Origin: a virus
Direction: 5' to 3' (one strand)
Virus record (IMG/VR): IMGVR_UViG_3300050821_006356
Span: 1-36,053 of that record
Length of the DNA: 36,053 nucleotides
Shown: in pieces, positions 1-36,053 of the stretch
Layout: each line of letters opens with the position of its first letter
Position numbering within the stretch: the stretch's first letter is position 1
Made by a program: the position numbers and the translations under genes
The notes under the pieces: generated by a model
Databases searched by the model: none
What the model saw: the letters and a program-made list of their open reading frames with translations, nothing else
Told to the model about the DNA's origin: nothing

Positions 1-306
1 ACGCCCAACGCCGCGCTGGCGTCCTGGTATGACGACGCCGGGCAGACGGCCTCGGGCGCTCACTACGGCTACGGCTACGCCTCGCTGATGTTCGGCAGTC
101 GGTGGGGCCATCGCGTGCGGTTCTGCCACGCCGGGCGCTGCGTCGTCGGGCGCCTGGACGATCACGGGCCCTACGTCGGCGGCCGACTGTTCGATCTCAA
201 CGCGGCGCTGCGCGCGGCGCTGGCCTGCCCCGATCTGTGCTGGCTGCGCTGGGGCGATCGCTGGCCAACGCCGCCGCTCGGGGCCCGTCTGGTGTTCCGG
301 CGATGA
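1..306 (+). CDS. RlpA-like double-psi beta-barrel protein, 5' partial
   Basis: The reading frame is open from the first base, so the gene starts outside the window. The visible 101 residues include ASWYDDAGQTASG near the start and GRLDDHGPYVGGRLFDLNAA in the middle. The second block matches the V-x-DRGPF-x-GR-x-DLS signature of RlpA-type double-psi beta-barrel domains. RlpA proteins bind or cut glycan strands of peptidoglycan, so a role in cell-wall remodelling or lysis is possible, but catalysis is not shown here. Four cysteines in the visible part may form disulfides, which would suit an exported protein. Any signal peptide would lie upstream of the window. Its stop overlaps the start of the RusA gene (ATGA), so the two are translationally coupled. 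Confidence 0.75.
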   Translation, partial: TPNAALASWYDDAGQTASGAHYGYGYASLMFGSRWGHRVRFCHAGRCVVGRLDDHGPYVGGRLFDLNAALRAALACPDLCWLRWGDRWPTPPLGARLVFRR

Positions 307-761
307 CGGCGACGACCTGCAATGTGCGCTTTGTCGTGCTGGGCCGCCCGCAGCAAAAGGGGTCCAAGCAGGTGATGCCCGTCAAGGGCCCGCGGCGCTT
401 CATCGTCCGGGAGAGCAACGCCAAGGCGCGGCCGTGGGCCAACACCGTCAGCGCCGTGGCCCGCGAGCACTGGCACGGCGACCTGGTCATGGGCCCGGTG
501 GTCGTCTCGGTCGCCTTCTACTTCGCCCGGCCCAAGGGCCACTACGGCACCGGGCGCAACGCGCTGGCGCTGCGGCCCTCGGCGCCCACGCAGATGATCG
601 TTATGCCCGACGTCGACAAGCTCGCCCGCTGCGCGCTGGACGCCCTGACGGGGATCGTCTTTCGCGACGACGCGCAGATCGTGACCCTGCACGTCGGCAA
701 GCGCTACGGCGAGCCCGAGCGCGCCGAGATCCTGGTGCGGGAGCTGGTCGACGGTGTCTGA
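303..761 (+). CDS. RusA-family Holliday junction resolvase
   Basis: This 152-residue protein matches the RusA endodeoxyribonuclease family, which cuts four-way DNA junctions as a dimer during phage recombination and replication. The key block is MPDVDKLARCALDALTG followed by FRDDAQI. It contains the aspartates that bind metal in RusA (the PD-x-DN-L and DD-x-Q-I positions). The length is slightly above the usual 120 to 140 residues. I chose the ATG at 303 because it overlaps the stop of the preceding gene. A longer frame upstream (from 102) is only a shadow of that gene. The N-terminal segment VRFVVLGRPQQKGSKQ fits the first beta strand and basic DNA-binding part of the fold. Confidence 0.88.
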   Translation: MTATTCNVRFVVLGRPQQKGSKQVMPVKGPRRFIVRESNAKARPWANTVSAVAREHWHGDLVMGPVVVSVAFYFARPKGHYGTGRNALALRPSAPTQMIVMPDVDKLARCALDALTGIVFRDDAQIVTLHVGKRYGEPERAEILVRELVDGV

Positions 762-786
762 CAGACCAACCAAACAGGAGGTCCGT

Positions 787-1563
787 ATGTCTGTATCGCA
801 GGACGCCCGCGAGTTTGGGCTACATCTCAAGCAGGGCGGCTGGCGGCTCGGGCTGCTTGTCGCGCGCAACGTCGAAAAAGGCAAGGGCACCGGGGGCGAT
901 TCGAAACGCCACCGTAACGATCGTTACGGTGGCGGCAAGGTCAGCGCGCAGGAATTTGCACGCGAGTCGGTCTATGGAACGGCGCCGCGCGTGCTCCGAC
1001 ACCTCGCCGCGTGGGAGCGCGCCGCCGACGAGGGCCTCGTGCCCCACGCGGCCGACCTGATGCCCGACACCGATGCGGCTATCGACGTCGAGGCGTTGCC
1101 GCCGTGGACCGACTACTACGACGCCAGCGACGCGGGCGGCCGTCCCCGCGACAGCAAACCGGCCGACGCCGTGGCCATCATTGAACGCCAGTCGGTGGAA
1201 AGCCGCGGGGAGATCGTCGCCCAGCTACTCACCGACCCCGAGACCCGCGAGGCGGTCGTCGACCATGTGCGCGGTGCCGCTGCGGTCGAGTCGATGCACC
1301 ACACGATCCAGACCAAGCGCGCGCCCGTCGGGCAGCCCGAGCTGGTGATGCCGCCGTCGCCCGAATTCGCCTCGGCGTTCTGGCGGGCGGCCGGTGCCGT
1401 GCATACCGCGCACGCCGAGCTGATGCGCTGGGGCGTGCGTGACCTGGAGGCGGACCACCACACGCGGGAGGCGGCCGAGTCGCTGCGGTCCCAGGCCGCC
1501 GAGGTTGGGCACGCGGTGGCGGACTTTGTCGTGGACAACATTCCGACCGAGGACGTGGCATGA
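787..1563 (+). CDS. Early phage protein of unknown function, possible DNA-binding
   Basis: A 258-residue protein that I cannot assign to a named family. The ATG at 787 is preceded by a clear AGGAG (776-780). An in-frame GTG at 754 lies inside the RusA gene and has no such site, so 787 is preferred. Residues about 55-75 (VSAQEFARESVYG then PRVLRHLAAWERA) look like a helix-turn-helix: the segment chooses a start helix, turns, and ends in a basic helix. This suggests DNA binding but is inference. The C-terminal half is predicted mostly helical. Codons 41-50 are written as a 28-bp perfect DNA palindrome, which may be a site rather than a protein feature. It overlaps the next gene by four bases. 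Confidence 0.75.
   Translation: MSVSQDAREFGLHLKQGGWRLGLLVARNVEKGKGTGGDSKRHRNDRYGGGKVSAQEFARESVYGTAPRVLRHLAAWERAADEGLVPHAADLMPDTDAAIDVEALPPWTDYYDASDAGGRPRDSKPADAVAIIERQSVESRGEIVAQLLTDPETREAVVDHVRGAAAVESMHHTIQTKRAPVGQPELVMPPSPEFASAFWRAAGAVHTAHAELMRWGVRDLEADHHTREAAESLRSQAAEVGHAVADFVVDNIPTEDVA
907..934. repeat. 28-bp perfect palindrome inside an early gene
   Basis: Both 14-bp halves (CGCCACCGTAACGA and TCGTTACGGTGGCG) are exact reverse complements with no spacer, and symmetry breaks at the next base on each side. It encodes residues 41-50 of the surrounding gene (R-H-R-N-D-R-Y-G-G-G). A perfect dyad this long suggests a binding site for a dimeric protein, or less likely an RNA hairpin. I saw no second copy in the window. 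Confidence 0.9.
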
Positions 1564-1976
1564 GCAACGCCTTTGCACCCATCGCAGAAGTGGCCTTAAT
1601 GCGAGTGCTCGACGGGGGGAGGCCGGTTACTCCGCGGGCGGTACACGAGCAGCTAGAGAGCGATGTCGACCTCCTGCTCGCCTTGCGAGATGCGTTCAAC
1701 ACCGCGCAGGGGTGGCAGGCCTTGCAGGTGCAGGCCGTGGCGGCCGCGTGCAAGGAGTACGGCGACGCCGTGGACACCGGCCGAGACGCTGAGCACGTCG
1801 CCGAGCACAACCGCACGACGATGGCGCGGCGCCTGGCCATGAAAGAAAAGATCCGCGCCGATCTCGACCGGAGCATCCGCGGCGATCTGGCCGCTCTATC
1901 GCAACTAACCCTCGACGACGACCTAGATGGGCTCGCCCTGGCCGAGACCGTGGCCGTCGAGGCCCAGGCCGACTAG
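1560..1976 (+). CDS. Hypothetical early protein
   Basis: A 138-residue acidic, mostly helical protein with no family that I recognise. The ATG overlaps the preceding stop (ATGA), which supports the start and shows it belongs to the same operon. The first 35 residues (EVALMRVLDGGRPVTPRAVHE) could form a small winged-helix-like unit, because a helix is followed by PVTPRAVHEQL, a common recognition-helix pattern. The rest is a long helix with many alternating charges. The C-terminus is rich in aspartate and leucine. Codon use matches its neighbours. Confidence 0.7.
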   Translation: MSNAFAPIAEVALMRVLDGGRPVTPRAVHEQLESDVDLLLALRDAFNTAQGWQALQVQAVAAACKEYGDAVDTGRDAEHVAEHNRTTMARRLAMKEKIRADLDRSIRGDLAALSQLTLDDDLDGLALAETVAVEAQAD

Positions 1977-1986
1977 GGATCCCCCG

Positions 1987-2166
1987 ATGTTTGACGCAGA
2001 CCGCGCCCGCGAGCTGGCCCAGATCCGGCGGCCGTGCCCCTGGTGCGGGCGCGTGCTGCGGCCGTGCAATCTGCCCAAGCACATCGAGCTGGAGCACTAT
2101 CACCAGCTCACCATCGACGAGGTGCTCGACGAGATCGAGCGTCAAGGCCGGGTGTGGGCGTCGTGA
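1987..2166 (+). CDS. Small zinc-finger-like protein
   Basis: A 59-residue protein with CPWCGRVLRPCNLPKHIE followed by LEHYH. The CxxC pair and the two later histidines form a C2H2-type arrangement, so it probably binds one zinc ion. Proteins like this in phages are usually DNA- or RNA-binding adaptors, but the partner cannot be read here. The C-terminal helix (IDEVLDEIERQG) is acidic. I chose the ATG at 1987, ten bases after the previous stop. The stop overlaps a GTG that opens the next short frame. Confidence 0.72.
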   Translation: MFDADRARELAQIRRPCPWCGRVLRPCNLPKHIELEHYHQLTIDEVLDEIERQGRVWAS

Positions 2167-2408
2167 GCGCCCGGCCGACGCCGCAGGCCGAGGCGGCCAT
2201 CCGGCGCGTGCTCAGACGCGCCGGACGGCGGCTGCTCTCAGATCAGCTCGCGCAGCTCGACCGCGACGCGGTCGGCGACCGAGGCGCGGCCCCGCGCGAC
2301 GTAGGCCGCCTCGACCGCGGCACCGATGATCTCGCGGCGCTCGGCGAGGGTGAGCCGGTCCCAGTCGGCCGCCGCGCTGATCGAGATGCCGCTCGCCACC
2401 GTCGCTAG
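2163..2408 (+). CDS. Possible small gene cut short at the recombinase end
   Basis: A GTG at 2163 overlaps the stop of the zinc-finger gene in the same GTGA style used throughout this operon, so a gene probably starts here. The first 25 residues (VSARPTPQAEAAIRRVLRRA and onward) look like real protein: a basic amphipathic helix. From about 2238 the frame runs antisense through the end of the serine recombinase and turns into arginine-rich sequence typical of a shadow frame. The simplest reading is a gene whose 3' part was lost when the recombinase was inserted or exchanged. It could also be a real gene with a long convergent overlap, or no gene at all. Confidence 0.3.
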   Translation: MSARPTPQAEAAIRRVLRRAGRRLLSDQLAQLDRDAVGDRGAAPRDVGRLDRGTDDLAALGEGEPVPVGRRADRDAARHRR

Positions 2409-3623
2409 CCGCGCCGCCTCGGCCAGGGCCTTGTCGCGGTGAACGCGCAGCAGCTCGACGGCCTCCTGTGCGGCGGCCTCGCCCTCGGCGTCGACGAGCA
2501 TCAGACGCCGCAGCGCGGTGTCGAGCTTGGCCTGGGCGGCCTCGACCTTGGCGGCGGCGGCGCGGGCACGCTCGTTGGCCGAGGTCGTCTCCTCGATCCC
2601 GGCGGCGTAGGCGCGCACCCGGTCGACGATGTAGGCCTCGACGGCGTCGGCGGAGATCGTCACCGGCGCCGAGCATTCGCCGGGCATGCCGCACTTGTAG
2701 AACGCATACCGCCGGGTGGTGTCGCCCCAGCGCGCCGTCTGCCCACCGGCCACCATCCTGGCCCCGCACGAGGCGCAGCGCAGGACACCGAGGCGGGCGA
2801 GCAGGCGCTCGGACTTCGGGGCCCGGCCGCCGGTGGTGCGCATGCGCTGGACGGCGTCCCAGACGTAGCGCTCGACGATCGCCTCGCACGCGGTGGGGTT
2901 GACCGTCTCGCCGTGGCGCAGCTCGCCGACGTAGAGCGGCGAGCGCAGCAGGATCTGCACCGAGCGGTAGCTCAGCTCGTGGCCGTGCTCGGCGAGCAGC
3001 TCACGCACCTTGGCGTAGGGCTGGCCCGCGGCGCGCAGCGCGAAGGCCTCGGCGATGGTCTCGCGCAGATCGTCGACGACCTCGGCGCGGCCGTCGGCGC
3101 CGCGCACGTAGCCCAGCGGCAGGGTGGGATAGGGCACGATCCCGTCGAGGACCCGGCGGCGCACCGAGGCGCCCGAGCGCTCGCGGGCGGTGCGGGCGGT
3201 GTGCTCGGCCATGGCGCCGAGCAGTGTGGCATTGAGCCACTCGGCAGCGGTGCCGTTGGTGATGGCGCCCGAGTCAAGGGCGACGACCTGGCCGCCCGCG
3301 GCCTCGACGCGCTGCACCACCTCGGCCTGCGTCGCCAGCGAGCGAAACAGGCGGTCAAAGTAGGCGGCCATGATGACGTCGGCCTCGCCGTTCTCGACCA
3401 TGGCGACGGCCTCGGAGAGACCGGGCCGCTTGTCCAGGGCGCGGCCGCCGGACACATCCATCTCCTCATAGACCTTGAGCAGGGCGCCGCCGTTGCGGTC
3501 GCACTCGGCCTTGATCCGGTCGGTCTGCTGGCCGGGGGAGGCGAACGAATCGCCCTCGCGGTCGCCGACCTCGGAGACTCGGACAAGGCCGACGATGCGC
3601 TGGGCGCTGGTGGTGGGGGACAT
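2238..3623 (-). CDS. Large serine recombinase (probable integrase)
   Basis: A 461-residue large serine recombinase. Residues 9-150 form the resolvase catalytic domain: the nucleophile is Ser17 in GLVRVSEVG, and YFDRLFRS carries the conserved D-R-L-x-R arginines. The recombinase domain follows (PYPTLPLGYVRGADG and the SVQILLRSPLYVGELRHG region). Next come a zinc ribbon with LRCASCGARM and YKCGMPGEC, then a coiled-coil segment rich in Ala, Glu and Arg, as in phage integrases. Such enzymes join attP and attB without host factors. I chose the ATG at 3623 because it follows AAAGGA in the start-associated sequence. A longer frame to 3653 lacks one. The gene runs against its neighbours and interrupts the plus-strand operon. 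An imperfect inverted repeat upstream is a candidate attP. Confidence 0.93.
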   Translation of the reverse strand: MSPTTSAQRIVGLVRVSEVGDREGDSFASPGQQTDRIKAECDRNGGALLKVYEEMDVSGGRALDKRPGLSEAVAMVENGEADVIMAAYFDRLFRSLATQAEVVQRVEAAGGQVVALDSGAITNGTAAEWLNATLLGAMAEHTARTARERSGASVRRRVLDGIVPYPTLPLGYVRGADGRAEVVDDLRETIAEAFALRAAGQPYAKVRELLAEHGHELSYRSVQILLRSPLYVGELRHGETVNPTACEAIVERYVWDAVQRMRTTGGRAPKSERLLARLGVLRCASCGARMVAGGQTARWGDTTRRYAFYKCGMPGECSAPVTISADAVEAYIVDRVRAYAAGIEETTSANERARAAAAKVEAAQAKLDTALRRLMLVDAEGEAAAQEAVELLRVHRDKALAEAARLATVASGISISAAADWDRLTLAERREIIGAAVEAAYVARGRASVADRVAVELRELI

Positions 3624-3630
3624 GACGGGG

Positions 3631-3643
3631 TCCTTTCGGGGGG
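3631..3643 (-). promoter_or_regulatory. Start-associated sequence of the recombinase gene
   Basis: Read on the minus strand this is CCCCCCGAAAGGACC, ending seven bases before the ATG at 3623. It contains the AAAGGA ribosome-binding core and the run of cytosines shared with six other minus-strand genes between 7936 and 10218. The recombinase is therefore probably expressed under the same translational signal as that gene block. Confidence 0.8.
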
Positions 3644-3664
3644 AGGAATTCATGCCTCACAGTC

Positions 3665-3712
3665 TACTACCTTTCCAGACGCGCGTCGACACTGGCGTCT
3701 AAGAAAGTAGTA
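3665..3712. other. Imperfect inverted repeat, candidate attP or operator
   Basis: Arms 3665-3682 and 3695-3712 are 18 bases each and match at 14 positions when one is reverse-complemented. The outer six bases (TACTAC and GTAGTA) and the inner six (AGACGC and GCGTCT) match exactly. The 12-base centre is GCGTCGACACTG. Total length, imperfect dyad symmetry and position just upstream of a large serine integrase fit a phage attachment site. An operator between two divergent genes is the main alternative. Confidence 0.45.
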
Positions 3713-3723
3713 TGAGCCCCGCC

Positions 3724-3753
3724 TTGCCCCTGCTTGCCCCAGCGGCGTAAACT
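3724..3753 (+). promoter_or_regulatory. Possible plus-strand promoter
   Basis: TTGCCC at 3724-3729 and TAAACT at 3748-3753 are separated by 18 bases, which fits a primary sigma factor promoter. It lies in the gap between the recombinase and the plus-strand operon starting at 3796, where a promoter is expected. The similarity is moderate and there is no transcript evidence. Confidence 0.4.
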
Positions 3754-3795
3754 CTACACAGTCGGATCGGGAGAGTCGAGGTCGGGAGGTTGCCG

Positions 3796-3969
3796 GTGGA
3801 GAGCAGCGAGCGCGAGCGTGGGACGTTCTATGCCACCCTGCGGGTCGAACTGGAGGACGTCACCGAGGCGGTGGCGCGTGAATTCTGGGGGGCGCTGGTC
3901 GACTATCCAATCGACCTCGGCGGCTATATCGCCACCGTCGTCGCGGTGACGCCCGAGGTGGTGCCATGA
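3796..3969 (+). CDS. Small hypothetical protein at operon start
   Basis: A 57-residue protein read from a GTG at 3796, which follows GGGAGG (3784-3789) at a good distance. Its stop overlaps the ATG of the next gene (ATGA), which supports it as the first gene of the operon. The sequence is acidic, with TFYATLRVELEDV and GGYIATVVAVTPE suggesting beta strands with a helix between (TEAVAREFWGALV). I do not recognise the family. It is too short for most automatic calls but has the codon pattern of its neighbours. Confidence 0.6.
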   Translation: MESSERERGTFYATLRVELEDVTEAVAREFWGALVDYPIDLGGYIATVVAVTPEVVP

Positions 3970-4370
3970 GCTTTACCAATGACCTGATCGCGCGCCTGTT
4001 GAGGCGCGAGGATGAGCTGCGGGCCGAGCTTGACCGGGTGATGGCGGCGCGCGCCGCTCTCGGCCCGCGTGCCGCTGTCGCCGAGGCGCTCAAGGCCCAC
4101 GATGCGAGTCACGCTCTGGCGCGCTCGGCGGGGGCCTTCGAGGAGCCCGCCGAGGTGCTCGTGCTCGTGCTCGACGGCCTCGACACGGCGGCCAAGCTGG
4201 CCGTGCGCCTCGGCAATCCGCGGGGCCCGGTGACGCGGTGCCTGCGCGCCCTGCGCCGCGAGGGCCTCGTCGAGCTGGATGCGGCCAATCACTGGCGCCC
4301 GACCGAGCTGGCGCGGCAGCTCGATCTGGAGTCGGCGCCGTCTCGCTGGGCCCAGGCCGCCATGAGATGA
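3966..4370 (+). CDS. Winged-helix DNA-binding protein
   Basis: A 134-residue protein. The first 50 residues form a charged helix (LIARLLRREDELRAELDRVM) that could be a coiled coil and a dimer contact. Residues about 68-115 look like a winged helix: AAKLAVRLGNPRGPVTRCLR is the helix-turn-helix and REGLVELDAANHW the wing, as in MarR/ArsR-type domains. A regulator role in the early region is inferred. The start is fixed by overlap with the preceding stop. The next winged-helix gene, two genes downstream, has the same coiled-coil then winged-helix layout. Confidence 0.7.
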   Translation: MSFTNDLIARLLRREDELRAELDRVMAARAALGPRAAVAEALKAHDASHALARSAGAFEEPAEVLVLVLDGLDTAAKLAVRLGNPRGPVTRCLRALRREGLVELDAANHWRPTELARQLDLESAPSRWAQAAMR

Positions 4371-4675
4371 CCGGCCACTACTTCGGCCCCGACGGCGAGC
4401 CGATCGGGATGTGGGACTGGTGCAGGCTCATGCGCGACGAGGCCAGCCATCGCGTGGCGCTGACCGAGCTGCCCGGCGGCGTCGAGGTCTCGACGGTGTG
4501 GCTCGGGCTCGATCACAATTTCGGGGCGGGGCCGCCGTTGATCTATGAGTCGATGGTGTTCGGCGGGCCGCTCGATCACGTCCAGCAGCGCTACCCCAAC
4601 CGGGTGGCGGCGCTGGCCGGGCACGATCAGCTCGTCGCCGCGGCGCGCGACGCCGCCGTCGGGGCGCCGCGGTGA
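4367..4675 (+). CDS. Conserved phage hypothetical protein
   Basis: A 102-residue protein that starts MTGHYFGPDGEPIGMWDW and contains STVWLGLDHNFGAGPPLIYE. This pattern, with a Y-F-x-x-D-G-x-P-I start and a V-S-T-V-W-L-G-L-D-H block, recurs in small proteins of many phages and prophages, usually without assigned function. Its role is unknown. The rich aromatic content and mixed strand pattern suggest a small globular domain. The ATG overlaps the stop of the winged-helix gene, and its own stop overlaps the next GTG, so it is in the middle of one operon. Confidence 0.75.
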   Translation: MTGHYFGPDGEPIGMWDWCRLMRDEASHRVALTELPGGVEVSTVWLGLDHNFGAGPPLIYESMVFGGPLDHVQQRYPNRVAALAGHDQLVAAARDAAVGAPR

Positions 4676-5028
4676 GCGACGTCGACGATGGGATTCTCGT
4701 CGCGCTCCAGGCCGAGCTGGCCGAGTTGCGCGCCCAGCGCAAGGTCATCGACGAGCGGATCGCCCGCTGCGAGGCGGCCGTGTCGGCGCTCAACGGCGAT
4801 TTTCACCGCCTCGGCGGGCGGCGCTCGGCGACGGCCGGGCACGCCATCCTGGCGGCGCTGTCGACGTTCAAGGGGCCGGTGCGCACCGAGGACCTGCTCG
4901 ACCAGGAAGGGCTCGGCCACTACTCGCGCAGCACCCTGCGCGGCGCGCTGTCTGAGCTGCATCGGTCGGGCCGTCTGGTGCCGGTCGAGCGCACGCCTCG
5001 GGGCTACATCTGGGAGCCGCCGCGGTGA
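4672..5028 (+). CDS. Coiled-coil plus winged-helix protein
   Basis: A 118-residue protein with a GTG start overlapping the previous stop. Residues about 8-42 form a heptad-like coiled coil (LQAELAELRAQRKVIDERIA). Residues 55-112 look like a winged helix: HAILAALSTFKGPVRTEDLL, then SRSTLRGALSELHRSGRLV as the recognition helix and wing. It is probably a dimeric DNA-binding regulator, though no target can be named. Its design resembles the gene at 3966, so the two may be distant paralogues. Confidence 0.68.
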   Translation: MSDVDDGILVALQAELAELRAQRKVIDERIARCEAAVSALNGDFHRLGGRRSATAGHAILAALSTFKGPVRTEDLLDQEGLGHYSRSTLRGALSELHRSGRLVPVERTPRGYIWEPPR

Positions 5029-5399
5029 GCGGCTCGCCGAGCTGGTCGTTGTTCGTCGACTTCGCCCGGTCGCGCCCGGCGAGCGTGCGCGAGCTGATGC
5101 GCGCCTGGCCGCCGCTGTGCACCGTGCGGACCCGGCCGCATGTCACGCTGCTGGTGCCCGCGCCGGGCGTCGACGGCCGCGTTGAGAGCTACACCGAGGA
5201 CGGGCGCCTAGGGGTGGTGGCGCCGATCACCATCCCGCACCCCGAGCACGGCTACGGGATGGGGCGCCCGGGGATGCTGGCCAAGGGGATGTGCGCCCCG
5301 ACCGATCTCGTGCTCGTCGACGAGCCGATCTGGACCCGCGCCGACGTGGCGCGGGCCCTGGAGCAGGACACGCGGCCACCGGCGCGAAAAGGGCGCTAG
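5025..5399 (+). CDS. Hypothetical protein, last gene of the early operon
   Basis: A 124-residue protein with no family that I can name. It has a mixed alpha-beta pattern, with HVTLLVPAPG and LGVVAPITIPHPEHGYG suggesting strands and a loop rich in Gly and His. The C-terminal tail (ARALEQDTRPPARKGR) is basic. The GTG start overlaps the previous stop. A long inverted repeat begins six bases after the stop, so transcription of the operon probably ends here. Confidence 0.65.
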   Translation: MSGSPSWSLFVDFARSRPASVRELMRAWPPLCTVRTRPHVTLLVPAPGVDGRVESYTEDGRLGVVAPITIPHPEHGYGMGRPGMLAKGMCAPTDLVLVDEPIWTRADVARALEQDTRPPARKGR

Positions 5400-5404
5400 C
5401 GGTC

Positions 5405-5497
5405 TCTGAGCGGCCGTCTGCGGCGCTCCCCGCGATTCTGCGGGTGCTAGGTCATCTGGGAGGATCAGCGCCGCAGACGGCCGGAGAATGGCTCAGA
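5405..5497. terminator. Long inverted repeat, probable two-way terminator
   Basis: Arms 5411-5426 and 5468-5483 are perfect 16-bp complements (CGGCCGTCTGCGGCGC and its reverse complement). The outer segment TCTGAG (5405-5410) can also pair with CTCAGA (5492-5497) past a bulge. The loop holds a smaller hairpin, CCCGC with GCGGG (5429-5444). It lies between convergent operons ending at 5399 and 5522, so it could stop both. No clear U-run follows on either strand. Confidence 0.7.
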
Positions 5498-5521
5498 GCG
5501 CTTGGTGCTCATATCACGCAG

Positions 5522-5692
5522 TTATCGAGCGTCCGAGTCGTCAAGCGGTTCGTCGCCTGCCGCTGGTTCCAGCTTGGCCCATAGTTCGTCGGTGATCTCG
5601 TGAGTGGCCCAAAACGCATCTGCTTCGGCCTCTGACGCGAACACGGGAATCTCGCTCGGATCGGTGATCGGGATCTTGTCGTCGGTAGTCAT
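5522..5692 (-). CDS. CopG-antitoxin-like small protein
   Basis: A 56-residue protein from the ATG at 5692, found by reading the gap directly. IPVFASEAEADAFWATHEIT resembles the I-P-x-F-x-S-E-x-E-x-x-x-F-W-x-T-H motif of the CopG-type antitoxin family (PF12441), usually paired with BrnT-like or RelE-like toxins. Those antitoxins normally have a DNA-binding ribbon-helix-helix after this motif. Here the tail is short and acidic, so DNA binding is doubtful. I see no toxin next to it. The ribosome-binding site is weak, and it follows the stop of the upstream gene by nine bases, as the last gene of the minus operon. Confidence 0.55.
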   Translation of the reverse strand: MTTDDKIPITDPSEIPVFASEAEADAFWATHEITDELWAKLEPAAGDEPLDDSDAR

Positions 5693-5701
5693 AAGACGGG
5701 A

Positions 5702-6040
5702 TTACCGGGCGTCGGCGAGCTGGCGCGCCAGAGCGACGATGGCGGGCAGCGCGTCGAGGTTGCGATAGTGGCCGAGCAGGAGCTGGGCTCGGCTGGCCAG
5801 GCTCGCGGTGTGGGCATTGGGCCGCGCCGCGCGCGCTGAGCTGATGCGACGCAGCTCGGCGTGGCAATCGTCGATCAGCTTGTCGCGCTGATCGCTGAGC
5901 GTGTCGAGCAGATCGAGGTCGATCGCCGCGAGCACGGCGAGCGCCTTGTCGCGAGCGATCGCCGCCTCGTGCTCGTTGGGCGAGGCCGCTAGGGCCACCA
6001 GCTTGGTGAGCCGCGCGCCGGTGTCGCGCCAGTCGCTCAT
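5702..6040 (-). CDS. Hypothetical helical protein, weak DUF2786-like start
   Basis: A 112-residue helical protein. The start (TKLVALAASPNEHEAAIARD) resembles the first part of DUF2786 domains, where a K-x-x-x-L-x-x-A-x-S-x-N-x-x-E-A pattern precedes a long helix. The match is short and I treat it as tentative. The remainder is Ala/Leu-rich helix with no catalytic motif in view. Its ATG overlaps the stop of the gene upstream by four bases, so it is coupled within the minus operon that begins at 6799. Confidence 0.65.
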   Translation of the reverse strand: MSDWRDTGARLTKLVALAASPNEHEAAIARDKALAVLAAIDLDLLDTLSDQRDKLIDDCHAELRRISSARAARPNAHTASLASRAQLLLGHYRNLDALPAIVALARQLADAR

Positions 6041-6300
6041 GGCGCATCGTCCTGCGTCAGTGAGTCGAGCAGTAGGCGGTCGCCGAGATCGCCGATCGGA
6101 TCGGTGCTGTGCAGCGCGCCGGTCGTATCGAGCGTGACCGTGCGCTCGTGCTGGCGCACGACGTCGATCGGGGCGGGCGACCCGATCGGGCCGCTCAGCT
6201 CGGCGCGCAGCTCGCCATGCACGACGACATCGCGGTGCAGGCGCCCGCGGCCGCCGGGCAGCGGCTCGACGCGGTAGACGATCTCGCTGCGGTCGCTCAT
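6037..6300 (-). CDS. Hypothetical protein
   Basis: An 87-residue acidic protein with no recognised family. The pattern is mostly strand-like: EIVYRVEPLPGGRGRLHRDV and ERTVTLDTTGALHST. A short helix-like acidic tail (LGDRLLLDSLTQDD) closes it. ATGA overlaps at both ends place it firmly in the 6799 to 5522 operon. It could be a small binding or inhibitor protein, but nothing in the sequence shows that. Confidence 0.65.
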   Translation of the reverse strand: MSDRSEIVYRVEPLPGGRGRLHRDVVVHGELRAELSGPIGSPAPIDVVRQHERTVTLDTTGALHSTDPIGDLGDRLLLDSLTQDDAP

Positions 6301-6578
6301 GGCGTCGACCGATTGCTGCGCTCGTGGATGACCTGGCCGCCGCGGTACTCCTGCACGTAGGCGTAGCTGCCCCAGCGATCGGCCAGGGCGATGGCCTCGG
6401 CGCGGCTGGTGCGGTAGAAGCGACTCGGCGTCGGCTCGACGCCGGGCGCGGTCGAGACCGACAAGGTGGTGATGACGTAGAGCGCGGTTCCGTCGTCGTC
6501 GTCGTGTTCGTCGGGCGTCGCCTCGGCGCGATCCAGGCGCCGGGCGATCAGGTTGTCGACCTGCTTGCGGGGGTTCAT
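6297..6578 (-). CDS. Hypothetical protein
   Basis: A 93-residue protein with a basic start (NPRKQVDNLIARRLDRAEA), an acidic spacer (DEHDDDDG), then a likely beta-alpha unit (ALYVITTLSVSTAPG and SRAEAIALADRWGSYAYVQE). It ends in a polar tail. No family is recognised. It overlaps the helix-turn-helix gene upstream and the next gene downstream by four bases each, so all are expressed together. Confidence 0.65.
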   Translation of the reverse strand: MNPRKQVDNLIARRLDRAEATPDEHDDDDGTALYVITTLSVSTAPGVEPTPSRFYRTSRAEAIALADRWGSYAYVQEYRGGQVIHERSNRSTP

Positions 6579-6799
6579 GCTGCGGCCTTGCGACGGCCGG
6601 GGGAGCGGTCGGCGGTGGCGTTCCAGGCCTCGATATCGCGCTCGCGCCAGAGACGGCCGCTCACGCTGCCGTCGCCGTTGTGGGTGACGGCGGCCGGGCG
6701 CGGAAAGTCGCGGCGGCCGTTGACGAGCTGGTTGACGCGGTAGCGCGTGACGCCGAGGATCTTGGCGACCTCGGCGGTGCTGAGCAGATTCTGGGTCAT
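6575..6799 (-). CDS. AlpA/MerR-type helix-turn-helix protein
   Basis: A 74-residue protein of the small helix-turn-helix group that includes AlpA regulators and phage excisionases. LLSTAEVAKILGVTRYRVNQ is the typical first helix pair, and NGRRDFPRPAAV followed by GRLWRERDIEAWNA is the wing and last helix with the usual W-x-x-x-D-I-x-x-W end. It may act as a regulator or as a recombination directionality factor for the serine integrase. The choice cannot be made from sequence. I chose the ATG at 6799, which follows GAGGAACC. A longer frame to 7078 overlaps a membrane-protein gene and is a shadow. It heads the operon that runs to 5522. Confidence 0.82.
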   Translation of the reverse strand: MTQNLLSTAEVAKILGVTRYRVNQLVNGRRDFPRPAAVTHNGDGSVSGRLWRERDIEAWNATADRSPGRRKAAA

Positions 6800-6838
6800 G
6801 GCGATGGTTCCTCGGTGATGGTGGGTAGGGTTACGGCG

Positions 6839-6854
6839 TTCCCTTCGGGGGGAA
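6839..6854 (-). repeat. Variant start-associated sequence without an adjacent gene start
   Basis: On the minus strand this reads CCCCCCGAAGGGAACG, two changes from the common start-associated sequence. No start codon follows at the usual distance. The next gene (6799) begins 40 bases further and has its own shorter copy, GAGGAACC. It may be a relic or a second binding site. Confidence 0.5.
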
Positions 6855-6864
6855 TACGGGTCAA

Positions 6865-6898
6865 GGGCGAGCCCGACGGTCCTGCGCCGGGCTCGCCC
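6865..6898 (-). terminator. Hairpin terminator after the membrane-protein gene
   Basis: Arms GGGCGAGCCCG (6865-6875) and CGGGCTCGCCC (6888-6898) are perfect 11-bp complements around a 12-base loop. It starts nine bases past the stop of the gene ending at 6907 when read on the minus strand, so it probably ends that transcript. Confidence 0.72.
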
Positions 6899-6906
6899 GT
6901 CCTGTG

Positions 6907-7194
6907 TCATGCGGCCGGGGCGGCGGTGCGTGGGCGGCTCATGAACCAGATGAGCGCAAAGAACACGAACCCGACGAACCCGATAAACAGGATCACCAGC
7001 ACGGCGATCCCGCCACCGGCGGCGGCGGCGTTGCTGCAATCGGTCCGGGTGAGCACGCCTGCGGCGCCCTTGACGCAATTGCCGACCTGGTCGCCTGCGC
7101 TACCGGCGGCGCTGGACGCCCAGACGATGATCGCCAGGCACCAGGCCCAGAGGACGTAGGTCATCTTGCGGATACGGCGGAGCTTGCTGAACAT
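6907..7194 (-). CDS. Small two-helix membrane protein
   Basis: A 95-residue protein with two hydrophobic segments: residues about 12-31 (TYVLWAWCLAIIVWASSAAG) and 62-85 (GIAVLVILFIGFVGFVFFAL). The linker has two cysteines about 14 residues apart and is probably outside the cell. IWFMSRPR closes the second helix with positive charges on the inside. This layout is common in small membrane proteins of actinobacterial phages and prophages, some suspected to affect superinfection, but no function can be assigned. The ATG at 7194 follows TTGGAG at a rather long distance. It is flanked by hairpins on both sides and seems to be a single-gene unit. Confidence 0.72.
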   Translation of the reverse strand: MFSKLRRIRKMTYVLWAWCLAIIVWASSAAGSAGDQVGNCVKGAAGVLTRTDCSNAAAAGGGIAVLVILFIGFVGFVFFALIWFMSRPRTAAPAA

Positions 7195-7244
7195 GGGTGT
7201 GTATCTCCAATTGTGTAGGTTTGAAATGGCGGGTGACTCCCGCT

Positions 7245-7287
7245 CGCGGCCCTCGTCTCTCCCAAGGCACAGGAGGCGAGGGCCGCG
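7245..7287 (-). terminator. Hairpin terminator after gene 7297-7938
   Basis: Arms CGCGGCCCTCG (7245-7255) and CGAGGGCCGCG (7277-7287) are perfect 11-bp complements around a 21-base loop. On the minus strand it begins ten bases after the stop at 7297 and lies before the gene starting at 7194, so it separates the two transcription units. Confidence 0.68.
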
Positions 7288-7296
7288 GCCGAGCGA

Positions 7297-7938
7297 CTAG
7301 GCCTGGGGTGAGCCGACCGGGCGCCAGCCCTCGGCCTTGGGGCGGTCGGTGCGGATGATGATCGTGCGCACCTGGCTGGCGCCGCCGAGGCCGCGGGCAC
7401 CGGCGGGCGCCCAATGGATGGCGGCGGCCGGGGCGACCTCCTCGATCTCGACCTCGGCAAACCCGCGCTTGCCCAGGGTGGTGGCGCGCTTGGGGCGCAC
7501 CGGCAGCCAGACGTTTTCGCTGTCCGAGCGCCAGCGCTGGCCGTAGCGGGTGGTGACCTCGCGGGCATCCTCGACGATCGAGCCGTCGGTGCGCGTCAGC
7601 ACCGTGCGGGCGAAGGTCCAGGTGTCGCCGTGCTCGGCGAGCGTGGCCTGGGTGCGCTTGAGCTGGGCGGTCATGCCCGAGGCCCATTGGCTGAGAAAGC
7701 CATCGGTGTCGCAGCGCTCGAAAGACTCGGCGGCGTCGCGGTCGTGCTGGGCGGCCTGGGCGCGGAGCTGGTCGGCGCTGTCCGAGCTGGCGACGGCCTC
7801 GACGCGGTCGATGCGGTGATGGCGCGTCAGCCGGTAAGCCACCTCGGTGGCGGCGTCGCGCTCGTTGTCGGCCTGCTTGGTGTCGCTCATCTGCTCGCCG
7901 GTCGGCATGTAGGTGTGGTGCACGGTGAAGTAGGGCAT
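7297..7938 (-). CDS. Hypothetical protein with own promoter and start-associated sequence
   Basis: A 213-residue protein with no recognised family. The first part (MPYFTVHHTYMPTGEQMSDT) is followed by a long charged helical region to about residue 105. The C-terminal half is strand-rich, with RTIIIRTDRPKAEGWRPVG near the end. An enzyme motif is not visible. It begins two codons after nothing but the start-associated sequence at 7943-7958, and a promoter-like box lies at 7971-8006, so it appears to be a single-gene unit ended by the hairpin at 7245-7287. Confidence 0.7.
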   Translation of the reverse strand: MPYFTVHHTYMPTGEQMSDTKQADNERDAATEVAYRLTRHHRIDRVEAVASSDSADQLRAQAAQHDRDAAESFERCDTDGFLSQWASGMTAQLKRTQATLAEHGDTWTFARTVLTRTDGSIVEDAREVTTRYGQRWRSDSENVWLPVRPKRATTLGKRGFAEVEIEEVAPAAAIHWAPAGARGLGGASQVRTIIIRTDRPKAEGWRPVGSPQA

Positions 7939-7942
7939 GTCG

Positions 7943-7958
7943 GGTTCCTTTCGGGGGG
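7943..7958 (-). promoter_or_regulatory. Start-associated sequence before gene 7938
   Basis: The minus strand reads CCCCCCGAAAGGAACC, ending four bases before the ATG. It contains the AAAGGA ribosome-binding core. It is one of seven near-identical copies. Confidence 0.85.
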
Positions 7959-7970
7959 TGGCTGCTGCTT

Positions 7971-8006
7971 GGTACTAAATATACACGGGTGGCTAGGGTT
8001 GGTTAC
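7971..8006 (-). promoter_or_regulatory. Promoter-like box, copy A
   Basis: On the minus strand GTAACC (8006-8001) and TATATT (7983-7978) are spaced by exactly 17 bases, a sigma-factor promoter layout. The interval is conserved with copies B and C (AACCAACCCTA then CCGTGTATATTT). It lies between the stop at 8014 and the start-associated sequence of gene 7938, where a promoter is expected. Overlap with an operator is possible because the whole block, not only the hexamers, is conserved. Confidence 0.7.
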
Positions 8007-8013
8007 GCGCTGG

Positions 8014-8580
8014 TCAGCGCGCTGACATCTCGGCCGCCACGGTGCGCTCGATCTCGCGCAGGGCGCGAGCCCAGGCGGTGACCGACCGCATGGCGGTCTC
8101 GCCGCGGTAGCTCTCGCGCCGGTAGCGCGCCATCCTCGGCGCCGAGATCCGGTCGTAGGCCTCCAGGCACTGCTGGGGCGTGGCGTCCAGCTCGCCCAGG
8201 CCCATGCCGTAGCCGAACATCTTGGCCAGCTTGCGGGCGGCGTCGCGCTGGCGGCGCACGCGCACCAGCTCGCTGTAGCGCTGGCCGTTGCCGTAGTCGT
8301 GACCGAGGTCGCGGCGCGCGTCGTCGTACAGGCCGAGCACCGACAGCTCGGCGTCGAGGCGCTGGGCCTGGGTCACCAGCTCGTCGCGGGTGGGGTAGGG
8401 CTGGGTGGTCATGGTGGTGGTTCCTTTCGGGGGATTGGTGGGGTTGCGCTTGTTGGACGTCCTGGCTGCGCGGCGTTCCTGGGCGGTCGAGCGCCCGGCG
8501 CTGTAGTGGCGAGGGCAGGTCGTCCAGGCCTTGGCGGGGGTGCGCGTGCACTCGCCGAATGAGCAGATCTGGCGAGGCAT
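8014..8580 (-). CDS. Hypothetical protein with possible internal second start
   Basis: The frame from the ATG at 8580 gives 188 residues. The start lies two bases after the stop of the upstream gene, which supports coupling. Residues 1-30 contain ICSFGECTRTPAKAWTTCPR and CPRHYS, with cysteines and a histidine that could bind zinc. An ATG at 8412 in the same frame follows a full start-associated sequence. Starting there gives 132 residues (MTTQPYPTRDELVTQAQRLD onward), a helical protein. No stop separates the two, and the conserved DNA is translated as P-P-K-G-T-T-T. Either one gene has two products, or two former genes are fused. No known family is recognised for either part. Confidence 0.65.
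   Translation of the reverse strand: MPRQICSFGECTRTPAKAWTTCPRHYSAGRSTAQERRAARTSNKRNPTNPPKGTTTMTTQPYPTRDELVTQAQRLDAELSVLGLYDDARRDLGHDYGNGQRYSELVRVRRQRDAARKLAKMFGYGMGLGELDATPQQCLEAYDRISAPRMARYRRESYRGETAMRSVTAWARALREIERTVAAEMSAR
8419..8433 (-). promoter_or_regulatory. Start-associated sequence inside gene 8014-8580
   Basis: The minus strand reads CCCCCGAAAGGAACC, then the ATG at 8412. It matches the other copies except for one fewer cytosine. Unlike the others it lies inside an open frame, which marks 8412 as a likely true start. Confidence 0.82.
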
Positions 8581-8582
8581 GG

Positions 8583-8831
8583 CTAGAGGCCGAGCGCGCG
8601 GCGCTCGACGGCCCAGAAACGGTCGATGGGTTTGGCGAGCTGCGCCTCGTCGAGGTCGCTGGCGCACAGCGCGTTGACCAGCTCGCGGCCGGTGCGCAGG
8701 TGCAGGGCGATCGTGCCCTCGGTGGCGTCGCCGTTGCGGCCGGTCAGCTCGCGGCGCTCGATCCGGCGCAGCACCGAGGCGAGGTTGCGGCTCGTGCGGT
8801 TGAGCTTGGCGATGGTCTGGTCGGTGGTCAT
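8583..8831 (-). CDS. Small helical hypothetical protein
   Basis: An 82-residue, almost fully helical protein (NRTSRNLASVLRRIERRELT and LRTGRELVNALCASDLDEAQ). It has no recognised family. The ATG at 8831 is set by a start-associated sequence at 8839-8854. The frame remains open far upstream, but that part is a shadow of the next gene. There is no promoter box between it and the gene at 8855-9193, so the two are probably transcribed together from copy B. A zinc-finger-like reading frame follows two bases after its stop. Confidence 0.68.
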   Translation of the reverse strand: MTTDQTIAKLNRTSRNLASVLRRIERRELTGRNGDATEGTIALHLRTGRELVNALCASDLDEAQLAKPIDRFWAVERRALGL

Positions 8832-8838
8832 GGTCGTG

Positions 8839-8854
8839 GGTTCCTTTCGGGGGG
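8839..8854 (-). promoter_or_regulatory. Start-associated sequence before gene 8831
   Basis: The minus strand reads CCCCCCGAAAGGAACC, ending seven bases before the ATG. It abuts the stop codon of the upstream gene (8855), leaving no room for a separate promoter. Confidence 0.85.
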
Positions 8855-9193
8855 TTAGAGGTGCATCGGCTGGGCCGAGGTCAGCTCGACCTTGCCGTCG
8901 TCGATGCGGGTGACGGTGACCGGCGCCCGGCTGGCGAGCCCGATCAGCTCGGCCGTGGTCGGCTGGTCGAGGATCACCGAGTAACCGCGGCCGCGATTCT
9001 CGCGGCGCTCGGCCTCGACGTTGAGCGCGGTGGCGACCGCGTGCTGGCGGTCGTAACGCGCGACGGCGCGCTGCGGCAGCGGGCCGCCGGTGTGCGTGCT
9101 CTGCACGCTGTGCAGCTCGGCGCGGTTGTGGGCGAGCATCAGCTCGGCCAGGGTGTGCAGCTCGGTGGGGGTGAAGTCGTTGAGGGAGATCAT
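8855..9193 (-). CDS. Hypothetical protein
   Basis: A 112-residue protein with a helical first half (SLNDFTPTELHTLAELMLAH) and a mixed second half that ends in short strands (PVTVTRIDDGKVELTSAQP). No family is recognised. The T-P-x-E-L-x-x-L-A-E-L start resembles short helix-turn units in small phage proteins. The start at 9193 is fixed by a start-associated sequence. Promoter-like copy B lies about 50 bases upstream. The gene is first in a two- or three-gene unit that goes on to 8014. Confidence 0.68.
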   Translation of the reverse strand: MISLNDFTPTELHTLAELMLAHNRAELHSVQSTHTGGPLPQRAVARYDRQHAVATALNVEAERRENRGRGYSVILDQPTTAELIGLASRAPVTVTRIDDGKVELTSAQPMHL

Positions 9194-9197
9194 GGCT

Positions 9198-9213
9198 GGG
9201 TCCTTTCGGGGGG
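9198..9213 (-). promoter_or_regulatory. Start-associated sequence before gene 9193
   Basis: The minus strand reads CCCCCCGAAAGGACCC, ending four bases before the ATG. It has the GGACC form also seen at the recombinase, in place of GGAACC. Confidence 0.85.
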
Positions 9214-9250
9214 TGGTGGCCGGTGGCCGGTGCTAATGACTGTATCGACA

Positions 9251-9279
9251 AATATACACGGTCGTTTAGCGTTGGTTAC
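9251..9279 (-). promoter_or_regulatory. Promoter-like box, copy B
   Basis: On the minus strand GTAACC (9279-9274) and TATATT (9256-9251) are 17 bases apart, with CGACCGTGTATATTTGTCGA around the -10. It is upstream of gene 9193 and just past the hairpin that ends gene 9343-9540. The flank GTCGAT downstream of the -10 is shared with copy D. Confidence 0.7.
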
Positions 9280-9304
9280 GCGATCGGTCAGCACTCTGAC
9301 AACG

Positions 9305-9334
9305 CATCGAGCCCGCCGGTGGGCGGGCTCGATG
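9305..9334 (-). terminator. Strong hairpin terminator after gene 9343-9540
   Basis: A perfect 13-bp stem, CATCGAGCCCGCC (9305-9317) with GGCGGGCTCGATG (9322-9334), closes a 4-base loop. It lies eight bases past the stop at 9343 on the minus strand and directly before promoter-like copy B. Confidence 0.8.
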
Positions 9335-9342
9335 GCGCTGGG

Positions 9343-9540
9343 CTAGGCGGGGTCGTCGACGTAGGCGGTGATGCTCGCCCGCGAGCGGTGATAGGTGACG
9401 ACGGCGGGGCCGTGGATGGCGTTCTCGGCCTTGCTGCTGGCCGGGTTCCAGGCGGTGTCGCCCTTGGCCAGCTCGACGCGGGCGATGGTCCAGCCCTCGC
9501 CCGCGTCGGTCCAGGTGAGGTCGGCGTTGGTGTAGTGCAT
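9343..9540 (-). CDS. Small hypothetical protein
   Basis: A 65-residue protein, probably strand-rich: NADLTWTDAGEGWTIARVEL, then a polar loop, then GPAVVTYHRSRASITAYVDD. I recognise no family. The high share of aromatic residues and lack of helix-forming stretches suggest a small beta domain. Start at 9540 is set by the start-associated sequence at 9542-9557. A hairpin sits upstream of that sequence, so expression from copy C would need read-through past the hairpin, or a promoter that I did not see. Confidence 0.65.
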   Translation of the reverse strand: MHYTNADLTWTDAGEGWTIARVELAKGDTAWNPASSKAENAIHGPAVVTYHRSRASITAYVDDPA

Positions 9541-9541
9541 G

Positions 9542-9557
9542 GGTTCCTTTCGGGGGG
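9542..9557 (-). promoter_or_regulatory. Start-associated sequence before gene 9540
   Basis: The minus strand reads CCCCCCGAAAGGAACC, followed by only one base before the ATG. It lies immediately after the hairpin at 9561-9586. Confidence 0.85.
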
Positions 9558-9560
9558 TGA

Positions 9561-9586
9561 GCAGGCGCCGCGGGTGCGGCGCCTGC
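9561..9586 (-). terminator. Hairpin between genes 9595 and 9540
   Basis: A perfect 11-bp stem, GCAGGCGCCGC (9561-9571) with GCGGCGCCTGC (9576-9586), closes a GGGT loop (plus-strand sequence). It follows the stop at 9595 on the minus strand. No U-run follows, so it may be a partial terminator or an RNA processing or stabilising hairpin before gene 9540. Confidence 0.7.
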
Positions 9587-9594
9587 GGTGTTGG

Positions 9595-10197
9595 CTAGAG
9601 ACTGGGGACGGCCCAGACGGCGTCGCGGCTGACGGCCTTGGTGGTCATCTGCACGTAGGTGGCGGCCTTCTCGGCCAGCGGGAGCGCGTCGTGCGCGCGG
9701 GCGGCGTCGAGCTTGGCCTCGTCGCGGTCGGCGCGGTTGCGGGCGTCGGTGGCCCATTGGCGGAGCTGCTCCGCGGTCCAGACGATCGTCCGCTGGCTGT
9801 AGTTGTTGGGCTGGTCGGCGACGGCGCGGTATTCGGCGGGCAGCTCGGCCCAGACGACCCACTTGTCGTCACCGTCGAGGTGGTCGGTGGCCAGGCCCAG
9901 GCGCTCGACGATGGTGGCCTCGGCCTCATAGCGCTCGGCCATCTTGCGCGAGCTGGCGGCGTCGCGCATGAGGCGCGCCTCGTGCGAGATGGCGGCCAGC
10001 TCCCAGGCCTGCTTGACGGCGCTCGGGGTGGTGTACTCGGCGGTCACGCGCTTGGGGCCGACCTTGGTCACGCGGGCCACGCGGTTGCGGCCGCGGCTGT
10101 AGATGACGACGAGCTGGCCCACCTCGGGCGACTCGACCTTGTCGGTGAGGTCGGCGCTGGCGACGACGGCGGCGGGGAGATCGGTGATTGCGGTCAT
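9595..10197 (-). CDS. Hypothetical protein, possible KOW-like start
   Basis: A 200-residue protein with no named family. Residues about 25-55 (EVGQLVVIYSRGRNRVARVT then KVGPKRVTAEYTT) form short strands in a pattern like small SH3-type or KOW-type barrels, which often bind nucleic acid. This is a weak resemblance. The rest is a long charged helix region (about 60-185), with two tryptophan-rich blocks (DDKWVVWAELP and IVWTAEQLRQWAT). The start at 10197 is set by the start-associated sequence, and promoter-like copy C lies 34 bases further upstream. A hairpin follows the stop. Confidence 0.7.
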   Translation of the reverse strand: MTAITDLPAAVVASADLTDKVESPEVGQLVVIYSRGRNRVARVTKVGPKRVTAEYTTPSAVKQAWELAAISHEARLMRDAASSRKMAERYEAEATIVERLGLATDHLDGDDKWVVWAELPAEYRAVADQPNNYSQRTIVWTAEQLRQWATDARNRADRDEAKLDAARAHDALPLAEKAATYVQMTTKAVSRDAVWAVPSL

Positions 10198-10201
10198 GGT
10201 G

Positions 10202-10218
10202 GGTTCCTTTCGGGGGGG
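10202..10218 (-). promoter_or_regulatory. Start-associated sequence before gene 10197
   Basis: The minus strand reads CCCCCCCGAAAGGAACC, ending four bases before the ATG. It has one extra cytosine compared with the other copies. Confidence 0.85.
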
Positions 10219-10237
10219 TGGTTGCTTGCTGGTACTA

Positions 10238-10266
10238 AATATACACGGTCGGATAGGGTTGGTTAC
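10238..10266 (-). promoter_or_regulatory. Promoter-like box, copy C
   Basis: On the minus strand GTAACC (10266-10261) and TATATT (10243-10238) are 17 bases apart. Over 36 bases (10231-10266) it differs from copy A at only a few positions in the spacer. It abuts the hairpin of the preceding gene and precedes gene 10197. Confidence 0.72.
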
Positions 10267-10294
10267 ACCTAGGCCAGGAGATCTGGCCTAGGTG
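10266..10294 (-). terminator. Hairpin terminator after gene 10304-10516
   Basis: A perfect 12-bp stem, CACCTAGGCCAG (10266-10277) with CTGGCCTAGGTG (10283-10294), closes a GAGAT loop. It lies nine bases past the stop at 10304 on the minus strand and touches the -35 end of promoter-like copy C. Confidence 0.78.
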
Positions 10295-10303
10295 CAGGCT
10301 CGA

Positions 10304-10516
10304 TCAGCGCGCCTCGATGGTGCGCACCGGGCGGCCGTTGAGCAGCAGCACCCACGCGCCACGCGCGCCAGCGCTGTCGGGCCCGCAGTAGCTGGCCGAC
10401 CGCACCTCATAGGCGCCGGGGCCGAAATCGGCGACCGCGCGCTCGGCGGCGGTGCGGATGCCCTGCGGCGCCTTGCGAAAGCCGCGGCGAGTGGTGGTGC
10501 GATGGGTGGAGGTCAT
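10304..10516 (-). CDS. Small basic hypothetical protein
   Basis: A 70-residue basic protein. The first 20 residues (MTSTHRTTTRRGFRKAPQGI) are rich in Arg and Thr. Then a helix (RTAAERAVADFGPGAYEVRS) and a strand-turn-strand end (ARGAWVLLLNGRPVRTIEAR) follow. No family is recognised. Upstream is AGAAAGGTAGG rather than the full start-associated sequence, seven bases before the ATG. Promoter-like copy D lies about 70 bases upstream. It is the first gene of the minus-strand block next to the divergent plus-strand region. Confidence 0.62.
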   Translation of the reverse strand: MTSTHRTTTRRGFRKAPQGIRTAAERAVADFGPGAYEVRSASYCGPDSAGARGAWVLLLNGRPVRTIEAR

Positions 10517-10572
10517 GAGACCTACCTTTCTGCGGCGGGCGCCGCGTGGGGGGAAATTCGCTCTGCTCTCTC

Positions 10573-10603
10573 TATCGACATATAGTACACGACTGTTTAG
10601 GGT
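10573..10603 (-). promoter_or_regulatory. Promoter-like box, copy D (divergent)
   Basis: The minus strand reads ACAACCCTAAACAGTCGTGT followed by ACTATATGTCGATA. It aligns with copy B over the conserved CCTAAAC, CGTGTA and GTCGATA parts. The -10 would be TACTAT (10587-10582). The -35 hexamer is less like GTAACC. It lies between gene 10516 and the plus-strand genes. Confidence 0.55.
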
Positions 10604-10644
10604 TGTGGGCGAAGAATTCCGTAAGAGCGCGCCGGTCGCTCTGC

Positions 10645-10947
10645 TTGCCTGCGGCGATCGACGCGCCTCGACTCCTGCACCGCCGATCCGAGCACGGCTA
10701 CACGTCGGATCCGACCCGCGCGCTCGGCGACGCGGGCGAAGCTGTGCCCGTCGAGGCCCAGGCCGAGCTGACGGCGCGCGTGCACCGATCCGAGCGCCAG
10801 GCGCAGCTCGACGAGTGGGCGCGGCGCAAGGCGGCGATACAGCGCGAGATCGACTGGCTGACGTCCCAGCGCTTCCGCCGCGACGTGCGCTCAGACCTGC
10901 GCGCGCTGCAACGCCAGGTCGATCGCCTCGACGCGCGCTTGCACTAG
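10645..10947 (+). CDS. Coiled-coil hypothetical protein, start uncertain
   Basis: The last 70 residues clearly code for a charged helical coiled coil (RVHRSERQAQLDEWARRKAA and SDLRALQRQVDRLDARLH), with codon use like other genes here. The start is unclear. The frame is open back to a GTG at 10546, but that part crosses promoter-like copy D and does not look like protein. A TTG at 10645 gives 100 residues and is my choice, without a good ribosome-binding site. I recognise no family. It is the first gene after the strand switch. Confidence 0.5.
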   Translation: MPAAIDAPRLLHRRSEHGYTSDPTRALGDAGEAVPVEAQAELTARVHRSERQAQLDEWARRKAAIQREIDWLTSQRFRRDVRSDLRALQRQVDRLDARLH

Positions 10948-11082
10948 GGCTACTCTGTGCGGCAGCCCGACGGCATCGGCCCTAACAGATAGCGCCCATC
11001 GCGTTGTCTCGCCGAGCACCGATAGCGCCGTGGGTTGGGGTGCGCCGTCGTCGGGTTTTTCCACTACCCGATGGGGGTCTAA
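10948..11082. other. Intergenic region before the lysis and structural genes
   Basis: This 135-base gap has no gene that I can support. It holds a near repeat (GATAGCGCCCATCG and GATAGCGCCGTGGG) and a small hairpin, TCGGGT with ACCCGA (11051-11071), just before the ribosome-binding region of the gene at 11083. A promoter for the late plus-strand genes is expected here, but I found no convincing -35 and -10 pair. Confidence 0.4.
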
Positions 11083-11247
11083 ATGAGCACGTCCGAGCCT
11101 GGCGTCGACGTACCGACGCAGCCCGAGCCCGAGTCGCCGACCGAGCCGACGACGCCCGATCAACCGGCGCCCGTCGAGCCCGAGCCCGAACCGGCGCGCC
11201 GTGGCGCTGATGATGATGACGACGACGACGGCGAGGCCTCGCCGTAG
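11083..11247 (+). CDS. Short acidic Pro/Glu-rich protein
   Basis: A 54-residue protein made mostly of Pro, Glu, Thr and Asp (PTQPEPESPTEPTTPDQPAP) with a run of seven aspartates near the end. It is probably disordered. Similar low-complexity acidic peptides are common next to head or lysis genes in actinobacterial phages, without known function. The ATG at 11083 follows GGGGG at good spacing. The stop lies two bases before the next ATG, so it is part of the same operon. Confidence 0.6.
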   Translation: MSTSEPGVDVPTQPEPESPTEPTTPDQPAPVEPEPEPARRGADDDDDDDGEASP

Positions 11248-11249
11248 CG

Positions 11250-11501
11250 ATGGCGCTGTCGTCCAAGCAGCGCGCCAAGCTGCCCAAGTCCGCGTTCGCC
11301 TACCCGGCCAAGCGGGCCTATCCGGTGCCGACGGTGGCGCAGGCCAAGCGTGCCGGGATCTCTGAGAAACAACGCCTGGGCCTACACCGCAACGCGCTGG
11401 CCCGCGCCGCGCAGTCGGGCACGACGGGCAGCTATGGCCACGTTGCCAAGCACGTCGCCCGGCGCTCGGGCGGCAAGGTCACGCCCAAGGGCAAGCGGTA
11501 G
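11250..11501 (+). CDS. Small basic protein, DUF6582-like
   Basis: An 83-residue basic protein beginning ALSSKQRAKLPKSAFAYPAK then RAYPVPTVAQAKRA. The S-x-x-x-R-x-x-L-P-x-S-x-F-A-x-P-x-x-R-x-Y-P order matches a small family often found in actinobacterial phages and listed as DUF6582-like (from memory). It ends with a lysine- and arginine-rich tail (GGKVTPKGKR), so it may bind nucleic acid or act near the head genes. Function is unknown. Confidence 0.68.
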   Translation: MALSSKQRAKLPKSAFAYPAKRAYPVPTVAQAKRAGISEKQRLGLHRNALARAAQSGTTGSYGHVAKHVARRSGGKVTPKGKR

Positions 11502-11515
11502 GAGATCTCCAGGCG

Positions 11516-12118
11516 ATGGCCGAGAACGGCAAATTGCCCGCCTCGGAGCTGTCGCCGATCGCGCAGGGCGAGCTGCGCAACGACTGCGCCGCGGCCTGGA
11601 ACGCGCTCAACGTCGAGGCACGTTCGCTCGGCTGCGAGATCGTGCCGACCGGCAGTAAGTCCAGCTATCGGTCCTATGCCCAGCAGGTCGAGCTGTACGA
11701 GGTCTATCTCAACGGCGGCAACCTGGCCGCCAAGCCGGGCACGTCAAACCATGGATGGGGAACGGCGGTCGACGTAGCGACGCAGGACATGCGGTCGATG
11801 ATCGACCGCATCGGGGCCAAATACGGCTACTCGAAAAGCTGGAGCGATGCGCCATCGGAGTGGTGGCACATCGTCTACCAGGCCGGGCACTACGCCGGGC
11901 CAGACCCTGGGCCATACGGCTCGGCTATTCCCGAACCACCGGAGGACACAGTGTCGATATTCGCGGTCGTAAAGAAGGATGGGCGCATCGAGGTGTTCGC
12001 CCAGAAGTCCGACGGCTCGGTGATGCACGCCTATCAGGTCGCCGAAAACGGTGGCTGGGCTGGGTCTGAGAAGGGCAAGGCCGCGCAATGGTACGGCCTC
12101 GGGAACCCCGGCAAGTGA
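11516..12118 (+). CDS. Endolysin: M15 (VanY-type) D-Ala-D-Ala carboxypeptidase with C-terminal module
   Basis: A 200-residue lysin. Residues about 20-125 are an M15 zinc peptidase domain: SYRSYAQQVELY, then GTSNHGWGTAVDV with zinc ligands His79 and Asp86, then EWWHIVY with Glu115 and His118. Such enzymes cut peptide bonds of peptidoglycan. Residues 147-200 are a separate module (IFAVVKKDGRIEVFAQKSDG and onward) that occurs again at the end of the lysin at 34127-34807, with 34 of 53 residues identical. It probably binds the cell wall. No signal peptide is visible, so a holin is expected. Two tiny membrane peptides follow it directly. Confidence 0.9.
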   Translation: MAENGKLPASELSPIAQGELRNDCAAAWNALNVEARSLGCEIVPTGSKSSYRSYAQQVELYEVYLNGGNLAAKPGTSNHGWGTAVDVATQDMRSMIDRIGAKYGYSKSWSDAPSEWWHIVYQAGHYAGPDPGPYGSAIPEPPEDTVSIFAVVKKDGRIEVFAQKSDGSVMHAYQVAENGGWAGSEKGKAAQWYGLGNPGK

Positions 12119-12207
12119 GGCACGACCCGCTGTATCTGCTCGCCTACGTGATCGTGTTCCTGGTGCTCGTCTACGTGCTGCTGCGCGTGGCCGGTGCGGT
12201 GTCGTAA
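12115..12207 (+). CDS. 30-residue membrane peptide
   Basis: A GTG at 12115 overlaps the endolysin stop in the GTGA form used elsewhere. It encodes 30 residues with one clear membrane helix (YLLAYVIVFLVLVYVLLRVA) after a short RHDP start. It is too short for usual gene callers, but coupling to the endolysin supports translation. It could be a minimal holin or a lysis regulator. Alternatively it is one half of a two-helix holin whose second half is the next small frame. Confidence 0.55.
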   Translation: MRHDPLYLLAYVIVFLVLVYVLLRVAGAVS

Positions 12208-12283
12208 TTGCGCTCGTCTGGTCTGGGTGCTGGCTGAGGTCGTCGTGCTGCTGATCGTGTTGCGCATCGTGGGCGTGCTGTGA
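12194..12283 (+). CDS. 29-residue membrane peptide
   Basis: A GTG at 12194 in the next reading frame gives VRCRNCARLVWVLAEVVVLL and a further nine hydrophobic residues. It holds one membrane helix. Its stop overlaps the GTG of the following gene (GTGA), which is good evidence that the frame is real. The start is less sure because there is no strong ribosome-binding site and it overlaps the previous peptide by 14 bases. A frameshift joining the two would give a two-helix protein. Confidence 0.42.
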   Translation: MRCRNCARLVWVLAEVVVLLIVLRIVGVL

Positions 12284-12459
12284 GCGACTGGACCATCGTG
12301 GGCGTGCGCATGCTCACCCAACATGCGACCGGCATCGAGCGCCCGGCGCTGGTGATGCGTGATCCGGTGCGCGACGTCGAGTCGCTCGTGGTCGTCGTCG
12401 ACTCGATCCGCGTCGACGAGCTGGCGCTCCTCGCTGGCTTTCAGTACGGCGACGAATGA
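12280..12459 (+). CDS. Small hypothetical protein
   Basis: A 59-residue protein from a GTG that overlaps the stop of the membrane peptide. The sequence is strand-rich in the middle (ESLVVVVDSIRVDELALLAG) with a hydrophilic start and an acidic end. No family is recognised. It is followed two bases later by the next start codon, so it belongs to the same run of coupled genes. Confidence 0.55.
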   Translation: MSDWTIVGVRMLTQHATGIERPALVMRDPVRDVESLVVVVDSIRVDELALLAGFQYGDE

Positions 12460-12460
12460 G

Positions 12461-12676
12461 ATGGCGATGGTTCCGCTGTTTGCGAATGGGACGGGTGCGC
12501 AGGCCGAGCGTCTGCGCCGCGTGCTGCGACGGCTCACCGGCCGCGACATCTCACTGGCCGAGGACACGACGGCCACGCTTGTCGAGGCGCTGGAATCCAT
12601 CGCGGCTCGACTCCAGGCGCTGGAGCATGCGACGTCGGCGCGCGTGCAGGCCGGTCAATCTCAAGTAGATCAGTGA
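12461..12676 (+). CDS. Small helical hypothetical protein
   Basis: A 71-residue protein with a hydrophilic helix (AQAERLRRVLRRLTGRDISL) and a heptad-like second helix (ATLVEALESIAARLQALEHA). It may form a coiled coil. The ATG at 12461 is one base past the previous stop. Its stop overlaps the start of the HNH gene. No function can be assigned. Confidence 0.58.
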   Translation: MAMVPLFANGTGAQAERLRRVLRRLTGRDISLAEDTTATLVEALESIAARLQALEHATSARVQAGQSQVDQ

Positions 12677-13002
12677 TGTTAGTGCGAGTGTGTGCGACGC
12701 CGGGCTGCGGTGTCGTCACCCAGCGCACCCATTGCGCTGAGCACGAGCACGCCCGGTATTCGCGCAGCGCATGGCAGCGCGTGCGGGCCGACGCGCTGCG
12801 TGCGGCCCGCCATCGCTGCCAGCGCTGCGGCTCGCGCGACGCGCTCGTCGTGCACCACCGCGGGCCATCGGCAGCGCCCACGTTGGTGGTCGTGCTGTGC
12901 CGACGCTGCCACGTCGATGAGCATGCCATCGACCATGGCCGACGGCCTGGCGATGCGCGCGTCGGCGGCCGCGGCACCACCGGGGTGGGGGGGCATCGCT
13001 GA
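12673..13002 (+). CDS. HNH endonuclease
   Basis: A 109-residue HNH nuclease. CQRCGSRDALVVHHRGP gives the first zinc CxxC pair (Cys49, Cys52) and the catalytic His-His (61-62). LVVVLCRRCHVDEHA gives the second pair (Cys76, Cys79) and the final His80. The helix before it (RSAWQRVRADALRAARHR) is the usual lead-in. Phage HNH proteins next to the terminase often nick DNA during packaging with the large subunit, which fits this position just before the terminase small subunit. The Asn of the motif is not obvious. The start GTG overlaps the previous stop; an ATG three bases later is equally possible. Confidence 0.85.
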   Translation: MMLVRVCATPGCGVVTQRTHCAEHEHARYSRSAWQRVRADALRAARHRCQRCGSRDALVVHHRGPSAAPTLVVVLCRRCHVDEHAIDHGRRPGDARVGGRGTTGVGGHR

Positions 13003-13020
13003 CGCGAGCGGTTGCTCGCG
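13003..13020 (+). terminator. Small hairpin between HNH and terminase genes
   Basis: A perfect 7-bp stem, CGCGAGC (13003-13009) with GCTCGCG (13014-13020), closes a GGTT loop directly after the HNH stop. It may be a weak terminator. Its position upstream of terminase genes could also relate to packaging, but nothing more shows that. Confidence 0.4.
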
Positions 13021-13062
13021 GGAGAGCAGTGCGGCTGAGACCAAAACCGGCGCTCCACGATT

Positions 13063-13440
13063 ATGAGTATTGACTGTGACGTGACGTTTGCGACGGCCTT
13101 GGCCGACGCGACGCGCACTCTGGAGGCGATCGGGGAGGACCCGACGACCTCGACGGCGGCGATGGAGCGCTACGCCCGCGCGTGCGCCGACGCGGCGCTG
13201 ATGCGGCGGCGCTGGGTGTCGATGGGGTCGCCGACGAAGACCTCGGGGTCGACCGGGCAGCTCGTCGTGCACCCGATGGTCGAGGGTGTGCGCAAGGCCG
13301 AGCGTGAGGCCGCCGACCTCGGCGATCGTCTCGGTATGACACCCGCCTCGCGGCGGGCGATGTCGCGCCGGGTCACCGGCGGCCGTCCCCTCGGCGCCAC
13401 CTCGGCGCCCGACCGCAGCTCGATCCGGCGCGTCGCATGA
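13063..13440 (+). CDS. Terminase small subunit (P27-like)
   Basis: A 125-residue protein of the P27-type terminase small subunit group. The mark is GQLVVHPMVEGVRKAEREAA then LGDRLGMTPASRRAMSRR, matching the H-P-L-x-x-x-x-R-x-A-E and L-G-L-T-P-x-S-R-x-R ending of that family. Small subunits bind the packaging start site and pass DNA to the large subunit. The first half is helical, as expected for the oligomerising core. The start is ATG at 13063 after a gap with a hairpin. A membrane-protein gene and then the large subunit follow with four-base overlaps. Confidence 0.85.
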   Translation: MSIDCDVTFATALADATRTLEAIGEDPTTSTAAMERYARACADAALMRRRWVSMGSPTKTSGSTGQLVVHPMVEGVRKAEREAADLGDRLGMTPASRRAMSRRVTGGRPLGATSAPDRSSIRRVA

Positions 13441-13694
13441 CCAAGCTCTCGCACGCTCTCGACGACGCGCCCGTCGTCACCTTCCTGCTGCTGGCGCTGG
13501 CCCTCGTCGTGGTCATCGCGGGCGCCGTCGTGACCATCATCCGCCCGGCGTCGCTCAGCTTCCACGACTACGTCCTCGACGTGACCATTCTCGTCTCGGC
13601 GCTCGGGCTCGGGGCGGGCATCGGCCGCGGCGCCATCGCCGCCGCCAAGGTCCAGCACCCCGAGGGAGAGTCGCCGCCCGAGGTGCACGAGTGA
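13437..13694 (+). CDS. Two-helix membrane protein, holin candidate
   Basis: An 85-residue protein with two membrane helices: residues about 14-34 (TFLLLALALVVVIAGAVVTI) and 48-70 (VTILVSALGLGAGIGRGAIA). The end is short and acidic. The size and layout fit a class II holin. A membrane protein inserted between the two terminase genes is a known position in some actinobacterial phages. The endolysin is not next to it, so the holin role is inferred from shape only. Another two-helix protein at 33893 is a second candidate. It overlaps both terminase genes by four bases. Confidence 0.72.
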   Translation: MTKLSHALDDAPVVTFLLLALALVVVIAGAVVTIIRPASLSFHDYVLDVTILVSALGLGAGIGRGAIAAAKVQHPEGESPPEVHE

Positions 13695-15229
13695 GCGCGC
13701 TGATCGAGCTACCGGCCGCCATGGCGAGCTACGCCTGGGGCACGCGCGGCGACCATTTCGCCGAATTCTGCGCCGAGCACGTCGTGCAGTCGGTCGACAT
13801 CTTCGACGGCGAGCCGCTGGCGCTGGAGGACTGGCAGGGCCGGATGATGGCCGAGGCGCTGGCCGTCGACGAGGACGGCGCGCCCTACTGGCGCTCGGTG
13901 GCCATCGTGCTACCGCGCAAGAACGGGAAAACGGCGCTGCTCGCGGCGTACGCGCTCTACTCGCTGCTGGAGTTCGAGGGCTCGCCCGAGATCCTCCTGG
14001 CGGCGGCGAGCGACAAGCAGGCGGGCCGATTGTTCGACGCGGTCTGTGCCTACACGCGCCAGTCGGCGGAGCTGGCCGGGCTGGTGCACCTGCGCGAGTG
14101 GACGGGCGAGATCGCCCGCGCCGACGGACGCGGCCGGATCCTGCGCATGGCCTCCTCGCCCGAGCGCCTCCACGGCTACAACCCTAGCCTGGTGGTGGCC
14201 GACGAGGTCGCCCAATGGACGACGCCGACGCTGCGCCGGGCGTGGGCGGCGCTCACCACCGGCGGCGGCGCTCGCTCGCGGGCCCAGACCTTCACCATCT
14301 CGACGGCGGGCGAGTCGCACGAGCGCGCCACCGGGATTCTCGGCCGGATGATCGACGCCAACGAGGCGGCGGGCGACGTCGAGGCCCTCGGGGCGCTGCG
14401 GATCTCGCGCAACGGCGAGGCGCGGACCCTCATTTACAACTGGTCGGCCGAGCACATCTCCCCCGAGGCGCCCGAGGACGCCGACGCCATCCGCGCCGCC
14501 AACCCGGCGAGCTGGATCACCGGCGAGTACCTGCGCCGCCAGGCCGAAAACCCCGAGCTGATGGCGTCGGAGTATCTCCAGCTCCACGGCAACGTCTGGG
14601 CCACGGCCGAGGACGCCTGGCTGTCGATCGAGCAATGGCGTGCGCTGGCCCGGCCGCGCCCGCTGGAGGTCGGCGAGCGCGTCGCCCTCGGTTTCGACGG
14701 CGCCCGGTTCGACGACGCCACGGCCCTCGTGGCCTGCGCGCTCGACGACGGGCACTTGACCCTGCTCGACCTCTGGGAAAAGCCCCCAGGGGCCGCAGGA
14801 CGCGGCTGGGAGGTGCCTGCGGACGGGGTCGACATGGCGCTGGCCGCCGCCTTTGAGCGCTACAGCGTCGTGCGCTGCTACGTCGACCCGCCGCTCTGGC
14901 AGACCGAGGTCGCCGCCTGGCAGCGCGACTACTCGGTGGTGTTCCCCTGGCAGACCAACCGGCCGACGCCGATGGCGGCCGCCGTCGAGCGCTTCCGCAC
15001 CGACGTGCTGGCCGGTCGCCTCACCCACGACGACGACGAGCGCTTGACCCGGCACGTCGGCAACGCCCGCGTGCACCGCCACCGGGCCGGTTACTGGCTG
15101 GAAAAGGCCGCGCCGCACTCGCCGGACAAGATCGACGCCGCCATCGCCGCCGTCCTGGCCTATGAGGCGCGCGCCGACGAGTTGAGCACCGCCTCGACGC
15201 GCTCGCGCGTGCCGGTGAGCTGGAACTAG
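13691..15229 (+). CDS. Terminase large subunit
   Basis: A 512-residue packaging motor. The ATPase part has Walker A RKNGKT (76-81) and Walker B LVVADEV with Asp171-Glu172. The nuclease part begins at LGFDGARFDDATALV with Asp336 and ends at DKIDAAIAAVLAYEA with Asp478 and Asp481, the RNase-H-type acidic residues. Length is normal for Terminase_1-type proteins. It docks on the portal and pumps DNA into the head, then cuts it. The start overlaps the membrane-protein gene, and the portal gene begins two bases after the stop. Confidence 0.95.
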   Translation: MSALIELPAAMASYAWGTRGDHFAEFCAEHVVQSVDIFDGEPLALEDWQGRMMAEALAVDEDGAPYWRSVAIVLPRKNGKTALLAAYALYSLLEFEGSPEILLAAASDKQAGRLFDAVCAYTRQSAELAGLVHLREWTGEIARADGRGRILRMASSPERLHGYNPSLVVADEVAQWTTPTLRRAWAALTTGGGARSRAQTFTISTAGESHERATGILGRMIDANEAAGDVEALGALRISRNGEARTLIYNWSAEHISPEAPEDADAIRAANPASWITGEYLRRQAENPELMASEYLQLHGNVWATAEDAWLSIEQWRALARPRPLEVGERVALGFDGARFDDATALVACALDDGHLTLLDLWEKPPGAAGRGWEVPADGVDMALAAAFERYSVVRCYVDPPLWQTEVAAWQRDYSVVFPWQTNRPTPMAAAVERFRTDVLAGRLTHDDDERLTRHVGNARVHRHRAGYWLEKAAPHSPDKIDAAIAAVLAYEARADELSTASTRSRVPVSWN

Positions 15230-15231
15230 CC

Positions 15232-16704
15232 ATGAGCCTGACCGCCCCTGCCCCCGGCTCGCTGCTGACCCCCGAGGGCTGGCGCGACGCCCTGCTGGCG
15301 GCCATGAGCGCCCGCCAGGGCACGATCGACCGTTGCGACGCCTACTACCGCGGCGATCACCGGATGACGTTCCAGACGTCCCAATTCCGCCAGACGTTCG
15401 GCAACCTTTTCTCGGCCTTCGCTGACAATTGGTGCGACCTGATTGTCGACGCCTCGGCCGAGCGGCTGCGCGTCGAGGGGTTCCGGTTCGGCGACAACCC
15501 GGCCGACGAGGCCGCCTGGGAGATCTGGCAGCGCAACGGCCTGGACGCCGAGTCAGACATGGCGCACACCGAGGCGATCAAGCTCGGGTGCGCCTATGCC
15601 CTGGTGGGCCCCGACGACGCCGGACTGGCGTCGATCCAATTGGAACCCGCCTCGGGCGCGATCGTTTCGGTGGACCCGGCGCAGGGCCGTCGGCGCCTGG
15701 CCGGGCTGCGGGTGTGGGCCGACGAGTGGGACGCCGAGCACTGCGTGCTCTACCTGCCCGACTCGATCACCTACTGGCGCCGCGAGGGCGGCAGCATGTC
15801 GACGCGCTGGGAGGCCGACGAGGGCGGCGGCACCAACCCGATGGGGGTGGTGCCCCTCGTGCCCCTGGCCAACGCGCCGACGCTGTCAGACCGCCTCGGG
15901 CGCTCAGACATCGAGCGCGTGATTCCGCTTCAGGACGCCGTCAACAAGCTGTGCGCCGACATGGTCATCGCCTCGGAATTCAGCGCGTACCCGCAGCGCT
16001 GGGTGACGGGCGTCGAGATCCCCACCAACCCGATCACCGGCGAGCGCATGGCCGCGCAATTCCTGGGCGGCGCCGACCGCGTCTGGGGCGTCGAGGCTAC
16101 CGATGCCAAATTCGGCAATTTCGCCGTCTCGGATCTCGGCATCTACGTCAAGGCCGTGGAGATGCTGATCCAGCACGTCGCCGCGCAGACCCGCACGCCG
16201 CCGCACTACCTGCTCGGGGCCATGGGCAGCTTTCCCAGCGGCGAGTCATTGAAGGCCACCGAGACGGGGCTGGTGGCCAAGGTGCGGCGCAAGATGCTGT
16301 CCTTTGGCGAGGGGTGGGAGGAGGCCATGCGCCTCGCCTTCGCCGTCGAGGGCGAGACCGCGCGGGCCGAGATGATCGACGTTGAGACCATCTGGGCCAA
16401 CCCCGAATCGCGCATCGTCGGCGAGACGGTGGACGCCGCGGTCAAGCTCCAGAGCATCGGTGTGCCCCGCCCGGCGCTCTGGGAATACATCGGCGCGTCG
16501 CCGCAGCAGATCTCGCGGTGGATGGTCGAGGGCGAGCCCAAACCGACCCCGGCGCTGCGCGAGACGGTCTCGGTCGCCGCGACGCCGCAGCAGGGCGTCG
16601 AGATAGCCACGGGCGAGCCCGTCACCGGAGCCGCCCCCAGCGGCGCGCCGTCGGCCCCGCCGGGTCGCGGCGCGCCGCCTCCGGTGGCCCCGGCCAAATC
16701 TTGA
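15232..16704 (+). CDS. Portal protein (SPP1 gp6-like)
   Basis: A 490-residue portal. The order of segments fits the Gp6-like portal family: a start with IDRCDAYYRGDH, a core with IPLQDAVNKLCADMVIASEF and PQRWVTGVEIPTN, and the helical block LIQHVAAQTRTPPHYLLGAM with FPSGESLKATETGLV near the channel. The C-terminus is Pro/Ala-rich and likely flexible. Portals form a twelve-part ring at one head vertex through which DNA passes. It follows the large terminase by two bases, and a hairpin lies just past its stop. Confidence 0.93.
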   Translation: MSLTAPAPGSLLTPEGWRDALLAAMSARQGTIDRCDAYYRGDHRMTFQTSQFRQTFGNLFSAFADNWCDLIVDASAERLRVEGFRFGDNPADEAAWEIWQRNGLDAESDMAHTEAIKLGCAYALVGPDDAGLASIQLEPASGAIVSVDPAQGRRRLAGLRVWADEWDAEHCVLYLPDSITYWRREGGSMSTRWEADEGGGTNPMGVVPLVPLANAPTLSDRLGRSDIERVIPLQDAVNKLCADMVIASEFSAYPQRWVTGVEIPTNPITGERMAAQFLGGADRVWGVEATDAKFGNFAVSDLGIYVKAVEMLIQHVAAQTRTPPHYLLGAMGSFPSGESLKATETGLVAKVRRKMLSFGEGWEEAMRLAFAVEGETARAEMIDVETIWANPESRIVGETVDAAVKLQSIGVPRPALWEYIGASPQQISRWMVEGEPKPTPALRETVSVAATPQQGVEIATGEPVTGAAPSGAPSAPPGRGAPPPVAPAKS

Positions 16705-16707
16705 GCT

Positions 16708-16730
16708 TTGCCGCGCATCGGGCGCGGCAA
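16708..16730 (+). terminator. Hairpin after the portal gene
   Basis: A perfect 9-bp stem, TTGCCGCGC (16708-16716) with GCGCGGCAA (16722-16730), closes an ATCGG loop three bases past the portal stop. It probably cuts or reduces read-through into the collagen-like gene. Confidence 0.68.
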
Positions 16731-16758
16731 GAACCAAACCATCCAAGGGGGTGGCGTA

Positions 16759-17460
16759 GTGAGGGCAGTACGCCGAATCACAGCGACGGTGATGGGGCTG
16801 GCCGTCGTGTTCGCATTGAGTGCTGGAGTGGCCAGCGCTCAGACCAGCACCCAGTCCGCAGCACAGAGCATCACCAAGGCCCATGCGGCCAACGCGCTGC
16901 GTGGGCCTCGTGGCCCGCGTGGTTTCCGGGGGCCCGCTGGGCCTCGGGGACCTGCTGGCCCTGCCGGGCCTGCCGGTCCGACCGGCGCCACCGGCGCCAC
17001 CGGCGCCGACGGTCCCGCTGGCCCCGCAGGCGCAACAGGGCCGCAGGGTCCTGCCGGTGCGTCGGGCGACACCAACACCAAGGAATTCACGTTCCGCGGT
17101 GACATCTCGACGCCGACCACCCAGGTGACGGCGCTCGACGGTGTGAAGCTCAACGCCGATTGCAGTGCGCTCGGGCGGGTCACGCTGACCGCCGTGGCGA
17201 CCAACGTGGCCCCGGGCGTGCTCACTGAGCGCGACGGCACTGCGTTCGGCATCGTCACCCGGTTCGGCGAGGCCAACACGACGGCGCGGGTGCTCATCTC
17301 TCCGGTCAGCTCCGCCAGTTCGCGGGCTGATGTCGAGGTGCATTACGTGAGCAACGCAGGGCAGGACACCACCATCAACGTGGCGGCGGTGGACCTGGCC
17401 GACGGTCCCAACGGGCTCGGCACCGCGTGTGTCGTGTACGGGACGGCCACGACGTTCTAA
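16759..17460 (+). CDS. Secreted collagen-like protein, probable cargo (moron) gene
   Basis: A 233-residue protein from the GTG at 16759, with AAGGGGG upstream. Residues 1-27 are a signal peptide: basic start ([10 protein letters not shown]), hydrophobic core ([13 protein letters not shown]), and cleavage near S-A-Q. After a short linker come about 17 G-x-y triplets ([20 protein letters not shown] and on to GASGD), then a likely beta domain of about 115 residues ([16 protein letters not shown] onward) with two cysteines. Collagen repeats with such a start are common in Actinobacteria surface proteins. It sits between portal and scaffold, bounded by two hairpins, where no virion gene is expected. 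It is probably made by the infected or lysogenic host and exported. The longer frame from 16708 crosses the hairpin. Confidence 0.8.
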
Positions 17461-17477
17461 CCCGGCAGTAACCGCGG

Positions 17478-17512
17478 GGCGGGCCCCCTCCTGACCTTTC
17501 TGGGGGCCCGCC
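17478..17512 (+). terminator. Strong hairpin terminator after the collagen-like gene
   Basis: A perfect 11-bp stem, GGCGGGCCCCC (17478-17488) with GGGGGCCCGCC (17502-17512), closes a 13-base loop. It lies 17 bases past the stop and just before the ribosome-binding site of the scaffold gene. Head genes downstream must be read through it or have another promoter. Confidence 0.75.
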
Positions 17513-17534
17513 TCACCTACTGGAGGACATCTCA

Positions 17535-18134
17535 GTGACTGACGACACCGGCACCTCGGGCGCGACGCCCGAGAGCGGCCACGACCCCGCTGGCAGCGCG
17601 ACGCGCGGCGGGCAGGAAACGACCTCGGGCGCGACGCCCGCGGCGGGCAGCACAGAGGGCGCGACGCCCGACACGTCACTCGCCGATGCGGGACGTGCGG
17701 CACTCGACAAGGAACGCAACGCCCGGCGCGACGCCGAGCGCAAGGCGTCGGAGTACCGCCGTCGGATCGACGAGCTGGAGGACGCTGGAAAGCCCGAGCT
17801 GGAGCGCGCCACCGCGGCCGCCCAGCGGGCCCAGACCGAGGCACAGACCCACGCGCAGCGCGTCGCCGAGCTGGAAAAGCAGCTTGCCGATCGCGACGCG
17901 GCCGACCTTCGACGGAAGGTCGCCGCGGAGGTCGGTCTCCCCGCGGAGATGGCCGATCGGCTGCACGGTGACGATCTGCGCGCACTGCGCGCCGACGCCA
18001 CCAAGCTCGCCGAGACCATCGCTGGCGGGCGACCCGTGGGTGACATCGGCATCGGTAAGGGCAACGCGGCAGGCGGACGCCAGGGGCGTGTGGACATGAA
18101 CCAGCTAATCCGTGAGGCGGCTGGTCGCGGGTAG
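17535..18134 (+). CDS. Capsid scaffolding protein
   Basis: A 199-residue protein directly before the major capsid gene. The first 50 residues are low-complexity with three Gly-Ala-Thr-Pro repeats. The core is a long charged helix (about 55-125: ERKASEYRRRIDELEDAGKP and RVAELEKQLADRDAADLRRK), the usual coiled-coil design of phage scaffolds of the DUF4355-like type. The end is short and basic (NQLIREAAGRG), as in scaffolds that bind capsid protein. The GTG at 17535 follows TGGAGG. No protease is fused or adjacent. Confidence 0.85.
   Translation: MTDDTGTSGATPESGHDPAGSATRGGQETTSGATPAAGSTEGATPDTSLADAGRAALDKERNARRDAERKASEYRRRIDELEDAGKPELERATAAAQRAQTEAQTHAQRVAELEKQLADRDAADLRRKVAAEVGLPAEMADRLHGDDLRALRADATKLAETIAGGRPVGDIGIGKGNAAGGRQGRVDMNQLIREAAGRG
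17557..17670 (+). repeat. Three repeats able to form hairpins in scaffold gene
   Basis: The 15-base unit CGGGCGCGACGCCCG occurs at 17557-17571 and 17626-17640, and as AGGGCGCGACGCCCG at 17656-17670. Each can pair as CGGGCG with CGCCCG around a CGA loop (one pair less in the third). They encode the repeated Gly-Ala-Thr-Pro segments near the scaffold start. Confidence 0.8.
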
Positions 18135-18193
18135 GTCGCGCGACGCACCCACCCGCCAGGCGTCTCACTCGCGCCCTGGAGGGCTCTAACCCC

Positions 18194-19147
18194 ATGCCGT
18201 ACAACAACATCATTTCGCGCGGTGACGCCACCGCGCTAATCCCCGAGGACGTCGCCTCAGACATCATTAAGCGCCTGCCCGAGCAGTCGGCGGCGCTGGC
18301 GATGTTCCGTCACACCACCATGGCCCGCGCGCAGCAGCGCATGCCGGTGATGGCGGCCCTGCCCGTCGCCTACTTCGTGAACGGTGACACTGGTCTGAAG
18401 CAGACCAGCGAGGCGGGATGGACGAACAAGTACCTCAACGCCGAGGAGATCGCCTGCATCGTGCCGGTCCCCGAGGCCGTGCTCGACGATACGGCCTTTG
18501 ACATCTGGGCCGAGACCCGCCCCTTCATCGTCGAGGCCGTCGGTCGCGCGCTGGACGCCGCGATCTTCTTTGGTGTCAACAAGCCCGCGAGCTGGCCCAA
18601 CGCCATCGCCGCCGACGCGGTGACGGCGGGTAACGTCGTCGTCGAGGGCACCGCCGACATCCAAAACGGCGGAATCATGGGCGATATCTCCGACCTGGCC
18701 GCCAAGGTCGAGGCCATGGGGTACGACGCCAACGGCATCGCGGCGAATCGCACCTTCCGCGGCAAGCTGCGCGGAGCGCGGTCGACCACCGGCGAGCAGC
18801 TCGGTGGCGTCGAGTCGGGCACCGAGGTGCAGGCCGCCACCAATTCGGTGTACGGCATCCCGATTACCTACCCCCTGCGTGGTCTGTGGCCGACGGGCGC
18901 CAGTGCCGTCGAGATGTTCCTGGGTGACTTCACCGAGGGCATCGTCGCCATCCGCCAGGACCTGACCTGGAAGATCCTCGACCAAGCCGTGATTCAGGAC
19001 GGCACCGGGGCCATTCAATACAACCTGGCGCAGCAGGATTCGGTGGCGCTGCGCGTCGTCGCTCGCTTCGCCTGGCAGGTCCGCGGGACGCCCGAGCCCG
19101 AGAACATCGCCAACGCCTACCCGTTCGGCGTCATGCACACGGCCTAG
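18194..19147 (+). CDS. Major capsid protein (HK97 fold)
   Basis: A 317-residue major capsid protein. The opening (RGDATALIPEDVASDIIKRL) is the typical start of HK97-fold capsid proteins lacking a long delta domain: I-P-E-x-x-x-x-x-I-x-x-x-x-x-x-x-S-A. Later marks are MPVMAALPVAYFVNGDTG, VPVPEAVLDD, and a last part with VVARFAWQV and NAYPFGV. It is preceded by a separate scaffold gene, which agrees with the short N-terminus. The ATG at 18194 follows GGAGGGC. As the most strongly made virion protein it should be easy to confirm by mass spectrometry. Confidence 0.93.
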   Translation: MPYNNIISRGDATALIPEDVASDIIKRLPEQSAALAMFRHTTMARAQQRMPVMAALPVAYFVNGDTGLKQTSEAGWTNKYLNAEEIACIVPVPEAVLDDTAFDIWAETRPFIVEAVGRALDAAIFFGVNKPASWPNAIAADAVTAGNVVVEGTADIQNGGIMGDISDLAAKVEAMGYDANGIAANRTFRGKLRGARSTTGEQLGGVESGTEVQAATNSVYGIPITYPLRGLWPTGASAVEMFLGDFTEGIVAIRQDLTWKILDQAVIQDGTGAIQYNLAQQDSVALRVVARFAWQVRGTPEPENIANAYPFGVMHTA

Positions 19148-19158
19148 AGGAGACCGAC

Positions 19159-19428
19159 ATGGCAAAAGACACCAAGGACACCACCACCACCGGCAACGGT
19201 GACCCCGAGGCCCCGGCCAACCCCGTCGCGACGACGCTGGAGGAGGCCAACGACGCCGGTTACCTGGGCCAGCCGCCCGACTCTCGGCCCAATGACGAGT
19301 ACACCGTCGAGGGGGTCATCGCGGCCGCCGAGGCGCACGCCAAGGAGGTGCCCCAGTCCGTCGAGGATGAGGGCTCGGGCACGCCCGCGTCGAGCAGCAA
19401 GTCGACGTCGAGTAAATCGTCGTCATGA
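19159..19428 (+). CDS. Small low-complexity head-region protein
   Basis: An 89-residue protein after the capsid gene. The start is rich in Thr and Lys (AKDTKDTTTTGNGDPEAPAN), the centre has a short helix (VEGVIAAAEAHAKEVPQ), and the end is a serine/lysine tail (SSSKSTSSKSSS). Proteins of this sort after the capsid gene are often head-tail joining or decoration proteins, or structural spacers, but no family can be named. The ATG at 19159 follows AGGAGA. Its stop overlaps the next start. Confidence 0.65.
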   Translation: MAKDTKDTTTTGNGDPEAPANPVATTLEEANDAGYLGQPPDSRPNDEYTVEGVIAAAEAHAKEVPQSVEDEGSGTPASSSKSTSSKSSS

Positions 19429-19811
19429 CCGATTGGCTGGCAGACGCCACCGCTCTCGGAGTGTGGCCGCAGGCCGTTGGCGGCTACAGCTCTGACGGCG
19501 ACGCCTACACGGTGGCGGGCGTCGCGCGGCCCGCACCGACCGGCAAGCCCGTGCTTACCGCGCTCAGCCCGACCGAGTTTGTGATCGGGTCGCCGAGCGT
19601 GACGCTGCACTGTACGGGTTCTGGCTTCACCCGCGATTGCTTTATCGCCTTCGCGGGGCAGGCCGAGCGCACGGACTTTCACAACGACAAGGACGTGTCG
19701 ACGGTGATTGATTCGTCGGTGTGGACGGGCCCGGACACGGTCAACGTGTCGGTGGTCAGCCAGTCGCGTGGCGGCTCACAACCGCAGGAATTCTCAATCG
19801 TCGCCTCGTGA
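19425..19811 (+). CDS. Ig-like (IPT/TIG-type) domain protein, possible head decoration
   Basis: A 128-residue protein. After a short start, residues about 40-128 form one Ig-like fold of the IPT/TIG kind: PVLTALSPTEFVIGSPSVTL with TLHCTGSGFTRDCFIAFAG, the S-P-x-x-x-x-x-G-x-x-x-x-x-L-x-x-x-G-x-x-F mark. Such domains are common on phage capsids and tails as weak carbohydrate or surface-binding parts. Its place after the capsid gene suggests head decoration. The two cysteines (in TLHC and TRDC) are close enough to pair. Confidence 0.72.
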   Translation: MTDWLADATALGVWPQAVGGYSSDGDAYTVAGVARPAPTGKPVLTALSPTEFVIGSPSVTLHCTGSGFTRDCFIAFAGQAERTDFHNDKDVSTVIDSSVWTGPDTVNVSVVSQSRGGSQPQEFSIVAS

Positions 19812-19821
19812 CGTTCTACCA

Positions 19822-20070
19822 GTGACCCTCGACACCGACGAGGAGGCCCGCGCCGCGGAGTACCGGGCGCAGCAGATCCGGCGAGCGGACTACCAGGCAC
19901 AGCTCTGGAATTCGCTCGCCGGGTCCCAGGCGGCCCGTGACGCGCTCTACGCCGCTTGGCAGCCGCTGATCGACTACCTGGCCGAGCGCGACATGGAGGT
20001 CGACTCCGAGGCGGAGATCGACCCCATCGGGATCTCGGACACGGTCAACGTGGGGAGGACCACCGAGTGA
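19822..20070 (+). CDS. Small head-to-tail region protein
   Basis: An 82-residue protein from a GTG at 19822. It is helical (EEARAAEYRAQQIRRADYQA and RDALYAAWQPLIDYLAERDM) with an acidic end. I recognise no family, though its position between decoration and connector genes suggests a virion role. The frame stays open upstream in the Ig-like gene but lacks a start there. GTGA overlap with the next gene supports the 3' end. Confidence 0.55.
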   Translation: MTLDTDEEARAAEYRAQQIRRADYQAQLWNSLAGSQAARDALYAAWQPLIDYLAERDMEVDSEAEIDPIGISDTVNVGRTTE

Positions 20071-20588
20071 GCATCACCGACGCCACCGCGCCGACCGTCG
20101 CCGACGTCGCCGCCATCATCCGCGCCCGCACCAAGGACAGCTCGGGCAACGAGGTGGGGACGTTCACCGCCGACACGCGGCCCACCGACCTCCAGGCCCA
20201 GGAGGCGATCGACCATCAGGTGATCCTGCTGCACACCCGCGTCGGCAACATCGGGCCCGACTGCGCCGACGTCGCCCGGCTGTGCGCCGCCTACGGCGCC
20301 GCGGCCGAGATCGAGCTTTCCTACTTCCCCGAGCAGGCCCGCACCGACCGCTCGCCGTACACCAACCTGGTGGCGCGGTATGACGAATACGCCACCGGCC
20401 TGGTGAGCTGCGTCGAGGGCAACCTGCCGTCGGAGCCCGACGACGAGGGCGACATCGTCAGCGGCGTGCGCTTTGGCACGCTGGACGCCGTCTCGGGCAC
20501 CGTCGCGGGCTACTACACCGGCCGGTTCTGGCCGCCGCTCGGACCTCCCCCACCGGCCCCGGCGCCCACCGACGACAATGTCGACTAG
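20067..20588 (+). CDS. Head-tail connector (adaptor) protein
   Basis: A 173-residue protein. The first 115 residues are helical with the look of gp6/gp15-type adaptors: TVADVAAIIRARTKD, then EAIDHQVILLHTRVG and DVARLCAAYGAAAEIELSYF, with YTNLVARYDEYATGLVSCVE last. These proteins form a ring below the portal. The C-terminal 40 residues are Pro-rich and flexible. Placement between capsid and tail-completion genes fits. The assignment rests on fold pattern and order, not on a strong motif. Confidence 0.7.
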   Translation: MSITDATAPTVADVAAIIRARTKDSSGNEVGTFTADTRPTDLQAQEAIDHQVILLHTRVGNIGPDCADVARLCAAYGAAAEIELSYFPEQARTDRSPYTNLVARYDEYATGLVSCVEGNLPSEPDDEGDIVSGVRFGTLDAVSGTVAGYYTGRFWPPLGPPPPAPAPTDDNVD

Positions 20589-21036
20589 CGGGCCCCACGT
20601 CAGCATCGAGGCGCCCGACGCCGAGGCACTGGCGCAACGGCTGCAACGGTTCGCCGCGTCGGTGTCTGACGCCCGCCCGGCTTTCGAGGCGATGCTCCCC
20701 TATCTCAACCGGGGCGAGGAGCAGGCCTGGAGCACGTCGGGCGCCGCCCTGGGCACGCACTGGCCCCCGGCGGCCGACCCCGAGCGCAAGGTCGATCCGC
20801 GCATGCTGGTGGCCACCGGCGCGCTGCGCGCCTCGCTGGCCGGGCAGACGGGCGAGTCTGAGCGCGTCGCCACGAGCACCGAGTTGCGTTTCGGCACTCG
20901 CGTGCCCTATGCCCGCTTTCACGAGGACGGCACCAGCCGCATGCCCGCCCGGCCGTTCCTGGGCGTGCCCGACTCGATGTCGCGCGAGCTGGTGGCGATC
21001 ATGGACCGCTACACCGTCGGGCAGGCCGGGCCGTGA
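20578..21036 (+). CDS. Phage virion morphogenesis / tail completion protein
   Basis: A 152-residue protein with the mark RFGTRVPYARFHEDGTSRMP then ARPFLGVPDS. This is the conserved end of the phage virion morphogenesis family (P2 gpS / Mu gpG type, PF05069), where Y-A-x-x-H-x-x-G and R-P-F-L-G are shared. These proteins join tail to head or finish the tail. The ATG at 20578 overlaps the previous gene by eleven bases. Confidence 0.82.
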   Translation: MSTSGPHVSIEAPDAEALAQRLQRFAASVSDARPAFEAMLPYLNRGEEQAWSTSGAALGTHWPPAADPERKVDPRMLVATGALRASLAGQTGESERVATSTELRFGTRVPYARFHEDGTSRMPARPFLGVPDSMSRELVAIMDRYTVGQAGP

Positions 21037-21686
21037 GTGCCACCGCGCAACGCGCCGAGGTCGGGCCGATGGTCACCGGCGGCGACGTCGAGGCCGCGGT
21101 CATGGTCACCCTGCGCGACTGGCTGCCCGCCTACCTGGGCGAGGGTGAGCGCCTGCACGGCCTGCCGCCTGGTGACACCCCGGCGCCCCGGGGATGGGCG
21201 ATCACCGGGCGCGACCTACAAAAGCTCAACACCGACCAGCTCCCCTGCGTCGTGGTCATGGCCGCGGGCATCACCTCGCCGCCGATCAAGGAGGGCGCGC
21301 CGGGGCGCTATACGGCGATCTGGGGCGTCGATATCGGGACCGTGTTCTCGGCCGCCTGGGGCCGCTCGTCGCGGCGGCACTGTCAGCTCTACGCCCGCGC
21401 CATCCAATTGTGCCTGGAGCAGCGCACGCTGGACCTGCCGGGCGCCGTGGTCAATTGGCGCGGCGAGGTGTACGACGAGCTGGATTTCGAGTCGAGCCGG
21501 TCCTACTCGGCCAGCGTCGTGAGTTTCAACGTCGAGGCGCGCGAGGTGGCATGGGCTGCTGGTGGCCCGCCGCCCGACGCGCCACCGCCCACCGACCCCA
21601 CGGTGCCGTTTGACCCGTGGGTGTCGGTGGTCGAGACCGACGTCACCGTCGAGAACACCCTCGTCGACCAGCCACTACCCGACTAA
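21033..21686 (+). CDS. Probable tail terminator / neck protein
   Basis: A 217-residue protein just before the tail sheath, where contractile-tailed phages place the tail terminator. It has an alpha-beta pattern (AAVMVTLRDWLPAYLGEGER, LPCVVVMAAGITSPPIKEGA, TAIWGVDIGTVFSAAWGRSS), similar to terminators that cap the tail tube. No strong family motif is seen, so the call depends on order and fold pattern. The end is a proline-rich tail and a beta strand. GTG start overlaps the previous stop. Confidence 0.62.
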   Translation: MSATAQRAEVGPMVTGGDVEAAVMVTLRDWLPAYLGEGERLHGLPPGDTPAPRGWAITGRDLQKLNTDQLPCVVVMAAGITSPPIKEGAPGRYTAIWGVDIGTVFSAAWGRSSRRHCQLYARAIQLCLEQRTLDLPGAVVNWRGEVYDELDFESSRSYSASVVSFNVEAREVAWAAGGPPPDAPPPTDPTVPFDPWVSVVETDVTVENTLVDQPLPD

Positions 21687-21699
21687 CCGGGAGGACATG

Positions 21700-23244
21700 A
21701 TGAGCAGACCTGGCGTCGAGGTTTCCTCGGCGGCGTCGGCCCCACCCGTGGGCGTCCCCACCGACACAAGCGTGGCGTTTGTGATCGGCGAGGCCCAGAT
21801 GGGGCCGACTGACGCGCCGACGCGCCTCACCTCACTGGACGACTTCACCACCACCTACGGCGCGCGCATCACCGGCGTGGAGTCATACGACGCGCTGGAC
21901 ACCTATTTCCACGAGGGCGGGGCGACGGCCTATTTCCTGCGCCTCGCCGACGGTGCCTTGCCCGCCTCGGGCGACGCCGCCGCCATCGTGGCGGGGAACA
22001 CCCTTGGCGCGGCCAGCGCGGGCGCCTGGGGTAACGGCCTCAAGCTCGACGTGGTCCCCACGCCGGGCGGGAGCACGCAGAGCAACGGCAAATCCAGCAA
22101 GGCCAAGTCGGGCAACGGCAACGGCAACGGCGCGCCGACGCGCTCGGCGCTGCTGACCTTCCCCGACGACCAGGCGGGCGCGGCGACGTTCATGGCCACG
22201 GTGTCACTCGGCGGCAAGGCGGTGCAGACCTCACAGCCGATGGTGACGCGGCGCGACCTGTCGCAATTTCTCGACAGCGCCTCCTATCTGACGATCCAGG
22301 GCCCCGACAACGACGACCCGATCGCCGCCGGGTCGGTCACCCTGGCGGGCGGCGATGACGGGACGGTGCCGGTCACCGACGCCAGCGCGCTCGCCGCCGC
22401 CCTGGCGGTGCTCAACCCCGAGCTGGGCCCCGGCCAGGTGTTGGCGCCGGGCCGCTCGACGAGCGACGATCACGCCGCGCTGCTCGCGCACGCGGCCGCC
22501 ACCAACCGCTATGCGATCCTCGACGGCGGGGCGCACGACGACGCGCTCGCCATGGCCTCGGCGGCGGCGCTGCTGCGCGGGGCCGCAGAGGACCGCTACG
22601 GCATGCTGTGGGCCCCGTGGGCGGTCATTCCGGGCCTCGCCCCTGGAACCAGTCGCACGGTGCCCTGGAGCCCCGTACAGGCCGCCCTGTGCGCTCGCAA
22701 CGACCTGGCCGGTAACCCCAACCAGGCGGCCGCGGGCTCGTGGGGGCAAACGCAATGGGTCACCGACCTGGCCCAGCGCTTCACCCCCGACGAGTGCGAG
22801 ACGCTGCTCTACGCCGGGGTGGACACCGCGCGGTCGGTGTACGGCACGATCGAGGCCTACGCCTTCCGGTCGCTGTCGGATCCGTCCGGGCCCAATCAGG
22901 AATGGGTCCAGGCCAATTTCGGGCGGCTGGCCATGGCCATCGTGGCCGAGGGCGAGGCCACGGGAGAGGACTTCGTTTTCTCCCAGATCGACGGCCGCGG
23001 CCTGGACATCGCCGCGTTCGGCGGCGCCCTGGCCGGGGACCTCATCTCGTTCTACAACGCCGGGGCGCTCTACGGCGAGGACCCCACCGAGGCCTTTGTG
23101 GTCAACGTCGGGCCCGCTGTGAACACCCTGCCCAAGCTCGCCGACGGGGTCTTGTCGGCGGTCGTCTCGGTGCGCATGTCGCCGCACGCCGAGCTGGTGC
23201 AAATCCAGATCGTCAAGCAGCCGATCACCGTGTCACTGGTCTAG
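21700..23244 (+). CDS. Contractile tail sheath protein
   Basis: A 514-residue tail sheath protein. The start (RPGVEVSSAASAPPVGVPTD then TSVAFVIGEAQMGPTDAP) is the usual P-G-V-x-V-x-E opening, and FTTTYGARITGVESYDALDT with FHEGGATAYFLRLA matches sheath domain I. The end, with VVSVRMSPHAELVQIQIVKQ, gives the strand that joins neighbouring subunits. Between about 120 and 160 is a Ser/Lys/Asn/Gly linker (GKSSKAKSGNGNGNGA). ATG codons lie at 21697 and 21700; GGGAGG is better spaced for 21700. Sheath subunits contract to drive the tube into the cell. Confidence 0.94.
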   Translation: MSRPGVEVSSAASAPPVGVPTDTSVAFVIGEAQMGPTDAPTRLTSLDDFTTTYGARITGVESYDALDTYFHEGGATAYFLRLADGALPASGDAAAIVAGNTLGAASAGAWGNGLKLDVVPTPGGSTQSNGKSSKAKSGNGNGNGAPTRSALLTFPDDQAGAATFMATVSLGGKAVQTSQPMVTRRDLSQFLDSASYLTIQGPDNDDPIAAGSVTLAGGDDGTVPVTDASALAAALAVLNPELGPGQVLAPGRSTSDDHAALLAHAAATNRYAILDGGAHDDALAMASAAALLRGAAEDRYGMLWAPWAVIPGLAPGTSRTVPWSPVQAALCARNDLAGNPNQAAAGSWGQTQWVTDLAQRFTPDECETLLYAGVDTARSVYGTIEAYAFRSLSDPSGPNQEWVQANFGRLAMAIVAEGEATGEDFVFSQIDGRGLDIAAFGGALAGDLISFYNAGALYGEDPTEAFVVNVGPAVNTLPKLADGVLSAVVSVRMSPHAELVQIQIVKQPITVSLV

Positions 23245-23256
23245 GAGGTGTGAGCA

Positions 23257-23667
23257 ATGCGTGAGGACCAATTCAACGTGACGGTGTCAATCGACGGCAT
23301 CGGCAACCTGGGGACGTTCGACAAGTTCACCGGGGGGTCGATCGACTCCGACGAGCAGAAATACAGCCCCGGCGGGATGGCCCCGCCGATCTCGCTGGGC
23401 GGCGCGGTGACCATGTCCAACGTGATCGTGTCGCGCCTGGTCGACCTGGTGCGCGACTGGGACATGATGCACAAGCTGCTGTCGCTGGTGGGGGTCGCCA
23501 CCATCACCGCCGCCAAGCAGCCGCTGGATATCAACAAGGTCCCCTACGGCCGCCCGCTGGTGTACCAGGGCACGATCAAGCAGGTGACGGTGCCCGATCA
23601 CGACTCGACGTCGTCTAACCCGGCCGTCTTCGATATCGAATTCGTGCCGACCGGGACGGTGGGCTGA
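23257..23667 (+). CDS. Tail tube protein
   Basis: A 136-residue protein directly after the sheath, the normal place and size for the tail tube. NVTVSIDGIGNLGTFDKFTG opens it, followed by a loop and APPISLGGAVTMSNVIVSR, the usual T4 gp19-like tube pattern. It ends in a strand (PAVFDIEFVPTG). Rings of six make the inner tube that carries DNA. RBS GGAGG precedes the ATG. Its last base is shared with the next start (TGATG). Confidence 0.92.
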   Translation: MREDQFNVTVSIDGIGNLGTFDKFTGGSIDSDEQKYSPGGMAPPISLGGAVTMSNVIVSRLVDLVRDWDMMHKLLSLVGVATITAAKQPLDINKVPYGRPLVYQGTIKQVTVPDHDSTSSNPAVFDIEFVPTGTVG

Positions 23668-24257
23668 TGGGGATCCGCGACGCCGTGGCGGCAGCCAGCG
23701 GTGACACCGTCGCCTTCGACGCCATCGACGGCCAAGAGGAGGACACGAGCCCGGCGCAATCCGCACCGGCGCCGGGCTCTGTTCTGGGTGAGCTGCGGGC
23801 CCGCGCCGCGCAGCTCGCCGCCCAGCAGACGGTCGATCTGGAGGTGCCCGGTTACTCCGGGGTCCTGGTGGCGCGCTACGGCGCGGTGTCGATCAGCCGT
23901 ATCTACGCGCAGAACCCCGAGCAGCTCATCCCCAAATGGACGGTGGCGGCCGACACCCTCGGCCGTGCCCTGGTCGGGCTCTACGGCCGCAACGCCGACG
24001 GCTACCCCGAGCCGCTCCAGCTCGACGTGCCGACCCGCTTTGACGACGAGCTGGTCGCGCTGCTGGACCTGCACCCCACCGAGCGCAGCGTGCGCGCCGT
24101 CCTGGTGGCGCTGTGCGGCGGCGGCGAGCTGGGCGAGTCGCGGCTCTGGGCGCATTACATGCAGTACCAGGGCTGGCTGATGGCCGGGGGCGAGGGCGAG
24201 GAGGCCCCGGCGCTGGAGGTCGTCGAGGCCGTCGTGGGGGAATTCCGGGGCCGCTGA
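23667..24257 (+). CDS. Tail assembly chaperone (G product)
   Basis: A 196-residue protein between tail tube and tape measure, where the tail assembly chaperone G is found. It is helical, with a conserved-looking core (VLVARYGAVSISRIYAQNPE and RFDDELVALLDLHPTERSVR). Chaperones of this type coat the tape measure during tail building and are not in the virion. Near its end the run GGGGGAA (24236-24242) allows a -1 shift into a downstream frame that lacks its own start, giving the longer GT form. Confidence 0.85.
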   Translation: MGIRDAVAAASGDTVAFDAIDGQEEDTSPAQSAPAPGSVLGELRARAAQLAAQQTVDLEVPGYSGVLVARYGAVSISRIYAQNPEQLIPKWTVAADTLGRALVGLYGRNADGYPEPLQLDVPTRFDDELVALLDLHPTERSVRAVLVALCGGGELGESRLWAHYMQYQGWLMAGGEGEEAPALEVVEAVVGEFRGR

Positions 24258-24445
24258 TCGAGGCGTGCGCCGTCGCCGCGCTGTGCGGCGTGCCGGTGGC
24301 GCGGATCGTCGAGGGCGATCCGATCGAGCGCGCCGTCTGGATCAGGGTCACCACCCGCGCCGCCGAGCTGCGCGTGCAGATGATGCGAGCCCAGGCCTCA
24401 CATACCGCCGAGCAGGTGTCACTGCTCTTTAGACGCCATGGCTGA
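24239..24445 (+). CDS. T extension made by -1 frameshift (GT fusion)
   Basis: This frame is open up to and across the end of G but has no good start of its own. A -1 shift at GTG-GGG-GAA (24234-24242) would join G to about 68 more residues: IPGPLIEACAVAALCGVPVA, then a helix (AVWIRVTTRAAELRVQMMRA) and end SLLFRRHG. Its stop is inside the tape measure start, as for GT products of other tailed phages. The shift site lets P-site tRNA re-pair with GGG; the A-site match is weaker. The downstream frame uses normal codons. Confidence 0.75.
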   Translation, partial: GIPGPLIEACAVAALCGVPVARIVEGDPIERAVWIRVTTRAAELRVQMMRAQASHTAEQVSLLFRRHG

Positions 24446-26036
24446 GGGCAATCTCGACATCATCATCCGCGTGCAGGGCGGGCAGGCCTCGGCGGTCGAG
24501 ATCCGCGAGGTCGGCAAGGCCACCGCCCAGGTCGGCACCAACGCGCAGGAGTCGGCGAAAAAGACCTCCGGGCTGCGCTCGGCCATGACCGGCCTCGCCA
24601 CCGGGTTCGCCGTTTACAAGGGGTACCAGTTCATAAAGTCGGCGGTCAACGAAACGGTGAGCCTGGCCAAGGCCACCGCCTCGCTGCAACGCATCACCGG
24701 CATGGACACCAGCACCGCCTCGGGCTGGGTCGGCGTCGCCAAGGAGCGCGGCATCCAGTCCAAGCAGCTCAACCAGGGATTCATCACCCTGGCCAAAAAC
24801 ATCGAGTCAGCCGCGGGCGGCTCTAAGACCTCGGCCAAGGCCTTCGCCCAGCTCGGCCTCGACGCCGCCAACCTCAAGGTGCAGGACTCGAAAACCCAGC
24901 TCGGGATGCTGGCGGATTCGTTCAAGGCGCTACCGGCGGGCGTGGATAAGGCGTCACTGGCGCAAAAGCTGTTTGGGCGCCAGGCGCAGACGCTGCTGCC
25001 GCTGCTCAACATGGGGGCCAAGGGGCTCAACGAGCAGGTGGGAGCCGAGGCCAAGCACATCGGCATGACCGGCAAGGCGGCCAAGCAGTCGATGGAGCTG
25101 GCCCGCCAGCAGCGCGAGCTGAACGCCACCATGCTCGGGCTCAAGGTGTCGATCGCCACCGCGCTGCTGCCGATCATGACGGCGCTGGCGAAGGCGTTCC
25201 TACCGATCATCCAGGCGTTCACCAAGCTGATGACGCAGTCGCCGATCTTCCGGTTTGCGGTCATCACCTTGACGGCGGCCATCCTCGCCTATGTCGGCGC
25301 GGTCAACCTGGCCAAGCTCGCCGATATCGAATTCATCGCCACCGCCGCGCCGTGGCTGGCGCTGGCGGTCGCCATCGGCGCCGCGCTGGTGCTGCTCTAC
25401 AAGCACAGCGCGGCGTTTCGCGACGTGCTCAATGCGGTGAAAAACGCCGGGATCGCGGCCATGAACTGGATCAAGAACGCGGCTATTGACGTGTTCCATT
25501 GGGTGTCAAAGAACTGGCCGACGCTGCTGGCGATCCTCACCGGGCCGATCGGCCTGGCGGCCAAGGCGATCATTGACAATTGGGGCTCGATCAAGGGCGC
25601 CGCCCGCTCGGCCTGGGACGTTCTCAAGAGCGTGGGCAATTGGATCGGCGGCGCGTTCACCGACGCCTGGAACGGCTGCGCCGACGCCGTCCGCTCGGTG
25701 GCCCACGCCATCGGCAGCGTCGTCTCGACCGCGGGCAAGATCGCCTCGCTGCCCGGTAAGGCGCTCAGCTTCCTGGGCAGCGTGGGCAGCTCGGCGCTCA
25801 GTGTCATACCGCACGCCATGGGCGGCACCGTCTCGGCCGGGGGCGAGCTGGCCCTCGTCGGCGAGCGCGGCCCCGAGATCGTGGCCCTGCCCGGCGGCTC
25901 GACGGTGATCCCCAATCATCGCCTGGGCGCGGCCGGTGGCGGCGCCGTGCACGTCACCGTTCCGGTGTACCTCGACCGGCGCCAGGTCGGCCTGGCCATG
26001 GGTGACTACGTCGCTGACAAGCAGGCGGCGCGGTGA
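24438..26036 (+). CDS. Tail tape measure protein
   Basis: A 532-residue tape measure, short for this class. At the roughly 1.5 angstrom per residue rule it predicts a tail near 80 nm. It starts with DIIIRVQGGQASAVEIREVG, has a long helical body, two hydrophobic segments (about 270-295, RFAVITLTAAILAYVGAVNL, and about 305-325, LALAVAIGAALVLLYKH), and ends in a Gly-rich domain (GGTVSAGGELALVGERGPEI then VTVPVYLDRRQVGLAMGDYV). That end pattern is typical of tape measures. The start overlaps the T extension. Confidence 0.92.
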   Translation: MAEGNLDIIIRVQGGQASAVEIREVGKATAQVGTNAQESAKKTSGLRSAMTGLATGFAVYKGYQFIKSAVNETVSLAKATASLQRITGMDTSTASGWVGVAKERGIQSKQLNQGFITLAKNIESAAGGSKTSAKAFAQLGLDAANLKVQDSKTQLGMLADSFKALPAGVDKASLAQKLFGRQAQTLLPLLNMGAKGLNEQVGAEAKHIGMTGKAAKQSMELARQQRELNATMLGLKVSIATALLPIMTALAKAFLPIIQAFTKLMTQSPIFRFAVITLTAAILAYVGAVNLAKLADIEFIATAAPWLALAVAIGAALVLLYKHSAAFRDVLNAVKNAGIAAMNWIKNAAIDVFHWVSKNWPTLLAILTGPIGLAAKAIIDNWGSIKGAARSAWDVLKSVGNWIGGAFTDAWNGCADAVRSVAHAIGSVVSTAGKIASLPGKALSFLGSVGSSALSVIPHAMGGTVSAGGELALVGERGPEIVALPGGSTVIPNHRLGAAGGGAVHVTVPVYLDRRQVGLAMGDYVADKQAAR

Positions 26037-26842
26037 TGGTGACCAAGGCCAAGCCCAAGCCCAAGCCTCACGCCAAGGCCAAGCCCAAGCCCAAGCCGCT
26101 GACCGCCGAGCAGAAGGCGATCCGCGAGCTGTACCCGCACGAGCGCTCGGCCTACAAGGCCATCCCGCCCGACAAGCGCGGGCCCGGCAAGCTCGCGCCT
26201 GGGCACTCGGTGATCCTGCAAGCGTGGGGGGTGTCGCTTCAGGTGACCGCCCAGCTCGGGGTCAACGGCGCGCACCTCACCGGCGGCTACGGCAATTGGA
26301 CGCAGGTCCTGGTGCCGCGCGCCGACCCGCTCACGCAATGGTCGGGGCGCAACCTCTACACCATGGACCTCGACCTGGTGCTCGACGGCTACCGCCAGGG
26401 CCGCTCGGTCGAGCCGCAGATCAAGGCGCTGGAGGCGCTGGCCACCCGCGACCCGGCGATGTTGACACCGCCCGCGCTGCGCATCTATGGCGCCGTGCCC
26501 CACCCAGGGCTCAAGTGGGTGATTGCCGGGATCGACTACACCAACACCCCGGCGACGCTGCGCAAGTACCCCAGCGGCGAGCGGCTGCGCGAGTCGGTGA
26601 CGGTGCACCTGATGGAGTACCGCGAGGAGACGACGCTGGTCAGTCTGCCGCGCGCCGCGGCCACCCCGGCACCGCCGACCAAGTACAAGATCAAGCGCGG
26701 CGATGACCTGAAAAAGATTGCCGCCCGGCGCCTGGGCAAGTCCAGCCGCTGGCCGGACATCGTCAAGCTCAACAAGGGCCTGCGCGGCCCCAAGCTCGCG
26801 GCCAGCATGGTCGGTAAGACGATCAAGGTTCCGGCGAAGTAG
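26033..26842 (+). CDS. LysM-domain baseplate protein (gp53/X-like)
   Basis: A 269-residue protein after the tape measure. Residues 1-25 are a Lys/Pro repeat (KPKPKPHAKAKPKPKP). The middle is strand-rich (LTGGYGNWTQVLVPRADPLT), and the last 50 residues are a LysM domain: YKIKRGDDLKKIAARRLGKS then WPDIVKLNKGL and VGKTIKVP. In contractile tails, a LysM protein here links tube, tape measure and hub, as in T4 gp53 or the small LysM protein of related contractile systems. GTG (26033) and ATG (26036) starts are both possible. Confidence 0.85.
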   Translation: MMVTKAKPKPKPHAKAKPKPKPLTAEQKAIRELYPHERSAYKAIPPDKRGPGKLAPGHSVILQAWGVSLQVTAQLGVNGAHLTGGYGNWTQVLVPRADPLTQWSGRNLYTMDLDLVLDGYRQGRSVEPQIKALEALATRDPAMLTPPALRIYGAVPHPGLKWVIAGIDYTNTPATLRKYPSGERLRESVTVHLMEYREETTLVSLPRAAATPAPPTKYKIKRGDDLKKIAARRLGKSSRWPDIVKLNKGLRGPKLAASMVGKTIKVPAK

Positions 26843-27349
26843 ATGGCCACCAAGGGCCAGACCGTCACCGTCAAGGTCCGGTCGCGCCACCTGCCCGCGG
26901 CGCTGGCCACGGCGCGCCCGCCCGCGGCCGACCTCGACGTCGCGAACCTCACCCTTCAGGGCAAGGGGGTGTCGGCCAAGCTCAAGCAGGCGATCACCGA
27001 CGGGTCGATCGAGCAGACGATCCAGGGCGCCTCGACGCTGACCCTCACCGTCGCCGACTGGGCCGGGGGCCTGCTGCGCTCGGCGCTGCTGGCGGGCGGC
27101 GTGACCCTCACCTTTGACGGCTTGAGCTTCACCATGGTCAAGATCTCCAAGAGCGACACGGCGCTGACTCTCACCTTTGAGGAGACGGCGGCCAACCTGC
27201 TGCGCCAGTACAGCTCGCCGAAAAAGGCCGACCGCGCCACCACCACCCGCGCCCAATTCGTGCGCTCGCTGGTACAGGAGGTGACGCAGGCGCGGATCCC
27301 CTTCCGCTGCCCGGAGGTCAATAAGCGCCAGGCGGTGGCCACCAAATGA
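26843..27349 (+). CDS. Baseplate hub protein, N-terminal part
   Basis: A 168-residue protein with a hub-type N-terminal domain. VKLKQ-like helix and strand patterns (VANLTLQGKGVSAKLKQAIT then STLTLTVADWAGGLLRSALL) and LTFDGLSFTMVKISKSDTAL resemble the first part of P2 gpD or T4 gp27-type hub proteins. Those proteins are usually over 300 residues. Here the rest appears at the middle of the next gene, so the hub seems split, with a lytic domain between. It starts directly after the stop of the LysM gene and overlaps the next gene by four bases. Confidence 0.75.
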   Translation: MATKGQTVTVKVRSRHLPAALATARPPAADLDVANLTLQGKGVSAKLKQAITDGSIEQTIQGASTLTLTVADWAGGLLRSALLAGGVTLTFDGLSFTMVKISKSDTALTLTFEETAANLLRQYSSPKKADRATTTRAQFVRSLVQEVTQARIPFRCPEVNKRQAVATK

Positions 27350-28680
27350 CGCTGACCTGTAAGCACGTCCCCGCCAACGCGCAGCAGATCCCCAATCTCA
27401 AGCTGCTGGTGGCGCTGGCCAAGCAGATGGGGGCCAACCAGTCACAGATGGCCGGGGCGATGGCGACGATGATCCAAGAGTCAAACGCCGTCAATCTGAG
27501 CGGCGGCGACCGTGACTCGGCCGGGCTGTTTCAGCAGCGGCCGTCGATGGGCTGGGGCAGCTACGCGCAGGTGACCAACCCCACCTATGCGATCAACAAA
27601 TTCCTCAGCAAGTACATGCCGCTGGTCAAGCGCGGCGTGGCCATCTTCGCGGCGTCTGACCAGGTCCAGGGCTCGGCCTTCCCGCAGGCCCCGGCGCAAT
27701 GGTATGACGAGAGCTGGGCCAACGTCACCCAGCTTACGTCGGGTAAGGACTTCATCGACGCCACCAGTCTCGGCGGGTCGACCAGCTCGACGACCACCCG
27801 CGTGCAGCCCTACGAATTCTCGCGCGGCAACGCGGGCCAGCGCGAGACCTCCTGGGACTGCATCGGCCGCCTGGCCGACGAGGTGAGCTGGGATCGGTTC
27901 ATGCGCGGCGGGGCGCTCTGGTTCGTGTCCGAGAACTACCTCAAGTCCCAGCCGCCGCGGTTCACCTTCTCGGTCGGCGCCCGCGGGGTGACGGCGATCA
28001 ATTTCGACTCTGACTCGCGGCGCAACGCCGCCGAGGCCACCGTCACCGCGCTGGCCAAGCGCTGGTCGGTGCTGCCCGGCGACGTCGTCACCGTCTCGGG
28101 CGAGGGGCCCGGCGATGGGCTCTGGCTGGTCTCAGACGCCCGGCGCACCCTCTGGGACGACACGACCGAGATCACCCTCAAGCGGCCGGTGGCGCCCAAG
28201 CTGGAACCCGCCAACACGACGACCACCGTCACCGTCGGGGGCCTGCCGAGCCTCGGCGGCTCGTCGGCGAGCGGCGCGCCCAAGCTCGCCCAGGACTTCT
28301 ACGCGGCCTGTAAGGCGATCTCAGACCGGGGGTTGCCCTACGTGTACGGCGGCGGCCACGGCGCCGTCGGCGTCGCCTCGGGCGGTGGCTTTGACTGCTC
28401 GGGCTCGGTGTGCGCGGCGCTCGGCGCGGTCAAGCTCGGCTACCAGCTCGGCGGCCCGTGCGCGGTCTCGGGGACGATGGCCACCTCGTGGGGCGTCGCG
28501 GGACCCGGCAAATACTTCACCGTCTGGGCCAACCCCGAGCACGTCTGGGTCCAATTTCACGGGTTCCCCAATTGGCGCTTTGACACCTCGCCCCACGGCG
28601 ATGGCCCCCCCGGCCCGCGCCTGCGCAAGTCGGCGCGCTCGACGGCGGGATTCACTCCCAAGCACTGGCCGGGTCTGTAA
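27346..28680 (+). CDS. Baseplate hub protein with transglycosylase-like and NlpC/P60 domains
   Basis: A 444-residue multi-domain protein. Residues about 1-125 look like a lysozyme or transglycosylase domain: [11 protein letters not shown] with Glu45 as likely acid, then [16 protein letters not shown], the G-L-F-Q-x-x-P mark. Residues about 150-285 ([39 protein letters not shown] and [20 protein letters not shown]) resemble the later part of phage hub proteins. Residues about 305-440 look like an NlpC/P60 peptidase: [14 protein letters not shown] with Cys351, then EHVWVQF with His399. It would cut both glycan and peptide bonds during tail entry. It overlaps the hub N-terminal gene. Confidence 0.82.
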
Positions 28681-31397
28681 TGCCCCAGCTCGATCAGCTA
28701 TTCGCCAAGATGGGCACGCCGCCGTTCTCGGGCCCGCAGTGCTGGGAGGGCACCGTGGTGGCCACCGACGGCTCGGGGACCTACATCGTGCTGGAGACCT
28801 TCGACGGTCGCCTGCGCTGGGGGCCCTGTCAGCCCCCAGGAGCCTCCGTAACGGTCGGCCAGCGCGTTTCCGTCGCCATGTCCCAGGACGGTGTCCTATG
28901 GCTGCTCGGGGGCGCAGGTGGCGGCGGAGCGCCCGGGCCGCCAGGGCCCGAGGGCCCGATGGGGCCGAAAGGCGACACCGGACCGACCGGCGCCACCGGC
29001 GCGCCGGGCGCCGCGGGCCCGACGGGGCCGCAGGGCGGCAAGGGTGACAAGGGCGACACCGGCGCCGCCGGGCCGACGGGGGCGACGGGCCCAACCGGAC
29101 CGACGGGCCCCCAGGGCGTCAAGGGTGATACCGGCGCCACCGGCGCGACCGGCGCGCCCGGCAAGGACGGCGTGGGCTATGAGGCTTCGCCCGTCGGGGC
29201 GGTGCTCACCTTCCCCGGTAAGAACCTGCCCGTCGGCTACGTGCTCGCCGACGGGCACACCTACGCCAAGGGCACCTATCCCCAGGGCTATGACTTCGCC
29301 GTTGCCGAGGTCGCGGCCGGTAACCCGCTCTGGACCGTCAACGCCGCCGCCCAGACGTTCACCGTGCCCGACCTGCGCGATCGGTTCCTGTACTCCTCGT
29401 CGTCGGCGGCGCTCGGCTCGGCCGGTGGTGAGGCGGCCCATACGCTGGTCAATGGTGAGATGCCCGCGCACGCGCACAGCGGCGCGACGACGGGCGGCAC
29501 CACCGGCGCAGACTCGCCCGATCACGCGCATACGCCGTCCGGCTACGGCAATTTCATAGCGACGAACACGGGCGGGACTTACACCGGGTTCGCGGGCGGT
29601 GGCGCGGGCGGCGTGGTCAGCACCGGAGCGGCCAGCGGCGTCACCGGGGGCACCGCGGGGGCGAACGTTCGCCACGCCCATAGCGTGCCCGCGCTTGGGA
29701 TCTACAGCGACGGCGGCGGCGGTGCGCACAACAACATGCCGCCCTATGTCGTGCTCGCCTTCATCGTCAAGGTGTGGGGCGTCGTCAACAACGGGTCGAC
29801 GCTGGTCGGCCCGCCCGGCGCTCGCGGCAACACGACCTATCTCTACACCGGCGTGGGCACGCCCCCGGCGGGCACGTTCCCGGGAGAGATCGACGGCGAC
29901 TGGGCGGTGCGCAAGGGCGACGGGGAGAATTTCCAGCGCCAGGCGGGCGCGTGGGTGGACCTCGGGTTTACCAACCGCTCGACGGCGGCGGTCAACATGA
30001 CGCGGGCGTACCGAACTGCTGCGTTCACAGTGGCATCGCAGACATGGCAGGCGATCCCACTCGACACGATCGCCTACGACCCAGGTGGCTATTTCAACAA
30101 GACGACGGGCAAGTACGTCGCGCCCACCACTGGGACATACCTGTGCACCGGAGCAGTAATGTTTGCGCCCGGAACCACCGGAGCCATTGCCGGGCTGTCG
30201 ATCAACGGGGGTCTACCGTCGATGCGCGGCGGCGCGGCGGTGAACGTCCCATCTCCGCTGGGCATCGAAGCACCTACGGTCACGGACATCGTTTTCTGCA
30301 ATGCGGGCGACACGATCGCGCTGGCGTGCTTCCCGGGTGGCGCGGATGCTCTGTACGTCGGGAATGCCGCCACGACGTACCTGTCGGTCGTGCAGATCGC
30401 GGCCGGGCCGGGGCCGCAGGGGCAGCGCGGCTCTAATTGGTTCACCTACACCGGCGCGGGGACGCCGCCAGCGGGAACGTTCCTCAACGAGACCGATGGC
30501 GACATGGCGACGCGCAGCTCGGACGGCGAGGTCTTCCGGCGCATCAGCGGCGCCTGGTCAGATCAGGGGTGGAAGGTCGCGACGGGGTCGAACACGATGG
30601 ATACGTGGCACCTGGTGGGCACGGCGGGCGAACCTGCGTTCCAGAATGGATATGTGAACTACGGCGGCGGCTTCGCTGCGTGTGGCTTTCGGCGGTTCCC
30701 CGACGGCAAGGTCAAGCTCAAGGGGCTGGTCAATGGACCGGGCGCGTCGGCGGTGATCTTCACTCTGCCGCCCGGCTACCGGCCGCCGGGCGAGACCAAG
30801 CTCAACGTGGTGCAGACCAATAGCGTGGTCGGGCGCGTCGATGTTGCGGCCACCGGCGAAGTGGGCGTGTCGGTAGGCACGTCGGGCTGGGTGTCGCTGG
30901 ACAACATCGAATTCGATACCAACGCCGTCTCGGTAATGAGCGCGGGGGCGATGGGACCACCGGGACCGGGCAGCGGCGCGTACAGCGTGCAGCGCACCTG
31001 GATCGGCTATCCCGGCGCGTCGGTCGAGTCGTACACCGCGACGTTCACGACGTCGCAAAGTCCGCTGTCGCTGAGCATTACGCCGAGCGTCCCTATCTGG
31101 TGGGAGGTCTACGGAAAATTCGGGCTCGTGACCAGGGTCGATGCCGCCTACAACTACGCGACCGCCTACCTGATCCTTAACCCGGTCGATCAGGACGGGA
31201 TCAACCAGGGGATTCACTACATCACGCAGCACTCACAGGTTCAGACCATCGAGGGCTATGAGGTCAAGCGCATGTTTCGCCTCGCTGCTGGCACCACCTA
31301 CACCGTCACCTGGATTTTCAACCCGAGCGCGGGCTCGTGGAACTACTACCAGGGCCGCTCTCAGACCTATCTCGATGCGAAAGCGTGGGCGCAATGA
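28680..31397 (+). CDS. Baseplate spike / tail fibre with collagen-like, collar and C1q-like domains
   Basis: A 905-residue protein. Residues about 1-80 form an OB-like spike start ([33 protein letters not shown]). Residues 85-160 are collagen-type triplets ([20 protein letters not shown]). Residues 165-365 are a tail-collar domain: [27 protein letters not shown], histidine pairs MPAHAHSG and RHAHSVP, end [18 protein letters not shown]. Two linkers, each with GTPPAGTF, flank a C1q-like domain at about 440-575 ([40 protein letters not shown]). Then comes a common fibre domain ([16 protein letters not shown]) and an unmatched end. It is likely the receptor-binding part. Base composition shifts near 30000. 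Confidence 0.82.
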
Positions 31398-31639
31398 GTG
31401 CATACGTCGTTTTTCAGATCACCAGCGTTGTGCCGGATGGCGCGCTGCCCAACCCGGCGGTATTGACCGCGTGGCTCGTCGAGGCCGACGACGAACCCAG
31501 CGCCGTGACGATGATCGTCGAGCTGGGGATCGTCACCAGCGGCACCGTGCACGCGCTCGCGATCGCAGAGACACAGAGCTTTGACATCGCGACCAATCCC
31601 GACGTGACACCGGCCGACGATCCCCTCGTGCCCAAGTAG
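31394..31639 (+). CDS. Small tail-region protein
   Basis: An 81-residue acidic protein from the ATG at 31394, which overlaps the fibre stop. It is strand-rich ([20 protein letters not shown] and [20 protein letters not shown]). I recognise no family. Its place between the fibre and gp25-like genes suggests a tail fibre assembly or baseplate accessory role, but nothing specific is seen. Its stop is directly followed by the next ATG. Confidence 0.6.
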
Positions 31640-31996
31640 ATGGCCGTCGAGATCCCCCATTTCACCCTGCCGTTTAGCTTCGTCTCCGATGGCACCGGCG
31701 GCCTCGTGGCCGGTGTCGCCGAGCAGGAGTCGGTGGCCGAGATCGAGTCGTGCGCGGAGGCGATCCTGCGCACCGTCCAGGGCCAGCGCACGACGCTGCC
31801 GGACTTCGGGCGCCCCGAGCTGGAATTCAACACCGACCCCGAGCTGGTGCGCGCGACGCTGGCCGCCGCGCTGCTGGAGTGGGAGCCGCGCGTGCAGGCC
31901 CTGGTAACCGCCTGGCCTGACGCGGCCGACGAGTCGGTGCAGGTGATCCGGGCGCTGGTGGCGCCCGCCGACTCCGAGGAGGGCGACCAATCATGA
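31640..31996 (+). CDS. Baseplate wedge protein (W / gp25-like)
   Basis: A 118-residue protein of the gp25/GPW lysozyme-like wedge family. EIESCAEAILRTVQGQRTTL then PDFGRPELEFNTDPELVRA match the family's I-x-x-x-I-x-x-I-L-x-T-x-x-G-x-R-x-x-x-P-x-F-G block. The wedge protein holds the inner baseplate together and nucleates sheath assembly; it is not itself an active lysozyme. It stands directly before gpJ, its usual partner, with a four-base overlap. Confidence 0.93.
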   Translation: MAVEIPHFTLPFSFVSDGTGGLVAGVAEQESVAEIESCAEAILRTVQGQRTTLPDFGRPELEFNTDPELVRATLAAALLEWEPRVQALVTAWPDAADESVQVIRALVAPADSEEGDQS

Positions 31997-33267
31997 GCTG
32001 GATTGACCCGCTGACCGGCCTGCCCGTGCCCGGCGAGCCCGACGAGGTCGAGAACCCCAATGCGCAGCTCGCCGCCGACGAGGGCGGCTACAACGCGCCC
32101 GACGTCGAGACCGACCAGGACGCCATCACCGAGCAGGTCTTTTCGGACCTGGCGGCCAACGTGCCGGGCTGGCAGGCGCACGACGGCAACCTCGACACCT
32201 GGATCGTCGAGGCCTTCGCCGAGGTCGGCGCCGAGATCCGCGCGCTCGCCGCCGACGTTCCCGCCTCGATCTTCACCACCTACGGCGAGGTGGTGCTCGG
32301 CATCCCGCCGCAGCTCGCCGTCGCCGCCAGCGGCCTGGCCACCATCACCGCCACCGACGCCCAGGGCTATACCCTCGACGTCGGCGCCACCTTCGCGCTG
32401 GCGCGCTCGGGCGACGACCTGGTGGCCTTCGCCACGCTGCAAGAGGTGACCATCGACGTCGGCGACGTCTCGGTCGACAACGTCCCGTTCGCCGCGGTGC
32501 TCACCGGCGCCGACGCCAACGGCCTGTCGGGCACCGCGCAGATGCTCGACCCGATCACCTGGGTGGCGTCGGTCGACGTGCCCCAGGCGACCTCGGCGGG
32601 CGCCGACGCCGAGACCCCCGAGGCCTATCTGGACCGCCTCACCAATCTGTTGCGGATGGTGGCGCTGCGGCCGATCCTGCCCCAGGACTTCGCCATCTTG
32701 GCCTTGCAGGTCGAGGGCGTCGGGCGCGCGGTGGCCATGAATCTCTACAACCCGGCCGACGGGACCTGGACCAACGCCCGCACGGTGACCCTGATCCTCA
32801 CTGACGACCAGGGCAACCCGTGCACCGCCGCGGTCAAGGCCACCGTGGCCGCGCAGCTTGAGGGGCTGCGCGAGGTCAATTGGGTGATTCACATCATTGA
32901 CCCGACCTATGAGGCGGTGGCGGTCACTTTCGACGTGGTCGCCTACGCCGGGCAGGACGCCTCGGCGGTGCTGGCCACCTGCCAGGCCAACCTCACCGCC
33001 TACCTGCAACCGGCCATGTTCCGCCTCGGGGCGCTGTCGCCCGCCATCGCTGGGGGCGAGGTCATCCCGCCGCCGACCACCGGCCAGCCCGCCCGCCGCC
33101 AATTCGTCTACGTCAACGAGCTGGTGTCACTGCTCGACCGTTCGCTCGGGGTCGACCGGGTGGTGTCGGTCAAGCTCAACGGCGCCGCCGCCGACCTCCA
33201 GCTCACCAACCCCTATACGTTGCCGACGCCGGGCACGATGACCGGCACCGTCGAGGGCGCGTCATGA
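31993..33267 (+). CDS. Baseplate J-like protein
   Basis: A 424-residue J protein. Early features are DQDAITEQVFSDLAANVPGW and LDTWIVEAFAEVGAEIRALA, then the strand-rich centre (GLATITATDAQGYTLDVGAT) and ETPEAYLDRLTNLLRMVALR, which matches the E-x-x-x-x-x-x-R-x-x mark of the Baseplate_J family (PF04865). These proteins form the ring of wedges around the hub that opens on contraction. It lies between W and I in the usual order, with overlaps on both sides. Confidence 0.94.
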   Translation: MSWIDPLTGLPVPGEPDEVENPNAQLAADEGGYNAPDVETDQDAITEQVFSDLAANVPGWQAHDGNLDTWIVEAFAEVGAEIRALAADVPASIFTTYGEVVLGIPPQLAVAASGLATITATDAQGYTLDVGATFALARSGDDLVAFATLQEVTIDVGDVSVDNVPFAAVLTGADANGLSGTAQMLDPITWVASVDVPQATSAGADAETPEAYLDRLTNLLRMVALRPILPQDFAILALQVEGVGRAVAMNLYNPADGTWTNARTVTLILTDDQGNPCTAAVKATVAAQLEGLREVNWVIHIIDPTYEAVAVTFDVVAYAGQDASAVLATCQANLTAYLQPAMFRLGALSPAIAGGEVIPPPTTGQPARRQFVYVNELVSLLDRSLGVDRVVSVKLNGAAADLQLTNPYTLPTPGTMTGTVEGAS

Positions 33268-33896
33268 GCACCAGCGAGCCCTCGGGCATGACCACCGTCG
33301 GCTCAGACCTCTATGCGGCGCTGGAGCCGATGGCCTACGCCGACGCCGCCCTCGGCTGGCCGCTGGCCCGCTACCTCTCCTCGATCGGGCTGATCCTGGA
33401 GGACACCGCGGCGCTGGTGCGCGTCGACGACCAGGGCAACGACGGCTGGTCGGCCTTCGCCGACCCGCAGCGCTGCCCTGACAGCTACCTCTACACGCTG
33501 GCGCAATGGGCGGGCGTGCGCTACCCGCGGCGCATGTCACTGACCGACCTGCGGGCGCTGATCGGCCCGCACGCGCCGGGGCTGTGGCGTGGCACCAAAT
33601 CGGCGATCTTGGCCGCGGTGCAGCGCTGGCTGACGCCCGGCGGCGTGCTCTATTTCGAGGAGCGCGCCGATGGTGACCCGTACAAGCTGCGGATCTTCTC
33701 TTACACCTTCGACACCCTCGACCAGGCCGCGATCGAGGCCGAGCTGTTCAACGTCATCCCGGCCGGATTGATCCTCGACTATGAGGTGCGCGAGGGCCAG
33801 ACCTATGGCCAGCTTCGCGACTCGATGGCCACCTATGCCGACGTCAAGGCGACCTATCCCACGTATGCCGACGTGGTCGGCTCGCTGCCGCCATGA
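33264..33896 (+). CDS. Baseplate I-like tail protein
   Basis: A 210-residue protein in the position of P2 gpI, after J. It has a helical start (DLYAALEPMAYADAALGWPL), then LYTLAQWAGVRYPRRMSLTD, LRALIGPHAPGLWRGTKSAI and AVQRWLTPGGVLYFEER. This follows the gpI-like pattern (R-G-T-x-x-x-I-x-x-x-x) found in wedge proteins that tie the fibres to the baseplate. The last 60 residues hold strands and a repeat of ATYADVKATYPTYADVVG at the very end. Confidence 0.83.
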   Translation: MSTSEPSGMTTVGSDLYAALEPMAYADAALGWPLARYLSSIGLILEDTAALVRVDDQGNDGWSAFADPQRCPDSYLYTLAQWAGVRYPRRMSLTDLRALIGPHAPGLWRGTKSAILAAVQRWLTPGGVLYFEERADGDPYKLRIFSYTFDTLDQAAIEAELFNVIPAGLILDYEVREGQTYGQLRDSMATYADVKATYPTYADVVGSLPP

Positions 33897-34123
33897 CCTC
33901 AGACGATCCGGGCCGCGCTCCACGGTGGTGGGGGTGGATCCGGCGCGTCGTCACCTTTGTTTTAGGCGTGTGGGTGATTGTCGATTCGCTGGTCGAGAAA
34001 AACGTGCCCAGTGTCGGAAAGCTGATCGTTGGCCTGGTGATGATCGGCGTGCTGCCGCTCGACGACCTGCTCATGGTCGCTCGCCGAACCGCCAGGTCGA
34101 TTCGGCGACGTGAGGAGGACTGA
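33893..34123 (+). CDS. Small membrane protein, holin candidate
   Basis: A 76-residue protein with a basic start (APRWWGWIRR), one or two membrane segments (VVTFVLGVWVIVDSLVEKN and VGKLIVGLVMIGVLPLDDLL), and a strongly basic end (ARRTARSIRRREED). It lies directly before the second lysin, so it is a good holin candidate. The charged tail and size fit a class II holin, but the second segment is broken by Asp residues. It starts with a four-base overlap after gene I. Confidence 0.68.
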   Translation: MTSDDPGRAPRWWGWIRRVVTFVLGVWVIVDSLVEKNVPSVGKLIVGLVMIGVLPLDDLLMVARRTARSIRRREED

Positions 34124-34126
34124 CCC

Positions 34127-34807
34127 TTGACCATCACCATGTATGACTCGATCGACCTGTCGCAATTCCCCGCCGACCCCGAGGCGGTGGCCGGTTACGT
34201 CGGCGGCAATTGGCCCACCTACAACGCGGTGTGCGCCAAATTCCCCCACGCACATCACCTCTCGATCGCGGTCAACAAGTCACAGCGGGCGCGCTGCTTT
34301 GACATCGAGCCGGGCAACGCCGTGCCCTCGGACGGCCCGGCCTGGTTTCACAACTACGGCGACGACTCCGAGGGGCCCATCGTCATCTACTGCGGCGCCT
34401 CGGCCGCCCAGCAGGTGATAAACGCCATGAGCAGCGGCGGGATCGACCGCGGCCGCTATCTGCTCTGGTCGGCGCACTACACCTACAAGGAGCACATCTG
34501 CGGGCCGCCGTGCGGCTATCCCCAGGCCGACGGCACGCAATGGACCGACAAGGCCATGGGGCGCAACCTCGACCAGTCGCTGGTCAACGACGTGTTTTTC
34601 CAGCGTGCGCCTGCGCCGTCGCCGACGCCCGACGACGGCGCCGAGTTGTTCTCGGTGCTCAAGGCCGACGGGCGCCTGGAGGTGTTCACCCAGAAGACCT
34701 CGGGCGAGGTGCTGCACGCCTACCAGTCGGCGCCCAATGCGGGCTGGTCGGGGTCTGAGCCCGGCCGGGCCGCCAAGTGGTACTCACTCGGCAATCCAGG
34801 GAGCTGA
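34127..34807 (+). CDS. Second lysin: glycoside-hydrolase-like domain with shared C-terminal module
   Basis: A 226-residue protein from a TTG at 34127, which has GAGGAGG (34112-34118) at normal distance; ATG at 34139 is too far. Residues about 1-165 resemble a TIM-barrel glycoside-hydrolase-like family of actinobacterial phages (DUF1906/GH25-like): MYDSIDLSQFPADPEAVAGY, then CFDIEPGNAVPSDGPAWFHN with D-x-E as likely active acids, and IVIYCGASAAQQV. Residues 174-226 are the module shared with the M15 endolysin (LFSVLKADGRLEVFTQKTSG). It probably cuts cell-wall glycans or is a virion lysin. A membrane-protein gene precedes it. Confidence 0.75.
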   Translation: MTITMYDSIDLSQFPADPEAVAGYVGGNWPTYNAVCAKFPHAHHLSIAVNKSQRARCFDIEPGNAVPSDGPAWFHNYGDDSEGPIVIYCGASAAQQVINAMSSGGIDRGRYLLWSAHYTYKEHICGPPCGYPQADGTQWTDKAMGRNLDQSLVNDVFFQRAPAPSPTPDDGAELFSVLKADGRLEVFTQKTSGEVLHAYQSAPNAGWSGSEPGRAAKWYSLGNPGS

Positions 34808-34809
34808 CC

Positions 34810-35469
34810 GTGCCCACCACCCCCAACCTCGCCCTGCCCTACCCCGTCGAGGCCAACCCGGCCGACGTCCCCGTCGATATCGAGGCGCTGGCCATGGCCA
34901 TGGACGCCTACGGCCTCAGCTTCGCCACCCCCGGCGACCTGAAGCTCTCGGCGGCTATCGCCGCCCCGACGGGGTGGCTGGTCTGCGATGGGCGCGCCGT
35001 CTCGCGCGGCACCTACAGCGCGCTGTTTGCCGCCATCGGCACCAGCTACGGCGCCGGGGACGGCTCGGCGACGTTCAACCTGCCCGACTTCCGCGGCCGG
35101 ACGCCGCTGGGGACCGCCACCGCGCACCCGCTCGGCTCGACCGGCGGCGAGGAGACCCATACGCTCGCCGTGGGCGAGATGCCCGCCCACGCGCACGGCA
35201 TCGCCGCCGCCGTGACCAACGTCGGCACGGCGGCCGCCTCGATCGGCATCGGCGCCTCCTATGGCCCCGTCCTGATTCACGGCAACGCGGGCCAGGGAAC
35301 CGCGACGTGGGGCACGGGCGGTAACCAGGGCGGCTACCAGAGCGACCCGACCCACGCGCACGGGATCAACGACCCCGGCCACGCCCACGGCATGAGCAAC
35401 ACAGGCGGCGGCGGCGGCCATAACAACATGCCGCCGTTCGTGACCGTCAACGTGCTGGTCAAGACCTGA
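34810..35469 (+). CDS. Tail collar domain fibre protein
   Basis: A 219-residue protein from a GTG at 34810 with GGGAG upstream. After a short connector (LPYPVEANPADVPVDIEALA) it has a full tail-collar domain: APTGWLVCDGRAVSRGTYSA, NLPDFRGRTPLGTAT, histidine pairs MPAHAHGI, THAHGINDPGHAHGM and end GHNNMPPFVTVNVLVKT. The histidines probably hold metal ions in a trimer, as in collar fibres. It is a short relative of the collar domain in the spike protein at 28680. It is the last gene of the late operon. Confidence 0.86.
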   Translation: MPTTPNLALPYPVEANPADVPVDIEALAMAMDAYGLSFATPGDLKLSAAIAAPTGWLVCDGRAVSRGTYSALFAAIGTSYGAGDGSATFNLPDFRGRTPLGTATAHPLGSTGGEETHTLAVGEMPAHAHGIAAAVTNVGTAAASIGIGASYGPVLIHGNAGQGTATWGTGGNQGGYQSDPTHAHGINDPGHAHGMSNTGGGGGHNNMPPFVTVNVLVKT

Positions 35470-35660
35470 GCCGCACCCGTAAACTCGACGGCGCACCGTG
35501 GCTCTCCCAGCCATAGCCATGGGGCGGTTCTCGGTGGGCATGTCCGAGGGCCGCCCCTGCGGCGTTCTCAGCCCGAAATCGGGCCAGGTGAGTTAGCAGT
35601 CGCGCGCCGCCGCGCAGGGCCGCAGCGGGGCGCACAGAGGCCTCAGCGGCCCGATTTGAG
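35470..35660. other. Intergenic region after the structural operon, with hairpins
   Basis: This 191-base gap has no gene that I can support. GGGGCGG (35521-35527) pairs with CCGCCCC (35551-35557), with an inner CTCGG/CCGAG, and GCCCGA (35571-35576) pairs with TCGGGC (35579-35584). They lie between the plus operon and the convergent minus gene ending at 35661. At least one is probably a terminator. An open minus frame at 35593-35889 is a shadow. Confidence 0.55.
35521..35557 (+). terminator. Hairpin after the structural operon
   Basis: GGGGCGG (35521-35527) and CCGCCCC (35551-35557) are perfect complements, and CTCGG (35530-35534) pairs with CCGAG (35544-35548) inside, with a small internal loop. 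It lies 51 bases past the last plus-strand stop. Confidence 0.55.
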
Positions 35661-36053
35661 CTATCGGTGGCGTTGCAGGTTGCGCTGCCACTCGCGGCGC
35701 AGGGCGGCCTGGACCTCGACCGGCGCGTGCGAGCCGCCCTCGGAGATCTCGCGGGTCAGCCGCACGCGCTGCGCCGGGTTGAGTTTGGCCAGGGCCGTCT
35801 CGACGGCCCGGCCTAATTCGGGTTTGTCGAGGATGGCGTGGCCCATGGCGGTGAGCCGGTGGCGGCCGTCGTCGGCGCGCTCCAGCCACCCATAGCGCCG
35901 CATCCAGGCCATGCGCGAGCCGACGCCCGAGTGCTTGACGGTGTCGACGTCCTCCCCCATCTGCAAACGCACGTCGAGATTCGACGTCCAGCCGTTCTCG
36001 TCGGCGAGGTCGTCGACGATTGCCAGCAGCTCGGTATCCGAGATCCCCCAGAC
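35661..36053 (-). CDS. Helical DNA-binding-like protein, 5' partial
   Basis: The frame is open to the right window edge, so the start is outside. The visible 130 residues begin ISDTELLAIVDDLADENGWT, then VDTVKHSGVGSRMAWMRRYG and LERADDGRHRLTAMGHAILD. This is a winged-helix pattern: S-G-V-G-S-R-M-A-W-M is a likely recognition helix, and RYGWLERADDGRHRLTAMG is the wing, with an M-G-H-A-L-like end. It may be a regulator. The in-frame GTG at 35972 falls inside this domain and is not a good start. The gene faces the structural operon, and hairpins separate them. Confidence 0.7.
   Translation of the reverse strand, partial: VWGISDTELLAIVDDLADENGWTSNLDVRLQMGEDVDTVKHSGVGSRMAWMRRYGWLERADDGRHRLTAMGHAILDKPELGRAVETALAKLNPAQRVRLTREISEGGSHAPVEVQAALRREWQRNLQRHR

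Follow-up and report, generated by a model that had tools for sequence, protein, structure and literature searches.

Why do six small early genes and a serine integrase carry the same letters in front of their start codons? In the IMG/VR virus record IMGVR_UViG_3300050821_006356, the whole 36,053-nt stretch of which is the window analysed here, seven minus-strand ATG starts are directly preceded by C5-7-GAAAGGA-(A/C)CC (consensus of the seven copies, CCCCCCGAAAGGAACC), and a scan of the whole window gave no copy on the plus strand. The first-pass annotation had described seven minus-strand copies lying 1 to 7 bases before their starts, and this was borne out at every position (1-7 nt from the end of GGAACC or GGACC to the start codon). 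The seven copies and one degenerate relative are as follows.

10202..10218, minus strand, copy 1, C7GAAAGGAACC, before the start at 10197
9542..9557, minus strand, copy 2, C6GAAAGGAACC, before the start at 9540, directly 3' of an 11-bp hairpin and without the promoter repeat
9198..9213, minus strand, copy 3, C6GAAAGGACCC, before the start at 9193
8839..8854, minus strand, copy 4, C6GAAAGGAACC, before the start at 8831, adjoining the stop codon of the preceding gene
8419..8433, minus strand, copy 5, C5GAAAGGAACC, before the start at 8412, within a longer in-frame ORF (8580-8014)
7943..7958, minus strand, copy 6, C6GAAAGGAACC, before the start at 7938
3628..3643, minus strand, copy 7, C6GAAAGGACCC, in front of the start of the serine integrase at 3623
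6837..6852, minus strand, degenerate eighth copy, CCCCCCGAAGGGAACG, with no adjoining start and about 37 nt before the next one (6799)

The run of cytosines is seven long at start 10197, five at 8412 and six at the other five, and GGAACC is found in five of the seven copies, GGACCC in the remaining two (9193 and 3623). Between the final A of GAAAGGA and the start codon lie 7, 4, 7, 10, 9, 7 and 7 nt for the starts 10197, 9540, 9193, 8831, 8412, 7938 and 3623, respectively. GAAAGGA occurs seven times in the window, each time as a motif site at an ATG start, against a mean of 1.27 in 200 Markov-generated versions of the same stretch, among which CCCCCGAAAGGA did not occur once; with up to three mismatches allowed, the 15-mer was found 8 times against 1.0 expected by chance. 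In the alignment of the seven copies, a single A/C position is all that varies from -5 to +9 around the core, in agreement with the earlier claim that conservation goes beyond the ribosome-binding core and includes the C-run, and from -16 to -10 the letters are close to random, the conservation breaking off abruptly at either side. It is an asymmetric motif, confined to one strand and tied to start codons.

The genes behind the motif are early-type ORFs and the integrase, all on the minus strand, the structural genes being on the plus strand. They are listed here together with two small HTH-like proteins.

9595..10197, minus strand, ORF of 200 aa behind copy 1, with a weak, below-cutoff Pfam match to Phage_ProQ_C_like (E 0.0076)
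9343..9540, minus strand, ORF of 65 aa behind copy 2
8855..9193, minus strand, ORF of 112 aa behind copy 3
8583..8831, minus strand, ORF of 82 aa behind copy 4
8014..8412, minus strand, ORF of 132 aa behind copy 5
7297..7938, minus strand, ORF of 213 aa behind copy 6, phrog_5855, function unknown
2238..3623, minus strand, large serine recombinase/integrase of 461 aa behind copy 7 (phrog_95, E 3e-61; Pfam Resolvase, Recombinase and Zn_ribbon_recom)
6575-6799, minus strand, small HTH-like protein
3966-4370, plus strand, small HTH-like protein

Single-sequence searches of viral_contigs gave no relatives of the integrase or of the gene 10197 product, and the latter had no match in INPHARED; its structure model was of low confidence (mean pLDDT 54), too poor for a fold search.

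We conclude that the motif is probably a start-associated sequence (SAS), that is, a translation-initiation element that an uncultured, temperate and contractile-tailed soil actinophage uses in one standard form for its serine integrase and six small early genes, and that it most likely acts as an unusually open, strong and standardised ribosome-binding site. The core GAAAGGA has 7-base complementarity to the actinobacterial 16S tail GGATCACCTCCTTTCT, a tail present in actinobacterial genomes; the flanking C residues cannot pair with 16S RNA, yet they are nearly invariant. The mean unpaired probability at positions -16 to -4 was 0.74 for the seven sites, against 0.43 at the remaining starts of the minus strand and 0.37 at those of the plus strand, and by computation the C and A flanks leave the core unusually single-stranded in this genome of 70% GC. 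Openness by itself does not account for the C-run, because 9-37% of random flanks reached the native openness at each site. Such a site would give uniform, strong translation of the motif genes when their transcripts appear, and the integrase and early genes would thereby be expressed in step.

The possibility, raised in the first-pass annotation, that the motif stands before most genes of the host was rejected as far as testable: 12 copies were found in 397 Actinomycetota genomes, at most two per genome, in a sample that may not include the phage's own host, and 2 copies in a smaller sample of 22 genomes. The relatives of the portal protein in genomes (up to 48% identity) are too distant to name the host.

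Start-associated sequences of this kind have been described for the cluster K mycobacteriophages, as the SAS GGGATAGGAGCCC with its ESAS (Pope et al. 2011, PMC3203893; PMC11373665; PMC12699233). Like the cluster K SAS, the present motif is multi-copy, stands in one orientation at ribosome-binding position a few nucleotides from ATG, before non-structural genes only, combines an SD core with conserved non-pairing flanks, and is rare in the sampled Actinomycetota. A repeated promoter-like element lies upstream of about half of the copies in cluster K and of three of the seven here. Unlike the cluster K SAS, it lies outside the two deviations from GGGATAGGAGCCC allowed there, lacks the GGG...CCC symmetry, and has 7 copies against 11-19. 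As in ESAS, a promoter-bearing sequence precedes a subset of copies, but without the 17-bp imperfect inverted repeat of ESAS: the best pair of 17-bp arms agrees at 9 positions, as shuffles do. The gene set here includes a large serine integrase, whereas cluster K integrases are tyrosine recombinases. Judged by sequence and placement, the motif functions in the manner of an SAS while being distinct from that of cluster K. The view that a known type appears here with a new sequence thus held for the sequence, while the type is more widely known than had been supposed, since Microbacterium cluster EF phages have a published SAS, GGGAAAGGACCCC, in 10 copies (PMC7302621). This is the closest in sequence, both having AAAGGA followed by C's, the ribosome-binding position and an upstream repeat; it differs in carrying GGG upstream where the C-run stands here, and in having the upstream repeat, centred on GTAGAG, at all 10 copies against 3 of 7. 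Neither integrase nor repressor was identified in cluster EF (PMC7302621).

Related soil-phage records of IMG/VR were found to carry multi-copy start sequences of their own, namely G029 (CCCCGAATGAAAGG), G490 (CCGAAAGGGTCCTTGCA), G487 (GGAGCCATCCC), G492 (GAGGTACAGC) and, weakly, G036 (GGAGGCAAG). The first four were detected by a scan for 12-mers with 2 mismatches against a reversed-sequence control; this discriminates private motifs better than exact 9-mers, whose counts do not tell them apart from GC-rich noise, the reversed sequence giving maxima of 3-6 as well. As in the present phage, these sequences are genome-private and multi-copy and stand in front of the serine integrase as well as of small early genes, but the letters differ in each. 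In every such record the serine integrase carries that phage's own start sequence, which supports the link between integration and the gene set that had been proposed from the recombinase alone. The occurrence of several different SAS sequences within one clade, each including the serine integrase, is new. Different sequences in the same role suggest phage-specific marking of co-translated genes.

The exact flanking letters may be kept by a phage-encoded reader or by the spread of start cassettes within the genome. A phage-encoded RNA-binding protein that acts on the SAS in the mRNA, repressing or activating the gene set including the integrase, with the private sequence as its private binding site, is a tentative candidate. 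Such a protein would work in the manner of T4 RegA. The sharp borders of the motif, its absence from the sampled hosts, the replacement of the sequence from one relative to the next, the integrase being included each time, and the weak ProQ-C-like match of gene 10197 all point this way. Against it, no early protein common to all SAS phages, as a candidate regulator, was found, and the model of the 10197 product is poor.

It is rather doubtful that the copies are plain strong ribosome-binding sites, with the C-run reflecting avoidance of G in a GC-rich genome and the identity arising by convergence or chance retention. The 7-nt SD match would be expected of such sites, and C/A/T-rich, G-poor leaders with a strong SD are common in actinophages and actinobacterial plasmids, so the motif is in part ordinary good design; the leaders before GAAAGGA in other actinophages and plasmids are C/A-rich with only 10% G. 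A single copy of the 16-mer was also found in 23 unrelated IMG/VR stretches, mostly just before ATG. These records are single-copy, apart from one with two copies of a shorter core, and the exact scan of IMG/VR gave no other multi-copy carrier of the 16-mer, whereas all seven copies here are near-identical across 15 letters in a window without any other GAAAGGA. Ordinary strong SD sites, as in Microbacterium phage GardenState and Arthrobacter phage Soondubu, share GAAAGGA and the G-poor upstream leader, but their flanks vary from site to site. CCCC within 10 nt upstream of a start-associated AAAGG occurs in 17% of cases in unbiased relatives against 7 of 7 here. The sequences of the relatives are equally uniform but different, and some of their letters 3' of the SD have no part in pairing or in opening the RNA (GGAGCCATCCC in G487, AAAGGGTCCTTGCA in G490).

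The promoter-like repeats and the hairpins near the motif genes are as follows.

10229..10273, minus strand, promoter-like repeat, GTAACCAACCCTA-N-CCGTGTATATTTAGTACC, upstream of copy 1 (PWM score 63.9, against 8.5 at the next unrelated site)
9242..9286, minus strand, promoter-like repeat upstream of copy 3 (PWM score 58.7)
7969..8013, minus strand, promoter-like repeat upstream of copy 6 (PWM score 64.1)
10573..10617, minus strand, diverged promoter-like repeat upstream of the start at 10516, a gene without the start sequence (PWM score 47.2)
9553..9594, minus strand, 11-bp hairpin (-26.5 kcal/mol) between gene 10197 and copy 2
10262..10303, minus strand, 14-bp hairpin (-27.1 kcal/mol) 3' of gene 10516 and before the gene 10197 promoter
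9285..9342, minus strand, hairpin (-37.8 kcal/mol) 3' of gene 9540 and before the gene 9193 promoter

The repeat, which contains TATATT, had no other multi-copy carrier in a scan of IMG/VR; a match near 3761, upstream of the integrase, is weak, its PWM score being at background. That promoter-leader-start pieces were copied before genes or acquired with them, recombination keeping the copies alike with no reader involved, is not a probable explanation either. The 79 nt that run from promoter to start are 77% alike in copies 1 and 6, and the genes are arranged in small units divided by strong hairpins, both as expected from such spread; the remaining pairs are alike within the motif only, which would require selection or very short gene conversion, and the distance to the ATG ranges between 4 and 10 nt. 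That the motif serves a phage transcription regulator as a DNA operator or as part of a promoter is highly improbable, for although three copies lie just downstream of the repeat and two HTH-like proteins are encoded, four of the seven lack the repeat, three of these (9540, 8831 and 8412) lying between genes inside a unit, and the motif is asymmetric and start-codon-locked on one strand.

The promoterless internal copies argue for action on RNA and not on DNA, which favours the SAS interpretation. As the keeper of the flanks we lean slightly toward a phage-encoded factor over cassette spread, because conservation stops sharply at the motif and both flanks are unrelated. More speculatively, these phages may form a soil actinophage clade with genome-private translation marks on the integrase and small early genes, each with a coevolving phage-encoded reader and no cross-regulation between close relatives. 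The role of SAS elements has been an open question since 2011, and with several SAS sequences in one clade, what looked like an oddity of cluster K becomes a design that recurs and turns over fast. A reader protein, should there be one, would represent a novel form of orthogonal translation control; otherwise the sequences would be ready-made, structure-free start cassettes for GC-rich hosts.

A mini-hairpin common to all SAS (GGG/CCC in K and EF, GGA/TCC in G487, CC-GAAA-GG here) was considered; it is weak, and it is absent in G492 and G036. The start regions of the relatives with private sequences are also open, with unpaired probabilities of 0.51-0.67 against about 0.39.

The sequence C5-7-GAAAGGA-(A/C)CC was found upstream of seven minus-strand ATG starts, in agreement with the seven start-associated copies proposed by the first-pass annotation:
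10197, minus, copy 1
9540, minus, copy 2
9193, minus, copy 3
8831, minus, copy 4
8412, minus, copy 5
7938, minus, copy 6
3623, minus, copy 7, serine integrase
GAAAGGA occurs seven times on the two strands of the window, each time as part of a motif copy. Columns −5 to +9 are invariant except for one A/C choice, and columns −16 to −10 are near random. An eighth, decayed copy lies at 6852-6837, away from any start. The 12-mer CCCCCGAAAGGA was absent from 200 random sequences with the dinucleotide make-up of the window.

This IMG/VR virus record (36,053 bases, 70% GC) carries on the plus strand the genes for terminase, portal, major capsid, tail sheath, tape measure, baseplate and collar/collagen fibre, and so belongs to a contractile-tailed phage. 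Small early-type ORFs are located on the minus strand from 10516 downwards, as is, on the far side of a group of plus-strand genes (about 3.7-5.4 kb), a large serine recombinase of 461 aa. No DNA-level similarity to the window was detected among 50,697 phage records. Since its portal relatives belong to Actinomycetota phages and prophages, the host is presumably an actinobacterium. The 15-mer of the motif occurs twice in 22 genomes containing portal relatives and 12 times in 397 genomes across Actinomycetota, at most two per genome; in the genomes sampled, the motif does not stand before most genes and is not a host signal. The exact 16-mer is present in 23 other IMG/VR stretches, mostly directly upstream of ATG, and its 11-mer core was found once per record in 18 checked carriers, with one record having two. 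Strong actinobacterial ribosome-binding sites (RBSs) often have G-poor leaders upstream of GAAAGGA; such sites are ordinary background, and it is repetition that distinguishes the window motif.

Start-associated sequences (SAS) are known from cluster K mycobacteriophages, where GGGATAGGAGCCC occupies the RBS position in 11-19 copies, half of them with the promoter-bearing extended element (ESAS), and is lost or reduced in K8 and K4 (PMC3203893; PMC11373665; PMC12699233), and from Microbacterium cluster EF, with ten copies of GGGAAAGGACCCC (PMC7302621). All positional features are common to these and the window element. In contrast, its sequence is different and lacks GGG/CCC symmetry, its upstream element has no inverted repeat, and its gene set includes a serine integrase. 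As had been anticipated, the type is known and the letters are not those of cluster K: by position, this is a new sequence of the SAS kind.

In the window, a 45-nt promoter-like repeat, GTAACCAACCCTA followed by CCGTGTATATTT, precedes the SAS copies at 10197, 9193 and 7938, and a diverged copy is found upstream of the SAS-free gene 10516; the repeat copies score 47-64 versus 8.5 for the next independent site. The other four SAS genes are without it, 9540, 8831 and 8412 being downstream of other genes and the integrase (3623) standing alone. Strong hairpins of at least 11 pairs end gene units after 10516, 10197, 9540, 7938, 7194 and the integrase, and the early region can be read as a series of small modules, each composed of promoter, SAS, gene(s) and hairpin. 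A very large hairpin (−58.8 kcal/mol) at 5400-5500, where the early clusters of the two strands converge, is probably a bidirectional terminator.

None of the 40 portal relatives and none of the 21 larger records retrieved with a profile carried the window motif in multiple copies. A de novo search for 12-mers associated with starts (up to 2 mismatches, reversed sequence as control) detected Shine-Dalgarno-containing families of at least 7 copies in the window, in four related records and, with a more generic word, in a fifth, G036; reversed controls reached a maximum of 6 copies.

Private start sequences of related phage records, with portal identity to the window and the integrase start that carries them
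Window: C5-7-GAAAGGA-(A/C)CC; integrase 3623, minus
G029: CCCCGAATGAAAGG; portal 72%; integrase 6497, plus, other SAS genes minus
G490: CCGAAAGGGTCCTTGCA, immediately upstream of ATG; portal 45%; integrase 7381, 44% identical to that of the window
G487: GGAGCCATCCC; portal 54%; integrase 13133
G492: GAGGTACAGC; portal 53%; integrase 15747
G036: GGAGGCAAG, four copies only; portal 67%; integrase 39982

At 3197 of G029, one copy without the extra TGA, CACCCCGAAAGGAAAC, is near the window motif. This 41.9-kb record (IMGVR_UViG_3300036785_000476) probably represents a complete genome in circularly permuted form, since its homolog of window ORF 4238-4675 is divided between both record ends; several of its SAS copies lie downstream of strong-looking hairpins.

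In all six records the private sequence stands at the serine integrase start. Each record has 6-8 SAS genes in a total of about 53-65 heuristic gene calls; on this basis, the joint chance of integrase inclusion in G029, G490, G487 and G492 is of the order of 1e-4 to 3e-4 for genes drawn randomly, and nearer 1e-2 if the motif is limited to early genes; in G487 and G492, inspection of the integrase starts came before the ranking of their motif by the control scan. Five further integrase-bearing records (G481, G483, G484, G489 and G491) gave no family of at least 7 copies. The proposed link between integration and this gene set is thus supported, at moderate strength. A second in-frame integrase ATG lies at 3653 (3653-3623, minus strand), close behind a TAGACT −10-like hexamer, so the integrase may also be made in a longer, leaderless version in addition to the SAS-led product.

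GAAAGGA is complementary to UCCUUUC at the 16S rRNA end, the tail GGATCACCTCCTTTCT being present in actinobacterial genomes, and neither the upstream C's nor the downstream ACC can extend this pairing. The unpaired probability is 0.74 at the seven SAS starts versus 0.43 at other minus-strand and 0.37 at plus-strand starts. Random flanks gave a lower mean openness than native ones, yet 9-37% of them equalled the native flank at each site, so openness is part of the explanation and insufficient for the exact letters. From this anatomy, the motif would most likely serve as a standardised, open and strong RBS, which would give the integrase the same ribosome access as the early genes.

Sharp motif borders, absence from the sampled hosts and rapid turnover between relatives leave equal room for two other explanations, the spread of start cassettes and a phage-encoded reader of the motif. 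Cassette spread is also favoured by copies 1 and 6, which are alike over 79 nt. The start of the G490 ortholog of gene 9540 (15542, plus strand; 51% over 51 aa) follows ACGAACGAAAGGAACCGGCC, which resembles the window motif and differs from the private G490 one. That this ortholog has GAAAGGAACC ahead of its start, in place of the G490 motif, is a hint that genes may travel together with their starts. Against a phage-encoded reader, no candidate early protein common to the SAS phages compared was found.

Several minor observations were made. The first SAS gene (9595-10197, minus strand) has a weak, below-cutoff match to Phage_ProQ_C_like (PF24203; E 0.0076), and its structure model, of low confidence, shows three strands at the N-terminus and helices after them. 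The SAS of start 8412 is located within an open, in-frame longer ORF of 188 aa (8580-8014, minus strand), of which the first 56 residues resemble a small zinc finger (CSFGEC...CPRHY) and have an atypical GC content by codon position; this could be a dual-start gene with the SAS translated as a linker. The tail fibre (905 aa; 28680-31397, plus strand) combines collagen-like repeats with a phage collar domain. On the Mycolicibacterium gilvum plasmid pMSPYR101 (L135), one IS110-family element (WP_006247666.1) is present three times, at 4467, 8585 and 14615, each time exactly at the RBS of a different gene, within GAAAGGAC; since these sites are uninterrupted in the related plasmid pJCM12603 (L134), the insertions suggest an IS110 element with the RBS as its target.

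Follow-up and report, generated by a model that had tools for sequence, protein, structure and literature searches.

Four near-identical promoter-like boxes with a conserved spacer precede separate leftward gene units in an actinophage genome

Repeated promoter-like elements are known from several phage groups. In the cluster K mycobacteriophages Anaya, Adephagia, TM4 and Pixie, such an element (ESAS) with 17-18 bp spacing stands before a start-associated sequence (SAS, GGGATAGGAGCCC) in several units per genome, and it carries clear 15-17 bp inverted repeats over a TTGACA-type -35, according to published reports (PMC11373665, PMC3203893). In Adephagia the ESAS are described as SigA-like promoters whose inverted repeat was proposed as a regulator site (PMC11373665), and in Anaya hairpin-like repeats lie upstream of several elements. 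Among Microbacterium phages, cluster EF (AnnaSerena, Krampus) shows a related SAS, GGGAAAGGACCCC, with a weakly conserved upstream ESAS centred on GTAGAG, and its members are described as lytic phages without integrase or repressor (PMC7302621). A different arrangement is seen in BPs: its repressor has a number of operators spread over several promoters, and one of these operators falls inside PR, separating the -35 from the -10. The BPs operator is a palindrome of 12 bp, CGACATATGTCG, one of whose half sites is variable (PMC4557955). The serine-integrase phage phiC31 also has a repeated block (GGGTTGCCGACTCCCTTA) before its early genes.

We analysed the viral genome IMGVR_UViG_3300050821_006356 over its whole length of 36,053 nt (70% GC), hereafter the window. 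The virus is an actinophage, infecting a GC-rich bacterium. Its genome bears four boxes, each heading its own leftward unit:

7978..8006, minus strand: box A, GTAACC AACCCTAGCCACCCGTG TATATT, putative promoter of unit A
9251..9279, minus strand: box B, GTAACC AACGCTAAACGACCGTG TATATT, putative promoter of unit B
10238..10266, minus strand: box C, GTAACC AACCCTATCCGACCGTG TATATT, putative promoter of unit C
10582..10610, minus strand: box D, GCCCAC AACCCTAAACAGTCGTG TACTAT, -35 lost, spacer and -10 kept, putative promoter of unit D

Boxes A, B and C are exact copies of GTAACC-N17-TATATT on the minus strand, as the initial annotation had claimed; the copies it listed are real, and only the end positions it gave (7971-10603) miss by a few bases. 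A scan for this pattern with at most 2 mismatches gave three matches against 0.07 expected, a number reached in 0 of 100 shuffles; three exact copies at fixed spacing thus rule out a chance origin. With a matrix of the A-C spacers, box D ranks fourth in the window (score 19.1, the next 12.6, the maximum of 200 simulated windows 20.5), and in a second run its spacer or spacer-plus-minus-10 score was reached in none of 300 simulated windows. With the full 29-base A-C matrix the missing -35 drops box D to fifth place at 14.8, with an unrelated match at 15.4 ahead of it.

The -10 hexamers match TATAAT at 5 of 6 positions in A-C and 4 of 6 in D, and the -35 hexamers, 17 bp away and so within the 16-18 bp usual for sigma-A promoters, match TTGACA at 3 of 6 and 0 of 6, respectively. 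Only four TANNNT hexamers in the window, both strands included, match TATAAT at 5 or more positions, and three of them sit in A-C. The distance from box to start codon is 39-57 nt for A-C and 39-65 nt for all four. A sigma-70 consensus scan of the window reported none of the four boxes. The extended -10 reading was rejected because the triplet before the -10 is GTG rather than TGN. An ECF-type sigma promoter (AACC ... CGT) was likewise rejected, because the 13 bp from the -35 motif to CGT are too short for the 16-17 bp expected of such promoters and because D lacks the -35 part. Taken as sequence features, A-C are well supported as putative promoters. On the other strand, a rightward -10-like hexamer, TATAGT (10581..10586, plus strand), overlies the -10 of box D and could belong to a divergent promoter.

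The units that these putative promoters would control are made up of small genes and are bordered as follows:

7297..7938, minus strand: 213-aa gene that opens unit A, phrog_5855, no assigned function
7946..7956, minus strand: start-associated sequence of unit A, CCCCGAAAGGA
8006..8026, minus strand: two overlapping 7-bp inverted repeats, lying between the end of unit B and box A; hairpin stability not significant (z -0.2)
8855..9193, minus strand: 112-aa gene that opens unit B; 8583-8831 and 8014-8580 come next
9201..9211, minus strand: start-associated sequence of unit B
9305..9334, minus strand: 13-bp hairpin at the end of unit C, ahead of box B; resembles a terminator, without a T run (z -5.7)
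9595..10197, minus strand: 200-aa gene that opens unit C; 9343-9540 comes next
10205..10215, minus strand: start-associated sequence of unit C
10266..10294, minus strand: 12-bp hairpin at the end of unit D, directly adjoining box C; resembles a terminator, without a T run (z -6.6)
10304..10516, minus strand: gene of unit D, 70 aa

Strong RNA hairpins stand ahead of boxes B and C; terminator calling on the window did not call these two, both of which are without T runs. PADLOC returned nothing for the seven leftward genes tested. The sequence CCCCGAAAGGA is conserved, longer than a ribosome-binding site and placed before several start codons, as is typical of a start-associated sequence. It has eight matches in the window against 0.32 expected, seven of them exact (besides unit A, at 3631, 8422, 8842, 9201, 9545 and 10205) and one with a single mismatch at 6840, and an ATG follows each of the seven exact copies within a few bases. 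Boxes A-C precede three of these seven, and the statement that A, B and C each lie upstream of a gene with this sequence (CCCCCCGAAAGGA) is exact for all three. Unit D has it in two pieces, with a GC hairpin between CCCCCC and GAAAGG.

The conservation between the hexamers deserves separate consideration. Twelve of the 17 spacer columns are invariant in A-C, compared with 6 of 60 columns upstream and 9 of 40 downstream; within the box 24 of 29 columns are invariant (6+12+6), and conservation ends at the box edges. The conserved core reads AAC-N-CTA-NN-C-NNN-CGTGTA. The alignment of copy D, described as partial, is borne out: against each of A, B and C, it is identical at 12-13 of 17 spacer positions and at only 2 of 6 in the -35. 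Because D keeps the spacer after loss of the -35, the need to hold two sigma contacts apart does not by itself explain the conservation of the spacer, and, as read from this one genome, the spacer seems to be itself under constraint. Box D thus points to the spacer as a regulatory element, in agreement with the initial annotation, which had noted more spacer conservation than a promoter needs. In a hand alignment, however, the leaders of A and C outside the box are about as similar as the spacers, so part of the resemblance may reflect recent duplication. A dyad can be centred in the spacer (TANNCNNNNGNNTA) with invariant pairs possible at T12-A25, A13-T24 and C16-G21; the best dyad common to the boxes has four invariant pairs (P = 0.083), and an inverted-repeat search reported none inside the boxes. 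A clear palindromic operator was therefore rejected, the dyad not being significant.

Like the ESAS of cluster K, with hexamers 17-18 bp apart, boxes A-C have their -35 and -10 positions at 17 bp and stand before some of the SAS copies, and hairpins precede some of them as in Anaya. They differ in the poor -35, in having no significant inverted repeat where the ESAS promoter is overlain by imperfect repeats of 15-17 bp, and in the SAS itself, which is CCCCCCGAAAGGAACCC in the window; the cluster K ESAS consensus is absent, and the upstream regions of Anaya, AnnaSerena and the window differ side by side. The SAS of cluster EF is near the window's GAAAGGA(A/C)CC, but the box sequence differs, and the window phage has a serine integrase. 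The BPs-type half site of CGACATATGTCG is absent from boxes A-D, D having only ATATGTCG, beside its -10. The repeated block of phiC31 is unrelated in sequence to the box, and CCTACTCACGTGAGTAGG, which we take to be the site of the phiC31 repressor (CIR), is a separate perfect palindrome that differs from the window boxes; a phiC31 promoter or CIR site was thus rejected as the identity of the box for want of a match. The best score in a matrix scan of phiC31 was 8.8, against 35-48 for the boxes, and the two terminases are 30% identical.

Comparable layouts are thus already known from other phages; the box sequence itself was not found in the collections searched. The motif search in related genomes that the initial annotation had proposed yielded no copy in phiC31 or in the 24 portal relatives searched of 40. 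These relatives came from a portal protein search of IMG/VR (40 loci), and the whole records of 24 of them contained no box at up to 3 mismatches (0 of 24). Pattern scans of IMG/VR gave no match in one case and one in another, L005, which lies antisense within a 715-aa ORF on a contig of 36% GC and is taken as chance; that locus aside, the best score outside the window in a matrix scan of all fetched portal loci was 14.6. In 73 IMG/VR loci found with protein 7297-7938 the matrix score was at most 16.1, against 35-48 for the boxes (with slightly different pseudocounts and background). Pattern scans of GTDB genome contigs gave no match to the box, and a search of these contigs with the portal protein found no relative. 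No IMG/VR relatives of proteins 9595-10197 and 8014-8580 or of TerL were found, and in the 24 portal-relative records protein 7297-7938 had no match and the integrase had remote matches only, in two.

We lean, by a modest degree, towards reading the boxes as sigma-A-type promoters whose spacers share a binding site, recognised by a single phage protein that is probably a repressor. On this reading the host RNA polymerase, carrying the housekeeping sigma factor, would transcribe leftward from them: the -10 (TATATT or TACTAT) is very good, the -35 is poor or missing, and the spacing is 17 bp. Each would start a short leader (about 33-59 nt), in which a ribosome-binding element is conserved in A, B and C, and the hairpins that close units D and C probably shield neighbouring units from one another. 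The conserved spacer would most likely bind one phage-encoded DNA-binding protein covering the spacer and the first -10 bases, so that all four units would be switched together. A repressor, which would silence lytic or early genes in the prophage state, seems more likely than an activator. The BPs operator inside PR (PMC4557955) and the ESAS of Adephagia (PMC11373665) serve as precedents. Candidates are the products of 3966-4370, above Pfam cut-offs for HTH_IclR and HTH_24, and of 6575-6799, with a sub-threshold HTH_17 match. The sequences, their positions and statistics, the hairpins and the leaders are observed, whereas transcription from the boxes, the regulator with its sign and identity, and the dyad are inferred. 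Of the original reading, the putative promoter is well supported and the extra spacer conservation is supported; an operator for a repressor or activator is reasonable but unproven.

The boxes could instead be unregulated sigma-A cassettes, for example of prophage-expressed genes, duplicated with leader and ribosome-binding site, the spacer identity reflecting shared ancestry. We regard this as possible though rather unlikely. A and C are alike over ~79 bases at 77%, through box, leader and start-associated sequence (repeat family D7), as if one cassette had been duplicated. Directly past the -10, TGTCGATA is common to B and D, and no known regulator is tied to the box. The identity, however, ends sharply at GTAACC, A and B share a box without a common leader, A and C share a leader without a common upstream flank, and D retains its spacer after the -35 loss.

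Less probable still are promoters that need a phage positive factor, a cII-like activator or alternative specificity factor, reading AACNCTA instead of a -35. In phiC31, phage-specific promoters that occur repeatedly probably rely on a factor of this kind, and phiC31 has an analogous repeated block before many early genes; the conserved part of the boxes begins at the -35 position, where the match is weak in A-C and absent in D. On the other hand, a poor -35 is tolerated in actinobacterial sigma-A promoters, the -10 of the boxes comes close to consensus, and no sigma-factor family was found among the early-region proteins scanned, a subset of the window genes. One HTH protein of the window has a sub-threshold Sigma70_r4 match. 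It is very improbable that the boxes are non-transcriptional sites, such as a replication, packaging, recombination or transposition junction: a short repeat in one genome arm, lying at unit borders, would fit, but the boxes are co-oriented with the genes, always stand 39-65 nt before a start codon and hold the best -10 hexamers of the genome.

Returning to the regulated promoters, a degenerate fifth copy may precede the integrase:

3751..3779, minus strand: tentative box E, TCGACT CTCCCGATCCGACTGTG TAGAGT; 127 nt separate it from the start codon of the integrase

Box E has the sixth best full-matrix score and alone is not significant; an attP-like repeat lies between it and the start codon. 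A more elaborate and unlikely proposal takes AACNCTANNCNNNCGTGTA as the operator in a type of immunity not yet on record. A single repressor would act there on four insulated leftward units, or five if the integrase is counted, and also on a rightward promoter at box D (TATAGT over the D -10), so that D would be a lysis-lysogeny switch of leftward versus structural genes.

The four promoter near-copies before separate small-gene units probably let one viral protein switch all of them together. The boxes would provide a compact promoter set for an uncultivated virus. They would also add another unrelated phage lineage to the layout of hairpin, repeated promoter box, start-associated sequence and small gene, which the earlier reports considered here describe from cluster K mycobacteriophages and some Microbacterium phages (PMC11373665, PMC3203893, PMC7302621).

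Four promoter-like boxes on the minus strand, each made of a -35-position hexamer, a 17-base spacer and a -10 hexamer, open four leftward gene groups (units A to D, lettered as their boxes).

Boxes, units and hairpins
7978-8006 (-), box A; unit A, first gene 7297-7938
9251-9279 (-), box B; unit B, genes 8855-9193, 8583-8831 and 8014-8580
9305-9334, 13-bp hairpin separating units C and B (z -5.7)
10238-10266 (-), box C; unit C, genes 9595-10197 and 9343-9540
10266-10294, 12-bp hairpin separating units D and C, ending exactly at box C (z -6.6)
10582-10610 (-), box D; unit D, gene 10304-10516

The GTAACC-N17-TATATT reported for A, B and C in the initial annotation is indeed exact in all three, which are the sole matches in the window with two mismatches allowed (0.07 expected); three matches were reached by none of 100 shuffles. 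The partial alignment claimed for D stands for the spacer but less well for the full length. With a matrix of all four copies (D included in training), D is the fourth-best site (35.5; next 12.2), and with a matrix of A-C only it ranks fourth by spacer (19.1; next 12.6; maximum over 200 simulated windows 20.5) but fifth over the full 29 bases (14.8), below an unrelated site at 15.4. In a second simulation of 300 windows, none scored as high as D, whether on the spacer alone or on spacer plus -10. Moreover, TGTCGATA, an 8-mer found three times in the window (0.24 expected), lies just past the -10 in both B and D. D is thus a real but diverged copy.

That the boxes are promoters is well supported. 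Over the whole window and both strands, TANNNT hexamers with at least 5/6 matches to TATAAT occur at four positions, three of which, at the sites as printed, are the -10s of A, B and C; the fourth, TATAGT at 10581-10586 on the plus strand, overlies the -10 of D (10582-10587, minus) and is possibly a divergent promoter towards the rightward genes. None of the four boxes was reported by a generic promoter-consensus scan, because the -35 is poor (3/6 matches to TTGACA in A-C, 0/6 in D). The -10 lies 39, 57, 40 and 65 bases from the start codon in A, B, C and D, which would give leaders of ~33-59 nt for a transcription start 7 nt beyond the -10. We infer terminators between the units, a tentative label because the hairpins are without T runs and neither was called by the terminator scan; the stretch ahead of box A has no more than overlapping 7-bp repeats of unremarkable stability (z -0.2). 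The palindrome GTCAG-N4-CTGAC has two exact copies in the whole window, one immediately ahead of box A (8013-8026) and one immediately ahead of box B (9287-9300), and none at the other boxes.

The leaders of A, B and C do carry the start-associated sequence (SAS, found near start codons) as described initially, here CCCCCCGAAAGGA(A/C)CC, the core of which has seven exact copies in the window and one with a mismatch (0.32 expected). Within it, GAAAGGA complements the 3' end of the 16S rRNA of actinobacteria. In unit D the SAS is apparently split (10517-10555, minus) into CCCCCC, a GC hairpin (GCGGCGCCCGCCGC) and GAAAGG, in that order. An exact SAS also lies within the frame 8014-8580 (-), ahead of an in-frame ATG at 8412, so that the frame may encode two nested proteins of 188 and 132 aa, the former with a Cys/His-rich N-terminus.

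Further SAS copies and the integrase region
8422, 8842 and 9545, SAS before genes within units
3631, SAS before the integrase gene
2238-3653 (-), serine integrase gene
3665-3712, imperfect attP-like inverted repeat (CTACTACCTTTCCAGACG / CGTCTAAGAAAGTAGTAT)
3751-3779 (-), box E, a tentative degenerate fifth copy: TCGACT CTCCCGATCCGACTGTG TAGAGT

Box E lies 127 nt ahead of the integrase start codon, with the inverted repeat in between, and this location is suggestive of a fifth copy. Its spacer matches that of box C at 13/17 bases; in the matrix scan of the window it ranks sixth by full matrix (10.7) and only eighth by spacer, and alone is not significant.

The window, an entire IMG/VR virus record of 36,053 bases (which does not imply a complete genome), is 70% GC. 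It encodes TerL, portal, scaffold and major head proteins and RusA (303-761); small leftward genes of unassigned function are clustered at ~5.5 to 10.5 kb. The portal protein has 40 relatives in IMG/VR, the closest full-length ones 70-78% identical; apart from these, TerL and portal are nearest to Streptomyces, Arthrobacter and Thermobifida phages (26-44%), and the host is presumably an actinobacterium. Collagen-like repeat DNA occurs at two separate sites, 16708-17460 and 28680-31397 (+); the gene at the former (+), between the portal and scaffold genes, has tail-fibre and collagen-like family matches. The unit A protein 7297-7938 (-) is phrog_5855, function unassigned, with relatives at 73 IMG/VR loci of widely varied GC content and in 23 phage records.

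The search of related genomes proposed initially did not recover the box, which was not found in phiC31, in those 73 loci or in the whole records of 24 portal relatives (24 of 40 covered; three mismatches allowed). Pattern scans did not find it in IMG/VR (21 specified bases) or in GTDB genome contigs, and a looser IMG/VR pattern gave one match, antisense inside a coding frame on a contig of 36% GC. Because exact patterns overlook diverged boxes, and records closest to the window may be lacking from the collections searched, the conclusion from these searches is limited to the box not being widespread. One portal relative (L018) has an operator-like palindrome, AAATCTACACCTACTGTAGATTT, in two tandem copies at 4490-4560, ~2 kb before its portal gene.

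In the SAS upstream regions of Anaya (cluster K), printed side by side, the layout is the same as in the window: TGTTGACATGCATACAG ... TACTGTATGCATATCAACA, next GGGATAGGAGCCC, then the start codon. In several of these regions, inverted repeats rich in GC lie upstream. In AnnaSerena (cluster EF), GGGAAAGGACCCC is preceded by AT-rich TAGAGT/TATAGT-like elements. In the passages dealing with them, seven such elements of Adephagia are called SigA-like promoters, with a spacing of 17-18 bp and an inverted repeat, and a regulator is proposed, its identity left open (PMC11373665); the corresponding passages of the papers on clusters K and EF present the elements as being of unknown function (PMC3203893, PMC7302621), and those of a survey of 188 cluster K phages report no functional test (PMC12699233). 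The relevant sections on cluster O phages describe 17-bp dyad repeats with no tie to promoters (PMC4351075). By layout, the window box belongs with these repeated promoter-like elements as a new member, an arrangement of a known kind. We do not call it an ESAS (extended SAS, the promoter-like element upstream in cluster K phages), because it has neither the sequence nor the inverted repeat by which that element is recognised.

The claim that the spacer is conserved beyond what a promoter needs is supported. Invariant columns among A-C number 12/17 in the spacer and 6/6 in each hexamer, and outside the boxes 6/60 upstream and 9/40 downstream. However, A and C are alike in leader and SAS too (77% over 79 bases), so part of their likeness would be due to duplication, and the main null is that the units are unregulated duplicated cassettes; as to selection on the spacer, the box is known from one genome only, with no second for comparison. 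Compared with each of A-C, D keeps 12-13/17 bases of the spacer but just 2/6 of the -35 and 3/6 of the -10, the opposite of what would be expected of a plain sigma promoter. This retained spacer is the best argument that a second protein plausibly reads it, and to that extent the operator suggested initially is plausible. On the other side, the dyad that the invariant bases permit (T12-A25, A13-T24, C16-G21, A8-T29) is not claimed, because column shuffling gave P = 0.083, and no regulator is tied to the box: a winged-helix protein (3966-4370), above the Pfam cut-offs for HTH_IclR and HTH_24, and a small HTH protein (6575-6799), below the cut-off, are candidates. The main mechanistic rival, an activator, is favoured by the weak or missing -35. 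A repressor would nevertheless be preferred, given the near-consensus -10 and the precedent for operators between -35 and -10, as described for one operator in the relevant part of the BPs study (PMC4557955). In our best reading, the boxes would be promoters recognised by a host sigma factor, with a site for a common regulator, probably a repressor, in the spacer of all of them.

Follow-up and report, generated by a model that had tools for sequence, protein, structure and literature searches.

Two neighbouring ORFs of an IMG/VR virus record most probably encode, jointly, a gp27/XkdQ-like baseplate hub that bears two predicted cell-wall enzymes: a GH184-like muramidase set between the two halves of the hub and an NlpC/P60 (C40)-like peptidase at its C terminus. 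We analysed the record as a single window of 36,053 bases with a G+C content of about 70%, and traced the arrangement through a family of related viral contigs in which the hub is encoded sometimes in one piece and sometimes in two.

The hub ORFs lie in a contractile-tail cluster

The hub ORFs are placed between the tape measure and LysM genes on one side and the gp25 and gpJ wedge genes on the other. Around them, the contractile-tail cluster comprises:

21562-23244, tail sheath
23257-23667, tail tube
24438-26036, tape measure
26033-26842, + strand, LysM-containing tail protein (Pfam LysM, E 0.0011), adjoining the hub upstream
28680-31397, + strand, collagen-like/collar fibre protein of 905 aa (Collagen, 1.5e-8; Collar, 1.1e-5), adjoining the hub downstream
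31640-31996, gp25 wedge gene, 3' of the collagen-like fibre gene
31993-33267, gpJ wedge gene, 3' of gp25
33264-33896, Tail_P2_I, 3' of gpJ

The LysM gene is kept beside the hub in related contigs, and its product probably occupies an XkdP/gpX-like position. The fibre protein runs from an N-terminal stretch through collagen-like repeats to a collar domain; its N terminus may be a spike-like OB domain, and a PHROG family search with its first 107 amino acids gave no match. Another collagen-like protein is encoded at 16708-17460, between the portal and scaffold genes, which is an odd site for a fibre-like repeat. For the portal (15232-16704), the closest relatives, at no more than 43%, come from phages of Thermobifida and Streptomyces; for the sheath they come, at about 27%, from phages of Brevibacterium, Arthrobacter and Gordonia. 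These differing affinities point to mosaic head and tail modules. The nearest tail, portal and enzyme homologues of the window are actinobacterial. Judged by its homologues, phages with the two-enzyme hub probably infect Gram-positive actinobacteria, and a link between such a hub and actinobacterial walls is plausible.

A hub encoded in two parts

Within the cluster, the hub region contains the following features:

26843-27349, + strand, hubN, the N-terminal part of the hub as a separate ORF of 168 aa; its profile aligns to residues 10-125 of the one-piece hub of Cantare (E 2.8e-10), and homologues occur in 35 contigs
27346-28680, + strand, second hub ORF of 444 aa, with the predicted order muramidase, hubC, C40 peptidase (AF2 mean pLDDT 86.5)
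27346-27349, + strand, ATGA stop-start overlap of the hub ORFs; similar overlaps or near-abutting stop/start pairs occur in 12 other contigs
27349-27744, + strand, predicted GH184-like/gp13-type muramidase domain, residues 2-133 (PHROG, E 7.2e-28), with the Glu45 codon at 27478-27480, and Asp55 and Asp57
27799-28236, + strand, hubC, the C-terminal part of the hub, residues 152-297; it aligns to one-piece hub residues 154-278 (E 4.4e-12), with an HMM match to Cantare gp26 (7.2e-12)
28273-28677, + strand, predicted NlpC/P60 (C40)-like peptidase domain, residues ~310-444, with Cys351 at 28396-28398 and His399 at 28540-28542

We compared these ORFs with the one-piece hubs of cultured contractile actinophages, namely Brevibacterium Cantare gp26, Gordonia DalanDe gp46 and gp47, and Arthrobacter Bumble gp20. 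The window family aligns to them as two blocks, one corresponding to hubN (residues 10-125) and one to hubC (residues 154-278), in agreement with the initial annotation, which had described a separate gene for the N-terminal part of the hub followed by a gene with the remainder. The one-piece hubs show no alignment with the muramidase profile (0.63); the muramidase is thus inserted, between the two hub blocks, where these hubs have ~28 residues. The gp27/XkdQ-like label is itself a prediction that draws on proteins annotated as 'minor tail proteins' in contractile phages, on a weak match of the hub to PHROG_52 and on gene position. When searched by sequence against solved structures, one profile of the hub parts returned nothing beyond chance matches and another matched nothing but the muramidase in its DalanDe row; neither reached a gp27-like hub domain. 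In the AF2 model of the second ORF, three well-predicted segments are separated by flexible linkers at residues 135-151 and 295-307, and the model of a one-piece relative (L188) is of high confidence. Structure prediction had been proposed earlier as a check on this hub; at the level of monomers, which is what the models cover, it shows well-folded domains (pLDDT 86.5).

Scans of viral contigs identified 35 non-redundant contigs with the order hubN, muramidase, hubC, a count that includes the window and leaves out near-identical duplicates. This stretch forms one uninterrupted ORF in 22/35 and is split just before the muramidase in 13/35, the window among them. Because the same domain order is uninterrupted in 22 contigs, the split parts would belong to one functional unit, and because 12 further contigs show the split, it does not reflect a sequencing error in the window. 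Among named phages, by comparison with 50,697 phage records using the window and L216 as queries, there was no close hub match. Of two scans of genome contigs, the first was without matches and the second returned only lysozyme-bearing loci, nearly all actinobacterial and without the hub.

In the window, hubN and the second hub ORF use different frames. Across the split contigs, the second ORF starts between -12 and +5 nt relative to the end of the first stop, and the junctions include ATGA, TAATG, TAGTG, 13-nt overlaps and small gaps. We looked for a -1 slippery heptamer in the overlaps of all 13 split contigs and none was present. Given this, together with the stop-start pairs at the junction, the simplest reading is coupled translation of two polypeptides, and the ATGA junction of the window probably couples translation of the hub ORFs. 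The split could alternatively be a frameshift artefact, or be bypassed by programmed frameshifting, so that the hub is really one chain; one-piece homologues do exist, and the second frame is open 5' of its start in all 13 split contigs. Such a single chain is nevertheless very unlikely, as the break falls at one and the same domain boundary in 13 separate contigs but with differing stop-start arrangements, two of the 13 show another frame relation, and the overlaps lack a slippery heptamer.

A predicted muramidase lies between the hub halves

A PHROG search matches residues 2-133 of the second hub ORF to lysozyme segments from phage endolysins and tape measure proteins (7.2e-28), and a profile built from 35 relatives matches solved GH184 muramidases in the PDB (8b2h, 4e-18; 8b2e, 3.2e-14). 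Glu45 aligns with Glu41 of KsGH184, the residue to which a catalytic role is assigned (PMC10394673), and Asp55 aligns with Asp66 of the same enzyme. Glu45, Asp57, Ser58, Gln63 and Gln64 are invariant in 35/35 relatives. We thus predict that the first hydrolase domain is a GH184-like muramidase. The initial annotation had called it transglycosylase-like; a wall-cutting enzyme directed at glycan is retained, whereas a lytic transglycosylase was rejected as its identity since the profile favours muramidases of the GH184/phi29 gp13 type.

The C-terminal hydrolase is variable among relatives

The C-terminal domain is predicted to be an NlpC/P60 (C40) peptidase. Its family profile matches the solved NlpC/P60 enzymes CwlO (E 2.2e-10) and the diffocin hub-hydrolase CD1368 (4.2e-5), and Cys351 and His399 are invariant in 23/23 aligned C40 rows. 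Taken with the GH184-like match, these profile matches bear out the earlier proposal of two hydrolases with different bond specificities in one hub protein, and the residues then singled out, Glu45 and Cys351, are found at the positions named.

Among the 35 contigs, the C-terminal hydrolase is variable. It is NlpC/P60 in most, an M23 peptidase instead in three (L198, L208 and L215), and NlpC/P60 with a weak Amidase_3 match at the C terminus in one (L206). Five contigs (L193, L203, L213, L214 and L219) have C-terminal HxH-type motifs recognised by no Pfam model; an M15 identity was considered for these domains and set aside for want of a Pfam match, and by motif only they are zinc-peptidase-like. 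One of the 35 contigs stops before the C-terminal hydrolase domain. The hub of L206 (3317-6202) is a one-piece protein of 961 aa with muramidase, NlpC/P60 and the weak Amidase_3 match, and so possibly presents three enzymes per hub.

The muramidase might be the sole active enzyme, with the C40-like domain a degenerate wall-binding or structural domain. In line with this, the window protein alone falls below the Pfam NlpC/P60 cut-off (0.11), a weak second match in NCBIfam is to an inactive RipD-type domain (E 0.036), and the third polar catalytic residue of C40 enzymes has no clear equivalent in the alignment, where column 413 is Asp in 15/23 rows and Gly in 7/23. Against it, the invariant Cys and His extend to divergent relatives, several of which pass the Pfam cut-off, and replacement of the domain by an M23 peptidase elsewhere fits selection for enzyme activity. 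We regard degeneration as unlikely.

Muramidase and peptidase pairs are also found in endolysins (phrog_29272), and the second hub ORF could on that ground be mainly a lysis enzyme acting at the end of infection, not at entry. It holds, however, the second half of the hub and sits among baseplate genes, and the window has a separate candidate endolysin, a VanY/M15 D-Ala-D-Ala carboxypeptidase-like protein at 11516-12118, upstream of the terminase and apart from the hub enzymes. A principal role in lysis is hardly credible on this evidence.

Evolution of the split

A tree was built from hubN, muramidase and hubC of the 35-contig family. All 13 split rows fall in one clade together with three one-piece rows (100/100); within it, the one-piece rows L188, L191 and L194 cluster with the split rows L190 and L192 (100/100). 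Mapping the split and one-piece states on the tree requires two changes. A single clean split clade was rejected (p-AU 1.7e-13), as the three one-piece hubs nest inside it, and separate trees of hubN and of muramidase plus hubC concur on this nested placement. Rooting with cultured phages, whose hubs are in one piece, makes the unsplit state ancestral. Since it is ancestral and one-piece rows are also nested among split ones, the hub gene has undergone three fissions, or else a single fission and one re-fusion.

Comparison with known systems

Two enzymes in one hub had been taken as unusual, which goes too far: in CD1368, of the Clostridioides difficile contractile bacteriocin diffocin (PDB 8v3w), a gp27-like hub precedes a lytic transglycosylase and then NlpC/P60 (PMC10996793, PMC13324602), and the 35 viral contigs share the principle. 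The diffocin study suggests a scissors-like logic for the two enzymes (PMC10996793, PMC13324602). Like the predicted hub of the window, CD1368 belongs to a contractile machine directed against a Gram-positive target and unites glycan-cutting and NlpC/P60 domains with a gp27-like hub in one protein, and its C40 part is related by sequence to that of the window family (4.2e-5). It differs in being a single chain with an intact hub and both enzymes after it, the first of them an MltA-type transglycosylase with a Tyr-Asp-Asp centre. The window protein does not have this layout; its GH184-like muramidase is an insertion within the hub, whose coding sequence is divided between two ORFs. By this analogy the two would be alike in working and different in architecture.

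The same enzyme pair is already present in Bxz1-type mycobacteriophages. Pinkcreek gp127 (948 aa; L262, 7903-10749), annotated only as a minor tail protein, has related lysozyme (1.2e-17) and NlpC/P60 (1.1e-15) domains; it comes from a contractile phage and, as with the window hub, is encoded between the tape measure and gp25 genes. Unlike the window hub, it is one ORF with both enzymes mid-chain, and profile searches detected no hub homology at its ends.

DalanDe gp46 (muramidase), DalanDe gp47 (zinc-peptidase-like) and Bumble gp20 (CHAP) are related one-piece hubs with C-terminal hydrolases, without an enzyme inside the hub and without a split. DalanDe distributes two enzymes over two hub paralogues, which are neighbours (L007, 21271-23939), one ending in the muramidase and the other in the zinc-peptidase-like domain. 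A hub-like protein at 2050-3840 of L076 likewise has the muramidase after hubC, not inside the hub, as in DalanDe gp46.

Phi29 gp13 and the GH184 muramidases share the lysozyme type of the window, with an equivalent catalytic Glu, and gp13 also couples its lysozyme with a LytM-type domain (PMC10394673). Neither is a contractile-tail hub, gp13 being a podophage tail-tip protein and the solved GH184 enzymes secreted fungal proteins.

T4 gp27/gp5 is a familiar case of a hub that is built from at least two polypeptides and has a lysozyme associated with it. The T4 lysozyme is part of the spike protein gp5, whereas the predicted muramidase of the window is an insertion in the gp27-like hub itself. 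As far as the open-licence papers that we searched show, three features are new: the position of the muramidase within the hub, the repeated splitting of the gene at this insertion, and the swapping of the second enzyme among members of a family of uncultivated phages.

A model for the two-enzyme hub

On the preferred reading, in which both ORFs jointly encode the hub, translation of hubN would end at the ATGA where the second ORF begins, and coupled re-initiation would probably yield similar amounts of both polypeptides. HubN and hubC would then co-fold into the cup that one-piece relatives form as a single chain, with the muramidase placed in the loop that separates the hub halves, and the C40 peptidase tethered at the C terminus by a flexible linker. 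Each hub subunit would thereby display two predicted enzymes at the tail tip, presumably in three copies per virion, as for gp27-like hubs. On contraction, the sheath would push the tube and hub into the wall, where the muramidase may cut glycan strands and the C40 domain stem peptides.

A more far-reaching proposal, which we consider doubtful, gives the split a function of its own. The muramidase would have been taken into the cup, and fission at the edge of the insertion would free the enzyme-bearing half to shift or come away on contraction, with hubN remaining on the tube; this would be a genetically encoded equivalent of the cleavage of T4 gp5 by proteolysis. Fission would later have been reversed in one sub-lineage, and the second hydrolase swapped to suit the wall.

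These findings suggest that contractile phages carry a modular two-enzyme hub, in which a conserved glycan cutter is fixed in the cup and a partner hydrolase is exchanged between lineages. The independent solutions in diffocin, Bxz1-type phages and the Gordonia hub paralogues indicate a general requirement for cutting two bond types at entry. The series of split and one-piece hubs offers a natural set for testing enzyme presentation and release, and the hub domains could supply virion-borne wall enzymes.
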